Assembly: GCA_030427885.1 (NCBI GenBank)
Contig: JAUICM010000002.1
Coordinates: 186,001 to 250,000 of the forward strand
Reading direction: 5' to 3'
Length of the DNA stretch: 64,000 nucleotides
Source of the DNA: Rhodothermia bacterium
GTDB lineage: Bacteria; Bacteroidota; Rhodothermia; Balneolales; Balneolaceae
Under the pieces are notes generated by a model. That model saw nothing but the letters and a program-made list of their open reading frames with translations, made no database searches and was not told where the DNA came from. A program made the position numbers and the translations under genes. This document shows positions 1 through 64,000 of this stretch, piece by piece (the first letter of the stretch is position 1; each line of letters starts with the position of its first letter).

Positions 1-306
1 TTATACCGAACTCAAAAAAATGTGGTTAATAACAATTATTTGACGTATTGCTAATGAATTAGTCAATTCTATTTACTAATCATAGATTAATCAATTCATT
101 TTACTAAACCAAATATATTTCATGGAATCGCTTCTTGTTTTTTGAGATTTATTGAAACACTTTAATCAAAATGATTTAAGGTTTTTTGACTAGCGATAAT
201 TAACTTCTGCGGGGTAATTCATTAACAGTGAGCCTTTTATTCGATTTATAAAATTAACCTTACACCGAAAAAGGATTTAAAAATTTATAGACCAGGGAAA
301 GACGGA
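1..306 (+). promoter_or_regulatory. Non-coding leader upstream of ROK regulator
   Basis: This very AT-rich stretch holds no convincing gene. Two imperfect direct repeats, roughly 59-80 and 87-109 (both of the form TTaRTCAATTcWnTTTACTAA), lie about 200 bases before the ROK start and could be operator half-sites, but nothing proves this. Just before the start codon the sequence AGGGAAAGACGGA gives a plausible ribosome binding site. I could not place a confident promoter. Confidence 0.35.
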
Positions 307-1524
307 ATGCTTACCGGAACGAATTTAACTTATACCAAGGCCTACAATTTTCGCATCGTTTTTGAAACTATTCGATTGCAAGGACCTATTTCAAGAGCGG
401 ACATTGCGAGAAGAACAAGTCTGACAGCCCAAACGGTTTCTAACATTGTAAGCAGGTTACTGGAACGTCAATTTGTACAGGAAGGAAAGAAACTCCAAAA
501 GAAAAGAGGGGCTCCATCCACCACTCTTCAGGTTAACCCGGAAGGTGCTTTTTCCATTGGACTGGATTTCAACCGGGACCATCTTACCGGGATCTTAGTT
601 GATCTTGCTGGTTCTGTAAAGCGAAAAATATTTTATGAAGTTGACTCACCTTCTCCTGATGAAGCTATAGACCTTATGGTTTCAACGATACGGCAATTGT
701 CTTCGGCATCAGATCTTAAGAATTCTCATTTTTCTGGAGTGGGCGTTGGCCTACCAGGACCTCTTGAGATCAACAGTAATAATGAGGTATCAAATTTCAT
801 TAACCCTACTGCTTTCCCAAACTGGAAAAATGTTCCTATAGGCAGTATGCTCAAAAAGCATACTGAAGTACCCATCTTTATTGAAAATAATGCCAGTGCC
901 GCTACTATAGGTGAGCGTTGGTATGGAGCAGGCCGAAATATTTCGAATTTCCTGTACACCTTTTTTGGTGCTGGTCTCGGAGGCGGACTTGTATTGAACG
1001 GAAGCATTTATGAGGGGCAGTATCGTAATGCCGGTGAGCTAGGATATTTTCCCTTCATTAATGAAAAGAGCCCATTAAGCAATTCCAGCCAACCTCATAT
1101 TGGAGAGCACTACAACTTAAACAGATTGTATAAGTGGCTTTCTGAATTTGATATAACTGTTCACCGCCCTGAAGATCTTGAGACTTTATTCAATGATGGC
1201 AATCCTAAATTTATGGAGTGGCTAGATCAGGCTAAACAATATTTATTACCCGTTTTTCTGGCTGCTGAATATATGATGGATATTGAAGTGATCATTCTTG
1301 GAGGGCGTCTACCACAAGTGATCATTGAAGATATTGCAAATGACCTTCCGAGACTTATGGAGGGGATAAGGGTGGATATAAAGAAGAATGTACCCAAATT
1401 TCAGTGTGGTACGGCTGGAGCAGACTCAGCTGCTCTGGGAGCAGCAACCCTTCCCATGTTCGATCTTTTTGCAGCGCAAACTGATGTTTTAATTAAGAAC
1501 AACTCTTTATCTAATGGCGACTAA
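307..1524 (+). CDS. ROK-family transcriptional regulator (NagC/XylR type)
   Basis: A 405-residue protein with an N-terminal winged helix-turn-helix (about residues 15-65, with ISRADIARRTSLTAQTVSNI as the DNA-reading helices) followed by a ROK sugar-kinase fold. Seen in the fold are the glycine-rich phosphate loop GVGVGLPGPL, the ENNASAATIGE segment and the GAGLGGGLV motif. The C-X-C-G-X2-G-C zinc motif found in many ROK proteins is missing; after the GELGY motif the sequence is divergent. Known members repress or activate sugar-uptake genes and sense a sugar or sugar phosphate. The start follows a good AGGGA-type ribosome site. The gene stands alone and converges on the giant gene, so its targets are not evident here. 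Confidence 0.88.
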   Translation: MLTGTNLTYTKAYNFRIVFETIRLQGPISRADIARRTSLTAQTVSNIVSRLLERQFVQEGKKLQKKRGAPSTTLQVNPEGAFSIGLDFNRDHLTGILVDLAGSVKRKIFYEVDSPSPDEAIDLMVSTIRQLSSASDLKNSHFSGVGVGLPGPLEINSNNEVSNFINPTAFPNWKNVPIGSMLKKHTEVPIFIENNASAATIGERWYGAGRNISNFLYTFFGAGLGGGLVLNGSIYEGQYRNAGELGYFPFINEKSPLSNSSQPHIGEHYNLNRLYKWLSEFDITVHRPEDLETLFNDGNPKFMEWLDQAKQYLLPVFLAAEYMMDIEVIILGGRLPQVIIEDIANDLPRLMEGIRVDIKKNVPKFQCGTAGADSAALGAATLPMFDLFAAQTDVLIKNNSLSNGD

Positions 1525-1553
1525 GTCATTTATTCTCTTTGTTAAATAAAAGA

Positions 1554-1579
1554 ACCTGACCCCCTTCCGGAGATCAGGT
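1554..1579. terminator. Bidirectional terminator between convergent genes
   Basis: Inverted repeat ACCTGA/TCAGGT with a 14-base loop, between the ROK gene (+) and the giant gene (-). On the minus strand it is followed by a T-rich run (TTCTTTTATTT). The stem is short, so this is moderately supported. Confidence 0.45.
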
Positions 1580-1615
1580 ACATTTTAAGTATAAGACATC
1601 GTCAATTTCGCGATC

Positions 1616-4600
1616 CTATTTAACAAGGATCATTTTCTTCACCGATGTGAAGTTCTCACCTGAGTCAGATTTAGCTCTGATTATGTACAGATACATTCCA
1701 GAGGCAAGTGCTTTGGCATCCCATTTAACTTTGTAGTATCCCGGATTCTGATTTTCGTCTACCAGTGTAGCAACCTTACGGCCTAATACGTCGAAAATGG
1801 TAATATTAACCTGCGCTTTCGAAGCCAGATCATATTGAATATTAGTTGTCGGGTTAAATGGGTTTGGATAGTTCTGAGCCAGATTGAATGTCTCAGGAAT
1901 GATATCGGACAGGTCAACGGCTGTTTTCATAGCGGATCGAACAGGCGTTACCACATTTTCCAACCTGATATCAGAAGTTATATCCACATCGGAACTTCCC
2001 GGATCTTTGACCCTGAAGGTGATCTCTGCTATATCTTTTCCTCTAACCGAATTTACCTCTCCAAAGTTAGCCACCTGTATCTTAGCTATTCCATTCAGAG
2101 AATCGGTATATGTAAGCGTAACATTGTAGCCCCCTTCAATATCAAAGAGTTTAAGGTCCCGGATATTATCTACTTCGAGTTTATCAGCATCATATTCGAG
2201 CTCGAGGCTAATACCTTTCACTTTGCCCGGGTGATCAAGACTGATCTGATAATGTAAGAACATATCGTTACCGTCGGCAGAATAATCACTTTCAGAACTT
2301 TGGTTAACAACGATGTACGATTCTCCGGAGAATGATATGCTATCAGGTTTTACAGCTTTTACGAATGCCTTTCCTTCATTCCCACGATCGAAGAGTATCT
2401 TACTATTCACCTGCTGGCTGTAGTTCCAAGAGCGAATAAAATTACTCAGATCATCAATATCATAATCTGAATTTCCATTTACCTGAACTTTAGGAAATCC
2501 AACTCCTGATTTTCCAGTAAATGGAGCCAGCTCATACCTGAAGTCGTTGGATAGCCACGCATCCCTGAGGACCATCCAGTCGTCAAATTCCACTTCACCA
2601 CTAATATCAAAGTCACCCAACATGGAAGTTGAATAGCTATCTGATATATGATTATCTGCCTCACCATCATTCTGAGCGTTTCCATTGGTATCGAAGTAGA
2701 ATTCGCCCCTGCTTGCATCGCTCATATCTCCTGAATTCAAGGTCACAGTGAAGCTGTCATTTGTATAAAGGAAAGCAGGCCGGACAATCAGACTGGAATC
2801 AGTGAATACATTACTACTCACCGTAGTGGTAACATTATCTTCATCAGTAATGCTTACTGAACCTGTCGGGAATCTCGTTGCAATTCTGTCATTAAAGAAT
2901 GAATTAGAATTCACGTCGAACACAAACTCCAGATAGGCACCATCTCCCTCGTATGCGATCAGATTATTCGAACCTTCATAATTGACATGAGACACATAAA
3001 CAGGTGTTACAACCAGATTGTAGTACACAAATACCGCAGCGTTTGAAGTTGACCGAACTGCGATCTCAAGATCTCCGTCATTGTCAGCATCAAAAATGAT
3101 CAAACCTGCAAAACCACCGGTTTGTTCGAAACTTGATTCCGTAAATATCAGGTTTGAAGAACCATCATTTAAATACAGTTCCAGTGTACCATTTTGTTCA
3201 CCGGTTACCAGGTCAATGTATCCGTCACCATTAAGGTCTCCTATCTCAAATGTTTTTCCATCTACACCTGATGATAGTTGAGAAATAGACCCAAAGCTTC
3301 CGTCACCATTACCTGAATAATAAACCAATTCACCAGATGTTCCTGATGAAAGTGCCACTATATCGTAATCACCATCATTGTTTACATCGAAGGAGGAAAC
3401 TTTTCGAACATTACTGATGCTTGAGCTAACTGTGCTTTTCGTAAAGTTATTATCACCATCATTCAGATAGACTGATATTCTGTTCGCACCTGCCTCTGAT
3501 GCTATCACATCCATGAACCCATCCATGTTCAGATCTGCCGGATATATCGAATTTACATCAGTTGCATTATCACTTAGTACAATCTCTGATGAGAATGATA
3601 CATGTCCCAGACTCTGGTTCAGGTAGATACTGATCTTTTCATCACCACTTGAGGCAATCAACACATCCTGTTTACCGTCATTATTCATGTCGGCTACCTG
3701 AATGTCAGTAGCAGCTATGTTATTTCCGGTAATGCGGGTTCTTTCATATCTGTCGGCTGGTTCACTAGCATTCTGTCCCGTATTGCGGAATACATGGAAT
3801 TCATTGTTGCTGTTTGTGATAGCAACAAGATCAGGATATCCGTCATCAAATAAATTAGCCTGAACTATTTTGGTATATGATCCTGTAGAGGTGGTTAACA
3901 CCGACTCTGTCAGATACTCACCATTTCCATCATTCACCAGATAATTAACTGCCTGCGCACTTGGATAGGTGGTAAGCAAGTCGTCAAAACCGTCATTATC
4001 CAGATCGGCATTTGCCAGTGAACCTAATGCAGAGCCAATGCTGAATTCAGCAGGAGTACTGAATGTTCCATCTGTTTCTGCCAATACCAGATAACTTATC
4101 GGATAGGTATACTCCACACCTTCAACCGTCACAACAATTGTGGTCTTACCAAAAATATTATCAGGTATCTCCACTTTCAGGAAGGAAGAATCAGCACTCA
4201 CAATACCAGCTGAGTTATCATCAAAGAATACCGAAACCTGAGAAGTATTATCTACAAATCCATTTCCGAATAAAGTGATCTCTTTACCAGCCGCTGAACT
4301 CGCAGGTTCAATTCTGGTGATCCTTGGAGTAAAGATCATCTCATTTACGATATTACTATTCTCAGATTCGCTTTCACTATCATCAACTGCTCTCACAGCA
4401 TAATAATAGGTATATGCGTTCATAAGATCAGAATCAGTATATGAAGTACTGGACTCTGCTATAGTTCCAACCAGAATATATGTTGAATCAGGATGTATGG
4501 ATCTGTACAAATGATATTCGTTCAGATCTGCTTCAGTATTTGCATCCCAGCTTAGTTCTGCACGGCCAATTCTTCCATTTACACTCAATCCTGTTGGAGG

Positions 4601-7600
4601 AGCCGGTGGTGGATCGAAGTTTATGTGAGCTGTTATTTTGCCATATACATTATTCTCATTCAATGAAAACAGATCCAGATCGCCGTCCTGATCCAAATCA
4701 GCCAGCAGAAGTTTACTTGACTCAAAATCTATACCAAAGATATCATCAGGAGTTCCAAACCCGCTTGGGGCCATATTAGGAATAGAGTAAATAACTCCGG
4801 TATTGTCATTAGCAGTAACAATATCTTTCAGACCATCTCCGGTAACATCATCTACAACAAGAGGAAGTGGGTTATTTACTCCCTGGCTTGCCGTTGTACT
4901 TGTAAAGGAAGAACCTGCATCATTATTTCTGAAATATATAATTCTGTCCGATCCAAGAGATGTGGCAACAAGATCTGTGTCGCCATCTTTATCGAGATCC
5001 ACAGCTGCAAGCATATTAGGAGCATTGGATGAGGTACTTATGGCCTGACGTGCACCAAATGTTCCGTCACCATTATTCTCGTAATACACGATATCGTCCG
5101 TTCCTTCCACAGCCACAATAATATCCAGTCTGCCATCCTTATTCATATCACCTGATATCACATCCACCGGTCCATTCATATTCGTTGAACCTGATTCGAT
5201 GACAACAGGATTACGGAAGAAATTATCTCCACGGTTCTTGATGAACAGTAGCCGGTCTCCATCCTCGTCAGTAATAATCACATCATGATCTCCATCTGCA
5301 TCTGCATCAAACACTGCTATTCCTGCGGGAACACCAAGGGTATCTGCAATTTCTATCGGATCACCGAATGTACCGTCACCTTCGCTCTTCATCCAGTAAG
5401 CCGTGGCCTGGCTTCTCACAGTATATACGATATCGTCATAACCGTCTCCATCCATATCTGTGGCATGGATCAGGTTACCGGCATCAGCAGAACCGGACTG
5501 AATCGGTGATAGAATGATCTGCGCCTGAGTGAATTGTGTATTACCCCTGTTTCTGGCCCAGCCGATCGACGCCTCATCTCCATAGGCAATATATCCAACA
5601 TCTGGATATCCGTCGCCGTTGAAGTCACCTACTGTAAAGTCTGCTGTTTTTTCCGGAATGGATGTCATTTCCAGTATATCACGGAAATAACCCCGGTCGG
5701 CTTCAAGAACTGTAAATCCTGGAACAGTGTACTCATTTCCATTTATTGAGACTAGCAGTTCGTAGCTTCCGGCACTAATGTCAGGAGCTATAAAATCGAT
5801 ATAATTAAAACTGAAGCTTTTAATGGATACTGAACTACCACTACTTGAACCATCAGTCGGTACCAATGTTGCACTCACGGAAGCTGAACCAGGGATGTAC
5901 GCCGCATATACTCTTATGGTATCTCCTTCGGTCATACTAAAGGAACTGGCAGTAAGAAGTCTTGTATACTGGAATGGCACTCTTAGCTCATCACTTGGAT
6001 TTGTTTCCTCGCTGGTACCACTTTCAACTGCAGTGATCTGATAATAATACTGAGTATTAGGAGTGACTCCAGTGTCCTCATAAGAATTGGTGCCGATCAA
6101 ACTACTATTCAGTTTTGTAGCACTTTCAATATCTGTACCTGATTCCGTTGAACGATATACGTTGTATCCTGCAGTATTGAAAGCTGGTTCCATGGTCCAG
6201 CTCAGCTGAATTGAATTTGATGTAGTTACAAAATCCAGATTTTCAGGTTTTGGTGGTCCCTGATTTTCAAACCAGAGCAGAGAATATCCTGTAGTTGTGG
6301 TAGCTAATACATCCAGGTCTCCGTCTTTATCAATATCAGCTAAACTTACATTGTCTATTGCTGATGAGCCCGAATACACCGTTCTGGATATACTAAAACC
6401 GGTTGACGTATTCTCAACCCAGTAGACAGATGAACTTGCATTAGTGCTGATAACCATATCCAGATCACCATCTCCGTCCATGTCGCCGGTAGCGATTCGA
6501 TACGCACCATCGATATTGTTGTTTATCGTTTGAGCACCTCCAAATGAAGTTCCTGTATTTTCAAACCATAGCAGATCATCGTTAGTGTTCGATGTCGCCA
6601 GAATATCGATCAGATCATCCCCATCAACATCTGCTACTGCCACACCTCTTGGCAGTGAAAGGGATGCTAAATCATTTTTAGTTTGGAATCTGGAAACCCT
6701 TGATACACCTGCTCCACCATTTGGATACCATGCTATTTTGCCGTCCGAAATTGAAGCTGAAACGATATCCTGATAACCATCACCATCAAAGTCTATGGCA
6801 TCAATATCCCATGCTCCGTCAGCTGTAGTAGTAATTATCACCGGATCGCTGAACTGCCCGTTACCATTATTTTCGAACCAGGCTACTTTATCATCACTTT
6901 GCGAAGCTGAAATAACATCAGGATCACCATCGCCATCCAGATCAGCAGCTATTACTTTTTGGGCACCACTAGTGGTTGAAGTTATAACAGTTCTTGTAAA
7001 TGTCGGATCGTCTTCACCGTCATTTTCATACCAGGCTATTTCGCCATCACTTAGTGAAGATGTAAGCAGGTCGATATTACCATCATCATTCAGGTCTGCT
7101 GCAAATACACTGCTTGCTCCGTCTGCTTCATTAGTTATTTCAATGCCCTCAGCAAATGTTCCGTCGCCATTACTCTTATACCAAACTACCTTATCGAGAT
7201 TATTGGAAGTGATAACTGCATCAATAAATCCATCGTTGTTAAGATCTGCAGTAGTTAGGCCTCCAAAATTCTGACCTGAGACTGTAGCTATTGCATTTGA
7301 TGTACCATTGAAATACGCCTGTTCCTGTTTCAATATGGTAAAGTTCTGAGCGTATATATCCTGTTTGCCTCCAACAGTTACCCGTACCGCTTCAAAACCT
7401 TCCTCCATATCAGGGACTTCCACCACTAATTTTGTAGGGCTGGCACTTATCACATCAGCCAATTGGGAGCCAAACCGGACAGTATTCGAAGATGCTGTTT
7501 CTGAGAAGCCTGCACCATACAATTCGATTCTGGATCCTGGTGCACCAGACAGAGGTTTTACATCTGAGATACCGAATGGAGGTACAGTATTCTCATAAAT

Positions 7601-10600
7601 AACAGATACTGGATTACCATCAGCATCGGCTCCGGTAATGATAATATCAAGATCACCATCAGCGTCAATATCAGCGATATCGGATGAACCCTGGCCCAGA
7701 TTGATCAACGATAATCCGGAATCAGAAAACCCTCCGTCTCCGTCATTCAGATATACTTTGGTCACTGGATCAGATCCCGTGTATCCCATAATCAGCACAT
7801 CCACGTCACCATCGCCGTCCAGGTCACCAATTGCAGAATCTCCTGTATCTAACTGATCAATATCACGATCGAGTTTTGTATAGCTTGTTCCACTACCATT
7901 GTTCAGGTATACCGTGCTTCCCGAGACCAGGATATCCAGATCACCATCCCCATCAAAATCAGCGATATGTGAACGGTTGTAATAGGTATCCTCAAAATTA
8001 AATGACACCTGATCAAGATCCTCAGTTCCTGTTCCTGTGAATAGTTGTGTTGTATATACAGAACCATCGTATCCTGAAACTAACACATCGATGTACCCAT
8101 CGTTATCAACGTCGCCTACGGCAATACTACTGTTCTCAAATTCACTCAAAGATGTAACGCTGTTAAATGTTCCATTTCCGTCACTAAAGTAGATATCTGT
8201 AAATTTTGCAGTGCCTGAATTACCCGTCTGCAATATATCAGGGTAATTATCATCATTGATGTAAGCGACCTTAATGTCTCCGTAATTGGTACCTCCCCAA
8301 CTACTTAAGGAATTGAAGTTGCCTGTGCCATCATTACCATAGGTAAAAGTGTATTGAGTAGTTCCATTATTACCTGACAATACCAGATCCAGATCACCGT
8401 CATCGTCCAGATCCCCGAAATCCGCAGCTGAACTTGAGAGATTAATAAAACTCACACCAGCATCAGAAAAGATCCCCGCACCATTATTCAGAAATAATTT
8501 ACTCTGGTTGGATGATCCGTTATTACCGGTAAGGTGAAGGTCAAAATCTCCATCACCATCTACATCACCAAATACAGATGAACCATTGCTGAGTGCTGTT
8601 ACCGTGGTAAATGATGATTTAAAAAATGGGTCTTTTTCTGCCAGAACAGTGAATGCACCGCTATATCTGGCGAAACCACTGGAGCCAACAACACCTATGG
8701 TTGAAAATCCAGGGTCAACATCCGGGATCTCAGCTATTATCTTTGTAGAACTTGCTGAAATAATTTCTGCTTCCGTTCCACCGATTATAACTCTGTTTGC
8801 GGACGATGTTGATGAGAAGCCAGAACCAAATATTGAGATCCTGGTGCCAGGAGCTCCAGATGAAGGCATTACATCGTTGATCGATGATCCACCTAGGTTT
8901 TCATAGATTCCTGAAAAATATGAAGTGGGTGCTGATTGAGAATAACCTGAAATAGCAATATCCAGATCCCCATCACCATCCACATCTACAAATTTAACTC
9001 TTCCGTCATAGGTTGAATAGATGCTTTGGCTCAGTTCTTCATCATATGTAAAACTTCCAAATCCATTATTAAAATAGATAGCCAATTCTGCCTGACCAGA
9101 TTGATTACGCCCAGTCAGTATAAGATCCAGATCGCCATCTCCATCGAAATCCCCGAGGTCGGAAGAACTATCATAAACATCCAGAAAATCCTGGCTTGAT
9201 TTTGTAAATGAGCCAGAACCTGTGTTTGTATATAATGCTGATTCACTTCCTCCGCTCAATACATTTGAATATCCGGTTAAAATGAAGTCATCAAATCCAT
9301 CTCCGGTTACATCACCTACTGAAATAGAACCATATGCTGTTCCGGTAATACTTGTACTTACATTCGTAAAAATCCCTTCTCCATCATTCTCATACATAAA
9401 CACAGAGTAGGCAGAAGAATAGTTTCCTGATTCAATGAGATCCAGATCTCCATCATTGTCGAAATCAAAAAATTCAGAAGAACAATACTGCATTCCCTGA
9501 AAGCTTTGTCCGGAATTGGTATATATACCTGAGCCATCATTAAGATATAAATACGCTGATGTCGCATAACCACAAATAAACAGATCCAGGTCACCATCAC
9601 CGTCTACATCCCCGAAGGAACTTGAATTTATATAAGTTCCTGCCAGGCTGTTTCCTGAGCTTATAAAAGTACCATCTCCATTATTCAGCCGTATCTGTGC
9701 AAAATAACTTCCATTGTAGCCGGTGTTCAACAGATCGTTATCCCCATCATTATCTACATCCTCGAAAACAGGGGTTCCGTAATAGGAATTTGGAAGTCCT
9801 GAATTCTTGTAGACAAAATTACCTCTCCCGCCATTCAAATACAGAGATCCCAGATAGTTTCCGCTGGTATTCTGGCCCGTAAGGAACATATCAAGGTCTG
9901 AATCTCCATCAATATCAGCAAAATCGAAGTCGCTATAACGGGCTCCCTCAATGCTAACCCCTGATAATTTTAATTCCGGAGTATTTTCAAACAGGATATC
10001 GAATTCTTTTGTAGCAACAGCTGTTCCGTTCTCATTGGTTACGGTCACTTCATTAAATCCAGGGAATCCTCCACTTGGTATAGTAACCACTAATTTATTT
10101 TCAGAAGCGGCGGTTACTGTTGCAGCAACACCCCCGATTTCAACCTGGTTATCTGATGGATTTGATGAAAACTTAGTACCATATATTGAAACTGTAGTTC
10201 CCACTCCACCTGACAGAGGATAGAACTTTGAAATTAGGAACGGTGGTATCGTATTTTCATAAATAATAGCAGAGTAAGTAGATCCGGCATATCCGGCGAT
10301 CAGAATGTCAACATCACCATCCCCTTCAAGGTCGGCCATATTAACGGTAGCATCATAAACACCTGTTAAACTAACTGATGATTCTTCAAATGTTCCGTCA
10401 CCAAAATTGAGGTACAGAACAGCGGTGTTATTACCGGCAACTATCAGATCCTGATCTCCATCTCCATCAATATCGCCAGTTGAAATAGTAGCATATTGAA
10501 CACCCGGTAGTGTTTCAGAAGCTGCGGTATACTCCCCAGATCCATTATTAAAGTTTAAATAGGTCAGATACTGAGATCCGTTATATCCCGAAGAAACCAC

Positions 10601-13600
10601 ATCCTGATCACCATCGCCATCCAGATCAACAAACACTACGTCTGAATACAGTACACCGGTGAAACTTTCGTTTGAATTAGTGAATGTGCCTGAGCCATCG
10701 TTCAACCATAGAAGTACTGAATAAGTCGGGGAGTATCCAGACATTATGATATCAAGGTCGCCATCACCATCTGCATCAGCCATGTCCATTTTACCGTATC
10801 TTAATCCTGTCAGACTCTGGCCAGAATTGAAAAATGATCCCCCTCCATCATTCAATAAAATAGCTGCACTATAGCTTCCTGAAAAACCATAGCCCATCAG
10901 TACCATATCCAGGTCGCCATCGGCGTCCACATCCCCTAATTCAAATTCACCCTGGTATGCCCCTGTAAATGTAGATTCACTTTGGGTATATCCACCATCC
11001 CCGTCATTGAAATAAGTACGTGTAATATTAGTGCTACCATCATAACCCATTTCTATTACATCCAGGTCACCGTCATCATCCAGATCTCCGAAACGAACGG
11101 CTCCCTGATAAGTTCCTGCAAATGTTTCCTCAGATAATTCAAATCCACCTTCACCATCACCCAGGTATAAGTTTGTGACCACTTCATTGGAAACATTATA
11201 TCCTGAGATGATCATATCCATATATCCATCACCGTTGGCGTCACCCAGATCAGATGAAGCGTATCTCACTCCTTCAAGTTCTGCATCCACATCTTTCCTG
11301 ATGAATGGATCTTTGTATTCCAGCACTGAGAACTGGTTTTCCAAACTTGTGGTTTTACTACCCCTTGTTACGTCAATATCTGTTGACCCTGCACTCAAAG
11401 ATGGCACTGTTACTACAAGCTGACTTGTACTTGCTGAACTTATTGTTGCTGTGGCACCCCCGATCTTAACTGCGTTTTCTGATGCGGTTGACGAAAATCC
11501 CGAGCCCCTGATCGTAATTTTACCTCCCACGGTAGATGAAAGTGGTCTAACACTGGTTATCCTGAATGGTTTTTCAGTATTTTCATAGTATGCACTTTCA
11601 TAAACAGTGCCGGTATAACCTGTGATGAGAACATCCATATCTCCATCACCGTCCATATCATCCATTTCCAGAGCACTGTCATAAATACCAGTAAAAGATA
11701 TTCCTGATTCTGAGTAAGTACCATCTCCAGCATTACTATAAAGTCTGGTATTACCACCAGCAGCAATTAACAGATCAAGATCCCCATCGCTGTCAATATC
11801 ACCCAATGTCATCTCTGGATTCGCGGCAGCATATATTGATGTTTGTTCAGAAGTATAATCGCCACCTCCATTATTGGTATGAATGAAAGTTGCTACAACA
11901 GAACCTGTGTTTCCTGTAGAAATAATATCCTGATCCCCATCACCATCTATATCTGCAAATTTTACATCTGAATAATACTGACCGGTAAAACTCTCGCTTG
12001 AGTTGGTAAAGTTACCTGCACCATCGTTCAGGTACAGACGCATTATTACTGAAGGAGAATATCCTGCCATTACAATATCAAGGTCACCGTCTTCATCAGC
12101 ATCGGCCATATCAGCACTTGAATACCTTAATCCGAGCAGTGATTGTCCCGAATCAAAAAATTCACCAGATCCATCATTCAAATAAAGTAAGGTAGTGTAT
12201 GTACCTGCTGAACCCGTTCCAGTGAGTAACATATCAATGTCACCATCACCATCTACATCGCCAAGATCCACGTCTTCGTCAACCCCGTGGTAAGTATTTG
12301 AATCTACATCATACCCACCATCGCCATCATTGAAATAGATGAATGTTGTATATGCAGAGCCGGTATATCCCGATGCAACAATGTCGAGGTCACCATCGCC
12401 ATCCAGATCAGCAAAGCGAATGGCACCATGGTAGATACCTGTAAAACTTTCATTGGATTCTTGAAAGCCACCCTCTCCATCTCCCAGATACAGTTCCATA
12501 ATTGGCTGAGAAGAACTGTTATACCCGGATATAATAATGTCCAGATTACCATCTCCATCAACGTCGCCACGGTCGGAAGAAGCATAACGGACCCCATCGA
12601 AGGGCACATTGTTGTTTTTCTTCAGGTATGGTTCTTTTGAACCAAGAACAGAGAATACACCATTATAATCCACGGTTCCATTATTGTTACTTACCGAGAC
12701 TTCAGCAGAACCTTTTTGTACAGATGGAACGGTCACCAGTAATTGCGTACTGCTTGCAGAAATAACGGTAGCCCCGGCTCCCCCGATACTGACTGTATTA
12801 TCGTTAGCTGTTGAAGAAAAGCCAGAACCATAAATTGTAACTTTTGAGCCCGGTGCTGCAGTACCTGGGCGCACTTTGCTGATAAGGAATGGCCGTTCAG
12901 CGTTTTCATAAAAGATACTGGTGTATGCACTTCCTGAGAGTCCGGTAACAAAAATATCCAGATCACCATCTGCATCAGCATCCCCGAATTTAGCATCTGA
13001 TTCTGTTACGCCAAGTAAGCTAATACCTGAAGGAGTAAAGGTACCTGTTCCATTATTTACATAAACTTTAGTTGCAGTACCTCCAATTACCATCAGGTCA
13101 AGGTCACCATCACCATCAACATCTCCAAGATCGAGGCTGGCATATTGAGCCGGAGTGATTGAGTTTGTGATCTCCGAAAACTCACCCAATCCATTATTTA
13201 TATTAACATAGGTAACGTAAACAGAACCATTATGTCCCATATAGATCAAATCCTGATCCCCATCACCGTCGATATCACCGAATTTTGAAGCTGAGTAAAT
13301 AACTCCTGTAAAACTTTCAGACGAAAGGCTAAACTCGCCCGCCCCATTATTCAGGTATAATCTCGCGATATACGATGGAGAGTAACCAGCAATGAAAATA
13401 TCGAGGTCACCATCGTTGTCAACATCAGCAATATCGGCTGAACTATAACGGAGGCCTGTTAAACTTTGTGTGGATTGATAAAACTTACCTGTACCATCAT
13501 TCATTAAAATGGTTGTACTGTAGGTGTTTGAACTGTATCCGTTTCCGGTCAGAAGCATATCCGGATCACCATCGCCATCAAGATCACCCATTTGAACTTC

Positions 13601-16600
13601 TCCTTCTGTTACACCTGAAAGCGAATTACCTGAATTACTGTAGTTTCCATTACCATCATTCAGATAGACGTAGGTGGCATAATCAGTCCCTGTAAATCCT
13701 GTCATTACGATGTCCATATCCTCATCGGCATCCACATCTGAGAATTGAACATATCCGGAACGCATATCAGGTAAACCTTGAACGAACTCCGAATACTCAT
13801 TGTCACCAAGGTTCCTGTAAAGCTTTGTGCTCACTTCGCTGGAGCTGTTCTGTCCCGTAGTCAGGTAATCCAGATCACCATCCCCGTCAATATCTGCCAG
13901 ATCGAGCGCACTATAACGTAACCCTTCAAATTCTTCTCCTGAATTTTTTATATAAGCGTCTTTGGCATCGAGCACCGAAAACAATCCCTGATAGGTACTG
14001 GAACCATTGGTGTTAGATATTGAAACTTCGGCATAGCCTTCATTTACATCAGGTACTGTAACCTGTAACATGGTCTCACTACCATAGGCTATCTGAGCAG
14101 CCTGACCACCTATACTAACACTATTATTGGATGCAGTGGACGTAAATCCAGATCCAAAAATGGTTACCATAGAACCTGCGTTTGCAAACTCTGGCTCAAT
14201 GCGACTTACATAGAAAGGTTGCTCAATATTCTCATATAGAGTGGTGGTATAGGTTCCGTGAGTCCCGGTTATAAATACATCCAGGTCATCATCCTCATCC
14301 AAATCAATAAATTTTCCAGAACCATTGGAAACACCTTTCAGGCTCAAGCCTGAATTCATAAAAGTTCCATTTCCATCATTTTCATACACAATGGCATACC
14401 CTGAACCAGTCATTAAAAGATCAGAATTGCCATCCCCGTCCACATCACCAAGATTCAGTGTACCATAAGATCCACCCTGCAAGGTTTGCCCTGAAGCAGT
14501 GAATGAACCATCTCCCCCATTGTTAAAATAAATGAGTGTTGTTAAAACACTTCCGTTATTACCTGTATAGATGATATCAGGATAGGCATCCCCATCAATA
14601 TCTCCCATTGCCACATCACTGTAGATGAGCCCCGTAAAACTTTCTCCGGCGTCGGAAAAAGAACCACTTCCGTTATTCAGATATAATCGTGCAAAGTAAC
14701 TCGGACTATACCCTGATACAAAGATATCCAGATCGCCGTCCAGATCAATATCAGCCATATCGGCGGATGAAGCCCTCAAGGCGGCAAAACTCTGTCCTGA
14801 ATTTGTGAAACTTGCGGAACCATCATTGAGATACAGAATTGTATTATAGGTTGCAGAGCCTGTTCCTGTAACAAGGATATCGATATCATCATCCCCGTCC
14901 ACATCACCAAATATGGTCTTTCCTTCTGTGGTTCCGATGACTGAGGTTCCCAATTGTACAAAACTTCCGGAGCCATTGTTCAAATAAATACTGGAACTAT
15001 ACGCTGAACCTGGTCCATTATATCCGTTCACAAATATATCCAGATCGCCATCTCCGTCCAGATCGATCAGCTTTGAGGTACCATCTGAATATTTTGTAAG
15101 AGAAACACCTGAATCAGAAAATCCACCTGAGCCATTATTTAAAAACAGCTTTGTATAATATTCTGAAGAATTGTTTTGACCCTGAATGAGCAGATCCAGA
15201 TCTCCGTCGCCATCCACATCACCGAAATCTGAAGAACTGTTCAATAGTCCTTCGAAAGAAGTTGTACTAGCCTTTAAATGAGGAGTGGTATTCTCCAGAA
15301 CTTTAAGCTGTACAGTTTTGGTATCACTGTTGCCGCCATTTTGAACTTTTATATCGATAACTCCCGAAGAAATATCTGGCACTTCAACTATGATAAAATC
15401 TGAACCACCATCAGTAACGGTGGCAGGAGTACTTCCAAAGAATACCTGGTCATCAACAGATAATGAAAATCCGGTACCGTAGATCGTCATATAAGAACCC
15501 CGGGCTACTGTAGTTGGATAAACTCCTGAAACGGAGATGACCGGAAAACCACCATTTTCGTACATCAAAATACGATCAGAGCCCGGAGCTGCTACTATTA
15601 CATCGAGATCACCATCCTTATAGAGATCTGCCAGATGGATATTTGCAACCTGATCAGCATTATTGGTAAATATGATCTGATCACTGAAACTTCCGGTCCC
15701 GTCATTCAGAAACCATACGATCTTATTATCTTTTCTGGAAGAAACCATAAGGTCGAGGTCTCCATCACCATCCAGATCGGCGGCCTCTACATCGTTAGGG
15801 CCATTACTTGCTGTAGAAATAACATTCTGAGTGCTTGATATGGAACCACTATTATTGGAATGAATCGAAATTTTATTATCGCCAATAGAAGTTGTAATGA
15901 TCTCCGGGAAATCATCTCCATTCAGGTCTGCAGCCAATACACTGCTGGCACTATCGGTGACAGATGAAATAATGAACTGACCGCTGAATTGCCCTGAACC
16001 ATTATTCACATAATAAGCGATCTTATTATCAAGAATAGAAGCGGAAAGAACATCCAGATCGCCATCATTATCTATATCTGAGGCTATAACACTAACCACT
16101 CCATTTGTCAGTGATGTTATGGTTGAATCTGAACTGAATTCTCCTTCTCCATCATTTTCGAACCAAACAATCCGGTTTTCCCCTTTAATTGCTGCCAGAA
16201 GATCGGGATACGCATCCCCGTTCAGGTCTGCAACAACTATATCATATGGATTTGTAACTGAATTGCTTATGAGTGAATCATTACTGAATGTGCCATCACC
16301 ATTATTCATATTCCAGGTGATTTTATTCCCTGTGCCACCTGTCGTCACAATGTCTTCGTAACCGTCACCATTCAGATCCGCAATATATAGTGACGTTGCC
16401 GGATTTGATGTTGTGGATATCAGAGTCTGTGTTCCGAATGTGCCATTCCCCTGATTTTCATACCATGCCAGTTTACCATCATCTATTGAAGTGGAAATGA
16501 TATCCAGATCACCATCATTATCAACATCTAATGCCCCTACATCACTGGCATTGTCTGCAGCAGTAGTTATTTGTATCTCGCTTCCAAAACTTACATTTCC

Positions 16601-17440
16601 AAAATTTTGCTCAAGGATTGTGAAGTATCCTGCATAATCAACCGTTCCGTTTTCGTTTGAAATAGAAAGTGAGCCTGGACCAGCGGTTTCACTTGGCACC
16701 TCTACAACCAGCCTGCTACTCGTAGCTGAAAGCACGGTAGCTTCTGTACTATTGAAGGTAACGGTGTTATCTGAAGTGTTTGGAATAAATCCGGTTCCAT
16801 AAATAGTTATTTCTGAACCGGGGGCACCCGCTCTCTGGTTAAGTGAACTTATATCCAGCTGATCTACCAGTCCTGTTATCGATATACTGTCGATATAGAC
16901 TGCATCCAGTCCGGAATCAACAGATCCGTTTTTTACATACCAGAAATCGATCCAGTAATATCCTTCTTCAAGATTATATAACTGGCTTGTAGTCCAGTCA
17001 TTAAAACCTGAAGCTGAGTCAACTGTAACACCATCTATCTGAACTTTGAACTCGTCATTGTCATTCTCAGTACTGGTATAATATTTGAACTGTAGTGTAC
17101 CGCCAGCTTCACCAATTCTGACTTTAAGCCCATGATTAGTCGCTTCTGAGGCTCCAATAGCACCACTTTTTAAGCTAAAACCTGCTTCGAATGCTGAATC
17201 TTCCTGAACCACACTCCATGAGTTCGAAGATATTGTGGCTCCAAATGCTGAACCCGAAGTATATGCTCCGAATTCATCTGGTATAGCTCCATCTTCAAAA
17301 GTGTATAAAGTGTCCGATTGAGCATTGGCAACTCCCGAACATATCACCAGCATTAAAAGAAGAAAAAAGCTTTTAAATGATCCTTTTAATCTCATGTTGT
17401 ACAAATACCCCGTACGATTTGAAAAATACTTTTTATTCAT
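1616..17440 (-). CDS. Giant FG-GAP/VCBS and IPT/TIG repeat surface protein with type IX sorting domain
   Basis: A 5,274-residue secreted protein. Order of parts: signal peptide (an in-frame ATG at 17395 would give a more typical one, ending ANAQ); N-terminal jelly-roll-like domain (about 42-190); then FG-GAP/VCBS repeats with D-x-D-G-D-x-D calcium loops about every 60 residues, punctuated by IPT/TIG domains near residues 208, 645, 1085, 1520, 1965, 2405, 2855, 3295 and 4375; two fibronectin III domains near 3730 and 4280; a dockerin-like pair of EF loops (4930-5010); a cohesin-like domain (5045-5160); and a type IX sorting domain (5187-5274, with QNYPNPFNP). It is last in a five-gene operon, 13 bases after the cohesin lipoprotein. 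Such proteins are usually calcium-stabilised adhesins or substrate binders; the actual ligand is unknown. The reading frame is intact over 15.8 kb. Confidence 0.9.
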   Translation of the reverse strand: MNKKYFSNRTGYLYNMRLKGSFKSFFLLLMLVICSGVANAQSDTLYTFEDGAIPDEFGAYTSGSAFGATISSNSWSVVQEDSAFEAGFSLKSGAIGASEATNHGLKVRIGEAGGTLQFKYYTSTENDNDEFKVQIDGVTVDSASGFNDWTTSQLYNLEEGYYWIDFWYVKNGSVDSGLDAVYIDSISITGLVDQLDISSLNQRAGAPGSEITIYGTGFIPNTSDNTVTFNSTEATVLSATSSRLVVEVPSETAGPGSLSISNENGTVDYAGYFTILEQNFGNVSFGSEIQITTAADNASDVGALDVDNDGDLDIISTSIDDGKLAWYENQGNGTFGTQTLISTTSNPATSLYIADLNGDGYEDIVTTGGTGNKITWNMNNGDGTFSNDSLISNSVTNPYDIVVADLNGDAYPDLLAAIKGENRIVWFENDGEGEFSSDSTITSLTNGVVSVIASDIDNDGDLDVLSASILDNKIAYYVNNGSGQFSGQFIISSVTDSASSVLAADLNGDDFPEIITTSIGDNKISIHSNNSGSISSTQNVISTASNGPNDVEAADLDGDGDLDLMVSSRKDNKIVWFLNDGTGSFSDQIIFTNNADQVANIHLADLYKDGDLDVIVAAPGSDRILMYENGGFPVISVSGVYPTTVARGSYMTIYGTGFSLSVDDQVFFGSTPATVTDGGSDFIIVEVPDISSGVIDIKVQNGGNSDTKTVQLKVLENTTPHLKASTTSFEGLLNSSSDFGDVDGDGDLDLLIQGQNNSSEYYTKLFLNNGSGGFSDSGVSLTKYSDGTSKLIDLDGDGDLDIFVNGYNGPGSAYSSSIYLNNGSGSFVQLGTSVIGTTEGKTIFGDVDGDDDIDILVTGTGSATYNTILYLNDGSASFTNSGQSFAALRASSADMADIDLDGDLDIFVSGYSPSYFARLYLNNGSGSFSDAGESFTGLIYSDVAMGDIDGDAYPDIIYTGNNGSVLTTLIYFNNGGDGSFTASGQTLQGGSYGTLNLGDVDGDGNSDLLMTGSGYAIVYENDGNGTFMNSGLSLKGVSNGSGKFIDLDEDDDLDVFITGTHGTYTTTLYENIEQPFYVSRIEPEFANAGSMVTIFGSGFTSTASNNSVSIGGQAAQIAYGSETMLQVTVPDVNEGYAEVSISNTNGSSTYQGLFSVLDAKDAYIKNSGEEFEGLRYSALDLADIDGDGDLDYLTTGQNSSSEVSTKLYRNLGDNEYSEFVQGLPDMRSGYVQFSDVDADEDMDIVMTGFTGTDYATYVYLNDGNGNYSNSGNSLSGVTEGEVQMGDLDGDGDPDMLLTGNGYSSNTYSTTILMNDGTGKFYQSTQSLTGLRYSSADIADVDNDGDLDIFIAGYSPSYIARLYLNNGAGEFSLSSESFTGVIYSASKFGDIDGDGDQDLIYMGHNGSVYVTYVNINNGLGEFSEITNSITPAQYASLDLGDVDGDGDLDLMVIGGTATKVYVNNGTGTFTPSGISLLGVTESDAKFGDADADGDLDIFVTGLSGSAYTSIFYENAERPFLISKVRPGTAAPGSKVTIYGSGFSSTANDNTVSIGGAGATVISASSTQLLVTVPSVQKGSAEVSVSNNNGTVDYNGVFSVLGSKEPYLKKNNNVPFDGVRYASSDRGDVDGDGNLDIIISGYNSSSQPIMELYLGDGEGGFQESNESFTGIYHGAIRFADLDGDGDLDIVASGYTGSAYTTFIYFNDGDGGYDVDSNTYHGVDEDVDLGDVDGDGDIDMLLTGTGSAGTYTTLLYLNDGSGEFFDSGQSLLGLRYSSADMADADEDGDLDIVMAGYSPSVIMRLYLNDGAGNFTNSSESFTGQYYSDVKFADIDGDGDQDIISTGNTGSVVATFIHTNNGGGDYTSEQTSIYAAANPEMTLGDIDSDGDLDLLIAAGGNTRLYSNAGDGTYSESGISFTGIYDSALEMDDMDGDGDMDVLITGYTGTVYESAYYENTEKPFRITSVRPLSSTVGGKITIRGSGFSSTASENAVKIGGATATISSASTSQLVVTVPSLSAGSTDIDVTRGSKTTSLENQFSVLEYKDPFIRKDVDAELEGVRYASSDLGDANGDGYMDMIISGYNVSNEVVTNLYLGDGEGGFELSEETFAGTYQGAVRFGDLDDDGDLDVIEMGYDGSTNITRTYFNDGDGGYTQSESTFTGAYQGEFELGDVDADGDLDMVLMGYGFSGSYSAAILLNDGGGSFFNSGQSLTGLRYGKMDMADADGDGDLDIIMSGYSPTYSVLLWLNDGSGTFTNSNESFTGVLYSDVVFVDLDGDGDQDVVSSGYNGSQYLTYLNFNNGSGEYTAASETLPGVQYATISTGDIDGDGDQDLIVAGNNTAVLYLNFGDGTFEESSVSLTGVYDATVNMADLEGDGDVDILIAGYAGSTYSAIIYENTIPPFLISKFYPLSGGVGTTVSIYGTKFSSNPSDNQVEIGGVAATVTAASENKLVVTIPSGGFPGFNEVTVTNENGTAVATKEFDILFENTPELKLSGVSIEGARYSDFDFADIDGDSDLDMFLTGQNTSGNYLGSLYLNGGRGNFVYKNSGLPNSYYGTPVFEDVDNDGDNDLLNTGYNGSYFAQIRLNNGDGTFISSGNSLAGTYINSSSFGDVDGDGDLDLFICGYATSAYLYLNDGSGIYTNSGQSFQGMQYCSSEFFDFDNDGDLDLIESGNYSSAYSVFMYENDGEGIFTNVSTSITGTAYGSISVGDVTGDGFDDFILTGYSNVLSGGSESALYTNTGSGSFTKSSQDFLDVYDSSSDLGDFDGDGDLDLILTGRNQSGQAELAIYFNNGFGSFTYDEELSQSIYSTYDGRVKFVDVDGDGDLDIAISGYSQSAPTSYFSGIYENLGGSSINDVMPSSGAPGTRISIFGSGFSSTSSANRVIIGGTEAEIISASSTKIIAEIPDVDPGFSTIGVVGSSGFARYSGAFTVLAEKDPFFKSSFTTVTALSNGSSVFGDVDGDGDFDLHLTGNNGSSNQSKLFLNNGAGIFSDAGVSFINLSSSAADFGDLDDDGDLDLVLSGNNGTTQYTFTYGNDGTGNFNSLSSWGGTNYGDIKVAYINDDNYPDILQTGNSGTAKFTDIYFSDGNGTFNSVTSLSEFENSSIAVGDVDNDGYIDVLVSGYDGSVYTTQLFTGTGTEDLDQVSFNFEDTYYNRSHIADFDGDGDLDILVSGSTVYLNNGSGTSYTKLDRDIDQLDTGDSAIGDLDGDGDVDVLIMGYTGSDPVTKVYLNDGDGGFSDSGLSLINLGQGSSDIADIDADGDLDIIITGADADGNPVSVIYENTVPPFGISDVKPLSGAPGSRIELYGAGFSETASSNTVRFGSQLADVISASPTKLVVEVPDMEEGFEAVRVTVGGKQDIYAQNFTILKQEQAYFNGTSNAIATVSGQNFGGLTTADLNNDGFIDAVITSNNLDKVVWYKSNGDGTFAEGIEITNEADGASSVFAADLNDDGNIDLLTSSLSDGEIAWYENDGEDDPTFTRTVITSTTSGAQKVIAADLDGDGDPDVISASQSDDKVAWFENNGNGQFSDPVIITTTADGAWDIDAIDFDGDGYQDIVSASISDGKIAWYPNGGAGVSRVSRFQTKNDLASLSLPRGVAVADVDGDDLIDILATSNTNDDLLWFENTGTSFGGAQTINNNIDGAYRIATGDMDGDGDLDMVISTNASSSVYWVENTSTGFSISRTVYSGSSAIDNVSLADIDKDGDLDVLATTTTGYSLLWFENQGPPKPENLDFVTTSNSIQLSWTMEPAFNTAGYNVYRSTESGTDIESATKLNSSLIGTNSYEDTGVTPNTQYYYQITAVESGTSEETNPSDELRVPFQYTRLLTASSFSMTEGDTIRVYAAYIPGSASVSATLVPTDGSSSGSSVSIKSFSFNYIDFIAPDISAGSYELLVSINGNEYTVPGFTVLEADRGYFRDILEMTSIPEKTADFTVGDFNGDGYPDVGYIAYGDEASIGWARNRGNTQFTQAQIILSPIQSGSADAGNLIHATDMDGDGYDDIVYTVRSQATAYWMKSEGDGTFGDPIEIADTLGVPAGIAVFDADADGDHDVIITDEDGDRLLFIKNRGDNFFRNPVVIESGSTNMNGPVDVISGDMNKDGRLDIIVAVEGTDDIVYYENNGDGTFGARQAISTSSNAPNMLAAVDLDKDGDTDLVATSLGSDRIIYFRNNDAGSSFTSTTASQGVNNPLPLVVDDVTGDGLKDIVTANDNTGVIYSIPNMAPSGFGTPDDIFGIDFESSKLLLADLDQDGDLDLFSLNENNVYGKITAHINFDPPPAPPTGLSVNGRIGRAELSWDANTEADLNEYHLYRSIHPDSTYILVGTIAESSTSYTDSDLMNAYTYYYAVRAVDDSESESENSNIVNEMIFTPRITRIEPASSAAGKEITLFGNGFVDNTSQVSVFFDDNSAGIVSADSSFLKVEIPDNIFGKTTIVVTVEGVEYTYPISYLVLAETDGTFSTPAEFSIGSALGSLANADLDNDGFDDLLTTYPSAQAVNYLVNDGNGEYLTESVLTTSTGSYTKIVQANLFDDGYPDLVAITNSNNEFHVFRNTGQNASEPADRYERTRITGNNIAATDIQVADMNNDGKQDVLIASSGDEKISIYLNQSLGHVSFSSEIVLSDNATDVNSIYPADLNMDGFMDVIASEAGANRISVYLNDGDNNFTKSTVSSSISNVRKVSSFDVNNDGDYDIVALSSGTSGELVYYSGNGDGSFGSISQLSSGVDGKTFEIGDLNGDGYIDLVTGEQNGTLELYLNDGSSNLIFTESSFEQTGGFAGLIIFDADNDGDLEIAVRSTSNAAVFVYYNLVVTPVYVSHVNYEGSNNLIAYEGDGAYLEFVFDVNSNSFFNDRIATRFPTGSVSITDEDNVTTTVSSNVFTDSSLIVRPAFLYTNDSFTVTLNSGDMSDASRGEFYFDTNGNAQNDGEADNHISDSYSTSMLGDFDISGEVEFDDWMVLRDAWLSNDFRYELAPFTGKSGVGFPKVQVNGNSDYDIDDLSNFIRSWNYSQQVNSKILFDRGNEGKAFVKAVKPDSISFSGESYIVVNQSSESDYSADGNDMFLHYQISLDHPGKVKGISLELEYDADKLEVDNIRDLKLFDIEGGYNVTLTYTDSLNGIAKIQVANFGEVNSVRGKDIAEITFRVKDPGSSDVDITSDIRLENVVTPVRSAMKTAVDLSDIIPETFNLAQNYPNPFNPTTNIQYDLASKAQVNITIFDVLGRKVATLVDENQNPGYYKVKWDAKALASGMYLYIIRAKSDSGENFTSVKKMILVK
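7300..14230 (-). repeat. Tandem ~1.3-kb modules (IPT + FG-GAP blades) inside the giant gene
   Basis: IPT/TIG starts recur at about nt 14190, 12875, 11550, 10225, 8870 and 7560, a period of 1.31-1.36 kb (about 440 residues). Each module begins with a G-x-G-F(S/T) IPT strand and runs through a set of FG-GAP blades ending in a TxFYEN-like sequence. Copies are diverged in DNA but aligned in architecture, as expected from old tandem duplication. Confidence 0.8.
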
Positions 17441-17453
17441 TTTGGACCCCGAC

Positions 17454-18401
17454 CTAGTTTAAAACTGCTTCGTCGAAGTCGGTGATGACCACATCAGAAC
17501 CATCTTCGGATTTAAACACTGAGTTGGAACCAATTGAAATAGTTGTTGATGAACTCAGTGTGCCATTTGGTGTGAATGTTATACTGCAGAACTTACCTGA
17601 GCCGCCTTTACTAATTAGGTTATTCCCAAGAACACCTGCATATACATTAACAATACCATTTGCATTACTGACCTCAGGAACCGAAATAATATTTGAGGCC
17701 TCTCCTCTGTTAAGGTAGCTTTCAGAATCGGTATACACTTCAATGTCTGAGATGGATGTTGACAGTACACTTGCGTCAAACTCCAGTTCAAGGCTGATGG
17801 CATTTACTGCATCTGACTCTACCATTTCATCCACATATATATCAACAGTGTAACTACCATCATTATTAGCAGTGATATTTCTTTTCCGAAACATGAATCC
17901 TTTCGATTCTATCGCATTCACTTTGAACGAACCTTCGAATGGTTCGGATACGTTGCTATATCCTGTCACTCCAACCACGATCTCAAAAGTATAGCTCTCA
18001 GAATTAATGGTTTCTTCGAGGCCAGTAAACTCTATACTTGTTCCGGTAACTCTTTCACTATTTGTTACCCCGGAAGGAGACGTATATTCCACATCATAAA
18101 AAAGACTATCTGCAAATCCATTATCATTTGGATCTTTACCCCATGAAAGAGTAAATGTGGATTCTGTTACCGTGAACTGTTCTCCAAATTCACGTCCATC
18201 TAGCAATATGATATCAGCTAATCTGAAATTGGTATTGTTAGGATCTCTTTCGTTTACCGCTTCATCATCCGGGTTATCAGGCAGGTTACCACCACCCAGG
18301 GTTCCCAGGATCTGATCACAACCAGTAAGAGTAGCACCAAATAATAACAGTGCCATTATTTTTGAAACCGGTATAATATGTTCTGAAATGTACTTTCTCA
18401 T
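17454..18401 (-). CDS. Cohesin-domain lipoprotein
   Basis: A 315-residue protein with a lipoprotein signal peptide (lipobox LTGC, lipidated Cys28), a fibronectin-III-like segment (about 60-165) and a C-terminal cohesin-type beta-sandwich (about 175-310, with the pattern ISLELEFD...VL...GI...G...ITF). It lies 3 bases after the PEGA gene and 13 bases before the giant gene, whose C-terminal part contains a dockerin-like region and a second cohesin-like domain. In cellulosomes cohesins bind dockerins. I infer that this lipoprotein could hold the giant protein at the outer membrane. That pairing is untested and the cohesin assignment rests on pattern recognition. Confidence 0.75.
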   Translation of the reverse strand: MRKYISEHIIPVSKIMALLLFGATLTGCDQILGTLGGGNLPDNPDDEAVNERDPNNTNFRLADIILLDGREFGEQFTVTESTFTLSWGKDPNDNGFADSLFYDVEYTSPSGVTNSERVTGTSIEFTGLEETINSESYTFEIVVGVTGYSNVSEPFEGSFKVNAIESKGFMFRKRNITANNDGSYTVDIYVDEMVESDAVNAISLELEFDASVLSTSISDIEVYTDSESYLNRGEASNIISVPEVSNANGIVNVYAGVLGNNLISKGGSGKFCSITFTPNGTLSSSTTISIGSNSVFKSEDGSDVVITDFDEAVLN

Positions 18402-18404
18402 GGC

Positions 18405-20372
18405 TCAAAAATTATAGGTCATACTAATTCCGTTTCCGCCGGCATTAAACTTCAGTTTTGCCTGACGAAGTTTTTTTGCATTGGAAGCCTGAAGCATAAT
18501 ATCCACAAGTTCCAATCCTTTCAATGCACCATATATCGTCATTCCCAAGCGGAAATTATCTGCTGCTACGGATGCATTTTCATAATGCTCCTGGTATTCC
18601 GAACGATACTGGTTTATGGCAGTCAGATTCGAGGCATTGTTATAGTTAGTCAGGCTTTCCTGATATAATTCGTATTCGGCTTTATAGTCGATCAAAGACT
18701 TTGCTGACCAGCCAATAGCTGCTGCACCTCCGAGGAAGTACAGAAAACCTCTTCCCTTTTTTCCAAGGTATCTGTGACCAGAACCAAAGAATACCGCCCC
18801 TGGAAGTAATGCCCTGAAAAAAGCTTTTCCTTTGGTCTTAGGTCTGAATTGATCCATCAAAATGATGCTCGACTCCACCTGATCAATAGCAATATCCGTT
18901 GTGAAAGTCTCAAATCCATCTTTCTTAGCTGTCAACTCATAGGTACCAAATGGGATTGACGGGATAGTAGCAGGAAAACTTGTGTAGGTCTCTTTAAATC
19001 CCGGCCTTGATAAAGTTATTTCTGCGTCTTCAAATACGCTTTCTACTCGATAAGATGCCAGTCCGGCTATCTGTCGGAGGTTAAACGTCACATTCTTTAC
19101 CTCATCCCTCAGTATCTCGATCCGTTCGCTTTTTGATTCAAAATTAGTCAGTTCAGCTTCAACAATATAGGTACCGATCTGGATCTCATTGATACTTCCG
19201 GTTCCGGTTCGTGAATCAACTATTGTACCATTGGGCTTTTTAACTGTCCATTTAGCATTGTTTGGGGTCATCCGGATAATAAGTTCTCCGGTAACCATCC
19301 CTAAATTGGCGTCAATAGTAACCGAATCTCCAGCTTCGGAAATAAGAACATCTTCTTCATAGTCATCATATCCTGTAGCACGTACAACAATGGTATAGGG
19401 CAGATTTGGTCTTGGAGCAAGCTCAAACACTTCATTCAGATCCTGTAAATTATTATCCACCCTCAGGGCAGCACCAGGAGTGCTACTGTTTACGATCACA
19501 TAACCTGAATTCTTCTTCAGATCAAAAGTAAACCTGTTTGGCTGGCCGGATCTCACATCAATTTCTCTGGTAAGGTCCAGATAACCGGGAGCCCGAACCT
19601 GAACTCTACGCCTTCCCTCTGGCTGAATATCATTATACGGTTGACCTTCAATGGTGGTACCCGGTAGTGGTGCTCCATCTACTATAATTGAGGCGCCGCC
19701 AGGATTGGTAATGTAGGACACATTCACCCGCTCAACCCGCTTCATATTATATGGGAATGATACATTTTGCAGGTTAACATCTATAGTATCATATACCGTT
19801 ACATACCCAACTTTTTCTATCTGGATATAATGCTCGCCTTCAGGTAACAAAATCGGGGTTCCAAAGGTGTAACCGGTTATGTCCCCATTATCAATGGTAA
19901 CAGTTGCATTATTTTCGCTTGGTGTAATAAACACCGGTATGTCTCTTCCTGCTGCGTCTCCTCTGATTTCAATGATCCAGAACTTTCCTTTTTCCAGCTG
20001 CACGCCTTCATCCGGCAATACAATTTCTAATGGTTTTGGATACCCTTCTGCATAAGCGGTAATAAACCTTTCACTAGGTGAAACCAGAATTCTTATTTCA
20101 CTTCCTGTTTTCTGTTGACGGATTATATTATTTGATGCCTGAAGGGTAAGATTGGTAACATTAGAACGTATAATTAGTCCTGCTGCCAGATCGCCGTTAT
20201 CATCATAATTTTCAATATCATCTCTCAGAATTTCTGAAGAAGGAGCCCGCTCAACTTTTACCACCCTCATAGCAGGGTCATTGTTTTGAGCAAGCGCCAC
20301 CTCAGGTATAAATAAAAATATCCCGCTGAGAACCAGCAGGAACAGCACACCCGATCTAATATTTCTAATCAT
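18405..20372 (-). CDS. PEGA-domain exported/membrane protein
   Basis: A 655-residue protein with a signal peptide (ends EVALAQ). It has several PEGA-type beta repeats: clear copies near residues 215-275 (NPGGASIIVDG...V.APGYLD), 285-355 (SSTPGAALRVD...VRATGYDDYEE) and 365-425, and a last one near 445-500 (KDGFETF). A C-terminal region (about 525-600) contains glycine-rich hydrophobic segments (FFRALLPGAVFFGSG, FLYFLGGAAAIGW). PEGA domains are common in surface and cell-wall-linked proteins and probably mediate protein or polysaccharide contact. The gene sits in the middle of the giant-protein operon, so a role in assembling or anchoring that protein is an inference. Confidence 0.82.
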   Translation of the reverse strand: MIRNIRSGVLFLLVLSGIFLFIPEVALAQNNDPAMRVVKVERAPSSEILRDDIENYDDNGDLAAGLIIRSNVTNLTLQASNNIIRQQKTGSEIRILVSPSERFITAYAEGYPKPLEIVLPDEGVQLEKGKFWIIEIRGDAAGRDIPVFITPSENNATVTIDNGDITGYTFGTPILLPEGEHYIQIEKVGYVTVYDTIDVNLQNVSFPYNMKRVERVNVSYITNPGGASIIVDGAPLPGTTIEGQPYNDIQPEGRRRVQVRAPGYLDLTREIDVRSGQPNRFTFDLKKNSGYVIVNSSTPGAALRVDNNLQDLNEVFELAPRPNLPYTIVVRATGYDDYEEDVLISEAGDSVTIDANLGMVTGELIIRMTPNNAKWTVKKPNGTIVDSRTGTGSINEIQIGTYIVEAELTNFESKSERIEILRDEVKNVTFNLRQIAGLASYRVESVFEDAEITLSRPGFKETYTSFPATIPSIPFGTYELTAKKDGFETFTTDIAIDQVESSIILMDQFRPKTKGKAFFRALLPGAVFFGSGHRYLGKKGRGFLYFLGGAAAIGWSAKSLIDYKAEYELYQESLTNYNNASNLTAINQYRSEYQEHYENASVAADNFRLGMTIYGALKGLELVDIMLQASNAKKLRQAKLKFNAGGNGISMTYNF

Positions 20373-20406
20373 ACCTTTTATCGCCCCGTACCTTTAAACT
20401 ATTAGG

Positions 20407-22281
20407 TTAGAAGTTTACTCTGAAGTTTGCTAACTGAAGTATCTTTTCTTCACTCCATTCGTTTGGTTGCCACGCCCGAACATAGATCTTAGGCTCAGTA
20501 CCATTAAAATCGATAAGTAAGAATAAATATCCTTCATCCGAATAACCTGAGGAAGTATACGCCTGCCTCATTGCTACCCCATAAACACCGTTTTCCCCAT
20601 TCTTTTTCTTGATATCGAATGTAGTAAAACCCAGATGAATATCTCGCTGGGATCTGAAAATAGTTTCCTGACGATCCAGAAATTTTGTTTTCGTCATTTC
20701 TATATACTCAACGGCATTTTCATCACCGGCAAATTCTTTGGTGTCACTGTCATCTACCTTAAGTACACGCCCCACAATGATCACAGCTTCATCTGCAAAC
20801 ATCACACCCAGTTGCTCCAGATCTCTGGTCATATAGGCAGTCCGGTACTTTTCCACAAACTTGATGATCACCTGCCGTTTATCCCAGTCATCTCCAAAGG
20901 TAGATGCTCTTTTGAAATCATCGTATAAACCATCCATTATACCGAAATTCACATCTGTCATGGTTCCGCTTGAATCAAAATCCGGGATCAGATATTCCTT
21001 GCTTTGAATATTCAATGAAGGATAATGAGCGTTACTGGTAAGCTGTCTGAATTCCCACCCATCATATGTGTTATTGATATCACTGCGGCTCGAAAATTCT
21101 GAAATATCAAGATTATTGTATTTTTTAAGGGCAGCCAGCTTATCATCGAGAAATTTATCCTTTTCGAATTCTGTAACTCTGGTATTTTTATTAAAATAGT
21201 TCTCAAGAGATTCAAGCTGACCAGGTACCATTTTTTCAACATCTCCCGGATTTATTCTGGCCAGTTCATTCACATTCTCAACAACCTCTCCAATACTTGA
21301 TGTGTATTTCAACGAAAGGTTATCGTTCACTGGTGCAAGACCAAACTCTTCAGCTTTCTTCTTTGGCTTTTCCCGGAGATCGATGGTATGATCTCCCGGT
21401 ATGGTGAGCTTATTAACCAGATTCCAAAGTTCACCAACTTCTTTCATTTCATTTCTATATTCATAATATGCGTACTTAACCCGTACTTTTACTGAAGGAA
21501 ACTGAACACTTGAACCTAACAGTACGATCGAAGCAGTACCATCGATCGTCTTAGCAGAAACATTATTATTACCGTCCCAGAATTCAAAGTCCAGTGTCTT
21601 GGCTGGTTTTCCATCAACAGTGATACCCAAAACGATCACTCTTTTCTTATCGGACTCCATTTTATCACTTATCACCTCGAAACGGGCACTGTTCATGATA
21701 TTCGAGATCTTATCACCGATCTCCAATCCCAGATTAAGACCTCTATGCTCAACTTTTGCCACTGGAATAGAGTTCAACAGAATACTTGAGAAGTAGTAAT
21801 ACTTCAGAGCATGGGCGTAGTTGCCTTCCCCTTCATACCTTTCAGCTTTATCGTACATGTCTTTAACTAATTGCTTACGGTAGTTAAAGATCGACTCTAC
21901 GGAACTTTTTTCAATGTATTTAAGCACATAGATACCACAATCTCTGGGCTCTTTCTCATCCTTAAGGTCATTCAAAGAAGCTGAAGCATATGTTTTAATA
22001 ACATTCTCAACTTTTCTTTCATACTCTACATTATTTGCATCACCATCAATCTTCTGGAAAGATCTGAAGTCACTGGATACTTTTACAGAGATCGAACTCA
22101 GTAAACGGGTTGTAGCATACTCTTCTGCTTCCTGCTGGTTCTGACTGCACGCTTCCCCGTAGTAATAGTTCTCAGCATTATCTAATACCTTATTAATATT
22201 TGGATTAAGCTGAGCATTAACTGTGGTAGATAAGAGAGCAATTACAAAAACTGATATATAGAAAATTATTCTATGAGCCAT
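20407..22281 (-). CDS. Exported protein with LPP20-like N-terminal part and NTF2-like C-terminal part
   Basis: A 624-residue protein with a signal peptide (ends TVNAQ). The N-terminal part (about 25-180: repeated helix/strand with AEEYATTRLLSSISVKVSS and ALKYYYFSS) resembles the LPP20/FlgO-like group of envelope proteins. A middle beta-rich region follows (about 190-300). A C-terminal segment (about 490-615) has the look of an NTF2/SnoaL-like fold (KFVEKYRTAYMTRDLEQLGVMFADEAVIIVG). It lies 11 bases after the transglutaminase-like gene and 34 before the PEGA gene. No catalytic motif is evident. The LPP20-like features are shared with the divergent genes at 24025 and 24648, suggesting a common envelope process. 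Confidence 0.7.
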   Translation of the reverse strand: MAHRIIFYISVFVIALLSTTVNAQLNPNINKVLDNAENYYYGEACSQNQQEAEEYATTRLLSSISVKVSSDFRSFQKIDGDANNVEYERKVENVIKTYASASLNDLKDEKEPRDCGIYVLKYIEKSSVESIFNYRKQLVKDMYDKAERYEGEGNYAHALKYYYFSSILLNSIPVAKVEHRGLNLGLEIGDKISNIMNSARFEVISDKMESDKKRVIVLGITVDGKPAKTLDFEFWDGNNNVSAKTIDGTASIVLLGSSVQFPSVKVRVKYAYYEYRNEMKEVGELWNLVNKLTIPGDHTIDLREKPKKKAEEFGLAPVNDNLSLKYTSSIGEVVENVNELARINPGDVEKMVPGQLESLENYFNKNTRVTEFEKDKFLDDKLAALKKYNNLDISEFSSRSDINNTYDGWEFRQLTSNAHYPSLNIQSKEYLIPDFDSSGTMTDVNFGIMDGLYDDFKRASTFGDDWDKRQVIIKFVEKYRTAYMTRDLEQLGVMFADEAVIIVGRVLKVDDSDTKEFAGDENAVEYIEMTKTKFLDRQETIFRSQRDIHLGFTTFDIKKKNGENGVYGVAMRQAYTSSGYSDEGYLFLLIDFNGTEPKIYVRAWQPNEWSEEKILQLANFRVNF

Positions 22282-22292
22282 ACTTATGATAT

Positions 22293-23855
22293 TTAATTCG
22301 GTAACCCAATTATTTTGGGTTTTTCATTGCGATAGTTAGTCATCGTGAGCCCTGCCGGGGCATTGATGTATGTTGGATCGGCAACAGTAAATTTCTTACC
22401 CTTATACATATGGAAATCGCCTTCCACAGGATCATTGAAATGTACTGCAACTGCCAGATGTCTGGAATACCTCAGACCAACTACTTCCAGTCCCAGTAAT
22501 TCCCTTACCAGTGTCGCGAATATAATAGACCTGTCGTCACAATCTGAATACTGGTAAAATAACGTCTCGTCCGGGGTCATATATTTTTCCCGGTCAAAAT
22601 TGTCCTGATCAGTCTTATACTCAAAAGAGGTTTGAACCAATCTTAACAAAAAATTCACCCCATCTTCTTCACTCATTTCGCTAACAACGGGTTTGAGTGC
22701 AGAATACATTTCTTTTTTGGTTCGTTCCGAAAATGAAGCGGTAAAAAACACTTCCAGATCAGTCAGGGGATAGTACTCAAAATAAGCCACTACTTCTTTG
22801 TTAACAGATACCGGAAGATTATAGGTTTTGCCTTTATAATTGAATGTAAGCTTCTTTTTGATCGTGTTGTTTGCATCCACAAACTCAGGGTACGAATCAA
22901 TTGTAAGATCCAGTTTCTTTACCTGTGCCTCATGTTTACCTGAATAGGTAAAAATACTGGTCGGCGTTTGCTTCTCATCATTGAAATTGATCGGGAAATA
23001 TTTACTGCCATCAAGGGTATAATACTGTGTATTGAAAATATTATTGGAAACAGTAAACAGATCGTACACTCCATTTTGATCATAGCCGACTTTCACTTCA
23101 TATCCGGCTTTGGTAAGCAGGAACCAGTTCATCATCCGAACTACATTGAGGTTGGCTCTGCCAAAAATACTCTTCGAGATATCGTTAACCAGTAGTACAT
23201 AGCCCCAGTCGTTGAGCCCAAGATCTGATTTCAGCTTCAAGGTGTACTCAACAAACTTAGTATGATTCACACTACTAACATCGTCCCAGAACTTTGCGAT
23301 CTTCTTGTTATCTACAGTTCCGTTTCTGTAATCCGAAGGGTTGATCTTTCCTCTGATCATCGCCGGATACATGATCTCGATCGGATCTGAGAAGAATTCG
23401 AATTTTATCTTTTGAGCTTCAATATTCTCAAAAAGCATGTTAGCCGCCGTTGCATCAGGTTTTGATATCACAGGCTTTGGAGGAGGAGGCAGTTCGATGG
23501 GAGTCAGGTCAAGCTCCACGTTCATATCGGTATTTACCTTATCCTCTATCACTTTATCTTCCGGGGCCTCATTATCAACTTTTGGTTTGGGTGGAGGTGG
23601 CGGAGGGGTGAATTCGGGTATATCTTCCGGCTTTTTATCTTCATAGAGATCTGAACCCAGGTTAACTCCTACTTCTTCCCAGGTCTTATTGAGCATCTCA
23701 ATAAACTCCTGATCGAATTTATCTTTGTATGCCTGAAATTCATTTTGTTGCTGCTTCTTCCATTCTTCAAAATCTTGTGCAGCAAGAGGTTGACACAGTA
23801 CTATAGCAATAGCAACTGCCCAAATAAACCGGAAGCTAAAGATTGATTGTTTCAT
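22293..23855 (-). CDS. Exported transglutaminase-like (papain-fold) protein
   Basis: A 520-residue protein starting at the ATG at 23855, chosen over an ATG eight codons upstream because AGGGG (23860-23864) precedes it and a good signal peptide (ends PLAAQ) follows at once. A low-complexity proline-rich stretch (about 80-150, PPPPPPKPK) separates the N-terminal part from a C-terminal transglutaminase-like core. The core has CDDRS (Cys439), histidines in SRHLAVAVHF (466 and 472) and VADPTY (Asp493), the expected Cys-His-Asp triad. The family includes peptidases and cross-linkers, and the substrate is unknown. It is the first gene of the minus-strand operon that ends with the giant surface protein, so processing of that protein or its anchor is a reasonable guess. 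Confidence 0.8.
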   Translation of the reverse strand: MKQSIFSFRFIWAVAIAIVLCQPLAAQDFEEWKKQQQNEFQAYKDKFDQEFIEMLNKTWEEVGVNLGSDLYEDKKPEDIPEFTPPPPPPKPKVDNEAPEDKVIEDKVNTDMNVELDLTPIELPPPPKPVISKPDATAANMLFENIEAQKIKFEFFSDPIEIMYPAMIRGKINPSDYRNGTVDNKKIAKFWDDVSSVNHTKFVEYTLKLKSDLGLNDWGYVLLVNDISKSIFGRANLNVVRMMNWFLLTKAGYEVKVGYDQNGVYDLFTVSNNIFNTQYYTLDGSKYFPINFNDEKQTPTSIFTYSGKHEAQVKKLDLTIDSYPEFVDANNTIKKKLTFNYKGKTYNLPVSVNKEVVAYFEYYPLTDLEVFFTASFSERTKKEMYSALKPVVSEMSEEDGVNFLLRLVQTSFEYKTDQDNFDREKYMTPDETLFYQYSDCDDRSIIFATLVRELLGLEVVGLRYSRHLAVAVHFNDPVEGDFHMYKGKKFTVADPTYINAPAGLTMTNYRNEKPKIIGLPN

Positions 23856-24024
23856 TATACCCCTACGAAACATTAACACTTATTAAGACAATCAGTCCAG
23901 AAAGCTGTTTCCTGACCGATTTTGGCACCCTAGTATAACGAGATTAACTTATACTTAAAATTTGTCTTATTACTTTTTTTAAAATATAATTCGACTACAC
24001 CAAAAATCAAATTACTCAAGACAT
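23856..24024. promoter_or_regulatory. Divergent intergenic promoter region
   Basis: These 169 bases lie between the divergent starts at 23855 (-) and 24025 (+) and must hold the promoters of both transcription units. A run around 23930-23990 is AT-rich (TATAACG, ACTTATACTTAAAATTTG). I cannot place individual elements with confidence. Confidence 0.4.
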
Positions 24025-24651
24025 ATGAAACATATAAAATATAGTATTTACGCTTTTTCAATACTGTTAGTAACAGTCGGGTGCGGGGGTTCTGGAAATA
24101 CGGTAGATGACTCGGGTTACATGCCGCAAATGACCAACGATCAACTCATAAGATCTAATGAACTTGTTGATGGAGCTCCAATCTGGATAACCATGCCTCC
24201 TACAGATGATGAAAATTATCTTTATTCAGTAGGCCAGCAGACAGGTTCTTCTTTTACACAGCAAGCAACCATTATGACTGCAGAGAACGCTGCACGTCAG
24301 GCTATGGCTCAAAAACTGGAAACTAAAGTACAGGCTTTACAGAAAAGCTTTATGGAAACTGTGACCAGCGCTGACCGACAGAACTATGACGCGACTTTTA
24401 CTAACGTAAACAAGCAAACTGCTGATCAGGCACTACAGGGAACAAGTCCTGCACGTACCAGATGCATTCCAATGAATAATGAAAGTGGTAATGTTAATGA
24501 GCGTTGCTACGTACTTATGAGAATGCCTGTTGGTCCTGCCAAAACAGCTTATGAAAATGCTTTATCCAGAGATGAAGAACTTTACGTGAAATTCAAAGCT
24601 TCTAAAGCTTATCAGGAACTTCAGGAAGAGTTTTCAACAGCTGGACAATGA
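24025..24651 (+). CDS. LPP20-family lipoprotein
   Basis: A 208-residue protein with a lipoprotein signal (VGC, lipidated Cys20; the -3 residue is Thr, slightly atypical). The mature part has the LPP20-like pattern: P.W....P..D...LYSVG, then a long helix of AENAARQAMAQKLETKV, then a (C)YVLMRMP strand. Two further cysteines (in TRCIP and ERCYV) may form a disulfide. LPP20-like proteins are outer-membrane-associated envelope lipoproteins of uncertain function. It overlaps the next gene by 4 bases (ATGA), so the two are co-translated. Confidence 0.75.
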   Translation: MKHIKYSIYAFSILLVTVGCGGSGNTVDDSGYMPQMTNDQLIRSNELVDGAPIWITMPPTDDENYLYSVGQQTGSSFTQQATIMTAENAARQAMAQKLETKVQALQKSFMETVTSADRQNYDATFTNVNKQTADQALQGTSPARTRCIPMNNESGNVNERCYVLMRMPVGPAKTAYENALSRDEELYVKFKASKAYQELQEEFSTAGQ

Positions 24652-25379
24652 GAAAGCACTTAGTTATTGTTTTTTCTTTAATGCTCTGTGATGTTTCGAT
24701 GTCACAGAGCATTTTTTCTTTTGGGGAACAGGGTACACCAGACTATACTATTTCTAAGGATTATGTACACGGAATCGGCATATACTCCTATAATGAAGCG
24801 GTACGCGATACATCTATAAAAAGAGCCTGCAACAATTCACTTCAAAGTCTGAACTCCAATTCTTTCATCTCTGTATTTATTGAGATCTTCAGGCAGAATG
24901 GACAGAAGTATTATGAATTTCCTGAACTCAGTGTAAAAGATTCGAAGTTTGAAGAGGCAGACAGCTCCATTATTGTTGAAACTGATATTTACGATGGCAA
25001 CTTGTATTGCTTTACAAGTGATAACAGAACAGCAGCAAACTATCTTTCGGGCTTACCTGAACTTGACCAGCTTAAAACTTCTGCAGTTCAGGTTGGAGAT
25101 GTCTGGTATGCTGCCGGGGTTAGTAAAGAAATCAGGCATAACAAAAACAGATCCTGGCTTCTTTCAAAAAATGAAGCGGTGAAAAGACTCTCAAAAACGA
25201 TCAGTACAATCATTCAAAACCGAAGAGTCACTATCGGAAAAGACGTTATGGAAATGACCTATTTCAAAACAAATGTGATCTTCGAAAATCTGGTTGTTGT
25301 GAAAAGATTTATTGCCGAAGATAATTATATCTCCATTATTGCTATCCGGGAACAAGACATCTCTTCGTTTACAAACTAA
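24648..25379 (+). CDS. Exported LPP20-like protein of unknown function
   Basis: A 243-residue protein with a signal peptide (MRKHLVIVFSLMLCDVSMSQ). It repeats the LPP20-like arrangement: a strand ending HGIGIYSYNEA followed by a helix (about 35-75), then WYAAGVS...LLSKNEAVKRLSKTIS (about 155-190). The second half looks like a duplicated version of the first. It starts inside the stop of the lipoprotein gene (ATGA overlap) and ends in a strong bidirectional terminator. No enzyme motif is visible. Confidence 0.65.
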   Translation: MRKHLVIVFSLMLCDVSMSQSIFSFGEQGTPDYTISKDYVHGIGIYSYNEAVRDTSIKRACNNSLQSLNSNSFISVFIEIFRQNGQKYYEFPELSVKDSKFEEADSSIIVETDIYDGNLYCFTSDNRTAANYLSGLPELDQLKTSAVQVGDVWYAAGVSKEIRHNKNRSWLLSKNEAVKRLSKTISTIIQNRRVTIGKDVMEMTYFKTNVIFENLVVVKRFIAEDNYISIIAIREQDISSFTN

Positions 25380-25382
25380 TCC

Positions 25383-25409
25383 AAAAGCTCATTTTTAAAG
25401 TGAGCTTTT
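25383..25409. terminator. Bidirectional terminator
   Basis: Perfect 9-bp inverted repeat AAAAGCTCA/TGAGCTTTT with a 9-base loop. It serves both the + gene ending at 25379 and the - gene ending at 25395, whose last codons fall inside the stem. A and T runs on the two sides give U-tracts in both directions. Confidence 0.85.
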
Positions 25410-26663
25410 AATCTTCTGAAACTGATCAGTGTCAATTTTTCCGGCTTTTAACCTAGGATTACTCGTGGCCTGACTTAGTAGTTGTCGTCGTTTTTCCAGG
25501 GTAAGTCCGTTCCACTCCATCCTTCCTTCTTCTCTGCTGATATTGATTCTTCCGAGGTAATTTACACTTTGGTAGGGATCCAGCCCCGCCAGATAGGTAT
25601 ACACTACTGCCCATTTATCTGCATCTATCTCATAAGCTTCAAGCCGGTCTTTATGGACGTAATCATATACCTCGTCTGCCCACATACTTAATTCCTGATC
25701 AATATTATCGTACCTCTCATCCGCTTCGAAAGTGGCATCCATTTCTGCAAAAGCATCATCCGCACGGATTTTAGTTCCCCTGGCTTTATACTCCACCATT
25801 CCATGGCTAAATATCAGATGAGCCAGTTCGTGTCCCAAAAAATGGGCTAATTCTGATTCATTTCGCATTTCCTTAATAGCGCCTTTTGAAATGAAGATGT
25901 AGTTCCCAGGCAGCGAGTATCCAACCACTTCATCTGTATCCAGGATAAAAGCATGTGCCTCCAGATCTGGTTTATGGCTGAACTCAACGATCAGTGCCAG
26001 CATCAGATCCAAATATTTTTGCGCTTCATAGTTTTCGACCAGTCCCTCCTGGGCCACTACCGACGCAACCGCATATCCTATCTGATCGATCGCTGGATCA
26101 GCATAAGGCAGAAAGATCGCCGACGGGTACAGCAACCTTTGACGATCCACTACTCTAAGATCAACAGCTCGTCCGGACCGGAATCGCAGATACTCATTAA
26201 CCGTAAATGGATCGATCATAAACCTATCGAGGTCCACATTACCCGCTATGTTCTTTGACTCCCGGTATTTTTTGGCGAAACCTTTAACAGCAGCAGCCAC
26301 CTGCGCCGGAGACGCTGATAGCTCGTTCTCATTGCCAGAACTTTCATCCCCGGAGATCTGGGCAAACATTAAATTCATTCTTCTTTTTAGAGAATCAGAC
26401 TGAAGTGCATCATCTTTTAATTGTTTCTCACCAAGAGCATATTTCGGGATCCAGCCTGCTTTGGCCTGATACTTCACAAATTCCCAATATCCTTGTGTTG
26501 AATCCACCTGAACTTCATTATTCATATACAGACGAAGGATCATATCGTAAAACCCTCCAGGACCTTCTCTCATGTCCACGGTTTGATTGGTGTATTTAAC
26601 CTGCGCTTGTACCTGAATAACGGCCAGACTTATAAACAGAATGAAAAAGCTTTTTTTGATCAT
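25395..26663 (-). CDS. Secreted M48-family metalloprotease with N-terminal SH3 domain
   Basis: The start is placed at the ATG at 26663, 16 codons inside the longest frame, because it directly begins a signal peptide (MIKKSFFILFISLAVIQVQAQ) and avoids overlap with the upstream gene. The protein is 422 residues. A bacterial SH3 domain follows the signal (VDMREGPGGFYDMILRLY...GYWEFVK...GWIPK). The M48 core has HELAH (residues 278-282 of this form) and a downstream E-I-D-A-D segment that supplies the third zinc ligand. Known relatives act in the periplasm on misfolded or outer-membrane proteins. The gene starts 10 bases after the cyclase gene, so the two are very likely co-transcribed. Confidence 0.85.
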   Translation of the reverse strand: MIKKSFFILFISLAVIQVQAQVKYTNQTVDMREGPGGFYDMILRLYMNNEVQVDSTQGYWEFVKYQAKAGWIPKYALGEKQLKDDALQSDSLKRRMNLMFAQISGDESSGNENELSASPAQVAAAVKGFAKKYRESKNIAGNVDLDRFMIDPFTVNEYLRFRSGRAVDLRVVDRQRLLYPSAIFLPYADPAIDQIGYAVASVVAQEGLVENYEAQKYLDLMLALIVEFSHKPDLEAHAFILDTDEVVGYSLPGNYIFISKGAIKEMRNESELAHFLGHELAHLIFSHGMVEYKARGTKIRADDAFAEMDATFEADERYDNIDQELSMWADEVYDYVHKDRLEAYEIDADKWAVVYTYLAGLDPYQSVNYLGRINISREEGRMEWNGLTLEKRRQLLSQATSNPRLKAGKIDTDQFQKIKSSL

Positions 26664-26673
26664 CTTAGTTAGT

Positions 26674-28851
26674 CTATTTTGATATTTGTTCGTGAACCCC
26701 ATCCCATTCATCCAGTGGCGGGAAGGCCTGATAATGTGCGATTTTCTTTAGATACCCCTGCACCAGATCATCATCTCCATATTTTTTCTCAAAAGCAAGA
26801 AAGGCAGTGGCAGCCTCATCAAATTCGCCATTGTAATACAACTCCAATGCAGCTTCATATTCCCCGATCCATTCTTCCATATCCTCCCGGACTTCCATTC
26901 CCTTTCTCTTCTCATCCAATAGCTCGAAGATAGTAACCGGGATCTCTTTTCCTTTAACTCTGATCTTTCCTGCTTCCCTCGTGTAAAACTGATCTTTTAT
27001 CTTTTCATGGGTAAACTCAGACATCAATATTTTCGTCCCAAATTCTTTATTGGCAGGTTCCAGTCTGGCTGCCAGATTTACCTGATCCCCAAGCACGGTA
27101 TAATCGAATCGCTCTCCGGATCCCATATTCCCAACAACCACTTCACCGGTATTGATCCCAAAACGTACTCCAGGGGTTGGTTTCCCTTCTTCTTTCCATT
27201 TCTTCTGAAGAACACTGAGACTCTTCCTCATCTCCAGTATACATTTACAAGCGTGATACGCATGGTTGTCGTTATCGAGAGGAGCTCCCCAGAAAGCCAT
27301 GATCGCATCACCGATATATTTATCCAGGGTTCCCTGATTTCGAAAAACCACATTGGTCATTTCTGTGAGATATTCATTCAAAAAAGTAACCAGGTCCTGT
27401 GGGTCATACTTCTCGGATATCGAGGTGAAGCCTTCCAGATCTGAAAAAATGATGGTAAGCTCTTTCTTCTGGCCTCCCAGTTTCAATAATCCCGGGTTAT
27501 CGGTGATCTTATCCACCAACTCTTTTTGAACATACATTCCAAAAGCGCTCCGGATCTGTTTTTTCTCAATTCCCTCGGTAACATATTTTACTACAAACCC
27601 AATTCCGACTGTTATCGAAAGCATTACAAAACTTTCAGCTGTTGGTATCCAGATCCGGTAGGCACTGAACAAATACAAGCCTCCTGCAGATACTAAAAAC
27701 AGAACTGCTATCGTAACCGGGATATTCAATTGATAAGGACGGAAGAAAACCAGTGAACTCAGTATAACGATCAATAAAACCAAAACCAGTCGGTATCCCA
27801 ACGATTGGCTTCCAACTATGGTGATAAAATCTCCGTCAATGAAATTCTGCAATGCTGTGGCATGAATTTCCACCCCCGGAAAAGGCTCGTAAGGACTCAT
27901 GGGGGTTGACTTGATATCCGATAGTCCTGCAGCATTGGCCCCGATCATCACTACTTTTCCTTTTACATCGATCAGATCTCCTTCAGGCTCCACACCTGTC
28001 TGGGCAAATTGGATGGCGTTCCTTAACACTGATACAAATGAGTAATTCGGAAATGTTCCGCCTTCCAATCCCCCTCCTCCACTGGAATACCAATTCACCA
28101 GATATTTCCCTTCCTCATTGAACCGGATCTCCTCCTCTCCGATCAGAACTTTGTTTTCTTCTACAGTAACTGAATCATCTTTATGTTCAGGAAGGGCCAG
28201 ATAAGTAGCCATAGATAAGGATGGCAGAAATCTTTTTCCCCCAAGATCAAAAAAGAGGGGCAGATTACGGATCAGGGTTTCATTGCCAGCGAGGATACTT
28301 ACTGATCCCAGCGCCCGCGAAGCTTCCAGAAATGCAGGGACAGGCAAATTACTTACCGAAAAGGTTCCTTCCAGATCAAGTCCGGGAATTTCATAAGTAA
28401 ATCTATCTGGAAGATCTGTTTCTGCGATCTCCGACGGATTTGAATATCCAACCATTACCGCGTTGCCATAAGTCTGCATAGAAACCTCCAGAGCCTGATC
28501 ACTGGTAGCTCCCTGAAATCCGGTGCGATCAAAGTCAGGCTGATCCATGATAATATCATAAACGATGAGGCTCGCGCCTTTTGAGGAAAGGTAGTTGTGA
28601 AGATAGCTATATACTTCCCTCGGCCAGGGCCAATAGATCCCAAAATCCGAACGCATTTTATCCAGGCTTTGCTCATCGATCATGATGAGCGCCACATCAT
28701 TCTCAGGCAGATCTCGCTGAAAGGTCCTGAATTTTATGTCCAGAAGGGTTTCTTCAACCGGCCTGAATACCGACAAGCTATTCAGTACCAAAAAGATCAG
28801 AAGGGTAATTGTTAAAACCCCTGAAAACAGCCTTGTTTTTTTATTCCCCAA
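26674..28851 (-). CDS. CHASE2-domain adenylate/guanylate cyclase
   Basis: A 725-residue integral membrane protein. Order: one N-terminal transmembrane helix (about 8-28); a large extracytoplasmic CHASE2 sensor domain (about 30-350, with ALIMIDEQSL and WPWPREVY); three transmembrane helices (about 355-430); and a cytoplasmic class III nucleotide cyclase domain (about 460-640). The cyclase shows the metal-binding aspartates in IIFSDLEGFTS and GDAIMAFWG and the transition-state pair in GDQVNLAARLE, so it should be active. A short helical tail (TPR-like) follows. No ATG is usable. The start is TTG preceded by AGGGCAGACCA. The product, cAMP or cGMP, cannot be fixed from sequence. Confidence 0.88.
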   Translation of the reverse strand: MGNKKTRLFSGVLTITLLIFLVLNSLSVFRPVEETLLDIKFRTFQRDLPENDVALIMIDEQSLDKMRSDFGIYWPWPREVYSYLHNYLSSKGASLIVYDIIMDQPDFDRTGFQGATSDQALEVSMQTYGNAVMVGYSNPSEIAETDLPDRFTYEIPGLDLEGTFSVSNLPVPAFLEASRALGSVSILAGNETLIRNLPLFFDLGGKRFLPSLSMATYLALPEHKDDSVTVEENKVLIGEEEIRFNEEGKYLVNWYSSGGGGLEGGTFPNYSFVSVLRNAIQFAQTGVEPEGDLIDVKGKVVMIGANAAGLSDIKSTPMSPYEPFPGVEIHATALQNFIDGDFITIVGSQSLGYRLVLVLLIVILSSLVFFRPYQLNIPVTIAVLFLVSAGGLYLFSAYRIWIPTAESFVMLSITVGIGFVVKYVTEGIEKKQIRSAFGMYVQKELVDKITDNPGLLKLGGQKKELTIIFSDLEGFTSISEKYDPQDLVTFLNEYLTEMTNVVFRNQGTLDKYIGDAIMAFWGAPLDNDNHAYHACKCILEMRKSLSVLQKKWKEEGKPTPGVRFGINTGEVVVGNMGSGERFDYTVLGDQVNLAARLEPANKEFGTKILMSEFTHEKIKDQFYTREAGKIRVKGKEIPVTIFELLDEKRKGMEVREDMEEWIGEYEAALELYYNGEFDEAATAFLAFEKKYGDDDLVQGYLKKIAHYQAFPPLDEWDGVHEQISK

Positions 28852-28913
28852 TGGTCTGCCCTGTTTTATACCGTAGTTAGTTTCACAGGAATATACACCA
28901 ATGGCCTAAATAC

Positions 28914-28947
28914 ACAAAAAGCCCCTTAGATCTTAATAAAGGAGCTT
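28914..28947 (-). terminator. Rho-independent terminator of the phosphatase gene
   Basis: On the minus strand AAGCTCCTT pairs with AAGGGGCTT (9 bp, one G-U) around an 11-base loop, followed by TTTTTGTGTATTT. It lies about 20 bases beyond the stop of the phosphatase gene. Confidence 0.8.
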
Positions 28948-28969
28948 CTTGTTCTTCTCAGATAGCTGC

Positions 28970-30949
28970 TTAATATTTGAGATCTGTCAGGTCACCGTCT
29001 TCCTTTAGTTTTATAATGCTTTCAGGCATTGATCCATTTAATTGATTTCCACTCAGATCAAGAACCTTCAGGAATCTGGCATTTCCAAGTTCTTCCGGAA
29101 TATCCCCTGAAAGAGTATTATTCGAGAGATTTAGCACCTGCAACCTAAAATTCAGATCTCCAAGCTCAGAAGGAATAGAGCCAGACAACTGATTTCCTGA
29201 TAAATTGATCTCTGTAACCAGCTTTAGTTTTGATAACTCCTTTGGGATTTCTCCGCTGAATGCATTACCAGATAACAGCAGCTCTCGTAACTTCATCATC
29301 GATCCCAATTCAGACGGGATTTCTCCACCGATTCCATTCCCGTTCACTCTGATACGGTATAGTTGCTTTAGGTTACTGATCCCTTTCGGCAACTCGCCCT
29401 TTAATCTTGGATTTCCATTTATATATAGCCTTTCCAATCCTTCTAACCCAACGATTTCACGGGGCAGCTCGCCATCAAGGTTATTATCATTCAGGTAAAT
29501 ACGGCTTACCCTGCTTCCCCTCATTGTAATACCATTCCAGGACTGAACTGGTCCCTGAAGCCAGTTATTTTTATTTTTCCAATGTTCGCCTCCAGTGTTA
29601 TTATACAGCTTTATCAGGATCAAGGAGTCTTGAATACTTGCTTTGACAGTTTCTTCAAATTTTTTTGCTGAAACTCTGGTATCTGTATTAATAACCAACT
29701 CAGATCCTTCTGAATTTTCCGGATAAGCATCGATCAGATCACCTTCTTCATTGACCATTTGGAAACTAAGTCCTGATGCATCCAGTGTCCCTACAATTAC
29801 GTGGCGTTGAGCAACTGCCTTTTTCAAATACCATCTTGGATGAACTACATCCAGTTCGCGGGAATTCACGCCCCAGGCACCATCACCTATAAACACAATT
29901 CCTGTTTCGGCTACCTTGTTCCCTTTCATAGGGAATGTTCGCTTGTAAGTGTGGTCATGATGTTCAAAGGAAATATCGACCCCATACTCTTCGAATAATG
30001 GAATCCAGTTTTCACGTACTTCTGTTGATGTGGAACCATCAAATGAGCGATGTGAAGGATACGCCGGCACATGATATGAAGTGAACAGATACGGACGTTC
30101 CTTTCTTTCCATTAAGGTCTTTTCTATCCATTCCATTTGTTCACCTGTGATGCTATTTCTATGGCCTGTATCCAGGATCAACCAACTCAGGTAATCCCCG
30201 AAATCAAGTACTCCGTATTCTGGTTGTCCGGGAAAGGCATTCAATGCATTATAATAAGGTGCGTCACCTTCCTGGAGGTCATATTTTTTTCGATAGTAAT
30301 CCAGTGGTAATTCATCGGGAACTTTGTCTTCGTGCCATATCTCATGGTTTCCAATGGCCATTATAACCGGCACAATCCTGTTATTCTCACCGGCAAATTC
30401 TCTCTGAAATACTTCAAAGAACCGGTACCATTTAGTGTAATTTTTAGGCTCTCCCTGTGAATACGAGAGGTCACCTCCCAGTACGATAAAATCCGGATCA
30501 TAGGTAGCTGCAGTCCTGCTCATTCTTACCAGACCTTCCCCTACTACATCTCCGCCTTCAATAAACCGAATGGGTCTGTCTAATTCCGAAGGCATCGTCC
30601 TGAAGGTATAAACTTCATCGCTACCCCCTGTCTTGAATTCATACTCGGAATTGGGTTCCAGATCCAGAAGCTCAACACGATATACCACCCTTTCTGTGAA
30701 TGGGAATCCATGTAGATCACTCTTCTTCTGCTCCCAATGCTCTTTCCCCTTCTTCCTGTAGGATAGATTTGGATCGAAGTTATTACTGTTCATATGCCAA
30801 TCAACGGTCATGGTTGTGGTTGGATCTTGCTGCCAGGTTAAAAAAACAGCCTCTGCTTTTACGGAAGGCTGACCTGTATTTGTTTTACCACACCCGTGAA
30901 GTATCAGTACACATAAAAGGAGTGTGATTGTAGGTCTCTTATTAGTCAT
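28970..30949 (-). CDS. Purple acid phosphatase-like lipoprotein with C-terminal LRR domain
   Basis: A 659-residue lipoprotein (lipobox LHGC, Cys20). A fibronectin-like purple acid phosphatase N-terminal domain (about 35-115) precedes a calcineurin-type metallophosphoesterase core (about 120-400). Seen in the core are GGDVV, VLGGDLSYS, AIGNHEIW, TSYHVPAYP and HHDHTYKRTF, which supply the dinuclear metal ligands. The last 170 residues are about seven leucine-rich repeats of the plant-like LxGxIPxxLGxLxxLxxLxLSGN type (about 480-650). It probably hydrolyses phosphate esters at the cell surface. It follows the TonB/beta-helix genes on the same strand but has its own upstream terminator, so it may be a separate unit. 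Confidence 0.87.
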   Translation of the reverse strand: MTNKRPTITLLLCVLILHGCGKTNTGQPSVKAEAVFLTWQQDPTTTMTVDWHMNSNNFDPNLSYRKKGKEHWEQKKSDLHGFPFTERVVYRVELLDLEPNSEYEFKTGGSDEVYTFRTMPSELDRPIRFIEGGDVVGEGLVRMSRTAATYDPDFIVLGGDLSYSQGEPKNYTKWYRFFEVFQREFAGENNRIVPVIMAIGNHEIWHEDKVPDELPLDYYRKKYDLQEGDAPYYNALNAFPGQPEYGVLDFGDYLSWLILDTGHRNSITGEQMEWIEKTLMERKERPYLFTSYHVPAYPSHRSFDGSTSTEVRENWIPLFEEYGVDISFEHHDHTYKRTFPMKGNKVAETGIVFIGDGAWGVNSRELDVVHPRWYLKKAVAQRHVIVGTLDASGLSFQMVNEEGDLIDAYPENSEGSELVINTDTRVSAKKFEETVKASIQDSLILIKLYNNTGGEHWKNKNNWLQGPVQSWNGITMRGSRVSRIYLNDNNLDGELPREIVGLEGLERLYINGNPRLKGELPKGISNLKQLYRIRVNGNGIGGEIPSELGSMMKLRELLLSGNAFSGEIPKELSKLKLVTEINLSGNQLSGSIPSELGDLNFRLQVLNLSNNTLSGDIPEELGNARFLKVLDLSGNQLNGSMPESIIKLKEDGDLTDLKY

Positions 30950-30972
30950 TATTTTGGAAATGGATTTGTATG

Positions 30973-31051
30973 AAAAAACCCAATCTCTGTTTGTGTATTA
31001 CCTAACTAACTGGAACCATATATACACTTGTTTCACAAACAGGAGACCGGG
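30973..31051 (-). terminator. Long-stem terminator after the beta-helix gene
   Basis: On the minus strand CCCGGTCTCCTGTTTGTG (31034-31051) pairs with CACAAACAGAGATTGGG (30979-30995), with one bulge and a loop of about 38 bases, followed by TTTTTT (30973-30978). It marks the end of the beta-helix transcript before the phosphatase gene. Confidence 0.8.
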
Positions 31052-31071
31052 CTTATATTTTCAGCGTTATC

Positions 31072-32781
31072 TTATTTGATCAGCATCATCTTTCTTTGCT
31101 GCACGAATGAGCCTGATTCGATTCTGTAGAGATACATTCCTGAGCTTAACCCTGAAGCTTTGAATGTTACGGAGTGAGAACCGGCTGTTAATCTGCTGTT
31201 CAGCAATACTGCCACTTCCTGACCTAACAAATTATATACCTTAAGCTGTACCTGGTTTGCTTCCGGAAGGGTAAAGCTGATATTAGTAGAAGGATTGAAT
31301 GGATTCGGATAATTCTGGTCCAGGGTAAAGCCATTGATCAGCTCGTTTTCCTCATTAGCAACGGTTGCACCAGAATTCCAGAGTTCCATCATATCAGGGA
31401 ACCAGTTCAGATCACCCAGAGGGAAACCTCCATCAGCGGCAGTATACGATTCAGCTGAAGTTGAATAAGAGAAATCTCTCCAATCAGCAAGCGATGAACC
31501 TTCCACTCTGCTATCAGGATTATCCCACATCAGTGGATAGTTGTCTACGTCTTCAGGATGATTGTACTTATGATCCATGAAATCCACGATGGTTTGAAAA
31601 TCTGGCCTGTCTGTATACTCAAGATCAGTTTCATCTTCGATAATGTTATCGGAAAGGGTAAGTACGCCTAATTCCTGAAGTGCAAGTCCGGTGGAATCGA
31701 TGAACTTTCGGTTGTTAACCACGGAATCAGGATGGGAATCGAGTATTGATTGTAACTCTGTACGATATGGACCAAATAGAGCACCATATTCATCATCAAC
31801 GAGCTCATCTATTGGTCTTTCGAAATTATTGTTGCTGATATTTATCACACGGTCTTCGTCAGACAGCCCCTCGATCTCATTAACGGATGCAAACTGAAAG
31901 ATCCCCACATCTGTTCTTTCCACAGTGCTGTATGCAATACCGTCAAACCCGATATTGGTCCAGAGATTATTGGTGAAATCGACTTTAAGGACTTTACCAA
32001 ACTCGAAACTTCCCTTGATATCCACGAAGGTGTTGTGATTTATTTTCAGATATTTAACCACTCCACCACCTGTTCTGAGGCCATTACCCTGATGATTGTA
32101 GAAGGTGCTGTTCTCAATCAACAGTGTGTCTACCTCTATTCCACGGGTATCTAGTATCCTTCCGTTTCCACCACCATCATTTCTACCATTATTTCTGCCC
32201 TGGGTATTTGTTACGAAGATACTTTGGTTTGAATTATCAACCCGGATCCAGCTTTGTTCTTCGAACTCAAACCAGCAGTGATCTATCACGACCCGTGAAT
32301 TCTCGCCGGAGCTTCTGATCACATTTTTCTCAAGTCCTCCCTGATCGGTAATATGATTCAGATACAGTCCCCGGAGAGTCAGGTCACCATAGGTTTGAAA
32401 TAATTTACTTGATGATCCGGTCAGATCTACCGCAGGTCTGATCACTGGTGGATGTCCGTCACCATCTTCCGCTTCAATGCGCAGATGATATCCTTGATTT
32501 GAGATAGTACCGTCGAGCCAGTATACTCCGTCTCTTTTCAGGATATAAATGGTATTTTCATCAACGCGGTCTCCGGATGAAGTCGTGTCGCTTTCGATCG
32601 CAATGTTCAGACTTCCCACTTGTGAAGGAAAGTCATCCGGTTCTACAACTACCGTTCTTTGTGCTTTGGTAACAGAAGAAGATGCAACTGTTATCGCACA
32701 GATAAGGAATAAACTGGTGAACAGTCTTTTCCGTCCTTCTTTGTAATTCTCTGAATTAATCGTTGTTGGTTTCGAGAACAT
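31072..32781 (-). CDS. Secreted right-handed beta-helix protein with type IX sorting domain
   Basis: A 569-residue protein with a signal peptide (ends SVTKAQ after a basic N-terminus). The parallel beta-helix region (about 100-290) shows serial short strands such as VVIDHCWFEFEEQ, LLIENSTFYNHQGNG and LKINHNTFVDIKG, as in polysaccharide lyases and pectate lyase-like proteins. A C-terminal sorting domain (about 485-569, QNYPNPFNP ... KMMLIK) predicts export by a type IX system. Catalytic residues cannot be assigned, so it may bind or degrade a polysaccharide or act otherwise. It lies 109 bases after the TonB receptor on the same strand, suggesting the same nutrient programme. Confidence 0.85.
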   Translation of the reverse strand: MFSKPTTINSENYKEGRKRLFTSLFLICAITVASSSVTKAQRTVVVEPDDFPSQVGSLNIAIESDTTSSGDRVDENTIYILKRDGVYWLDGTISNQGYHLRIEAEDGDGHPPVIRPAVDLTGSSSKLFQTYGDLTLRGLYLNHITDQGGLEKNVIRSSGENSRVVIDHCWFEFEEQSWIRVDNSNQSIFVTNTQGRNNGRNDGGGNGRILDTRGIEVDTLLIENSTFYNHQGNGLRTGGGVVKYLKINHNTFVDIKGSFEFGKVLKVDFTNNLWTNIGFDGIAYSTVERTDVGIFQFASVNEIEGLSDEDRVINISNNNFERPIDELVDDEYGALFGPYRTELQSILDSHPDSVVNNRKFIDSTGLALQELGVLTLSDNIIEDETDLEYTDRPDFQTIVDFMDHKYNHPEDVDNYPLMWDNPDSRVEGSSLADWRDFSYSTSAESYTAADGGFPLGDLNWFPDMMELWNSGATVANEENELINGFTLDQNYPNPFNPSTNISFTLPEANQVQLKVYNLLGQEVAVLLNSRLTAGSHSVTFKASGLSSGMYLYRIESGSFVQQRKMMLIK

Positions 32782-32889
32782 GGTAACTATGTATTATTAG
32801 GTTGTTTGTTTTGTTATTGAGTTATACACCTGTTTTCTGAGCGCCGGTAATGGTGTATTGAATGCCGGAGCTATTACATTCATATCGTC

Positions 32890-35800
32890 TTAGTAGAAAT
32901 CATATCTGATTCCCATATCTGCAGACCAGCCATAGTATTCCTGATAGGTTGGAAATCTCTCTGTAAATTGATTTGCCAGATCCGGTCGGTTATTGATATT
33001 CTGGAGGTTTGCAAATACACTTAAGCCTTTTGCTACTTTATATTTCAGAGCGGCATCCCATCTCAGGAATTCTTCGGTGAAGCTGTCGGTTTCCTGACGG
33101 GCTCCAACTCCAGTTAGAGTGGCTCCCTGATATACCATGGAAGTTCTCAGGGAGAGATTGTTATAGTCATACCCAATAGAAAGATTTACTACGTAATCGG
33201 GTTGGTTCACCATCGGTCCTTCTCTGTAGGTATCTACTCCCACGATACCCTGCGGTGTTCGCTCCAGATAGAATTGTGGGTATTGAGTTTCAGACCATAT
33301 CCGGGTGTAGTTCACATTCAATACCAAACCATTGAATGGCTTAGGCAAATACATGAGATTACTTTGCCATTCTAGCTCGAAGCCTTTTACCGTTGTTTCG
33401 TTGGGATTATTAAAAGGCTCGTACAAATCGTAACCCCGGGTTTGTGGAGGAAGGTCAATAGCCTGAGGATCCAGCACTACAGCCTTTCTGTTGTAGATCA
33501 GGTTATCGATCTCTTTATAAAATGCCCCTATACTTATCAGTCCGATCTTATTTCCGAAAGCCGTCAGAAACAGATCATAATTCGTAGATTCTGCCGGATC
33601 AAGCCCGGGAGTTCCCCGTTTTACATGTCTGCTGTTTGCACTTACTTCTTCTCTTGGTAATAACTCTGTAAAGTTTGGCCGTGAGATCGTTTCTGTTCTC
33701 GCCATCCTGACATCCAGCCAATCCGTAAGTTTGACACGGGCATGAACCATCGGAAACAACATTCCAAATTTCCGGGTAGCTACGGTATCGCTGATCTGAC
33801 CCTGATTCCTATAATTCCCGCTTACCTGACCTTGCTTTGCTATGTATTCGGAATTGGTATACTCATACCGAACCCCCGGCAGAAACACGATCCTAGACCC
33901 GATATTCAATTCCGCCAATGCATATGATCCATAGATCCTTTCCGTAACCTTTTGGTCATCAAATATTATGGTCAGACGCTCAATATGATCTTCTTCATGG
34001 ATCTCCCAGAGTTCCCGTATTTGGGCCTTATCAATACCAACCGACATATCGTACTGATCATCTAAAAAATCAGTATTGCTGTAATCTGGCAGGAGGTAAT
34101 TTTCAATACTCATCCTTCCGCTTGGAGTAAAGATCCAGTTTCTGTCCTCGTTTTGATACACATAGGCATCATCACCGCTTCTTATTGCCCACTCACGCCC
34201 TGTTCTTTTCCGGTCTTTTATTACTCCCTTACCACCCAGCTTGAACTTACCACTGAGTTGTTCTCCCATTCTAATTGGAATACTTACATCTATTTGAGCG
34301 CTGTGATCTAATTCCCTATTTGAGGTTTTCTCGAAGTTTGACCCACCGAAAGAAGTGTTTTCAATATCATTTATTGCGGCAGGGGGGATGTTGGATGGAC
34401 CTTTGGAGCGATCGACCAGAGCTGCTTCAAAAGCACCGTTTTCTTCAAAGTCCACGGAATGATCGTATGGGGTGGATTTCTTGGAAGTATTCCGGGACAC
34501 TCTCCACTCGATGGTAGCTACCTTTGTGTTATGCTCTCCGGAAAGACGACTCGAAAGAATATCGGTCTGGGATTCCGTGTTTCTGATCCCATGATTCTGA
34601 GAAAAACTCTCGATGTTATAACTTCGGCTCCTTGTTGAAATATCTCTGTCCAGACGGCTGGCGAAATTATTGAACATGATGTTTCCATTACCGATCCTGA
34701 AATCCAGAATCACCCCTGCCCCGTACCGGTCCCTGGTCTCAGATTTATCCCTTAGATTTATAGAACTAACTCCGATGGGAGCGAATTCTTCCCCATCACG
34801 GGCATCTCTCAGTACTTCATACCCTCCGGTAAAACTATCCGAACTGCGATCATTCCTTTCTACATCTATGGATGCAAGAATGCCCAGTTTATTTTTAAAC
34901 ATTCGATCACTTCCGTTAAAGGAGACATTATAGTTCCCGATCTTATTCACATGGTTACTGTATCCACCACCCAAACTCATCCTTAATGTTCTTTTGTCAG
35001 GCACTCCTGCAAATTTAAAGTTGACCGATCCACCTATCGCATCAGCATCCATATCCGGGCGAATGGATTTGTATAATTCTATTCCGGACAACATTTCCGG
35101 GGATATCATATTGAGGTTAACCGCACGCCCATTCTCATCTGATGATGGAATTCTGTCTCCATCCAGAGTTATGGAGTTATGCCGGGGAGAAAGTCCCCTG
35201 ATCGCTATACGTTGCCCTTCTCCTGAATCCCGGATCACCGATACTCCCGGCAGTCTACCTACAGCTTCAGCCGCATTTGCATCGGGTAATTCCCGGATTC
35301 TTGATTCGGCAACTACATTTATCACAGAGGTGGAAGATGTTTGTCTTCGAATAGCTTCTGCCTGTCCTTCTGCCTGGGAATACACAACTATGTCTTCTCC
35401 CTCCACCACATCCGGTTCAAGCAGAATATCAACTTCCACTACCTGATTCTGGATGATCTCGATTTGCAGAGTCTTCGTCTTATATCCCAGATATCTGATC
35501 AGAAAAGTGTGGGTGCCGGAGTGAATTTTTCTCATATAAAATTCACCATGCTCATCAGTTGCAACCCCGATTGAGGTTCCCTGAAGAGCGATCGTTGCCC
35601 CGTATACCGGCTCTTTAGTTCCTGCTTCGAGTATCTTTCCCTTCAGATTCCCTTCCCTCTCAGGTTTTCCTGAAAGTGATGGACATTCTTTCGGACAAAT
35701 CAGCCGTCCATTACTTGTATCTGGTAATATAGGTTTCGAATTAACGGCTATGGAGGTACTGTTCTGCCAAAACCAAAGCCCTGTTCTTTCAGAGATATCC

Positions 35801-36108
35801 TTCAGAAGCACTTGCACACTAACGGAATCCAGTTCATATGTGAATTCCTGATCAATTTTCTGCACTACCTCTACTGCATACAAAAATTGAAACCTTGTTT
35901 GTTGTTCAACAAGATTGAAGATATCTGTCAGTGAGGCTCTATCTACCGAAACAGATATCCAGGTCTTATCGGCATTTTGTGCTCTGACTGTATCGGCCTG
36001 TAAAATATTTGTACCGATGAAAACAAAAACCAGAGAAAGTAAAACCAGGCGATGGCCAAAACCCGGTGTGCTTGATTGAGATAATTTTATATCTTGAAAA
36101 GTTAGCAT
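32890..36108 (-). CDS. STN-domain TonB-dependent outer-membrane receptor
   Basis: A 1,072-residue receptor. After a long signal region come an STN (secretin/TonB short N-terminal) domain (about 50-115), which relays substrate binding to an anti-sigma factor; a carboxypeptidase-regulatory-like beta-sandwich (about 150-235, YGATIALQGTSIGVATDEHG); the plug (about 255-370, GVSVIRDSGEGQRIAIRGLSP); and a beta-barrel ending in the aromatic IRYDFY. The plug style matches the Caulobacter-type group of TonB receptors. There is no SusD partner, so this is not a classical Sus locus. It lies immediately after fecR, and together with the sigma gene forms a cell-surface signalling circuit. The imported substrate is unknown. 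Confidence 0.92.
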   Translation of the reverse strand: MLTFQDIKLSQSSTPGFGHRLVLLSLVFVFIGTNILQADTVRAQNADKTWISVSVDRASLTDIFNLVEQQTRFQFLYAVEVVQKIDQEFTYELDSVSVQVLLKDISERTGLWFWQNSTSIAVNSKPILPDTSNGRLICPKECPSLSGKPEREGNLKGKILEAGTKEPVYGATIALQGTSIGVATDEHGEFYMRKIHSGTHTFLIRYLGYKTKTLQIEIIQNQVVEVDILLEPDVVEGEDIVVYSQAEGQAEAIRRQTSSTSVINVVAESRIRELPDANAAEAVGRLPGVSVIRDSGEGQRIAIRGLSPRHNSITLDGDRIPSSDENGRAVNLNMISPEMLSGIELYKSIRPDMDADAIGGSVNFKFAGVPDKRTLRMSLGGGYSNHVNKIGNYNVSFNGSDRMFKNKLGILASIDVERNDRSSDSFTGGYEVLRDARDGEEFAPIGVSSINLRDKSETRDRYGAGVILDFRIGNGNIMFNNFASRLDRDISTRSRSYNIESFSQNHGIRNTESQTDILSSRLSGEHNTKVATIEWRVSRNTSKKSTPYDHSVDFEENGAFEAALVDRSKGPSNIPPAAINDIENTSFGGSNFEKTSNRELDHSAQIDVSIPIRMGEQLSGKFKLGGKGVIKDRKRTGREWAIRSGDDAYVYQNEDRNWIFTPSGRMSIENYLLPDYSNTDFLDDQYDMSVGIDKAQIRELWEIHEEDHIERLTIIFDDQKVTERIYGSYALAELNIGSRIVFLPGVRYEYTNSEYIAKQGQVSGNYRNQGQISDTVATRKFGMLFPMVHARVKLTDWLDVRMARTETISRPNFTELLPREEVSANSRHVKRGTPGLDPAESTNYDLFLTAFGNKIGLISIGAFYKEIDNLIYNRKAVVLDPQAIDLPPQTRGYDLYEPFNNPNETTVKGFELEWQSNLMYLPKPFNGLVLNVNYTRIWSETQYPQFYLERTPQGIVGVDTYREGPMVNQPDYVVNLSIGYDYNNLSLRTSMVYQGATLTGVGARQETDSFTEEFLRWDAALKYKVAKGLSVFANLQNINNRPDLANQFTERFPTYQEYYGWSADMGIRYDFY

Positions 36109-36129
36109 GATTGACGTTGTGCTATTTTG

Positions 36130-36176
36130 ACCCGTTTAATCCGCAAGCGCCAACTTCGAGTTTAAACGGGTTTTTT
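36130..36176. other. Hairpin between fecR and the TonB receptor gene
   Basis: ACCCGTTTA (36130-36138) pairs with TAAACGGGT (36163-36171) across a GC-rich loop. The T6 run follows on the + strand, so it would terminate antisense transcription. In the minus-strand mRNA it forms a stem just before the receptor start and may adjust receptor expression. Confidence 0.6.
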
Positions 36177-36207
36177 AGTGTTATTTAGTTTTATATAGCG
36201 TTGTTAA

Positions 36208-37215
36208 CTACCCACACTTACCTCCTGTAACTGTGATCTCCTTACCATTGATTGAGTAATCAAACCCGGTGATGAAGCGCAGGCTTCCCAATATCTGTTC
36301 CAGTGTCTGCTTTTTGAATGAAGCATTCACTTTACACGATAAAGCATGTGATTCCCTGGTCGATATGGTCACCCCATACCACTGCTCAAGTTTCGCAATC
36401 ACATCTGCGAGTGTTTCCCCTTCAAAATCGAGAATACCTTCTCTCCAGCGGATCTTATCTGTAATATCATCTTTCACATCAAGGCTCCGAAATTCATTCT
36501 CATAGCTAACCCATTGATCCGGGTGCAGTATCACGATTTCATTATTTCCATTTGCTGATGGAGCCTCAACCTGAACACGCCCTTCTACTAATGCGACATC
36601 CGTTTTTCCTGTTTCTTGCTGGTAACTTACACTAAATGCCGTACCAAGTACCGTTGTAATAAGATCTCCGGTATATACTTTGAAAGGCCTCGACTCATCT
36701 CTCTTCACCATAAAGAACGCTTCTCCTTTCAGATATACATTTCGTTCTTCGTCAGTAAATCTCTTAGGATACTCTAAACTGGCTCCGGCACTTAATTCAA
36801 CAGTAGAACCGTCGGGAAGGGTAAACTGACTTATTGTCTCCGGGGGGCTGATGGCTTCGTTAAAGGTAAACGCCCTATACATTTTACTTCCGAATGAACC
36901 CATAGTCCAGATCATTGTGCTCACTATAAGTATCACAGCAGCAGCACGAATCAGGATCTTCCATGACCAACTGGAGTCCATCTCTGCCTCTTCTTCCTCT
37001 GAGATCGTTTTATTGATCTCCTTGAACATATCTGACCTGACCTTTGACTTATCAATGTTATGGGCCAGTACCGGGCTTCTGTTTGCGAACTCCTGAAGGA
37101 ACAGAACATGATCTGGTGATTCGTCCAGCCAGTCATCAACTATTCTGTCTTCTTCGGAAGTACCCGTTCCATTCAGGTAATTCAGCAGTAATTCTATTTC
37201 GGGTGTTTCACTCAT
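36208..37215 (-). CDS. FecR-family anti-sigma factor
   Basis: A 335-residue single-pass membrane protein. It has an N-terminal cytoplasmic sigma-binding part (about 1-85, EIELLLNYLNGTGTSEEDRIVDDWL), one transmembrane helix (about 88-110), a periplasmic FecR domain (about 120-225, FTLPDGSTVELSAGASLEYP...V.GEAFF.V) and a C-terminal STN-like domain (about 255-330). This is the standard build of an anti-sigma factor that receives the signal from a TonB receptor. It lies between the sigma gene (59 bases upstream) and the receptor gene. Confidence 0.92.
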   Translation of the reverse strand: MSETPEIELLLNYLNGTGTSEEDRIVDDWLDESPDHVLFLQEFANRSPVLAHNIDKSKVRSDMFKEINKTISEEEEAEMDSSWSWKILIRAAAVILIVSTMIWTMGSFGSKMYRAFTFNEAISPPETISQFTLPDGSTVELSAGASLEYPKRFTDEERNVYLKGEAFFMVKRDESRPFKVYTGDLITTVLGTAFSVSYQQETGKTDVALVEGRVQVEAPSANGNNEIVILHPDQWVSYENEFRSLDVKDDITDKIRWREGILDFEGETLADVIAKLEQWYGVTISTRESHALSCKVNASFKKQTLEQILGSLRFITGFDYSINGKEITVTGGKCG

Positions 37216-37274
37216 TACACCCGTATATATCTGAAAAAAAGTGAGTACCCTTACTCTGAATGAAAAAAATTTAT

Positions 37275-37772
37275 TTATCCGACGTTGAGTTCTCTTCTGA
37301 GGATATTGAGAACCTTGCTGATATGAACTTCAACAGTCTTAGTTGAGATATTGAGTATACTGGCGATCTCTTTGTAGCTCATCCCTTCCTCTCTGTTCAG
37401 TAAATATACTTTCCTGGCTTTTTGAGGCGCTTTCTCCAGAGCCTTTTCATAATCGTTGTTGAGCTCTTTCTCTGCTATTGTATGATTTTCTGTATAGCCG
37501 TTTGCCACATTTTTATATTCTTCGCCAAGTACCAGTATCTCTTTCTTTTTTCTCTCCAGATAATTCAATGCCACATTCCTGGCAGTCTTAAGTAGATATG
37601 TTTTAAGGAAACTATTCTTCAGATCAATTTTGTCACGATATTTCCAGAGGCGCAGAAACACTTCCTGTAGCAGGTCTTCCAGTTCATTTCTGTCCTTCGT
37701 GTAGTAGGTCAGAAATGTGGCTACCTCATCTGCATAGTTATCGTAAAGTTGACCGAATTGATTCTTATTCAT
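37275..37772 (-). CDS. ECF RNA polymerase sigma factor
   Basis: A 165-residue sigma-70 family protein. The longer frame starts with TTG at 37799; the ATG at 37772, directly after AAAAAAAGGA, is preferred. Region 2 is clear (ELEDLLQEVFLRLWKYRD, about 30-50) and region 4 has a helix-turn-helix (EGMSYKEIASILNISTKTVE, about 125-145). It is the first gene of the sigma-FecR-TonB set and should transcribe the receptor operon when released by FecR. Confidence 0.92.
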   Translation of the reverse strand: MNKNQFGQLYDNYADEVATFLTYYTKDRNELEDLLQEVFLRLWKYRDKIDLKNSFLKTYLLKTARNVALNYLERKKKEILVLGEEYKNVANGYTENHTIAEKELNNDYEKALEKAPQKARKVYLLNREEGMSYKEIASILNISTKTVEVHISKVLNILRRELNVG

Positions 37773-37946
37773 TCCTTTTTTTGGGTTGAATTGAATCAAT
37801 AATGCGAAATAAATGACGGGAACTGATTACGACATTGTTAACAAAAAAACATTGAATTGTTGCCTGAGCTCAAATCATGAACTTTGTCAGACACTCAAGA
37901 AGAGTACTTCACAAGCCCTACCACTATCATTTTATTTTTAAATACT

Positions 37947-40187
37947 TCACCCCGAACTCATCGTTTCTTTGGGGATAAGAACTTCCCCAAATGAGATCTC
38001 CTGTCCGGCCAGTACAAAAACTGAGGTAGGCATGTCCCTCGTTAAATCAAGCATCGACTCATAATAGCCGGTAAAATTCTCGTCCGGGGTAGCCATGCCA
38101 AGCATCACCATATCTGCATCTGAGGATCCTCTCCTGAATATCTCCGGAAACGGTTCTCCATTTGATGGGATCACATCCACTTCCGCATCAAAACGGATCT
38201 GATCAATGATAGACCTCATATTCATTTCGATCTCGGATAAGGCCTCTTTCTTATTTACTACAATCTTAAGGTGGATCTCAGCTCCTTTCCATGTCAGACT
38301 ATTCTGAAGCATATACACCAGGATCATCATCAAGCCTCCGTTTCCTTTAAATCCGCCCCACCACACATCAATGCGCTTTTTGTCCTTCTTTCTGATGGAA
38401 TCCGGCTCCTCGCTTTCACCACCGTGAATGAGCACCACATTACGCTGCATTTCATAAAAACTACGGATCATTCCACAGTATTTATCCCTGATATCAGCGT
38501 TCTCACTTCCCCCCATTATAATGGTGTTTGGCACTAACTTCCCAAGTCCGTAAGCCTCAACCAGATTTACAGACCCTTCGAAAGGATCCTTGCTCGAAAC
38601 CACTCTGACCAAGGCCTCTACTGCCCTTTTTTTTAGAAAATTCCCTATCTCTTCTTCCATCCGGTCCAGGCGTTGACGGTTCGCATCTTTCCCGGTGAAA
38701 ACGGTGGCTACACTCAATATCCCACGGTTGTGAGTAAGTGAATTGGCAAAGTCTATGAGGTGCCATCGGCGCCCCGGTGATCCCGATAACACAAGTGGCT
38801 GAGGCCGCCAGGTCTTTGGTTCATACTCATCGCTTACTTTAAGGAGAGTTTCTCTGATCACGGCCATCAGAAGACCACTTTTCACATTCCCCCAAACAGA
38901 AGTAAGCTCCCGGCGTTCGAGCCAGAAAAAGATCACACCTACAAAGATCAAAGCTATTAAAGTAGCGGTAAGATTGATAAGGAACATCACAGCAAAACAG
39001 CCTAGTGCTCCAATCAGTGAGATACTCCAGTGCACTTTAAATATTGGCCGAAATGATGGACTGTCCAGAAGTTTTTCGATTCCGGCGGCCAGATTGATCA
39101 CCCCATAGGTCGTCAAAAAGAACATTGATAAAACGGGTGCGATCAGGTTCAGGTCTCCAAACCAAACCGCTACCAGGGCTACGATCATCGTGAAAAAAGT
39201 CCCAAGACGGGGTTCTTCATCACTTCCGCTTCCCGACCCCAGCCATGACAGCCAACCTGGAAGTATCTTATCCTTAGCCAAAGCCTGAAGCACCCGGGGC
39301 CCTCCTAAAATGGAGCCAACTGCACTCGACAAAGTTGCTCCCCACACACCTAAAAGAATAGCATCTCCCCAGAATGCAATTTTCCGCATGATGAGAGGAT
39401 CCGAGATCAACTCATAGGGAGTGGCTCTTGTATAAAGTATAATGACCAGGCCCATGTAGATCACATAGCCCGTGCCTATTGCCGCGAATGTACCCGTCGG
39501 AATGGATTTCGTTGGATTCTTAAGGTCACCCGACATATTCACTCCGGCCATGATTCCTGTCACCGCCGGGAAGAATACTGCAAATACTGCCCAAAATGGC
39601 TCTTTAGGCGGTAGTTCTGCCAGATCCTGAACTGATGAGGGTTCCACAGGACTGCCAAACACCAATGAAATAAGAGACAAAGCGATCGCTAACATGATCA
39701 CATACTGAGTCCGGATGGCTGCTTTAGCTGAGATAAGCGCCAGTCCTGTGACAGCAACTGTAGTGATCACCCCTACCCATTTAACATCCAGATCCGGAAA
39801 AACTCCCACCACACTCTCAGCAAAACCTACCACATACAAAGCTACCGAAAGTGCCAGCGCAATATATAATGGAATTCCAATTGCGCCACCCGATTCAATT
39901 CCCAGGGAACGACTGATCATGTAATAAGCACCACCGATTCTAACCCGCTGATCTGTGGCTATGGCCGCAACGGATAATCCCGTCAGAAAAGTAATGGACG
40001 TAGCCAGGGTAACAATCAACAAGCTCCCAAGCAGTCCCACATTTCCAACAACCCAGCCAAATCGCAGGTACATGATCACGCCGAGGATCGTCAGGATTGA
40101 CGGAGTATATACTCCTCCAAAAGTGCCGAGGCCACCTTCTTTGGCCGCGATGGTATATTCCGGTTTAGAGGAGATCTTTCGTTTCAA
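37947..40187 (-). CDS. SLC12-like cation-chloride cotransporter (APC superfamily)
   Basis: A 746-residue transporter with about 12 membrane helices in the first 430 residues. The opening GTFGGVYTPSILTILGVIMY is characteristic of the Na-K-2Cl/K-Cl cotransporter branch of the amino acid-polyamine-cation superfamily. Further family features are the RIGGAYYMISRSLG segment and FFPAVTGIMAGVNMSG. The C-terminal 300 residues are cytoplasmic and include an SLC12-type domain followed by a universal-stress-like part (about 640-735). No usable ATG is present; an upstream in-frame stop leaves TTG at 40187 as the start. It probably moves K, Na and Cl during osmotic adjustment, fitting a halophile. It stands alone. 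Confidence 0.85.
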   Translation of the reverse strand: MKRKISSKPEYTIAAKEGGLGTFGGVYTPSILTILGVIMYLRFGWVVGNVGLLGSLLIVTLATSITFLTGLSVAAIATDQRVRIGGAYYMISRSLGIESGGAIGIPLYIALALSVALYVVGFAESVVGVFPDLDVKWVGVITTVAVTGLALISAKAAIRTQYVIMLAIALSLISLVFGSPVEPSSVQDLAELPPKEPFWAVFAVFFPAVTGIMAGVNMSGDLKNPTKSIPTGTFAAIGTGYVIYMGLVIILYTRATPYELISDPLIMRKIAFWGDAILLGVWGATLSSAVGSILGGPRVLQALAKDKILPGWLSWLGSGSGSDEEPRLGTFFTMIVALVAVWFGDLNLIAPVLSMFFLTTYGVINLAAGIEKLLDSPSFRPIFKVHWSISLIGALGCFAVMFLINLTATLIALIFVGVIFFWLERRELTSVWGNVKSGLLMAVIRETLLKVSDEYEPKTWRPQPLVLSGSPGRRWHLIDFANSLTHNRGILSVATVFTGKDANRQRLDRMEEEIGNFLKKRAVEALVRVVSSKDPFEGSVNLVEAYGLGKLVPNTIIMGGSENADIRDKYCGMIRSFYEMQRNVVLIHGGESEEPDSIRKKDKKRIDVWWGGFKGNGGLMMILVYMLQNSLTWKGAEIHLKIVVNKKEALSEIEMNMRSIIDQIRFDAEVDVIPSNGEPFPEIFRRGSSDADMVMLGMATPDENFTGYYESMLDLTRDMPTSVFVLAGQEISFGEVLIPKETMSSG

Positions 40188-40304
40188 GCAATTCTCGTAT
40201 TCATTGGCTCAGATGATACTAAGCAATAACCTCAGCCCCAAACTGAAAGAAGAGTTTTATGTTGGGATATACGAACATTTACAGGTCCAAGTGGAAGCTT
40301 GCTT

Positions 40305-40634
40305 TTAGGTGGGGGAATAAAACTTTCCTTTGAAACATAAAATTGTAGAACTCAAGATTCCATAAGTAGCTAACCCAATGATGTGTACATATAATTCACC
40401 AAATAAAAATTTGCCGAGAAGTCTCAAATCGAATGCATTGTAAATATTGAAATTCCGAAGATATATTTCATATGCGTAGTAAAACATAAGTATATAGCAC
40501 ACTAATAATAAAATGTTATTAGAAACTATCCCCCAAAAAATGAGCTTTTTACTTTTAGTAAAAAGTAATCCAACTAGTACAATGCTTAAAACTATAAGCG
40601 GGATAAACCGAAAAGAAAATTCAAATGATTCCAT
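40305..40634 (-). CDS. Small membrane protein of unknown function
   Basis: A 109-residue protein dominated by hydrophobic segments (three or four helices, about 7-27, 31-55 and 78-102). It starts with ATG and has no recognisable domain. It lies on the chromosomal side of the tRNA scar, downstream of the tRNA terminator. A+T content is visibly higher than in the transporter gene next to it. It may be real but rests on length and composition alone. Confidence 0.5.
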   Translation of the reverse strand: MESFEFSFRFIPLIVLSIVLVGLLFTKSKKLIFWGIVSNNILLLVCYILMFYYAYEIYLRNFNIYNAFDLRLLGKFLFGELYVHIIGLATYGILSSTILCFKGKFYSPT

Positions 40635-40680
40635 GTAATACCTTATTCGCTGCTAAATAATAAAAGGCATTTAATTTAAT

Positions 40681-40721
40681 AAAAACAAAAAACCCACACC
40701 GGCCAGTGACCAATGTGGGTT
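40681..40721 (-). terminator. Terminator of the (now split) tRNA-Met transcript
   Basis: On the minus strand AACCCACA (40714-40721) pairs with TGTGGGTT (40691-40698), followed by TTTTTTGTTTTT. It lies about 33 bases after the 3' end of the tRNA fragment and matches the expected terminator of the original tRNA transcript. Confidence 0.85.
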
Positions 40722-40753
40722 TGTAATTTGTAGCTTGCCTTTAGACAAAAAAG

Positions 40754-40796
40754 TGGGCCCAGAGGGACTTGAACCCCCGACCAATCGATTATGAGT
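40754..40796 (-). other. attR-like scar: 3' half of tRNA-Met(CAT)
   Basis: On the minus strand this reads ACTCATAATCGAT, then a variable loop, GGGGGTTCAAGTCCCTC (T arm) and TGGGCCC plus A (acceptor strand and discriminator; CCA not encoded). That is the anticodon loop with CAT, the 3' anticodon stem, the T arm and the acceptor 3' strand of an elongator tRNA-Met. The 5' half is missing: the preceding CTCC cannot pair with the anticodon stem, and no GGGCCCA lies upstream. The break falls in the anticodon loop, the usual crossover site of tyrosine recombinases. In such insertions the displaced 3' fragment marks the far end (attR), so the element should lie at higher coordinates. Confidence 0.85.
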
Positions 40797-40896
40797 GGAG
40801 TGATTTATTATGTAATAAAATGCATAGAGGCATTATTTAAACTTTGTGTACCCCAAAATGAACCCCTTTATTGCATCATCAGTGAACACTTTTAAC
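40797..40896. other. Element-side flank of the tRNA scar with repeated ACCCC motifs
   Basis: Between the tRNA fragment and the gspF stop lie GTACCCC and GAACCCC, ten bases apart within TTTGTGTACCCCAAAATGAACCCC. Short repeats like this resemble arm-type integrase binding sites, but two copies are too few to be sure. No gene is visible here. Confidence 0.35.
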
Positions 40897-42015
40897 CTAC
40901 CCCACCACATTGACCATCTCAAAAATGGGCAAATATAAAGCGATAATAATCGCTCCTATGATCAAACCAATAAATACAATCAGGACAGGTTCAATCACTG
41001 AGGTGAGTCCCTCGACCATGATATCCACTTCTTCTTCATAGAGTGTGGCTACCTGGTCCAGCATTTCGTCCAGGCTGGCTGTTTCTTCTCCAACACTGAT
41101 CATTTGTGTTACCATTATGGGAAAGATCAGACTTTTGTCCAGGGATTTATTGAGACTTTTCCCCTTTCTGATCGAAGAGACCATTTGCTGAACCTCATCT
41201 TCCAGGATCAGATTATTGGATGATTTCTTTAACACATTCAGAGACTCAGAAAGTGTAACTCCACTGTGTAGTAGAGTTGAAAGGGTACTGGTAAACTGGC
41301 TGACAAGGCCTTTGGAATACATTGCACCGAAATATGGGATCTTAAGTTTGAGTTTATCCACCATTCTCCTGCCCCGATCACTTTTCAGAAAGTAATTCAA
41401 TCCAAAACCTGCAATAATCAACCCCATCAGAATGAACAAAATATTCGTGGTAAGGAACTCACTGATATTCAGAATGATCATGGTCGGACCTGGTAGATCT
41501 GCTTCAAAATCCCGATACATATCGACAAACGTGGGCACCACAAAAACTAACAGAAAACTAACTGCTGTTATAGCAACACCAACAATAATTCCAGGATAGA
41601 CCAAAGCCATTTTCACTTTCTGTTTTAGTTTATAGGCCTTTTCCTTGTAAGCAGACAAACGTAGCAATACTTCATCCAACACACCTGAAACTTCCCCCAC
41701 TTCCGCCAACTGTATCGAAATAGAATCAAACACCTGAGAATATCCACCGAGCGCTTTGGAGAGGCTCTTCCCTTTGCTCACCTGCTTTTTGATATCAGAT
41801 ATGATCTCTTTTAGTCTCTTATGGCTGGCTTGCTGAACTGAGGTCTCTAATGCTTTTACCAGCGGAAGTTTCGCTTTCAACATTACTGCCAGATTTCTGA
41901 GAAACTCGATCACTTCTTTTTCCGGGACTTCTTTTATAAAAGGAAGTTTGATCTCTTTTGACAGAAGTCCTTTTGATTTCTGTGGTTTTTGTAAGGTATG
42001 AGGAAGATTTGCCAC
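40897..42015 (-). CDS. gspF: Type II secretion/type IV pilus inner-membrane platform protein (GspF/PilC family)
   Basis: A 372-residue platform protein starting with GTG at 42015. This codon is preceded at good spacing by AAGGA and overlaps the previous stop by one base (TAGTG); the longer frame's TTG at 42045 would lie well inside that gene. Two GspF domains are seen (about 40-165 with GEVSGVLDEVLLRLSAY, and 245-365 with SVGEETASLDEMLDQVA). Three membrane helices are clear (about 135-160, 185-210 and 338-360). The protein couples the GspE ATPase to pseudopilin assembly. It is the last gene of the split secretion operon and lies about 100 bases from the tRNA scar, 15 kb away from gspE. Confidence 0.92.
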   Translation of the reverse strand: MANLPHTLQKPQKSKGLLSKEIKLPFIKEVPEKEVIEFLRNLAVMLKAKLPLVKALETSVQQASHKRLKEIISDIKKQVSKGKSLSKALGGYSQVFDSISIQLAEVGEVSGVLDEVLLRLSAYKEKAYKLKQKVKMALVYPGIIVGVAITAVSFLLVFVVPTFVDMYRDFEADLPGPTMIILNISEFLTTNILFILMGLIIAGFGLNYFLKSDRGRRMVDKLKLKIPYFGAMYSKGLVSQFTSTLSTLLHSGVTLSESLNVLKKSSNNLILEDEVQQMVSSIRKGKSLNKSLDKSLIFPIMVTQMISVGEETASLDEMLDQVATLYEEEVDIMVEGLTSVIEPVLIVFIGLIIGAIIIALYLPIFEMVNVVG

Positions 42016-42491
42016 TAGGGTTTCCTTGACTTCAGAGGTTCCCAAAGGACTGGTTTCCTTGGATTCAGTTTAAACGAAAGAGACAGTTTCCTGGTCTCAG
42101 CTACTTGATATAACTCCCAGTTGATTAGTCGCTGTTCAATAAGTTTATCTGACCATTGAATAATTGAACTGTCCACCTGATATACATTCATCTCTTTACC
42201 ATTCAGCTTTAAATTCCCCATACCCCATTCATAGATTTGTGAAGTATCTTTTAATCGAGAGACTGAGAATGAGGTATCGTCCACGGAAAACTTCTCTGCT
42301 CGTATTAGATCCCTGTATATTTTTTCAGATAGAACCTGGTAATTATTATATGCTTTGATATTACCACTCCAGCTATTCATTTGACGGCTTACAAAAACAA
42401 ACACTGAGCCTGTAACTCCCAAAACAATAGACACAATAGTCAGAGCAATCAAGAGCTCAGCGATCGTATATCCCTCTTCTCCTTTGATCAT
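42015..42491 (-). CDS. Minor pseudopilin, GspJ/PilW-like
   Basis: A 158-residue prepilin-like protein. The N-terminal class III signal is cut after Gly7 (EEG/YTIAELLIAL), leaving Glu at +5 as required, followed by a 20-residue hydrophobic helix. The rest is a small beta-rich head. Its size and position between a GspI/PilV-like and a GspF gene suggest the GspJ/PilW role in the tip complex. It overlaps the previous gene by 4 bases and the next by 1. Confidence 0.8.
   Translation of the reverse strand: MIKGEEGYTIAELLIALTIVSIVLGVTGSVFVFVSRQMNSWSGNIKAYNNYQVLSEKIYRDLIRAEKFSVDDTSFSVSRLKDTSQIYEWGMGNLKLNGKEMNVYQVDSSIIQWSDKLIEQRLINWELYQVAETRKLSLSFKLNPRKPVLWEPLKSRKP
42016..42027 (-). promoter_or_regulatory. 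Ribosome binding site that fixes the gspF start
   Basis: AAGGA lies 7 bases before the GTG at 42015, inside the last codons of the upstream pseudopilin gene, and the stop and start overlap as TAGTG. This supports the shorter gspF start. Confidence 0.75.
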
Positions 42492-42853
42492 TCTTTATAC
42501 CATAATCTTGAAGTCTGAAGTGTAATGACCGGAGCCTTAGTGGTGTCTGATTTGAATACCTTAACCGTTATCTCCCTGAATGAGTCATCTTTTAATACAT
42601 TTCTCATTACCCACCACCGATTTCCAACCCGAGTAATTGATGAAGAATCGTTTTCAGTTGCAAGTACGTACTCCATTTCATTCCTGGCAAGATTAAAACT
42701 TTCCATTTTATCCCGAGCTAACCGGTTATTTGCAGCAAATGTAAGTACCAAAGCAGAGGGTACCAGTACCGATAACAAAATAGCTAATGCAACTAATGAC
42801 TCCACTAAAGAATACCCACCTTCGTTAGTCGATATTTCATTCGCTAATTTCAT
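42488..42853 (-). CDS. Minor pseudopilin, GspI/PilV-like
   Basis: A 121-residue prepilin with a leader cut after Gly13 (EGG/YSLVESLVAL, Glu at +5) and a hydrophobic helix. The short head contains LARNEMEYVLA, as in GspI/PilV proteins, where AR.... follows the helix. It overlaps the neighbouring genes by 4 and 17 bases, a translationally coupled set. Confidence 0.8.
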   Translation of the reverse strand: MKLANEISTNEGGYSLVESLVALAILLSVLVPSALVLTFAANNRLARDKMESFNLARNEMEYVLATENDSSSITRVGNRWWVMRNVLKDDSFREITVKVFKSDTTKAPVITLQTSRLWYKE

Positions 42854-44183
42854 ACCAGTCCAGAATAGTATATTTAGCAGAATCAGTAAAGCCGATTGGA
42901 AGTATAAAATTTTCAGGGCGTTGGCTAACGTCTATAGTTACATCTTTTAGCCAGTTAACGTATGTGGTTGGTGACTCATAAAAATAAAACTGATAGGTCA
43001 TTGCAGTTCCGAGAATCTTACCACTCAGCTCTGTTTGGCCATTGTTATAGATACTTCCTCTAACTATTGCGTTGGTATCTATTTTCACTTTAAGAAATTC
43101 CTGAGTAAAACCCGAAGGCCGAAACGGATACACAACAGTTCCATCTATAACTGCATCACCTGTTATATTGATTACTTCTTTAGCTCCTCCTTCATAGGTT
43201 TCCTGAGATGAAAATACTAAGCTCGGGTATTCCAGATAAGCATTATCCCTTACAACGATATTTCCTTCAGAAAGGGCCTGGGTACTTACCGATACTCCAC
43301 CCCCGATCTGAAGTGATTTACCCGCATATAGAAGAATATTTTTACCCGTTACAGATCCACCAACCAATAATGTATCAGAAACGATGATTTTGGTGAACGG
43401 TTTGAAGGTGTAATTCCCATTTATTGTAAAATTTCCGTCTACAATGATCACCAGATCCATAGGCATGGTAACAATATTTCTCTCAATCCATTCTGTATCT
43501 TCTTCATAGTACAGGGTGTCTCCCGTTTTCAGGTTTTTTGTTACTTCTCCCCGGTAGTTGGTCATAAAACGCCTGATCTGAGGACTTGACCTTATATTCT
43601 TAAACTGGTCAAACTGAAGATGAAAAATTTCTGTTGAAAACTCCGGGAAAGTGGTATCTGCATCAAAATGTCTTTGATCTCCTGAAAAATTCCCCCGAAA
43701 TGGTATTCCTTTAAAACCAGACTCCCGGATACCTTCCCCGTAGGTGAATATATTTCCATTAAGCAGTGTAGTTCCTGTTAAGGTAATGTTGGATGTTGAA
43801 TCTCCAAGCAGTACCGCACTTTTATACAAACCTCCGGATTTATCCCCTGTTAACACCCGAACCTTTCGGTTCCGGCCTGATACTGAACTTTCGGAAGTAA
43901 TATCCCAAAATCCACCAAAGGGTTTAACGGTTAGCGAGTTTTCTGCATCTATCTTGTAAATTCCTTCATGAACAGACGCTGTATTCTTGCGAAGAAATTT
44001 ATAGATATTTGCTTCTGCCTGGTACAGCGCTTTGGTAGAATTAACATCCCGCTGCATAAATTTCATTTGAACCCTGATCCCCAGGAAAATACCTCCAATC
44101 AGTAACAGTATGATTGTGGAAATAACAAGCACAGTAGAGAGTGCTGAGCCATGCTCTTTTGATATTATTGATCTGACTGACAT
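42837..44183 (-). CDS. PilX/GspK-like pilus assembly protein with large beta-rich head
   Basis: A 448-residue protein; the ATG at 44183 is preferred over the TTG at 44252. A basic start and HGSALSTVLV plus a hydrophobic helix (about 10-38) replace the canonical leader and lack Glu at +5, as in GspK/PilX-type proteins. A QAEANIYKFL segment follows. The remaining 390 residues are beta-rich with serial short strands (INGNYTF, KIIVSDTLLVGGSV, NILLYAG, GDAVIDG), which looks like a right-handed beta-helix and is unusual for this family. It is the first gene after the Rhs/immunity insertion and overlaps the next gene. Confidence 0.65.
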   Translation of the reverse strand: MSVRSIISKEHGSALSTVLVISTIILLLIGGIFLGIRVQMKFMQRDVNSTKALYQAEANIYKFLRKNTASVHEGIYKIDAENSLTVKPFGGFWDITSESSVSGRNRKVRVLTGDKSGGLYKSAVLLGDSTSNITLTGTTLLNGNIFTYGEGIRESGFKGIPFRGNFSGDQRHFDADTTFPEFSTEIFHLQFDQFKNIRSSPQIRRFMTNYRGEVTKNLKTGDTLYYEEDTEWIERNIVTMPMDLVIIVDGNFTINGNYTFKPFTKIIVSDTLLVGGSVTGKNILLYAGKSLQIGGGVSVSTQALSEGNIVVRDNAYLEYPSLVFSSQETYEGGAKEVINITGDAVIDGTVVYPFRPSGFTQEFLKVKIDTNAIVRGSIYNNGQTELSGKILGTAMTYQFYFYESPTTYVNWLKDVTIDVSQRPENFILPIGFTDSAKYTILDWYEISE

Positions 44184-44463
44184 CGTTGAAAATACAAAAA
44201 TGCACCCCTTATTAAGAACATATTTATCAGGTACTTTTGGTGTAAAGGTCAACTAACCTGGATTGTTCTACGACCTGTATATCGCATCATCTTTGGTCTC
44301 GTTTTAACTATGAGAGAGGCTTCCCAGCCCTAGGCTAAAACCAAATTCTCTTAATTATTTACAACAGGGTGTATTTTTTAGGCAGAGCCTCAGGAAGTAT
44401 TCCGTAGCAGAGCTAGGCGACTAACTAGAAGAAGAGACTCTCTTAGTTCATCAGCTTAGAAAT
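44184..44463. other. Intergenic gap between immunity gene and pilX-like gene
   Basis: 280 bases without a gene. It holds only short hairpins (AGGC-AGA-GCCT near 44381; GGCT-TCCC-AGCC near 44321), neither with a U-tract. It probably marks the far boundary of the inserted Rhs pair and should hold any promoter for the downstream pseudopilin/gspF genes, but none is recognisable. Confidence 0.4.
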
Positions 44464-44889
44464 TTAAACTCCTACCAAAGGATATTGACTCATATTACCC
44501 TTGAGGTCCTTATAAAATTTTTCCAAAGAAAGAATATCGGTACTAAATTGAAATTCAAGTTTTCCACTCGTTTCAATGACGGCTACACCTTTTATTAGGA
44601 TAACCCCACTTTTTTGATTCTGTAAAAACAAATAAATTCCTTCTTCCATAGTCGTGAATTCTACTTTATCTATATCGTTATTATAAAAACTAACTAGTTT
44701 TTCTAAAAAAGCTTGGATTTCTTCAACTCTTATGTTTGTAGCATAAGCCACCTTTATTCCAAGTAACTCTAAATAAATCTCTGCTTTTAGCCAATTCCCA
44801 TCCCAATAGTCATTTGTATTAGGATTTTCCCTACCTAATATTTTAATTTTTAAAGTGGCATTCTCACCAACTAATTTAATTGTATCCAT
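44464..44889 (-). CDS. WapI-like immunity protein
   Basis: A 141-residue acidic cytoplasmic protein with no signal peptide. Its pattern of NDYWDGNWLKAEIYLELLGI, a helix (IRVEEIQAFLEKLVSFYNND) and a closing strand and helix (KLEFQFSTDILSLEKFYKDL) resembles the WapI family of immunity proteins found beside YD-repeat toxins. It lies 9 bases after the Rhs gene on the same strand, the standard place for the antidote. Base composition is clearly more AT-rich than the Rhs core. It should neutralise the C-terminal toxin domain of the Rhs protein. Confidence 0.72.
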   Translation of the reverse strand: MDTIKLVGENATLKIKILGRENPNTNDYWDGNWLKAEIYLELLGIKVAYATNIRVEEIQAFLEKLVSFYNNDIDKVEFTTMEEGIYLFLQNQKSGVILIKGVAVIETSGKLEFQFSTDILSLEKFYKDLKGNMSQYPLVGV

Positions 44890-44898
44890 AAATATCTT

Positions 44899-47800
44899 TT
44901 ATTGAGTTACTACTGTAATTATATCTCCAACAGTATTAGTAACAACCTTCAAATTATCTTTAAAAAATACTGTTGTTCCTTGTGTATTGCCCGGTATACT
45001 TCTTGTCGCATTATTTATGACATCTAAAACTACACTCGGAGAAATAACACCTCTTGATTGCATTTGATCTAATGCATGACCTGTAAATTTAACTCCATCA
45101 ATTACCTTCGGAACGTTTTTAGTTAACAACCTAATTGGTTGGCCAAGTCTTCCAACTGGAATTGCATACATACCAGCATTTAAAGCCGCTTCCCCAGGCT
45201 TTCCTTCCATCAAAGGAAGCATGACATCACCTACAGGCAGTTCTCTTGTTACCCCATATATCCCTTCTACTTTCTCCCCGTGGTCTTTTAAATCCTGTAA
45301 TATCGCATTGGCTGCCATCTTTCGTTCTTTCGGCTGGTCTTTTTGCGCCTCTTCGCTGAACTGACCTACATCTATTTTAAGGTTTACTTCGTCAGAGCTT
45401 GATAAAATAAAACCAATGAACTCGTTCAACTGGCACCACCAGTCCCCTTTTTCACACGGATCCATTCCGGTGGGATCGATAAAATTCACCGGGTTATTAA
45501 AAGAGTACGAATACGGAGACCATCCCGGATAGCTATCGTGATGTGGATCAATCTGTATGAACCCTCCTAGAATAGGATCGTAATTTCGGGCATTCATATA
45601 ATCAAGAGTAATACTTGCCTCATCATCTCTTTCATGCCCGGTAAATTTGTAATTATCTGTTGGGTTTGAGCTATTAGAAGATCTTCCCGGCATAACCATT
45701 CCAAAGGGGTAATAATCATCATAGCCATCCACATTCCCACTTTGGTCTACAGTGGTTCTCACGCTGCCTAAATGATCTTTTAAGAAGTAACGCCGCTGGC
45801 TGCCATCATAAGTCCCAATTATCCCTCCTGAAGGAGACATAATATTTACAAATGCCAAGTCACCATCTTCAAAGATCCCAATGGTCTGTCCACTGGCATC
45901 TCTTACATAATGAGTTTGCACTCCTCCTGCTACCTGCTTCTTCACCCGTTTTCCGGATCCATCATAGGCATATTGCAGGGTTGTTCCTCCTTTCAATAAT
46001 TGTGAAGGCAGATTCCTCCAATCGTACGCTGCTCCAGTTAGACCTTGCACTTCATTTGATTTCATATTCCCATTGGCATCGTAGCTTAGGTCAAGGTAAC
46101 CGAAATCACTCAGGTCCAGTATCTCAGTCACTTGGTTCCCGCTACTGATCGGTAAATCCAGATTTCCCACGTTATTATTATACGAACCACTCTGATTCTT
46201 TCTGGTAAGACCGGTCATATTTCCATTCTTATCATAGCTGTATGTTGCATCAAAGGCCGTGCTACTATATCCGCTACCAGAAAACCCTGCTGAAGTCAAC
46301 CGGTTGGCATTATCATACCCGTAACTGTAGGTCAAGGAGTTTGTATTAGCAGCTCCCGCCTGACGCCATAATTGTGAGCTTATGTTTCCATTATAGGAAT
46401 ACCCCAGATCCATTCCGAATTTATCTCCGGAGGAAATCGCTCCGTTATTGATCTTATCCAGCCAACCCTGAACCGTATAGGTATAATTCACAGTCTGAGC
46501 TGGAGTATTTCCGAGCAGCAATGTTTTTACCTGCCCATCAGCCAAATAGCTCGTGTATTCCGCTTCGGTTTGCCAGGTCGATCCATTGGTACTTGACTCT
46601 ATTTCTGCCAGGCGTCCGAGCCCATCGTAACTATACCGTTGGTAAAACTGTTCGCCACTTACTCCTCCCTGGAAATCAACCTGAGTCACCCGGCCTACTT
46701 CATCATACTCATATTCAATCGTTTTATGATACAGTCCAGGCGCATGTTGCACTACCCATTTTACCGCTCCCATCGAATTATAGGAATACCAGGTTTCACC
46801 CCAGCTGCTACTGGAAACACTCAGGTCCCGATATTCTATTTTAGATATCCTTCCTTTCATATTCACTGGAGATGGTACCAATCCACCTGAGTAAGCCTGA
46901 TCCCCGTCGTAATAGTACTTAGTATTTTCCTGGTTGTCCGAGGTCGGAAATGTTTGTGAATCCGGATTAGCGGCGCTAAAAGAAGTACCTGCACCCGAAT
47001 ACACTCCCTCTTCAATAACCCGATCCAGATCGTCATATTTTATGTAGCTATAAAACTCGTAGGCATCAAAAGAAAAGGTACCTTCAGTAAATAATGCAAA
47101 TTCACTCGGGTCTGATTCACCTACAAACTTGTAGGTACCAGCATCAACTTCTATAGTATGAACGGCAGAACCACCAGAAGAGCTAAAAGACTCGTCTAAA
47201 ATCAATTGCCCTGTTTGAATATGCCTTACCGAATAAGTATAGCCATCAAAAAAAAGATCATTTACCTCGAAATCTATGGTAAGTTTTCCGGGACCTGTTA
47301 CAATTAAAGTCTTCTCTAAATACGTTTCTTCTTCACTATCCAAACTGGTAGATAAATCGCTGCCACTTCCCATCTCTTTATGGTTGGGCTGTTGGGTAAA
47401 CCGTAACCGGCCTTTCTTATCATATTTATACTCTTCGGAATAGGTCTGATCGGGCAATTTTTTGGATGTAAGCTGTCCTAATGTGTTATAAGTATATGTG
47501 GTTGCAAGCGCCCTTGGGTCTTCCACACGCACCAGGTTACCCCTCAGATCATAGGCAAACTCCGTGACTAAATCTCCTCCAGTTGATCTGGAAAGTTGTC
47601 CATTTCCATTCATATCTACCCCACTTGCAATGGTCTGCCCCCATCCATCGGTATAGGTAATTGTTTTTTTACCATCCTGGTCCGTAGTAATGGTCTTACT
47701 GAGTTTGTTGGCAGACCAGGATTTTGCCGGTATTCCAGTCTGAGAGCTTGTTGCAAAAGTTTCGGCAGTATTTAACCCATAGGTTGTAGTATTTACATGC

Positions 47801-50800
47801 CCCTGACCGTATCGGTGATCATCGCCTGGTAACGTTTGTTGAACAGGTCGCGCTAAAGGACTTTCTTCATATTTCGTATAGGAATAAGCAAAATCATCGT
47901 CCACTCCCACTCCGACTATAGTTCCATAATATTCAGAAACAGGAGAGTCTGTTCCTAACCCACTTGAACTCTCCGGATCAAAACTGAGGCTGGTACCTTT
48001 AAATAAATCCTCGAGAAAAGTGTTCTGGTTGGATTCTTCTATAGGACGGGATACCGTGGAGGGAAGACCACGAGCATTATACAAGGTACCCCCCAATATT
48101 GTTTTACCTCCACCACGTTGTTGGGATTGCATCTCACGTCCCAAACCATCAAAATAGCTTACTGACTCAATGCCCCCATAAAGCTCATCTACTTCTGTTG
48201 AGTTTAAGGTCCGATTAAATACTTTTACTCCGGCAATATATCCTTCAAAGTCACCCCAATCCCCGTTGGAAGGTCCATCTCCCGGTCTGGCAATCCCTAT
48301 TGACAGAGGAGAACCACCACTTCCAGCTAAATTACTCTTCCATTCAGTCCACGTCTTTTTAAGCTGACCATCGATATAGAGTTTTGTTTGATCGGCACTT
48401 GCACTGTAAGTAAGTACCAGATGATACCAAGTATCATTCTTTATTCCAGCATTGTAGCTGCGACGAGTGTCCTCTGTACCACTTCCGGTATCCATATACA
48501 GTTCTACATTTGTGCCTTCAGTTCCAATTTCCAAATTATCATTAGATGCACTTGAGGACTGTGCAACCAAAATATTATTAACACTATGATTCGTATCATT
48601 CGATCCTCCAGAGTGATTTACTTTACGGTTAAACCACAAAGAAATCGTAAAAGCACTGGCCGCATCCAATTCGTTAACATCTCCAAAAGACACATAATCG
48701 TCATCCCCGTCGAAATAATTAACTTCTTTATTCCATTCAATGACATCATCCGGAGCAAGTGATCCCGAAATAGTACTAGAAATATAGTTGGGGTCTGAAT
48801 CATCAAAACTCCCATTTCCTACAACTGAATAATAGTAGTCTGTCTTTGTTGCTGCACCTAGTTGAGTAAAACTATGTGAGAGGCGATGAAAACTATCATA
48901 ACCATAAGCAAGGATTTTTTTATTCTCGTCTTTCAAAGACTCCATTCTACCATATTTATCATACCGAACTTCCGAAAACAGGTCGTCACCACTACTAGGC
49001 CTTACCCCTCCTGATATAGCATCTTCACTACCATTTACCTTTTGTATTCCTGTAAGAAATACACCATTGAGCCCATTTAAACTCTGATAATTAAAAGGCT
49101 GAGTATTCGATCCATAAAAATAAACCGTTGCATTTCCATTGCCGTCTAAGACTTCTTTAATATTTCCATAGTCATCATAACCTACTACCTCTGCTAATTT
49201 TTTCGAGTTTGAAGTACTTGGCAGATCAGGTGCTGTAGTAGTACCCGACCAAGCCCATTTTTCTTTGACTAACCAATTATTATTCATAGGCCCCGAATGA
49301 CTTTTGCTCCATATAGTCCAGGATTTACTTAAATCATTATTAGATCCATCTTCCAATAGAACGGAATAAGGTTTAGCAAACATGTAATCATCTTTCATAT
49401 CCTGCATATAATCATAATCATCATCGGCCTGATGTCCATATAAAAAACTAGTCTTCCTTACTTCGCTATTTGAGTTTGTCTCAGTCTTTGAGGTTAGTTG
49501 ATATATATTATTGGTAACATTTGTATTAGCATAGGTATTAGTTACAGTTGAATTCACTGAGGAACCACTACCTTCAAATAGCTTGGTTGTCGTAGACTTC
49601 GGATACATGAAGTACGATTTATACTGGAAATTTTTGCCTTTATAAATCTTTTCATTCGTAGGTAAAATTATTTGCTCAACTGTTACTTCGATACCCCAAA
49701 CATCTCCAACTAAATAATCAATGTGATCGAATTCGTAAACATGTGTTGTTTCGCTTATTTTTTTTGGAGTCGTAGAATTATCATATGCCTGAGACTTCTC
49801 TACCTGACCTCTCTTATAGCTGCTCAATTGCCGACCCGTCTGTACGCTATGACTCAGGTCATAAGTATTAAAACCTGTCTCATTTCCACTCCCTTCGTAA
49901 ATAATTTCTTTAACTTCGTCATAAGCAGATGATGAACCCATAGCTGTTTGCATGGATGAGCTTCGAACAACATAATCACAAGCAAGAGGATCGTCATCTA
50001 ATTCAATTTCATCCTCTGTATACACACTATATTGATAGGGCAGGAACAATTCATCTCCCTTTACATTATAGCCACTCGACCTTGTTGGGTTCTGATCTTG
50101 TTTGTACTCATATTCCCTGATGATATCATTTGATGATGACATCCCATCATGTTGGGTAATTTTCTTAATTCTTAATCCTCCAAGTGTTTTATTGCCAGCA
50201 CTTTCAACTGCACTACCAGACCAGTAATAATCGTTAGCCTCGTACTCAAATTGTGAATACCCCCCGGTTGGATAAGTAATTTTATCCATAGTACCATATT
50301 TAGTATACGTACTATTAGGTGCTCTATCTGCCCCGGAAAGAGTTCCAAATGTCACATTTGTAACCTGAGGGATTAGATCTGTATTAGTAGCACCATTGTA
50401 GTAACCCCAGTAATCAATATTGTAAGTATCGTAATCTGGAAAATTTCCCATTCCGCCGATATATGAAAATTCATACGGAGCCATATCAACTCCATCAGCA
50501 TCCTGTATTCCCACGTTTTCTAAAAACCTTGAATCTGTGCTATTGTAATCTAAAATAACTTTTTGAATTACATCAGAAGTAGATACCTGTTGAACCTCAA
50601 TCGATTGAAGCTGACCATAAATCACATTTCCGGATCCGGTACTTAGTGTCTCTGGGTCAACATCAAATATTAGTTTTTCCTTCGCTGTTGTTATTTGCGA
50701 AGGGAAATAGGTATACGTAGTGTTTTTTGTAACAGAATATGTGATGTCCTCTGATACAGCACAAACTGGTGCCGATGCATTATAAAATTGATTAGTCTTT

Positions 50801-51639
50801 GTCTTATTTACAAAGACTTCAAATTCAACCGGAGATGTTGTTTGTGTATAGGCAATATTAATCTCATCATCAGTAGAAAGATCATGAATTTTAGTAAGAT
50901 ACCAAGATGATACATAAGAGAAAGCCGGGGGAGGAACTTGTGAGCCTTGCCCGGATTTACTTAAGGTGGTTGAAGTTGACTGTTCTTGCTGAGCAAAAGT
51001 GTATTCTATCCCATTGTCATTAGTTACCTTAAAATAGGTAAATGCCCCTCCTGATATTTCATAGTCCACTTTTAAATTCTCATGCGGATACTTTAAAACC
51101 GGACCTGCAGCATCATCGATCATAAAAGTAGCCGATAACCCAGGTGCACTTATCGTAAATACATCCGGTTCAGGATCTAATTCCCAATTATATGCTTTGT
51201 CATAGTAAGTTTGTTCATCGTAAAGGCCATTAGCCAGACTATCTGCAGCTGAACCAGTATTTTTGTATCCAAGAGTAGACTCATCCGGCAGGCCATACAC
51301 ATTCCTTGTAATAACTCCTGTATTTAAAGACCAACCCAGTCCAACCCAACCAGGAATTTCCCTTGGACGTACACCCGAGGCATGGTAACTCAGAGTTAGT
51401 GGAAAATTCAAATGCCTGCTTTGAACATCATAAACCGGTACAGAAATCTGAGGAACACCTGAAGAATAACTAACGGGGATTTCAGAAAATTTTGCCATTG
51501 AAGCGGCAGTAGGAGATGGAAACGCTACATTAAATGTTGATTCAGATTGGGTATTACCCCGCCCCTGAGCTTGCAAAGCCTGAGGAATAGTGAGAAAAAG
51601 AAGAAGTATTAATGGTAGACTGGTCTTTATTGCTTTCAT
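44899..51639 (-). CDS. Rhs/YD-repeat polymorphic toxin with LamG domain and DUF4258-like tip
   Basis: A 2,246-residue protein starting at the ATG at 51639, which directly begins a Sec signal peptide (ends ALQAQ); an ATG 11 codons upstream is less likely. Order: N-terminal SpvB-like/YD shell; a LamG/concanavalin-like domain (about 975-1160, YFDGDDDYVSFGD ... FEGYIAGVKVFNR); more YD repeats; the Rhs-associated core (about 1945-2060, LKDHLGSVRTTVD, YDPILGGFIQIDP, DPTGMDP); then a variable tip. The last 75 residues (GHALDQMQSRGVISPSVV ... VVTNTVGDIITVV) match DUF4258, proposed to be an RNase-like toxin fold. The antidote gene follows at once. It sits inside a secretion/pilus operon. No PAAR or VgrG is present, and the Sec signal argues against type VI delivery. 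Confidence 0.9.
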   Translation of the reverse strand: MKAIKTSLPLILLLFLTIPQALQAQGRGNTQSESTFNVAFPSPTAASMAKFSEIPVSYSSGVPQISVPVYDVQSRHLNFPLTLSYHASGVRPREIPGWVGLGWSLNTGVITRNVYGLPDESTLGYKNTGSAADSLANGLYDEQTYYDKAYNWELDPEPDVFTISAPGLSATFMIDDAAGPVLKYPHENLKVDYEISGGAFTYFKVTNDNGIEYTFAQQEQSTSTTLSKSGQGSQVPPPAFSYVSSWYLTKIHDLSTDDEINIAYTQTTSPVEFEVFVNKTKTNQFYNASAPVCAVSEDITYSVTKNTTYTYFPSQITTAKEKLIFDVDPETLSTGSGNVIYGQLQSIEVQQVSTSDVIQKVILDYNSTDSRFLENVGIQDADGVDMAPYEFSYIGGMGNFPDYDTYNIDYWGYYNGATNTDLIPQVTNVTFGTLSGADRAPNSTYTKYGTMDKITYPTGGYSQFEYEANDYYWSGSAVESAGNKTLGGLRIKKITQHDGMSSSNDIIREYEYKQDQNPTRSSGYNVKGDELFLPYQYSVYTEDEIELDDDPLACDYVVRSSSMQTAMGSSSAYDEVKEIIYEGSGNETGFNTYDLSHSVQTGRQLSSYKRGQVEKSQAYDNSTTPKKISETTHVYEFDHIDYLVGDVWGIEVTVEQIILPTNEKIYKGKNFQYKSYFMYPKSTTTKLFEGSGSSVNSTVTNTYANTNVTNNIYQLTSKTETNSNSEVRKTSFLYGHQADDDYDYMQDMKDDYMFAKPYSVLLEDGSNNDLSKSWTIWSKSHSGPMNNNWLVKEKWAWSGTTTAPDLPSTSNSKKLAEVVGYDDYGNIKEVLDGNGNATVYFYGSNTQPFNYQSLNGLNGVFLTGIQKVNGSEDAISGGVRPSSGDDLFSEVRYDKYGRMESLKDENKKILAYGYDSFHRLSHSFTQLGAATKTDYYYSVVGNGSFDDSDPNYISSTISGSLAPDDVIEWNKEVNYFDGDDDYVSFGDVNELDAASAFTISLWFNRKVNHSGGSNDTNHSVNNILVAQSSSASNDNLEIGTEGTNVELYMDTGSGTEDTRRSYNAGIKNDTWYHLVLTYSASADQTKLYIDGQLKKTWTEWKSNLAGSGGSPLSIGIARPGDGPSNGDWGDFEGYIAGVKVFNRTLNSTEVDELYGGIESVSYFDGLGREMQSQQRGGGKTILGGTLYNARGLPSTVSRPIEESNQNTFLEDLFKGTSLSFDPESSSGLGTDSPVSEYYGTIVGVGVDDDFAYSYTKYEESPLARPVQQTLPGDDHRYGQGHVNTTTYGLNTAETFATSSQTGIPAKSWSANKLSKTITTDQDGKKTITYTDGWGQTIASGVDMNGNGQLSRSTGGDLVTEFAYDLRGNLVRVEDPRALATTYTYNTLGQLTSKKLPDQTYSEEYKYDKKGRLRFTQQPNHKEMGSGSDLSTSLDSEEETYLEKTLIVTGPGKLTIDFEVNDLFFDGYTYSVRHIQTGQLILDESFSSSGGSAVHTIEVDAGTYKFVGESDPSEFALFTEGTFSFDAYEFYSYIKYDDLDRVIEEGVYSGAGTSFSAANPDSQTFPTSDNQENTKYYYDGDQAYSGGLVPSPVNMKGRISKIEYRDLSVSSSSWGETWYSYNSMGAVKWVVQHAPGLYHKTIEYEYDEVGRVTQVDFQGGVSGEQFYQRYSYDGLGRLAEIESSTNGSTWQTEAEYTSYLADGQVKTLLLGNTPAQTVNYTYTVQGWLDKINNGAISSGDKFGMDLGYSYNGNISSQLWRQAGAANTNSLTYSYGYDNANRLTSAGFSGSGYSSTAFDATYSYDKNGNMTGLTRKNQSGSYNNNVGNLDLPISSGNQVTEILDLSDFGYLDLSYDANGNMKSNEVQGLTGAAYDWRNLPSQLLKGGTTLQYAYDGSGKRVKKQVAGGVQTHYVRDASGQTIGIFEDGDLAFVNIMSPSGGIIGTYDGSQRRYFLKDHLGSVRTTVDQSGNVDGYDDYYPFGMVMPGRSSNSSNPTDNYKFTGHERDDEASITLDYMNARNYDPILGGFIQIDPHHDSYPGWSPYSYSFNNPVNFIDPTGMDPCEKGDWWCQLNEFIGFILSSSDEVNLKIDVGQFSEEAQKDQPKERKMAANAILQDLKDHGEKVEGIYGVTRELPVGDVMLPLMEGKPGEAALNAGMYAIPVGRLGQPIRLLTKNVPKVIDGVKFTGHALDQMQSRGVISPSVVLDVINNATRSIPGNTQGTTVFFKDNLKVVTNTVGDIITVVTQ

Positions 51640-51764
51640 TTTCGAGTATGCAAAATTGGTATTTATTAGCATTTAAGTACAAGCTAAATGCAAAATTTTC
51701 ATACTAGATTTAAAGCTTTAAAAAAGATTTCTCAAGGTCTTAACAAAATAATATTGTAGTTGAA

Positions 51765-52403
51765 TTACTTAGATATAAAATACTCCATTAAGATAGTGTA
51801 CTCTGCGATTATGTAAACAAGTAGAATAAAAACAGAGATAGGAATTTTTGAATTTTTTGAAATTTTTTTGGAAGCAATCCCAATTATTGAGAGTAAACCT
51901 CCAGTAAGCAATGAGATATAGATAACTAATCCAATATCCCATCCGATAATAAGTGGGAGTACAGAAAAGAGTTTTATGTCACCCCAACCAAAAGCTGTTT
52001 TTCCCCAGAATTTTTGTGTAATAATTTGGATTATAAAACCTGCCCCAAATATCAAACATGAAATCATGCCCTTGTTCCATTCAGATTGGATTGCAACTAT
52101 CAATATTCCAACCAACAGCATACCCAACACCAGTTTATTAGGGATGATCTTCGAGTACGTATCTATGACTGCCACAAACAAAAAGAGTTGCTCAAAGATA
52201 ACCAGTAGCCATTCTGTATCATCTGACGGAGATCTAAACAGAACCCAGACCGTATTGAGTATTGTGGCAAGAATGGCTACCACCCATTTAATTTTCCCGG
52301 AGCCAATTGGAGTGATATTCTTAGATAAATATGTTGGTCGAAAAATGGATACAAAGCTAAGGATACCGCCAACAACCAATCCTTCTATGGCCTGGACTAT
52401 CAT
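51765..52403 (-). CDS. Prepilin peptidase (A24 family, peptidase domain only)
   Basis: A 212-residue polytopic membrane protein with about six helices. Both catalytic aspartates of the type IV prepilin peptidase family are present: Asp81 in VAVIDTYSKIIPN and Asp142 in GWGDIKLF (the GxGD motif). The N-terminal cytoplasmic methyltransferase half with its zinc cysteines, found in PilD/GspO, is missing, so this form should cut leaders but may not methylate. It lies 6 bases after the major pseudopilin gene. The Rhs gene begins 126 bases later on the same strand. Confidence 0.88.
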   Translation of the reverse strand: MIVQAIEGLVVGGILSFVSIFRPTYLSKNITPIGSGKIKWVVAILATILNTVWVLFRSPSDDTEWLLVIFEQLFLFVAVIDTYSKIIPNKLVLGMLLVGILIVAIQSEWNKGMISCLIFGAGFIIQIITQKFWGKTAFGWGDIKLFSVLPLIIGWDIGLVIYISLLTGGLLSIIGIASKKISKNSKIPISVFILLVYIIAEYTILMEYFISK

Positions 52404-52409
52404 TGTAAA

Positions 52410-52841
52410 CTAGTCCGGAACTACTTGCTCCACATTACCCTCCTGATCCACCTGCCATTTATTGAATACCCCGTCGTTGTCGAAATCAATAATGGAGGTA
52501 GCAGTTGCTACATACGCGTTTGGACCTGCGCTTTCCACTTCAATAACATAACGGGCCTTCCCTCCTTCCGTGATCATTTTTTCATGCTCAAAACCCAAAG
52601 TTTCAAAATCAGAAGCATAGATGTCATGTTCCAGATGATATACTTTCTGAAGAGTATGTAGGAAAGCAAGCTGGGTCTTTGCTTCCGTGGTTTTAGCCCT
52701 TGTAGTTACATTCTGATATAAGGGGACAGCAATCATTATCAGGATCCCGATAATAGCTAATACGATAAGAAGCTCGGTTAGGGAAAACCCATCTTCATCT
52801 TTATAGATCTCTTTTATCCAGGTATTCATAATTTTTCTCAT
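52410..52841 (-). CDS. gspG: Major pseudopilin/pilin, GspG/PilE-like
   Basis: A 143-residue prepilin. The leader is cut after Gly18 (DEDG/FSLTELLIVLAIIGIL, Glu at +5). The helix continues as MIAVPLYQNVTTRAKTTEAKTQLAFL, typical of GspG/PilE. The C-terminal head contains DFDNDGVFNKWQVD, an acidic calcium-like loop as in GspG proteins. It overlaps the upstream PilP-like gene by 4 bases (ATGA). This is likely the main subunit of the (pseudo)pilus. Confidence 0.9.
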   Translation of the reverse strand: MRKIMNTWIKEIYKDEDGFSLTELLIVLAIIGILIMIAVPLYQNVTTRAKTTEAKTQLAFLHTLQKVYHLEHDIYASDFETLGFEHEKMITEGGKARYVIEVESAGPNAYVATATSIIDFDNDGVFNKWQVDQEGNVEQVVPD

Positions 52842-53296
52842 TCTAGTGTTAGAGTAAATTTCTTCTTGTTAAATCCAATTATTACCGAGTCTGTAGAAAC
52901 TTCTTCAATAGTGATTTCTGAATTCAGTTTCTCTCCTTTCCCAAGTATGTATGTTTTACCTGCCTCATCTGAAATCGCAGCCATTCCATCAAAAATTCCA
53001 GTCAGCTTGAGCGCTGGCAATTCCAGCTCCTTTTTCTTGTTTTCTTCAATTACACTAACCTCTTTAGCAGGCTTCTTTGTATTTGAGAATGGATCCCTTC
53101 CGTTAGATTTATATTGATATACTGCTTTCTCCGGAACCACCAGATCAGAGAGCTGTACTTCCTCTTGTTTCTGTATCGCCACACCTTCGTTTCCACTGCT
53201 CAATTCTGAAAAACTGATGAAATTGATCCCCCATACAATGGCAACAACTCCACCTAATAGTACTTTCCCCAATGTTGTTTCCAGAAATTCTTTCAT
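52838..53296 (-). CDS. PilP/GspC-like assembly protein
   Basis: A 152-residue bitopic protein with one N-terminal helix (about 10-30) and a periplasmic homology-region-like domain (about 93-152: LKLTGIF.G.AAI....G.TYILGKGEKL...ITIEEVSTDSVIIG), the pattern of GspC/PilP proteins that connect the inner-membrane platform to the secretin. The middle is charged and low-complexity. Overlaps of 4 bases on both sides place it firmly in the operon. Confidence 0.75.
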   Translation of the reverse strand: MKEFLETTLGKVLLGGVVAIVWGINFISFSELSSGNEGVAIQKQEEVQLSDLVVPEKAVYQYKSNGRDPFSNTKKPAKEVSVIEENKKKELELPALKLTGIFDGMAAISDEAGKTYILGKGEKLNSEITIEEVSTDSVIIGFNKKKFTLTLE

Positions 53297-53841
53297 GAGG
53301 ACTCCCTTAGTAGAATAACCTCAAGCCTGAGTTCTCCTTCCAATATTGTAATAGAGCTTTCACCTCCGAGGCTTTCAAGATCGATAGACTGTATTCTGAG
53401 TACCTGCCCTTTTTGTTCTATCTGATTAATGAACCTGGCCACGCTATGATACCCACCTCTAAAATTTATCTCCAGCCCCCGGTTAGTATATTTCCCGGAT
53501 GACTCAGAGGCCAATGGTTGCACTTTATTAATGCTGACATAATTCGATTGAGCAGCTTCATATAAGCTTTCTATCACGTTCGAGAATTCTTCCTCCGTTG
53601 CCAGTTCAACGTACATTTCATCCATTCGCTCATCCAGAACACCTCTGGAGTGCTGCAGTTCATCCAGCTTTTCTTTCCAATCCCCCATGTACTCTATCTG
53701 TTCACTCTGAACCTTTAACACACTGTATTTTTCATATAAGTCAGCCACATATGGCAATACGATAAATACTAATACTCCACTAAAAACCAATATCATGGCT
53801 CCCGATATCACCTTCCATATATGTTTATATGAAGTTTTCAA
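53293..53841 (-). CDS. PilO/GspM-like assembly protein
   Basis: A 182-residue bitopic protein: one N-terminal helix (about 10-32), a coiled-coil segment (about 36-75) and a small ferredoxin-like periplasmic domain (FSNVIESLYEAAQ...VSINKVQPL...INFRGGYHSVARFINQIEQ), the standard layout of PilO/GspM. It overlaps both neighbours by 4 bases. In the family it pairs with PilN/GspL in the inner-membrane platform. Confidence 0.78.
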   Translation of the reverse strand: MKTSYKHIWKVISGAMILVFSGVLVFIVLPYVADLYEKYSVLKVQSEQIEYMGDWKEKLDELQHSRGVLDERMDEMYVELATEEEFSNVIESLYEAAQSNYVSINKVQPLASESSGKYTNRGLEINFRGGYHSVARFINQIEQKGQVLRIQSIDLESLGGESSITILEGELRLEVILLRESS

Positions 53842-55274
53842 TTTGAAGTAGTATAGATTAAGAGTTCAAATTTCAGGATCTGACTAACATATTCTCTGTC
53901 TTCTGGTTCTATCCTTTCCGAAAGGAGCAGGCTAACGCTTTCAACCTCATTACGACTCTCGAGACTACTCAGAAATCTGGTAACAGCCCGCTCATTCGTT
54001 GCCTCCCCCTTCAGTACCATTTCTTTTCCGTTATTTGCACCTAATCTCACGTTCAGGTCTTCCACCCAAACCTGTTCAGGAATGGTTTCTGCAATAAGCT
54101 GAAACAGATAGGCGAATGATTCCCTATCACTGATCAAGTTCTTTGCTTCCACAAAAGAGTCTTTCATCTGTATTAACTTCTGCCGCTCTTTATTTACCAG
54201 TTCAATCTTGTCGCCAATGGTTGCCATTACCTGATTACTTTCTACCAACTGATAGTCAACTACTTTTGAAAGAGCATACGTCAACAGCCCAAATATAATG
54301 AGTGGTACAAAAAGCAGAACTCCCAGTCTGAGAGTTTCTTTCTTGTCATGTTCTTGGACTGCATCTACCTTGGCTTCTTCTGAAATAACATTAAAACTGT
54401 CTATTCCCTGGAAAAAGAACTTAACCAAAATACCTGTGGACAAGGAATATGCTCCTTCCAGTGCATCGAATCCTTTCTTTCGTTGCAATGGGGATAAAGA
54501 ATTTAACTCTCTTCCCGATCCAGTATCCTGTACCCTCAAAGCAGCTTGAGAGATAGAAGTATAAACAAGCATTCCATCCGAATTAGTGTCCTGCTTTGAT
54601 TCTTCAGATAAAAGACAGGACTCTGCCTGCGTCCACAGATACTCCATTGAATCCGACTCTGGAGCAACCAGAGAATAGAAATTGAATATCAGGCCGTTTT
54701 TAAAGACAGTCAGTTGATACTCATTATTTATTATCTCTAGTACTGCGGAATACCCCTCTATAAACTCAGGATTGAATATCTGTGAATATCCTGATTCAAA
54801 AATACCTGTACTTATTACCTCCGGATACAAACCAGCCTTATGTAATACAGCCAGATATAAATCCCGCTTCTCCTGATCGATTACCTGAAAAAGACATCTT
54901 TTACTGTCTTCTCCGATATCAATTAAATGGGACTGAATTAGTACATTTTCTTTACCCGCTGTAAGCTCTTTACTCTTTGAGTCTAGCCATTTATCTATTT
55001 CTTCGGCCTCTTCGAAATAGGGCAGCTCTTCAATAATAACCTCAAATAGTAGCTCAGGTATTACTACAGCAATGTGATACGCATCAGACTCAACACTTTC
55101 TTTCAATGCCTCTAATTTGGAAATTAGTGAGGCTTCACTTCCATTGTGAGCTACTTCATCAAAGCCCTTTAACGTCCACTTTTTCCCTGAGCGGTCAACC
55201 TCCACCCAACGGATGAGTTCATCCGTAATCTCAATACCTACTGCGGTATGTTCCAGAAAGGGAACTTTGATCAT
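53838..55274 (-). CDS. PilM-PilN fusion (GspL-like) platform protein
   Basis: A 478-residue protein that joins a cytoplasmic actin-like PilM domain (about 1-240, HTAVGIEITDELIRWVEVD at the start) to a PilN-like part: one transmembrane helix (about 310-330, LGVLLFVPLIIFGLLTYALS), a coiled coil and a periplasmic ferredoxin-like domain (about 375-478). This is the layout of GspL in type II systems, where PilM and PilN are fused, and supports a type II or hybrid machine. It follows the secretin gene by two bases. Confidence 0.8.
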   Translation of the reverse strand: MIKVPFLEHTAVGIEITDELIRWVEVDRSGKKWTLKGFDEVAHNGSEASLISKLEALKESVESDAYHIAVVIPELLFEVIIEELPYFEEAEEIDKWLDSKSKELTAGKENVLIQSHLIDIGEDSKRCLFQVIDQEKRDLYLAVLHKAGLYPEVISTGIFESGYSQIFNPEFIEGYSAVLEIINNEYQLTVFKNGLIFNFYSLVAPESDSMEYLWTQAESCLLSEESKQDTNSDGMLVYTSISQAALRVQDTGSGRELNSLSPLQRKKGFDALEGAYSLSTGILVKFFFQGIDSFNVISEEAKVDAVQEHDKKETLRLGVLLFVPLIIFGLLTYALSKVVDYQLVESNQVMATIGDKIELVNKERQKLIQMKDSFVEAKNLISDRESFAYLFQLIAETIPEQVWVEDLNVRLGANNGKEMVLKGEATNERAVTRFLSSLESRNEVESVSLLLSERIEPEDREYVSQILKFELLIYTTSN

Positions 55275-55276
55275 GC

Positions 55277-57292
55277 TTATTGATCTACACTTAATTTCAT
55301 GTCATCACGAAGCTGGTTCCAGCGGTCGTCGTCATTCCCATCGCCATAAAACACATGGGGAGTTATAAATATCACCAGCTCAGATTTGATCTGGCTTGTT
55401 TTCTTATTCCGGAATAATCTACCCAATAAGGGGATATCTCCAAGAATAGGAACTTTATTGATCGTCTCTGATTCACTTTCCTGAATCAGTCCACCTAGGA
55501 TAATAGTTTCCCCATCTTTGAGTCTTACGGTAGAATCCAGAACCCGACTGTTTATAGTGGGAGGAATATCCGGACTAAGCGTACCTACGGGTGTATTAAA
55601 CTCGGGATGTACTTCTACTGTTACATCTCCAGAGGCACTAACCCATGGAGTTATTTCGAGCAACACATTTGCCTGAATTTCTTCGAACCTTTGTGACTCC
55701 TGAGTTACAATCTGGTTAGGGGATTGCAAAGGAGTTGTTGAGGTAAGCAGGTAATACTGAGTGGTACCAATTTCTATACTTGCTTTATGCCCGTTTAATG
55801 TTGAGATCTGCGGACGGGATTTTACTGTTACCAGTCCATCCTGATCGAGCGCCTGAATCTTAAAAAAGAAATTAGATGGCAACCGCCCGAGATTTTTAAT
55901 TCCAAACAGATCTCCACCACTTGTAAATGCACTATTTAAATCAGTTCCATCCCCTTGTATGGTTAACCCTCCGCTTTGATCAGCACCCTGACCAAACAGT
56001 ACTGTAAACGGATTAAAGAAACTACTATCAGGAGATACTCCTTTGGCCAGAGACAGCCCCAGTTGATACATATCCGAAGTATTAACATCGATCACAAGCG
56101 CTTCGATCATGATCTGAGGGGTTGGAAAATCAATCTCACGTACAAAATTTTCCAGCTCCACGATCACATCATTGGTACCTATTACCATTAATCCGTTTTG
56201 TTCTTTGATCACCTGTATATTAGCGTCTTTTTTCACTGGCTCGGGAATCAGGTCAATCACTACATCAGAGCGGATATGTTTGAGCCTGATCAGTTTAGTA
56301 GTGGCTATACCGCTGGTGTTCTTATCACCTATGATATACATGGAACCTTCTTTCCTATACGTGAACGAAGTATTTCTAAAGATATAGGTAAGTGCCTGAT
56401 CCATATTCAGATTATTAGCTTTTGCTGTGATGGTTTTTTCAGGAAGACCGTAGGTGATCATACTTACCTCACTCTGATATCCAATCTCTGTGATGACATC
56501 AGAGACATTGGCATTTACCACATCCAGTTCGATTGAACCATCTTTCACTGATACCCAAAAATTAGATCCTTGTGCATCTCCGTCACCTGATGCAAAACCA
56601 AGTCGGTCTACAATGTATATTCCGTCCTTCTCCCTTAGTGAGAACCCATTGTTCGATAAAATTATATTCAGTCCGGGTTCCAATTCAACCTGACTTAAAA
56701 ATCCACTTAGGTTCCCACGCACTCCATTTCTGATAATCAGATTTCTTCCCGTTTTCAGTGATATCTCCCGGACAAATCTGTTGAGCTCTACGTCCTGAAG
56801 GTCTAAACTCAATTTACCCTCCTCATAACTAATAACCGGCTCGATTATCAATTCCTGGGGCTCAGGCACTATATATTTCCCGACCCTAAAAACCTGACCT
56901 GACTGCTTTAGAGAAAATCCGTATTCCTGACATATGAAAATCAGGACTTCCATTACAGATACATTTGAAAGTCTTAGTGTGATCTGCCTGGTTAAATCGT
57001 TGTCCACAATCAAATTCAGATCATATTGTCGTCCCAAAGCACGAAGGAAATCTCTTGCTGCAATATTACTGACATTTAAGTTCTCCACTTTGACTTTGGA
57101 AGAAGCTGGGATTGCAGACAGGTCCACCTGTACAATTGTAGTATCAATTATGGATTTGAGGTAAGTACTTAGTGAGTCTCTTTCGGTTATCCCTGAACTA
57201 TCTACCTGCACTGGGTTGATATCCTGAGAAAAAGAAGCTACCGGGAGTAGCATAACCCATAACAAAATGATTCCGCATATTTTAGCTTGCAT
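55277..57292 (-). CDS. gspD: Secretin (GspD/PilQ family)
   Basis: A 671-residue outer-membrane secretin with a signal peptide (ends ASFSQ). Three or more STN/N-domain-like periplasmic repeats (about 60-320) are followed by the secretin barrel core (about 400-655): VTVKSRPQISTLNGHKASIEIG, the VRLKDGETIILGGLIQE signature and KVPILGDIPLLGRLFRNK, ending LVIFITPHV. It forms the outer-membrane gate. It lies 71 bases after gspE and two bases before the PilM-N gene. Confidence 0.95.
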   Translation of the reverse strand: MQAKICGIILLWVMLLPVASFSQDINPVQVDSSGITERDSLSTYLKSIIDTTIVQVDLSAIPASSKVKVENLNVSNIAARDFLRALGRQYDLNLIVDNDLTRQITLRLSNVSVMEVLIFICQEYGFSLKQSGQVFRVGKYIVPEPQELIIEPVISYEEGKLSLDLQDVELNRFVREISLKTGRNLIIRNGVRGNLSGFLSQVELEPGLNIILSNNGFSLREKDGIYIVDRLGFASGDGDAQGSNFWVSVKDGSIELDVVNANVSDVITEIGYQSEVSMITYGLPEKTITAKANNLNMDQALTYIFRNTSFTYRKEGSMYIIGDKNTSGIATTKLIRLKHIRSDVVIDLIPEPVKKDANIQVIKEQNGLMVIGTNDVIVELENFVREIDFPTPQIMIEALVIDVNTSDMYQLGLSLAKGVSPDSSFFNPFTVLFGQGADQSGGLTIQGDGTDLNSAFTSGGDLFGIKNLGRLPSNFFFKIQALDQDGLVTVKSRPQISTLNGHKASIEIGTTQYYLLTSTTPLQSPNQIVTQESQRFEEIQANVLLEITPWVSASGDVTVEVHPEFNTPVGTLSPDIPPTINSRVLDSTVRLKDGETIILGGLIQESESETINKVPILGDIPLLGRLFRNKKTSQIKSELVIFITPHVFYGDGNDDDRWNQLRDDMKLSVDQ

Positions 57293-57363
57293 AAACAGGA
57301 TGGCTGCGATTCTTGTTTTGAGGAGAATAGAAAAATTTTACTGAACTTACACTTATTCTTTTC

Positions 57364-58533
57364 TCAAAGAACAGTTTCCCTGTAAATCTCCTCTAGAGTC
57401 GTCAATCCTGCCTTTATTTTCTGAATACCTGTATCTCTCAGAGTTGTCATCCCTTGTTTCTTTGCAAGTTCCCTTATCTGGCCCGTGTTTGCATTATCTG
57501 AGATCAAGGAAGCCATTTCATCATTGACTACCAGGATTTCGATAAGTGCAGTCCTGCCTTTATATCCCGTTTGATTGCACGTATCACACCCTCTCCCCCT
57601 CTGAAACTCTTCAGCCTGATTATCCATCCCCAAATCCTTTAAAATAATCGGATCGGGTGAATACGATTCCTTACAGTCAGTACATATTTTTCTGACCAGT
57701 CGCTGAGCCATTACTAGCCTGACAGACGAAGCCACCAGAAAAGATTCCACTCCCATATCCGTAAGACGTGAGACAGCTGAAGCAGCATCATTGGTATGAA
57801 GTGTTGAAAATACCAAATGACCAGTAAGTGCTGAACGTATCGCAATTTCAGCAGTCTCTTTATCGCGAATCTCCCCAACCATGATGATGTTTGGATCCTG
57901 TCTGAGGATGGATCTCAATACATTAGCAAAAGTCAGATCAATTTCTTCGTGTACCTGAGTTTGATTAATACCCTCCAGATTGTATTCAATCGGGTCCTCA
58001 ATAGTAGTAATATTAACCTCATCTGTATTGAGCTCATTCAGAGCTGCATACAACGAAGTTGTCTTTCCACTTCCTGTAGGACCGGTTACCAGGATCATTC
58101 CATAGGGGTTATGGATCCCTTTTCTGAATTGGGAAAGAATCTCTCCCTCAAATCCAAGGTTCTCCAGATTAAGACTAAGGTGACTCTTATCCAGAATCCT
58201 CATCACTACCTTCTCTCCATAATGAGTTGGAAGTGTTGAAACCCTCAGATCAATATCATTTCCCTTTTTGGATTTAGTTTTGATCCTGCCATCCTGGGGT
58301 CTCCTTTTTTCCGCTATATCCAGATTTGCCAGGATCTTTATTCTTGAAACGAGAGCATCTTTCTGGCTTATTGGGAGTTTAGCTATCTCCTGAAGCACTC
58401 CATCCAAACGGTACCTCAATCGATAGGTTTTCTCGAATGGTTCAATATGAATATCGCTAACCCCAAACTCGATAGCTTTCTGAATGATCTCCTCGACCTG
58501 TTTTATGATCGACCCACTTAATTCTATATTCAT
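57364..58533 (-). CDS. gspE: Type II secretion/type IV pilus assembly ATPase (GspE/PilB family)
   Basis: A 389-residue ATPase. The core is complete: GPTGSGKTTSLYAAL (Walker A), NIIMVGEIRDKETAEIA (Walker B), STLHTNDAASAVSRL (His box) and a tetracysteine zinc module (CTDC ... CDTC). The usual N-terminal N1E domain that contacts GspL is missing (family members are about 500-570 residues), so docking may differ. It is the first gene of the secretion operon, about 155 bases after the terminator of the upstream unknown operon. Confidence 0.93.
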   Translation of the reverse strand: MNIELSGSIIKQVEEIIQKAIEFGVSDIHIEPFEKTYRLRYRLDGVLQEIAKLPISQKDALVSRIKILANLDIAEKRRPQDGRIKTKSKKGNDIDLRVSTLPTHYGEKVVMRILDKSHLSLNLENLGFEGEILSQFRKGIHNPYGMILVTGPTGSGKTTSLYAALNELNTDEVNITTIEDPIEYNLEGINQTQVHEEIDLTFANVLRSILRQDPNIIMVGEIRDKETAEIAIRSALTGHLVFSTLHTNDAASAVSRLTDMGVESFLVASSVRLVMAQRLVRKICTDCKESYSPDPIILKDLGMDNQAEEFQRGRGCDTCNQTGYKGRTALIEILVVNDEMASLISDNANTGQIRELAKKQGMTTLRDTGIQKIKAGLTTLEEIYRETVL

Positions 58534-58573
58534 ATACGACTTATTCTTTTGGGGAGAATATAAGTCTGTTTAA

Positions 58574-58581
58574 CAAACATA
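58574..58581 (-). promoter_or_regulatory. Candidate Bacteroidota-type promoter element before gspE
   Basis: On the minus strand TATGTTTG matches the TAnnTTTG -7 element of Bacteroidota sigma-ABfr promoters, about 41 bases before the gspE start. No clear TTTG was found at -33, so the match is partial. Confidence 0.35.
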
Positions 58582-58706
58582 AAAGCTTATTTGTAAATCG
58601 ACTGAAGATCGGCTGTATTTATCGATATTCAATCATCGTAAGGTATTTGCATGTAATTATGTAGCCTATTTGTAGCACTTAAATACTTTGAGTAAGCAAT
58701 CAAACT

Positions 58707-58745
58707 AAAACAAGAATGATTTTTTAATAAAATTACTCATTCTTG
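58707..58745 (-). terminator. Terminator of the AT-rich four-gene operon
   Basis: On the minus strand CAAGAATGA and TCATTCTTG form a perfect 9-bp stem (58711-58719 with 58737-58745) followed by TTTTAGTTTG. The stem includes the stop region of the last gene. It separates this operon from gspE. Confidence 0.75.
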
Positions 58746-59578
58746 AGTTTAGAGTTCCCCTCTAGCTTGTATATATGATTTATTTGCATGAATTCTTGCA
58801 AGTAATATTCATCACTGTGCTTTTCTTCTTTATGAGCTCTTGGGTTTCTATACGCCATAAACGTTCCAATCATAAGCTGAATTCTTCCCTCAGCCTCACC
58901 CTTTTCAATTCCATCCCAATGCAATTTTGCCTCCTCTCCCCGATATGTTTTAGTAATTAATGCTACAGAGCTCTCGGTTAATCCTGTTCTCTTTCTTAAA
59001 ATATCCTCAAATCGACGATAGGCCGTCATGATTTTCTCATCTGGAGAATCCCAGAATGAAATTGCTAAATCTGAGAGCCTTTTGTCAAGAATAGAATATG
59101 GTATGATAGGTTTGAAATAGGTCCATGTCCTTTCATTATCCTTCGAATCCCAATCTTTTTTTAGTAAGTAATCATAAACCCTATTTGGTAGTTTTGGCTT
59201 AGATTCAACTACCCTTTCTATATCTTCAACTGTCAAACATGAATTATCTATTCGCTGAATTATTCCTTCTTCTACCTCAATTTCGTCTACTTCGATTTTA
59301 AAAACTTCAAAAAGTGATAAGACATAAGAAAAAGCAGATGGCCCACTCCCATTATACCCAGATGAAAAACCAGATTTTATCGCGATCAAATCTCCATATT
59401 CAAGTCTCAAAACAATGCAATGTGTATTTGAATGTTTATCAAACTTTGTAACTACTCTTGCCTTTTCAACCGATACACCATTTTGGAAAAGGCTGATAAT
59501 AGCATCTCTACATTTATTTGAAATTCCAGAAACCCCTAAATATTGAATACCAGCTAATTTTTTATCTGTTTTTCTCAA
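58733..59578 (-). CDS. TIGR02391 (Ymh)-like protein of unknown function
   Basis: A 281-residue soluble protein. The C-terminal half (about 150-270) has the features of the TIGR02391/Ymh family: YRRFEDILRKRTGL helix, then GEAEGRIQLMIGTFMAYRNPRAH, where the NPRAH motif is the family hallmark. The first half is a separate alpha/beta region without a known match. It begins with TTG 15 bases after the in-frame stop of the upstream gene; no ATG or good ribosome site is present, so the start is uncertain. TIGR02391 proteins recur beside restriction-modification and other defence genes, but their molecular role is not settled. Base composition is strongly AT-rich. Confidence 0.55.
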   Translation of the reverse strand: MRKTDKKLAGIQYLGVSGISNKCRDAIISLFQNGVSVEKARVVTKFDKHSNTHCIVLRLEYGDLIAIKSGFSSGYNGSGPSAFSYVLSLFEVFKIEVDEIEVEEGIIQRIDNSCLTVEDIERVVESKPKLPNRVYDYLLKKDWDSKDNERTWTYFKPIIPYSILDKRLSDLAISFWDSPDEKIMTAYRRFEDILRKRTGLTESSVALITKTYRGEEAKLHWDGIEKGEAEGRIQLMIGTFMAYRNPRAHKEEKHSDEYYLQEFMQINHIYKLEGNSKLKNE

Positions 59579-59593
59579 GTTGATATATGTACT

Positions 59594-60094
59594 TTATTTA
59601 TAAATAGAAAGTTCTCTCGCTTTCCTATCTTCATCTAAATCTTCTATTGCAGTTACTTCTTCAATCGCCTGCAAATACTCTTCAGGAAATCCGGCCTCTC
59701 TTGCCCCAATTAAAACATGATGCTTATACCATTCGTAAGGTAATAAATTAGGATATACGTTCGTAGCTATATATATAACTACCTCTAATAAAGAACTATC
59801 ATTAATGGATTTTACTTCAACAGTTTCTTCCTTATAACCATGATTCAATCCTTCTACTCTATCTAATTCAGGTTTCCCTTTTTCATCGATTTCAAAAACA
59901 ATACCCAAAATAAAATCATTTTCTAAACCCGTTCTAAGTGCATCACATTTCCCCGAACCATCTTGGCTAATTTTGTGAAACTTAAGTTTATAACCATGTA
60001 GTTTATAAACTCCCAAATTTCCAGCTATGCTCACCCTATCTCTCAATCTCGGGATTGACATATTTGAACCATATGCAAAGTATTTGATAGACAT
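59594..60094 (-). CDS. Gamma-glutamylcyclotransferase-like (GGCT/AIG2 fold) protein
   Basis: A 166-residue protein with the family start YFAYGSNMS (YGSN at residues 8-11, the substrate loop) and the catalytic glutamate in ELDRVEGLNHGY (Glu81), followed by the VYIATN strand. The family cleaves gamma-glutamyl or similar amide bonds with pyroglutamate release, but many members have unknown substrates. The gene begins directly after the preceding stop (no gap) and lies in a four-gene operon of unknown purpose, where a small-molecule or peptide-modifying role is possible. Confidence 0.82.
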   Translation of the reverse strand: MSIKYFAYGSNMSIPRLRDRVSIAGNLGVYKLHGYKLKFHKISQDGSGKCDALRTGLENDFILGIVFEIDEKGKPELDRVEGLNHGYKEETVEVKSINDSSLLEVVIYIATNVYPNLLPYEWYKHHVLIGAREAGFPEEYLQAIEEVTAIEDLDEDRKARELSIYK

Positions 60095-61021
60095 TTATTT
60101 AATTGTTCCAGGAATTAATGGATAAAATCTAATCTCATCTTCCAAAGTTAATTCAACAAAAAAGGATGTCCTCCTTAAAGCTTTGTCTTTAGTAAATAAC
60201 CATTCTGAATAGCTAACAGCTTTTTCTTTCACATCATTTGGAAACCATTGTACTCCTTTGCGAAAATCATCATAATTACCTTTAAAACTATTGAACAAAT
60301 CAGTTAATGCTCCTATCGCCAAATCAGGAATAGAAGATAAATCTTTAAGGTATCTATCTTCAGAATCTTGCTCTTGATCTAAATATCCTAAAATAAATTC
60401 CCTTTCCTCTGAATATGCTTCTATAGTATTCAATATGTAAGCTAATGAAAGATCACGAATTTCGGGGCTAATAAAGAGGTCGTCTTGATCTGATATAAGA
60501 TGGACTAATGAATTCTTATTAAGTAATGGCAAAATAAGAACAGCTATAAAATGGGCTACAAAATTCAGCTTTCGAAAGACTTTTGGCTTAATCGCTTCAT
60601 AAGAAGGATATTCTTTAATAAAATTTAAGTTGTAGTTGGGCTTTAACTCATCTAATGAAGGATCAATTATGAAATTGATCATTAACCCTTTTATCTCATC
60701 GGCTACATTAAGAAATGAATTGATATAGTCCGGTCTTCTTTTTGAAGCTCTGAACTTTGAATACTTAATCTCTTGATTACCTAAGTTATACTTTTCCTTC
60801 ACCTGTAATCTAAGTTGTCTAAATGGCTCTAATGACTCCAAATCAGTAATAATAAATGATAGACCAAATAAATTTATTGGCTTCTCTGGTTCTCTAAAAT
60901 CACAAATTATAGCGAGTTCATTTGAGAAATTATTAGGCTTAAAATAATCAGGATAAACTTCCTTAACTTCGTTTAATAGATACTCCGGCCTAATTGCAAT
61001 GGGTACATCAATTTTATCCAT
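60095..61021 (-). CDS. Unknown protein, possibly DUF3800/RNase H-like
   Basis: A 308-residue soluble protein. A first strand with aspartate (LAIICDFREPE), a long charged helix, an EIKYSKFRASKR segment, a strand FIIDP and a later LVHLISDQDD recall the DUF3800 group of RNase H-like proteins, where spaced acidic residues form the active site. The resemblance is weak and I do not assign a function. It overlaps the upstream large gene by 8 bases and abuts the GGCT gene, so the products are made together. Composition is AT-rich. Confidence 0.6.
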   Translation of the reverse strand: MDKIDVPIAIRPEYLLNEVKEVYPDYFKPNNFSNELAIICDFREPEKPINLFGLSFIITDLESLEPFRQLRLQVKEKYNLGNQEIKYSKFRASKRRPDYINSFLNVADEIKGLMINFIIDPSLDELKPNYNLNFIKEYPSYEAIKPKVFRKLNFVAHFIAVLILPLLNKNSLVHLISDQDDLFISPEIRDLSLAYILNTIEAYSEEREFILGYLDQEQDSEDRYLKDLSSIPDLAIGALTDLFNSFKGNYDDFRKGVQWFPNDVKEKAVSYSEWLFTKDKALRRTSFFVELTLEDEIRFYPLIPGTIK

Positions 61022-64000
61022 GGTTTCTATCCTTTAACTTTTCTTTTATAATTTCAATAAGTCTTTCAGCCGCTTCTTTAGGAGATAATGGAGCTTTCAT
61101 ATTAATGACATTTGTAGACTCTTCTTTTTGCCTCTCATAAATTTCTTCAGCTTTTTGATTTGCTGATTTGGACCATGGCTTAACTAATTCTAATAGCCAA
61201 TTTAAATCCAATACTGATTCTGGACTATCATTGTGCATTATAAAAACTGTCAGAGCGTGCATTACTGAAGCTGCCTCCTGATCTAAAAGGTGAGGAGCTA
61301 AAATTAGAGGATTAAACCGATCAGGGTATTTAACAGGAGCATCATAGTGTATTGATAGCTTCTTTAATACTTCAACTAAATCAATTTCTAACTCAGAGTA
61401 ATTACTATTGTACTTGGAATTAAGAAACGGTAAAAGTCTATTAGTGAATATCAGATTGCTATGAATAATATTTAACATCACTTGATCAGTATCATCAAGC
61501 TCATTCTCCCAAGATGCAACATGTTTTGCTGATCCATTTACAAAAGTTGCCAAACGCAATATGGAACAGTAGATAACTCTCAATACTCTTGATCTATAAA
61601 CACCTAATACTTGTGCGTCATTCTGGTCATTTTTTTCACTCAATATTTGAGTAAGAATCTCCTTCAAATATTCACTGGCTTTTACCTCACCACCCTTTAA
61701 ACTAAATACTTCTATTCCCTTGGAAACCAAAATTAAAAATTCAAGAAAACGATATCCGAATTTAAAACTTGATATTTCTTCCTCTAAAATTGAGGAATAA
61801 AAAGTAACCTCATCAAAATTATCATTTGATTCTTTAGCAAAATCTGATTGAAAACTCTCGATAGTTTTTACACATGTTTTATACAAATCTTCAGGAGAAA
61901 ATGTCAGAAATGATAACTCAACCTGCACACCCCGAGGATACTCACGGTTATCTAACACATAAATTCCTGGATGAATAGCATTTGAAGTCCAGCCTGAATT
62001 TGGAGCTAAAAATTCATCTAAATCTTCTGTATCAAGTTCTTGCAGCTTAGAAAAAGCATGTGGAAGATTCCTTTGAAGTTCGAAATACACACTCGAAATA
62101 ATCGCAAAAGCAACCTTTTCACGTGCTCTTTTACGGACCCCAACATTTTCAGATATCAAATCAATGGAATTTGCTTGAATTGCTTTCCCTAAAATTGGAT
62201 CAATTAGCTGTAGTTGTGACACTATGGTTTCAATAATTTTTGGCAATCCATGAAGTTCATCACGCAGTATCAATCTGAGCATAGAAATATTAATGGGAAC
62301 TTCATAAGTATCATCATCTGGAGCTCTAAATTCTTTAGGCTTTAGCCGATTCCAATTACAAAAGACCCTTAGGTCACCAGTCAAAAATCTCCCATATTCT
62401 GGACTTCCTTTTAAAATGTCTTCAAATATTCCAATAACGAATAACTCCAATTCATCTTCTGGTATTTGATCCTTGGCTTTTTTACTCCCATCATCAAACC
62501 AGTATACTTCATCTAATTTAAATTCATGTGGAAACAAGGACACGTGTCCAAGACACCTACGTAGTAAAGGATTAAAATGCTTTATTAGCTTGTCATGTAA
62601 CAAAGGTCTAATCAATACTCCGAGCCTTTTAGTAATCGTAAGTTTAATCTGTTCATCTATACTTTGCACCTCTTTTGAAGTCCTTAACCTACCATTATCT
62701 TTATCATTATAACTTCTCAATCGAACCACATTTAGTACAATAAAATCCTCAATTGCTAAAACTGCTCTCTCAAGATTGTCTCCTTTTTCAAATTTCAATA
62801 AAGACTCTGAGAACCAATCTAATGCCCCCTTTACACGCACTTGATAATCACCATCATCCTTTTGAACACCTGCCCTATTTAACATTCCAAAGTCAACTAT
62901 TTCATGTAAAATACTGACCCAAAATGAGGCCATTTTATCTTTCATCTCATCTCGACGTCTGTCTACATACTGCATCAGCATGGAAAGAATATCATCTATA
63001 AATTTTATCCTTTCATCAAACGGCATTCGAGTATCTTTTAGAAGTATACTTGCTATTACTCCAGGCACTACTCTTGCTAAAAACAATCTTTGTTGAGGTC
63101 TATAATCAACCTTGGATTCACTATCATAATTTTCATCTATCAGATGCCCTTCTAAAGTAGATAGAAAAGCTTTGTATTTTGGTAGTACAGGGTTGTATCG
63201 AAAATTGTTAAGAAGATAATTTACAGCCAACAGGAAATTTAGTGGTCGATAACCTAATTCAACTAACCTGTACCCCGCTTCAATAAATTCAGAATCCTCT
63301 TTTGTATCTGCGTCTCCTTGAATTATTTCTAAGATATTTTCAGTTGTTAAAAAATCTACCGAAGAATATTCCTTATTTAACTGCGAGAACTCTTCACGAA
63401 GCTCATCAAATGGAAGAGGGTGATTAAACGGCCAAAGTAAATAGCCAATTACCCTATCATCAGTCCATAAATTCAGCTCTTTTGATTTTGCCAATTCTAA
63501 CAAACTTAGAGCCTGAGTGTTTGAGGATCTAAAGAAGAATGAATCTCTACTCGGAACTTCGATATCAGTTAAAACTTCAATGATATCTTCACTAACCAAA
63601 TTCTCAAGTTCGGATAGCTGATTTGAAGCCAATAATTTCATTCGCATCTCATTTTCAATGAGTGTAGCCTCCTTTATTAAATGTGCACTTCCAAATGGGC
63701 CGAGATGAATTTTCGGCCAAGGAGTTTCATTTTTGATCCAAGCTCTGTTTGCTACTGTTAATAAACCAGTCGCATTCCAGTGTTCGATTGAGAAAGCAGA
63801 GAAGACTACATTCTTAGGTAGTTCAACAGGGTCCGTGTTTCTCCAGCCTTCAAATCGTGAATTCTTGTTAGCTGCCAAATCTGCTTCATTCTCACCAATC
63901 AAACCATGATCTACTAACGATCGCAACAACTGTTTTGAAGATGTTAATGCTGATAATACTTCACTCTCTCCTTCCATGCCGTCGATTTTGTCTAAAATAA
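61014..64000 (-). CDS. Large unknown protein, 5' end cut by the window
   Basis: At least 995 residues are visible. The first ATG in the frame is at 63977, but the frame stays open to the window edge and no ribosome site precedes that ATG, so the real start probably lies outside. The sequence is soluble and mostly helical, with an early segment (about residues 45-200 from that ATG) that alternates short strands and helices and contains LNLWTDDRVIGYLL, reminiscent of PIN-like nuclease folds, followed by about 700 residues of helical repeats (HEAT/TPR-like in rhythm). No signal peptide, ATPase or membrane motif is seen. It is the first visible gene of an AT-rich operon. Its composition and neighbours suggest horizontally acquired cargo, possibly defence-related; that is inference. 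Confidence 0.65.
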   Translation of the reverse strand, partial: ILDKIDGMEGESEVLSALTSSKQLLRSLVDHGLIGENEADLAANKNSRFEGWRNTDPVELPKNVVFSAFSIEHWNATGLLTVANRAWIKNETPWPKIHLGPFGSAHLIKEATLIENEMRMKLLASNQLSELENLVSEDIIEVLTDIEVPSRDSFFFRSSNTQALSLLELAKSKELNLWTDDRVIGYLLWPFNHPLPFDELREEFSQLNKEYSSVDFLTTENILEIIQGDADTKEDSEFIEAGYRLVELGYRPLNFLLAVNYLLNNFRYNPVLPKYKAFLSTLEGHLIDENYDSESKVDYRPQQRLFLARVVPGVIASILLKDTRMPFDERIKFIDDILSMLMQYVDRRRDEMKDKMASFWVSILHEIVDFGMLNRAGVQKDDGDYQVRVKGALDWFSESLLKFEKGDNLERAVLAIEDFIVLNVVRLRSYNDKDNGRLRTSKEVQSIDEQIKLTITKRLGVLIRPLLHDKLIKHFNPLLRRCLGHVSLFPHEFKLDEVYWFDDGSKKAKDQIPEDELELFVIGIFEDILKGSPEYGRFLTGDLRVFCNWNRLKPKEFRAPDDDTYEVPINISMLRLILRDELHGLPKIIETIVSQLQLIDPILGKAIQANSIDLISENVGVRKRAREKVAFAIISSVYFELQRNLPHAFSKLQELDTEDLDEFLAPNSGWTSNAIHPGIYVLDNREYPRGVQVELSFLTFSPEDLYKTCVKTIESFQSDFAKESNDNFDEVTFYSSILEEEISSFKFGYRFLEFLILVSKGIEVFSLKGGEVKASEYLKEILTQILSEKNDQNDAQVLGVYRSRVLRVIYCSILRLATFVNGSAKHVASWENELDDTDQVMLNIIHSNLIFTNRLLPFLNSKYNSNYSELEIDLVEVLKKLSIHYDAPVKYPDRFNPLILAPHLLDQEAASVMHALTVFIMHNDSPESVLDLNWLLELVKPWSKSANQKAEEIYERQKEESTNVINMKAPLSPKEAAERLIEIIKEKLKDRNHG

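Follow-up and report, generated by a model that had tools for sequence, protein, structure and literature searches.

A 64,000-nt stretch of DNA (bases 186001–250000 of the 665-kb contig C4, hereafter "the window") contains the 3′ part of a tRNA-Met gene without its 5′ half, which raises the question of whether this fragment is the scar of an integration event and, if so, what kind of element it delimits. The original prediction had interpreted it as an attR scar and had placed an intact tRNA-Met(CAT) gene at the other end of an element at higher coordinates.

The fragment lies on the minus strand, which refines the earlier description. Its first 44 nt correspond to positions 32–75 of tRNA-Met(CAT) and thus retain the final base on the 5′ side of the anticodon stem together with the anticodon loop, the T arm, the 3′ acceptor strand and the discriminator; they are followed by 5 T. 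A terminator hairpin with a 15-bp stem is found 3′ of the fragment, at 40722–40690 (z −2.87). All parts that had been named, i.e. the 3′ part of tRNA-Met and the downstream terminator with the 5′ half gone, were seen in the window. ARAGORN called no complete tRNA in the window, and a pattern search for the fragment allowing up to 3 mismatches yielded one occurrence in the window and none in shuffled sequence. An Rfam match to tmRNA at the fragment (E 0.076) was rejected as spurious. Matches to phage records were uninformative with regard to origin, since among the matches listed the query coverage was confined to the tRNA portion.

An intact tRNA-Met(CAT) gene is present at C4:257197–257271, on the same strand as the fragment and at higher coordinates. 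The two have 49 identical bases in common (ACTCATAATCGATTGGTCGGGGGTTCAAGTCCCTCTGGGCCCACTTTTT, window 40796–40748, minus strand), in direct orientation and 30,444 bp apart, and this block begins with the final base pair of the anticodon stem. The predicted partner thus exists, at a distance of 30.4 kb; its 3′ half matches the fragment and the polarity is as foreseen. The exact identity of the shared block had also been foreseen; its size had been underestimated, about 43 bases having been claimed and 49 bp being measured. The features at this end are as follows:

40690–40722, minus strand, native tRNA-Met terminator with a 15-bp stem, parted from its gene by the element; a homologous terminator lies directly 3′ of the intact tRNA-Met in the relatives G016, G010 and G027
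40748–40796, minus strand, attR core, a direct repeat of 49 bp made up of 44 nt from the 3′ part of tRNA-Met(CAT) and 5 T, identical to C4:257240–257192 within the intact tRNA-Met locus
40797–64000, in-window part of the integrated element, between the direct repeats; the element extends to C4:257240, 7,240 bases past the window end

Judging from these sequences, an element of 30,444 bp very probably sits site-specifically in the 3′ part of a Balneolaceae tRNA-Met(CAT) gene. Its GC content is 37.3%, compared with 41.9% and 44.6% for the flanks, and all genes from the integrase through attR are on the minus strand. A tyrosine recombinase had been expected beside the intact tRNA-Met, and one was found 215 bp from it, with the catalytic residues R, K, HxxR, H and Y in that order. 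After the recombinase come a 243-aa gene, an 85-aa gene weakly matching excisionases, and two relatives of phage O-type replication proteins. The integrase and the cargo on its side are:

L039:10803–11981, minus strand, tyrosine recombinase of 392 aa (Phage_integrase E 3e-31), 215 bp from the intact tRNA-Met
61014–64000 (whole gene L039:2014–8061), minus strand, 3′ part of a 2015-aa TPR-repeat protein (TPR matches) that runs past the window
60095–61021, minus strand, 308-aa protein without family match in the searches run
59594–60094, minus strand, AIG2/gamma-glutamyl cyclotransferase-like protein (PF13772)
58733–59578, minus strand, Hypoth_Ymh protein (PF09509; weak HEPN-like PADLOC matches)

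The integrase would act on a circular form, recombining it at the anticodon region, and excision would be aided by the excisionase-like 85-aa protein. No relaxase or conjugation families were found among the element proteins scanned with Pfam, and no terminase, portal, capsid or tail genes among the element proteins, whose phage-type members are confined to the integrase and the Xis-like and O-like replication genes, so that the element is classified neither as an integrative and conjugative element nor as a prophage. Because no conjugation, relaxase or virion genes were recognised, its mobility probably depends on outside help, and it is with such help that it probably transfers between cells. 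Relatives of the integrase were not found in viral contigs or plasmids, so that neither a phage nor a plasmid version of the element was detected. No long repeat common to the two inner ends was found, leaving arm-type integrase sites unlocated. A PADLOC search of the cargo on the integrase side recognised none of the known defence systems and yielded only the weak HEPN-like matches of the Ymh protein. The TPR-repeat protein (2015 aa) and the 308-aa, AIG2-like and Ymh genes (58733–64000 and L039:2014–8061) could represent an unrecognised defence module.

Between this group (the gene for the TPR-repeat protein and the three small genes) and attR lies the second part of the cargo, which encodes a secretion machine. 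Toward attR, the gene order is ATPase, secretin, PilN, PilO, GspC-like protein, major pilin, prepilin peptidase, RHS protein of 2257 aa, WapI-like immunity protein, 471-aa pilin-like protein, two minor pilins and platform protein, followed by attR:

57364–58533, minus strand, assembly ATPase GspE/PilB without N-terminal region (T2SSE E 3e-144)
55277–57292, minus strand, outer-membrane secretin GspD/PilQ (Secretin E 1e-46; matches solved GspD and PilQ secretins)
53838–55274, minus strand, PilN/GspL-like protein (PilN E 6e-7)
53293–53841, minus strand, PilO/GspM-like protein (PilO E 1.6e-10)
52838–53296, minus strand, GspC-like protein (T2SSC E 3e-5, just below the cut-off)
52410–52841, minus strand, major pseudopilin, GspG/PilA-like (IV_pilin_GFxxxE above the cut-off)
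51765–52403, minus strand, prepilin peptidase PilD/GspO (Peptidase_A24 E 3e-12)
44899–51672, minus strand, RHS protein of 2257 aa, between the prepilin peptidase and the immunity gene
44464–44889, minus strand, immunity protein of a WapI-like family (PF24716 E 8e-18, above the cut-off)
42837–44252, minus strand, 471-aa candidate large minor pseudopilin in the GspK/PilX position, without Pfam family, conserved across clusters and a marker of the machine
42488–42853, minus strand, minor pseudopilin, GspI-like (T2SSI E 3e-4, below the cut-off)
42015–42491, minus strand, minor pseudopilin, H/J-like (N_methyl motif)
40897–42045, minus strand, GspF/PilC inner-membrane platform protein (T2SSF E 3e-57)

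The component set of a type II secretion system (T2SS) is present, i.e. secretin, ATPase, platform protein, pseudopilins and prepilin peptidase. The matches to GspD, GspE and GspF are all under the NCBIfam cut-offs, the models for PilB, PilQ and PilC score slightly higher, and the alignment of the ATPase begins at position 108 of the GspE model and at position 180 of the PilB model. Thus, the machine is not a canonical T2SS as defined by curated cut-offs and a full-length GspE. A retraction ATPase PilT was not found among the element genes. The structural model of the 471-aa protein has a long N-terminal helix and a beta-rich domain, at low confidence (pLDDT 57.5). The so-called T2SS of Bacteroidetes branches with the type IVa pili (Denise et al. 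2019, PMC6668835), and the machine fits this group in scoring slightly closer to the pilus proteins PilB, PilQ and PilC and in having an ATPase without the N-terminal region.

The RHS protein comprises a Sec-type signal peptide (by inspection), a laminin-G-like domain, DUF6443, RHS repeats and an Rhs core at residues 1987–2070 (TIGR03696, 62.8 bits, cut-off 32.5). The core is followed by a variable C-terminal tip of about 187 aa, which is a toxin candidate. The downstream gene is assigned to the WapI-like immunity family with a score of 65.4 (cut-off 27), so that the locus has the architecture of RHS polymorphic toxins, i.e. Rhs core, C-terminal tip and downstream immunity gene. For the tip, no known toxin family scored above the cut-off (best DUF4258, E 0.008), and no sequence relative of known structure was found.

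This arrangement suggests a route of export. The signal peptide would take the RHS protein to the periplasm, and the T2SS-like machine would move it over the outer membrane to the cell surface or the medium, where the C-terminal toxin would act on competitors. The immunity gene would protect the carrier and reward retention of the element. A survey of polymorphic toxins gives T2SS as an export route for many RHS toxins (PMC3482391). Gene content and order indicate that the T2SS-like machine may well export the RHS protein.

For comparison, we analysed the surroundings of machine homologues in other genomes. The same layout, with the RHS gene between the prepilin peptidase and the 471-aa gene, occurs in six other Balneolaceae genomes (G023, G066, G078, G005, G081 and L155; in G081 and L155 at contig ends), and in G010 the cluster tail is seen at a contig end. 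Balneola sp. EhC07, a culturable strain, has the cluster. The more distant G084 and G105 have uninterrupted machine genes with RHS genes just upstream, and looser neighbours outside the order also have nearby RHS genes. In G146 and a few distant clusters on short contigs, no RHS genes were seen. Within the order, the secretin is present in 8 of 129 genomes; RHS core genes occur in all eight of these and in 23 of the 121 others (Fisher p 5e-6, a value that ignores shared ancestry). The host genome has a single RHS core, that of the element. The machine lies between proven att repeats in the host genome only and at other loci in the other genomes.

These distributions bear on the strongest alternative, according to which the element is real but the RHS gene merely happens to adjoin a machine that secretes other proteins, e.g. 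polymer-degrading enzymes. A related cluster of Cytophaga hutchinsonii is required for cellulose use (PMC5553014), and RHS genes occur in machine-free genomes too; both points favour this alternative. However, a chance association is at odds with the finding that in most clusters found, distant ones and two Persicobacter plasmids among them, the machine has RHS genes within or next to it, and that all RHS cores of G000, G010, G078, G084 and G105 are located there. We regard the unrelated-neighbour explanation as a serious but less likely option. The wider generalisation of the export reading, i.e. that a pilus-derived T2SS-like machine of Bacteroidota is dedicated to the export of RHS toxins, has the toxin-immunity cassettes inside its cluster and spreads as a unit on tRNA islands and plasmids, is plausible but tentative.

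Several other loci have features of their own. Plasmids CP012864.1 and CP012857.1 of Persicobacter sp. JZB09 (L217, L218) carry distant machine homologues, each flanked on at least one side by RHS genes at a distance of up to about 15 kb. In G078, a different integrase (30% identity; G078:C8:68622–70096, L133:17622–19096) is located between tRNA-Met and the T2SS-RHS cluster; a second att repeat was not found within the 80 kb examined. On the same contig (L134/L144), the interval between the prepilin peptidase and the 471-aa gene is filled by about 27 kb of RHS genes and orphan tips, an array that resembles a store of exchangeable toxin tips. At G066:C1:3291159–3291620, the T2SS-RHS cluster of G066 starts 0.8 kb from a tRNA-Asn gene, and a degenerate second copy of tRNA-Asn, perhaps an older scar, lies between the two. 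At the tRNA-Met/hisF locus of G010 (C50; L143:5349–6695), a ParE-type toxin-antitoxin pair lies between the locus and the T2SS-RHS cluster tail, and the corresponding locus of G025 (C21; L215) has an RHS remnant; neither has a host-type integrase nearby.

Unoccupied sites reveal which end of the element is native. In an empty-site alignment with G016, G010 and G027, their intact tRNA-Met directly precedes the homologue of the fragment's terminator, and the latter was therefore assigned to the native tRNA flank. In the host genome, the terminator 3′ of the intact tRNA-Met is a different one (z −5.9), which must be element-borne. Upon integration, the element brought a replacement 3′ half and a new terminator to tRNA-Met, so that the gene remains whole, and the original 3′ half and the original terminator, pushed away, form the fragment in the window. 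The upstream side of the empty site rests on hisF, which is 5′ of tRNA-Met in G010 as in the host genome, and on the AMP-binding gene and hisF, which are both shared with G025. The downstream side rests on the terminator match, because the flanking permease, sigma factor and FecR genes show no synteny in the relatives compared.

The empty sites also address a second alternative, i.e. that the T2SS-like cluster was ancestral beside tRNA-Met and was captured later by a smaller element. The unequal GC content within the element, 33.6% at the integrase end versus 39.9% at the T2SS end, is compatible with a later capture, as is the situation in G010, where the same tRNA-Met/hisF locus has the cluster tail 1.2 kb downstream. 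In G010, however, tRNA and cluster are separated by the native terminator, and the cluster has the opposite orientation, while in the host genome it is the cluster that separates the tRNA from the native terminator, as would be expected of element-delivered DNA. This order of events is unlikely.

The element belongs to a family. Integrase homologues were found in 25 of 146 relatives (E 1e-60 or better). In the clade around the host integrase, 14 of the 16 members adjoin tRNA-Met and one adjoins tRNA-Asn, while other integrases in that search adjoin tRNA-Arg. Five relatives (G024, G019, G011, G039 and G043) have an intact tRNA-Met and a 3′ fragment 31–49 kb apart, and their shared block starts at the same base as in the host element or 1 base earlier. 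It comprises 44–48 identical bases in G024, G019 and G043 and is diverged in G011 and G039. None of the five has the secretion machine, and the cargo differs in those checked. The sister element of G024 (L101/L102, G024:C37:208147–241526) carries BREX genes as well as CBASS-type E1/E2/JAB and patatin genes, and that of G019 a type I restriction system. The sister elements of G011 (L107/L108), G039 (L109–L111) and G043 (L112–L114) are 38–49 kb long at tRNA-Met; that of G011 encodes proteins of 1183–1326 aa without PADLOC matches, possibly new systems. The tRNA-Arg-linked integrases (L086–L100) nearly all have a gene like the 85-aa excisionase-like gene, and a close integrase relative at tRNA-Asn (L077) may indicate a shift of target.

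Decay of duplicated tRNAs is common, yet a pseudogenised duplicate or an assembly artefact instead of an attachment scar is extremely improbable in view of the exact 49-bp repeat, the integrase by the intact copy, the native terminator displaced to the fragment, the matching crossover in five other genomes and the location of both ends on a single 665-kb contig. A closely related genome with the same truncated tRNA and no element was not found among the relatives examined. The attR reading is borne out by the repeat, the integrase and the empty sites of relatives, and it is near certain that the fragment is the attR scar at the far end of the element.

The exit route of the many signal-peptide-bearing RHS toxins of Bacteroidota is an unsettled question on which the cluster bears, and Denise et al. 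(2019) raised the possibility that the "T2SS" of Bacteroidetes arose from type IV pili and is a secretion system in its own right. With machine, RHS toxin and immunity gene on a single mobile element, both questions become directly testable. In addition, a family of elements with one crossover base and swappable cargo (BREX, CBASS-like, type I restriction, secretion machine) is a ready hunting ground in an understudied group for defence systems and weapons that are new.

Comparison with known systems showed that the attR scar is a textbook case of an established class, the Islander tRNA islands (PMC4383910). The tRNA and the displaced 3′ fragment form the end repeats, a tyrosine integrase is near the intact, regenerated tRNA, unoccupied sites exist, and the crossover is anticodon-centred (Islander site class A); the terminator supplied by the element and the T2SS-RHS cargo set the island apart. 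A Balneolaceae island of this type was not found in the open-access literature searched, and literature searches on Balneolaceae secretion and T2SS-linked RHS operons (mainly open-access, few subscription journals) gave nothing direct. A tRNA island with a complete T2SS-like machine and a built-in toxin-immunity pair, as predicted here, thus appears to be undescribed in the open-access literature searched. The toxin resembles the RHS polymorphic toxins (PMC3482391) in its signal peptide, RHS core, variable C-terminal tip and downstream immunity gene, but its gene is physically within the gene cluster of the machine. By gene set, the machine is like that of Cytophaga hutchinsonii (chu_3191–3201; PMC5553014, PMC6668835), with secretin, ATPase, platform protein, divergent pilins and prepilin peptidase, and like other Bacteroidetes T2SS it is nearer to type IVa pili than to the proteobacterial T2SS. 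In contrast to C. hutchinsonii, its genes all point the same way in a single cluster, which is located on a mobile element and encloses the genes for an RHS toxin and its immunity protein. The mobile elements of Bacteroidales that carry type VI secretion systems (PMC4714493) likewise bring together an antibacterial secretion machine and the genes for toxins and immunity proteins, whereas the element described here is a non-conjugative, tRNA-targeted island with a T2SS/pilus-type machine.
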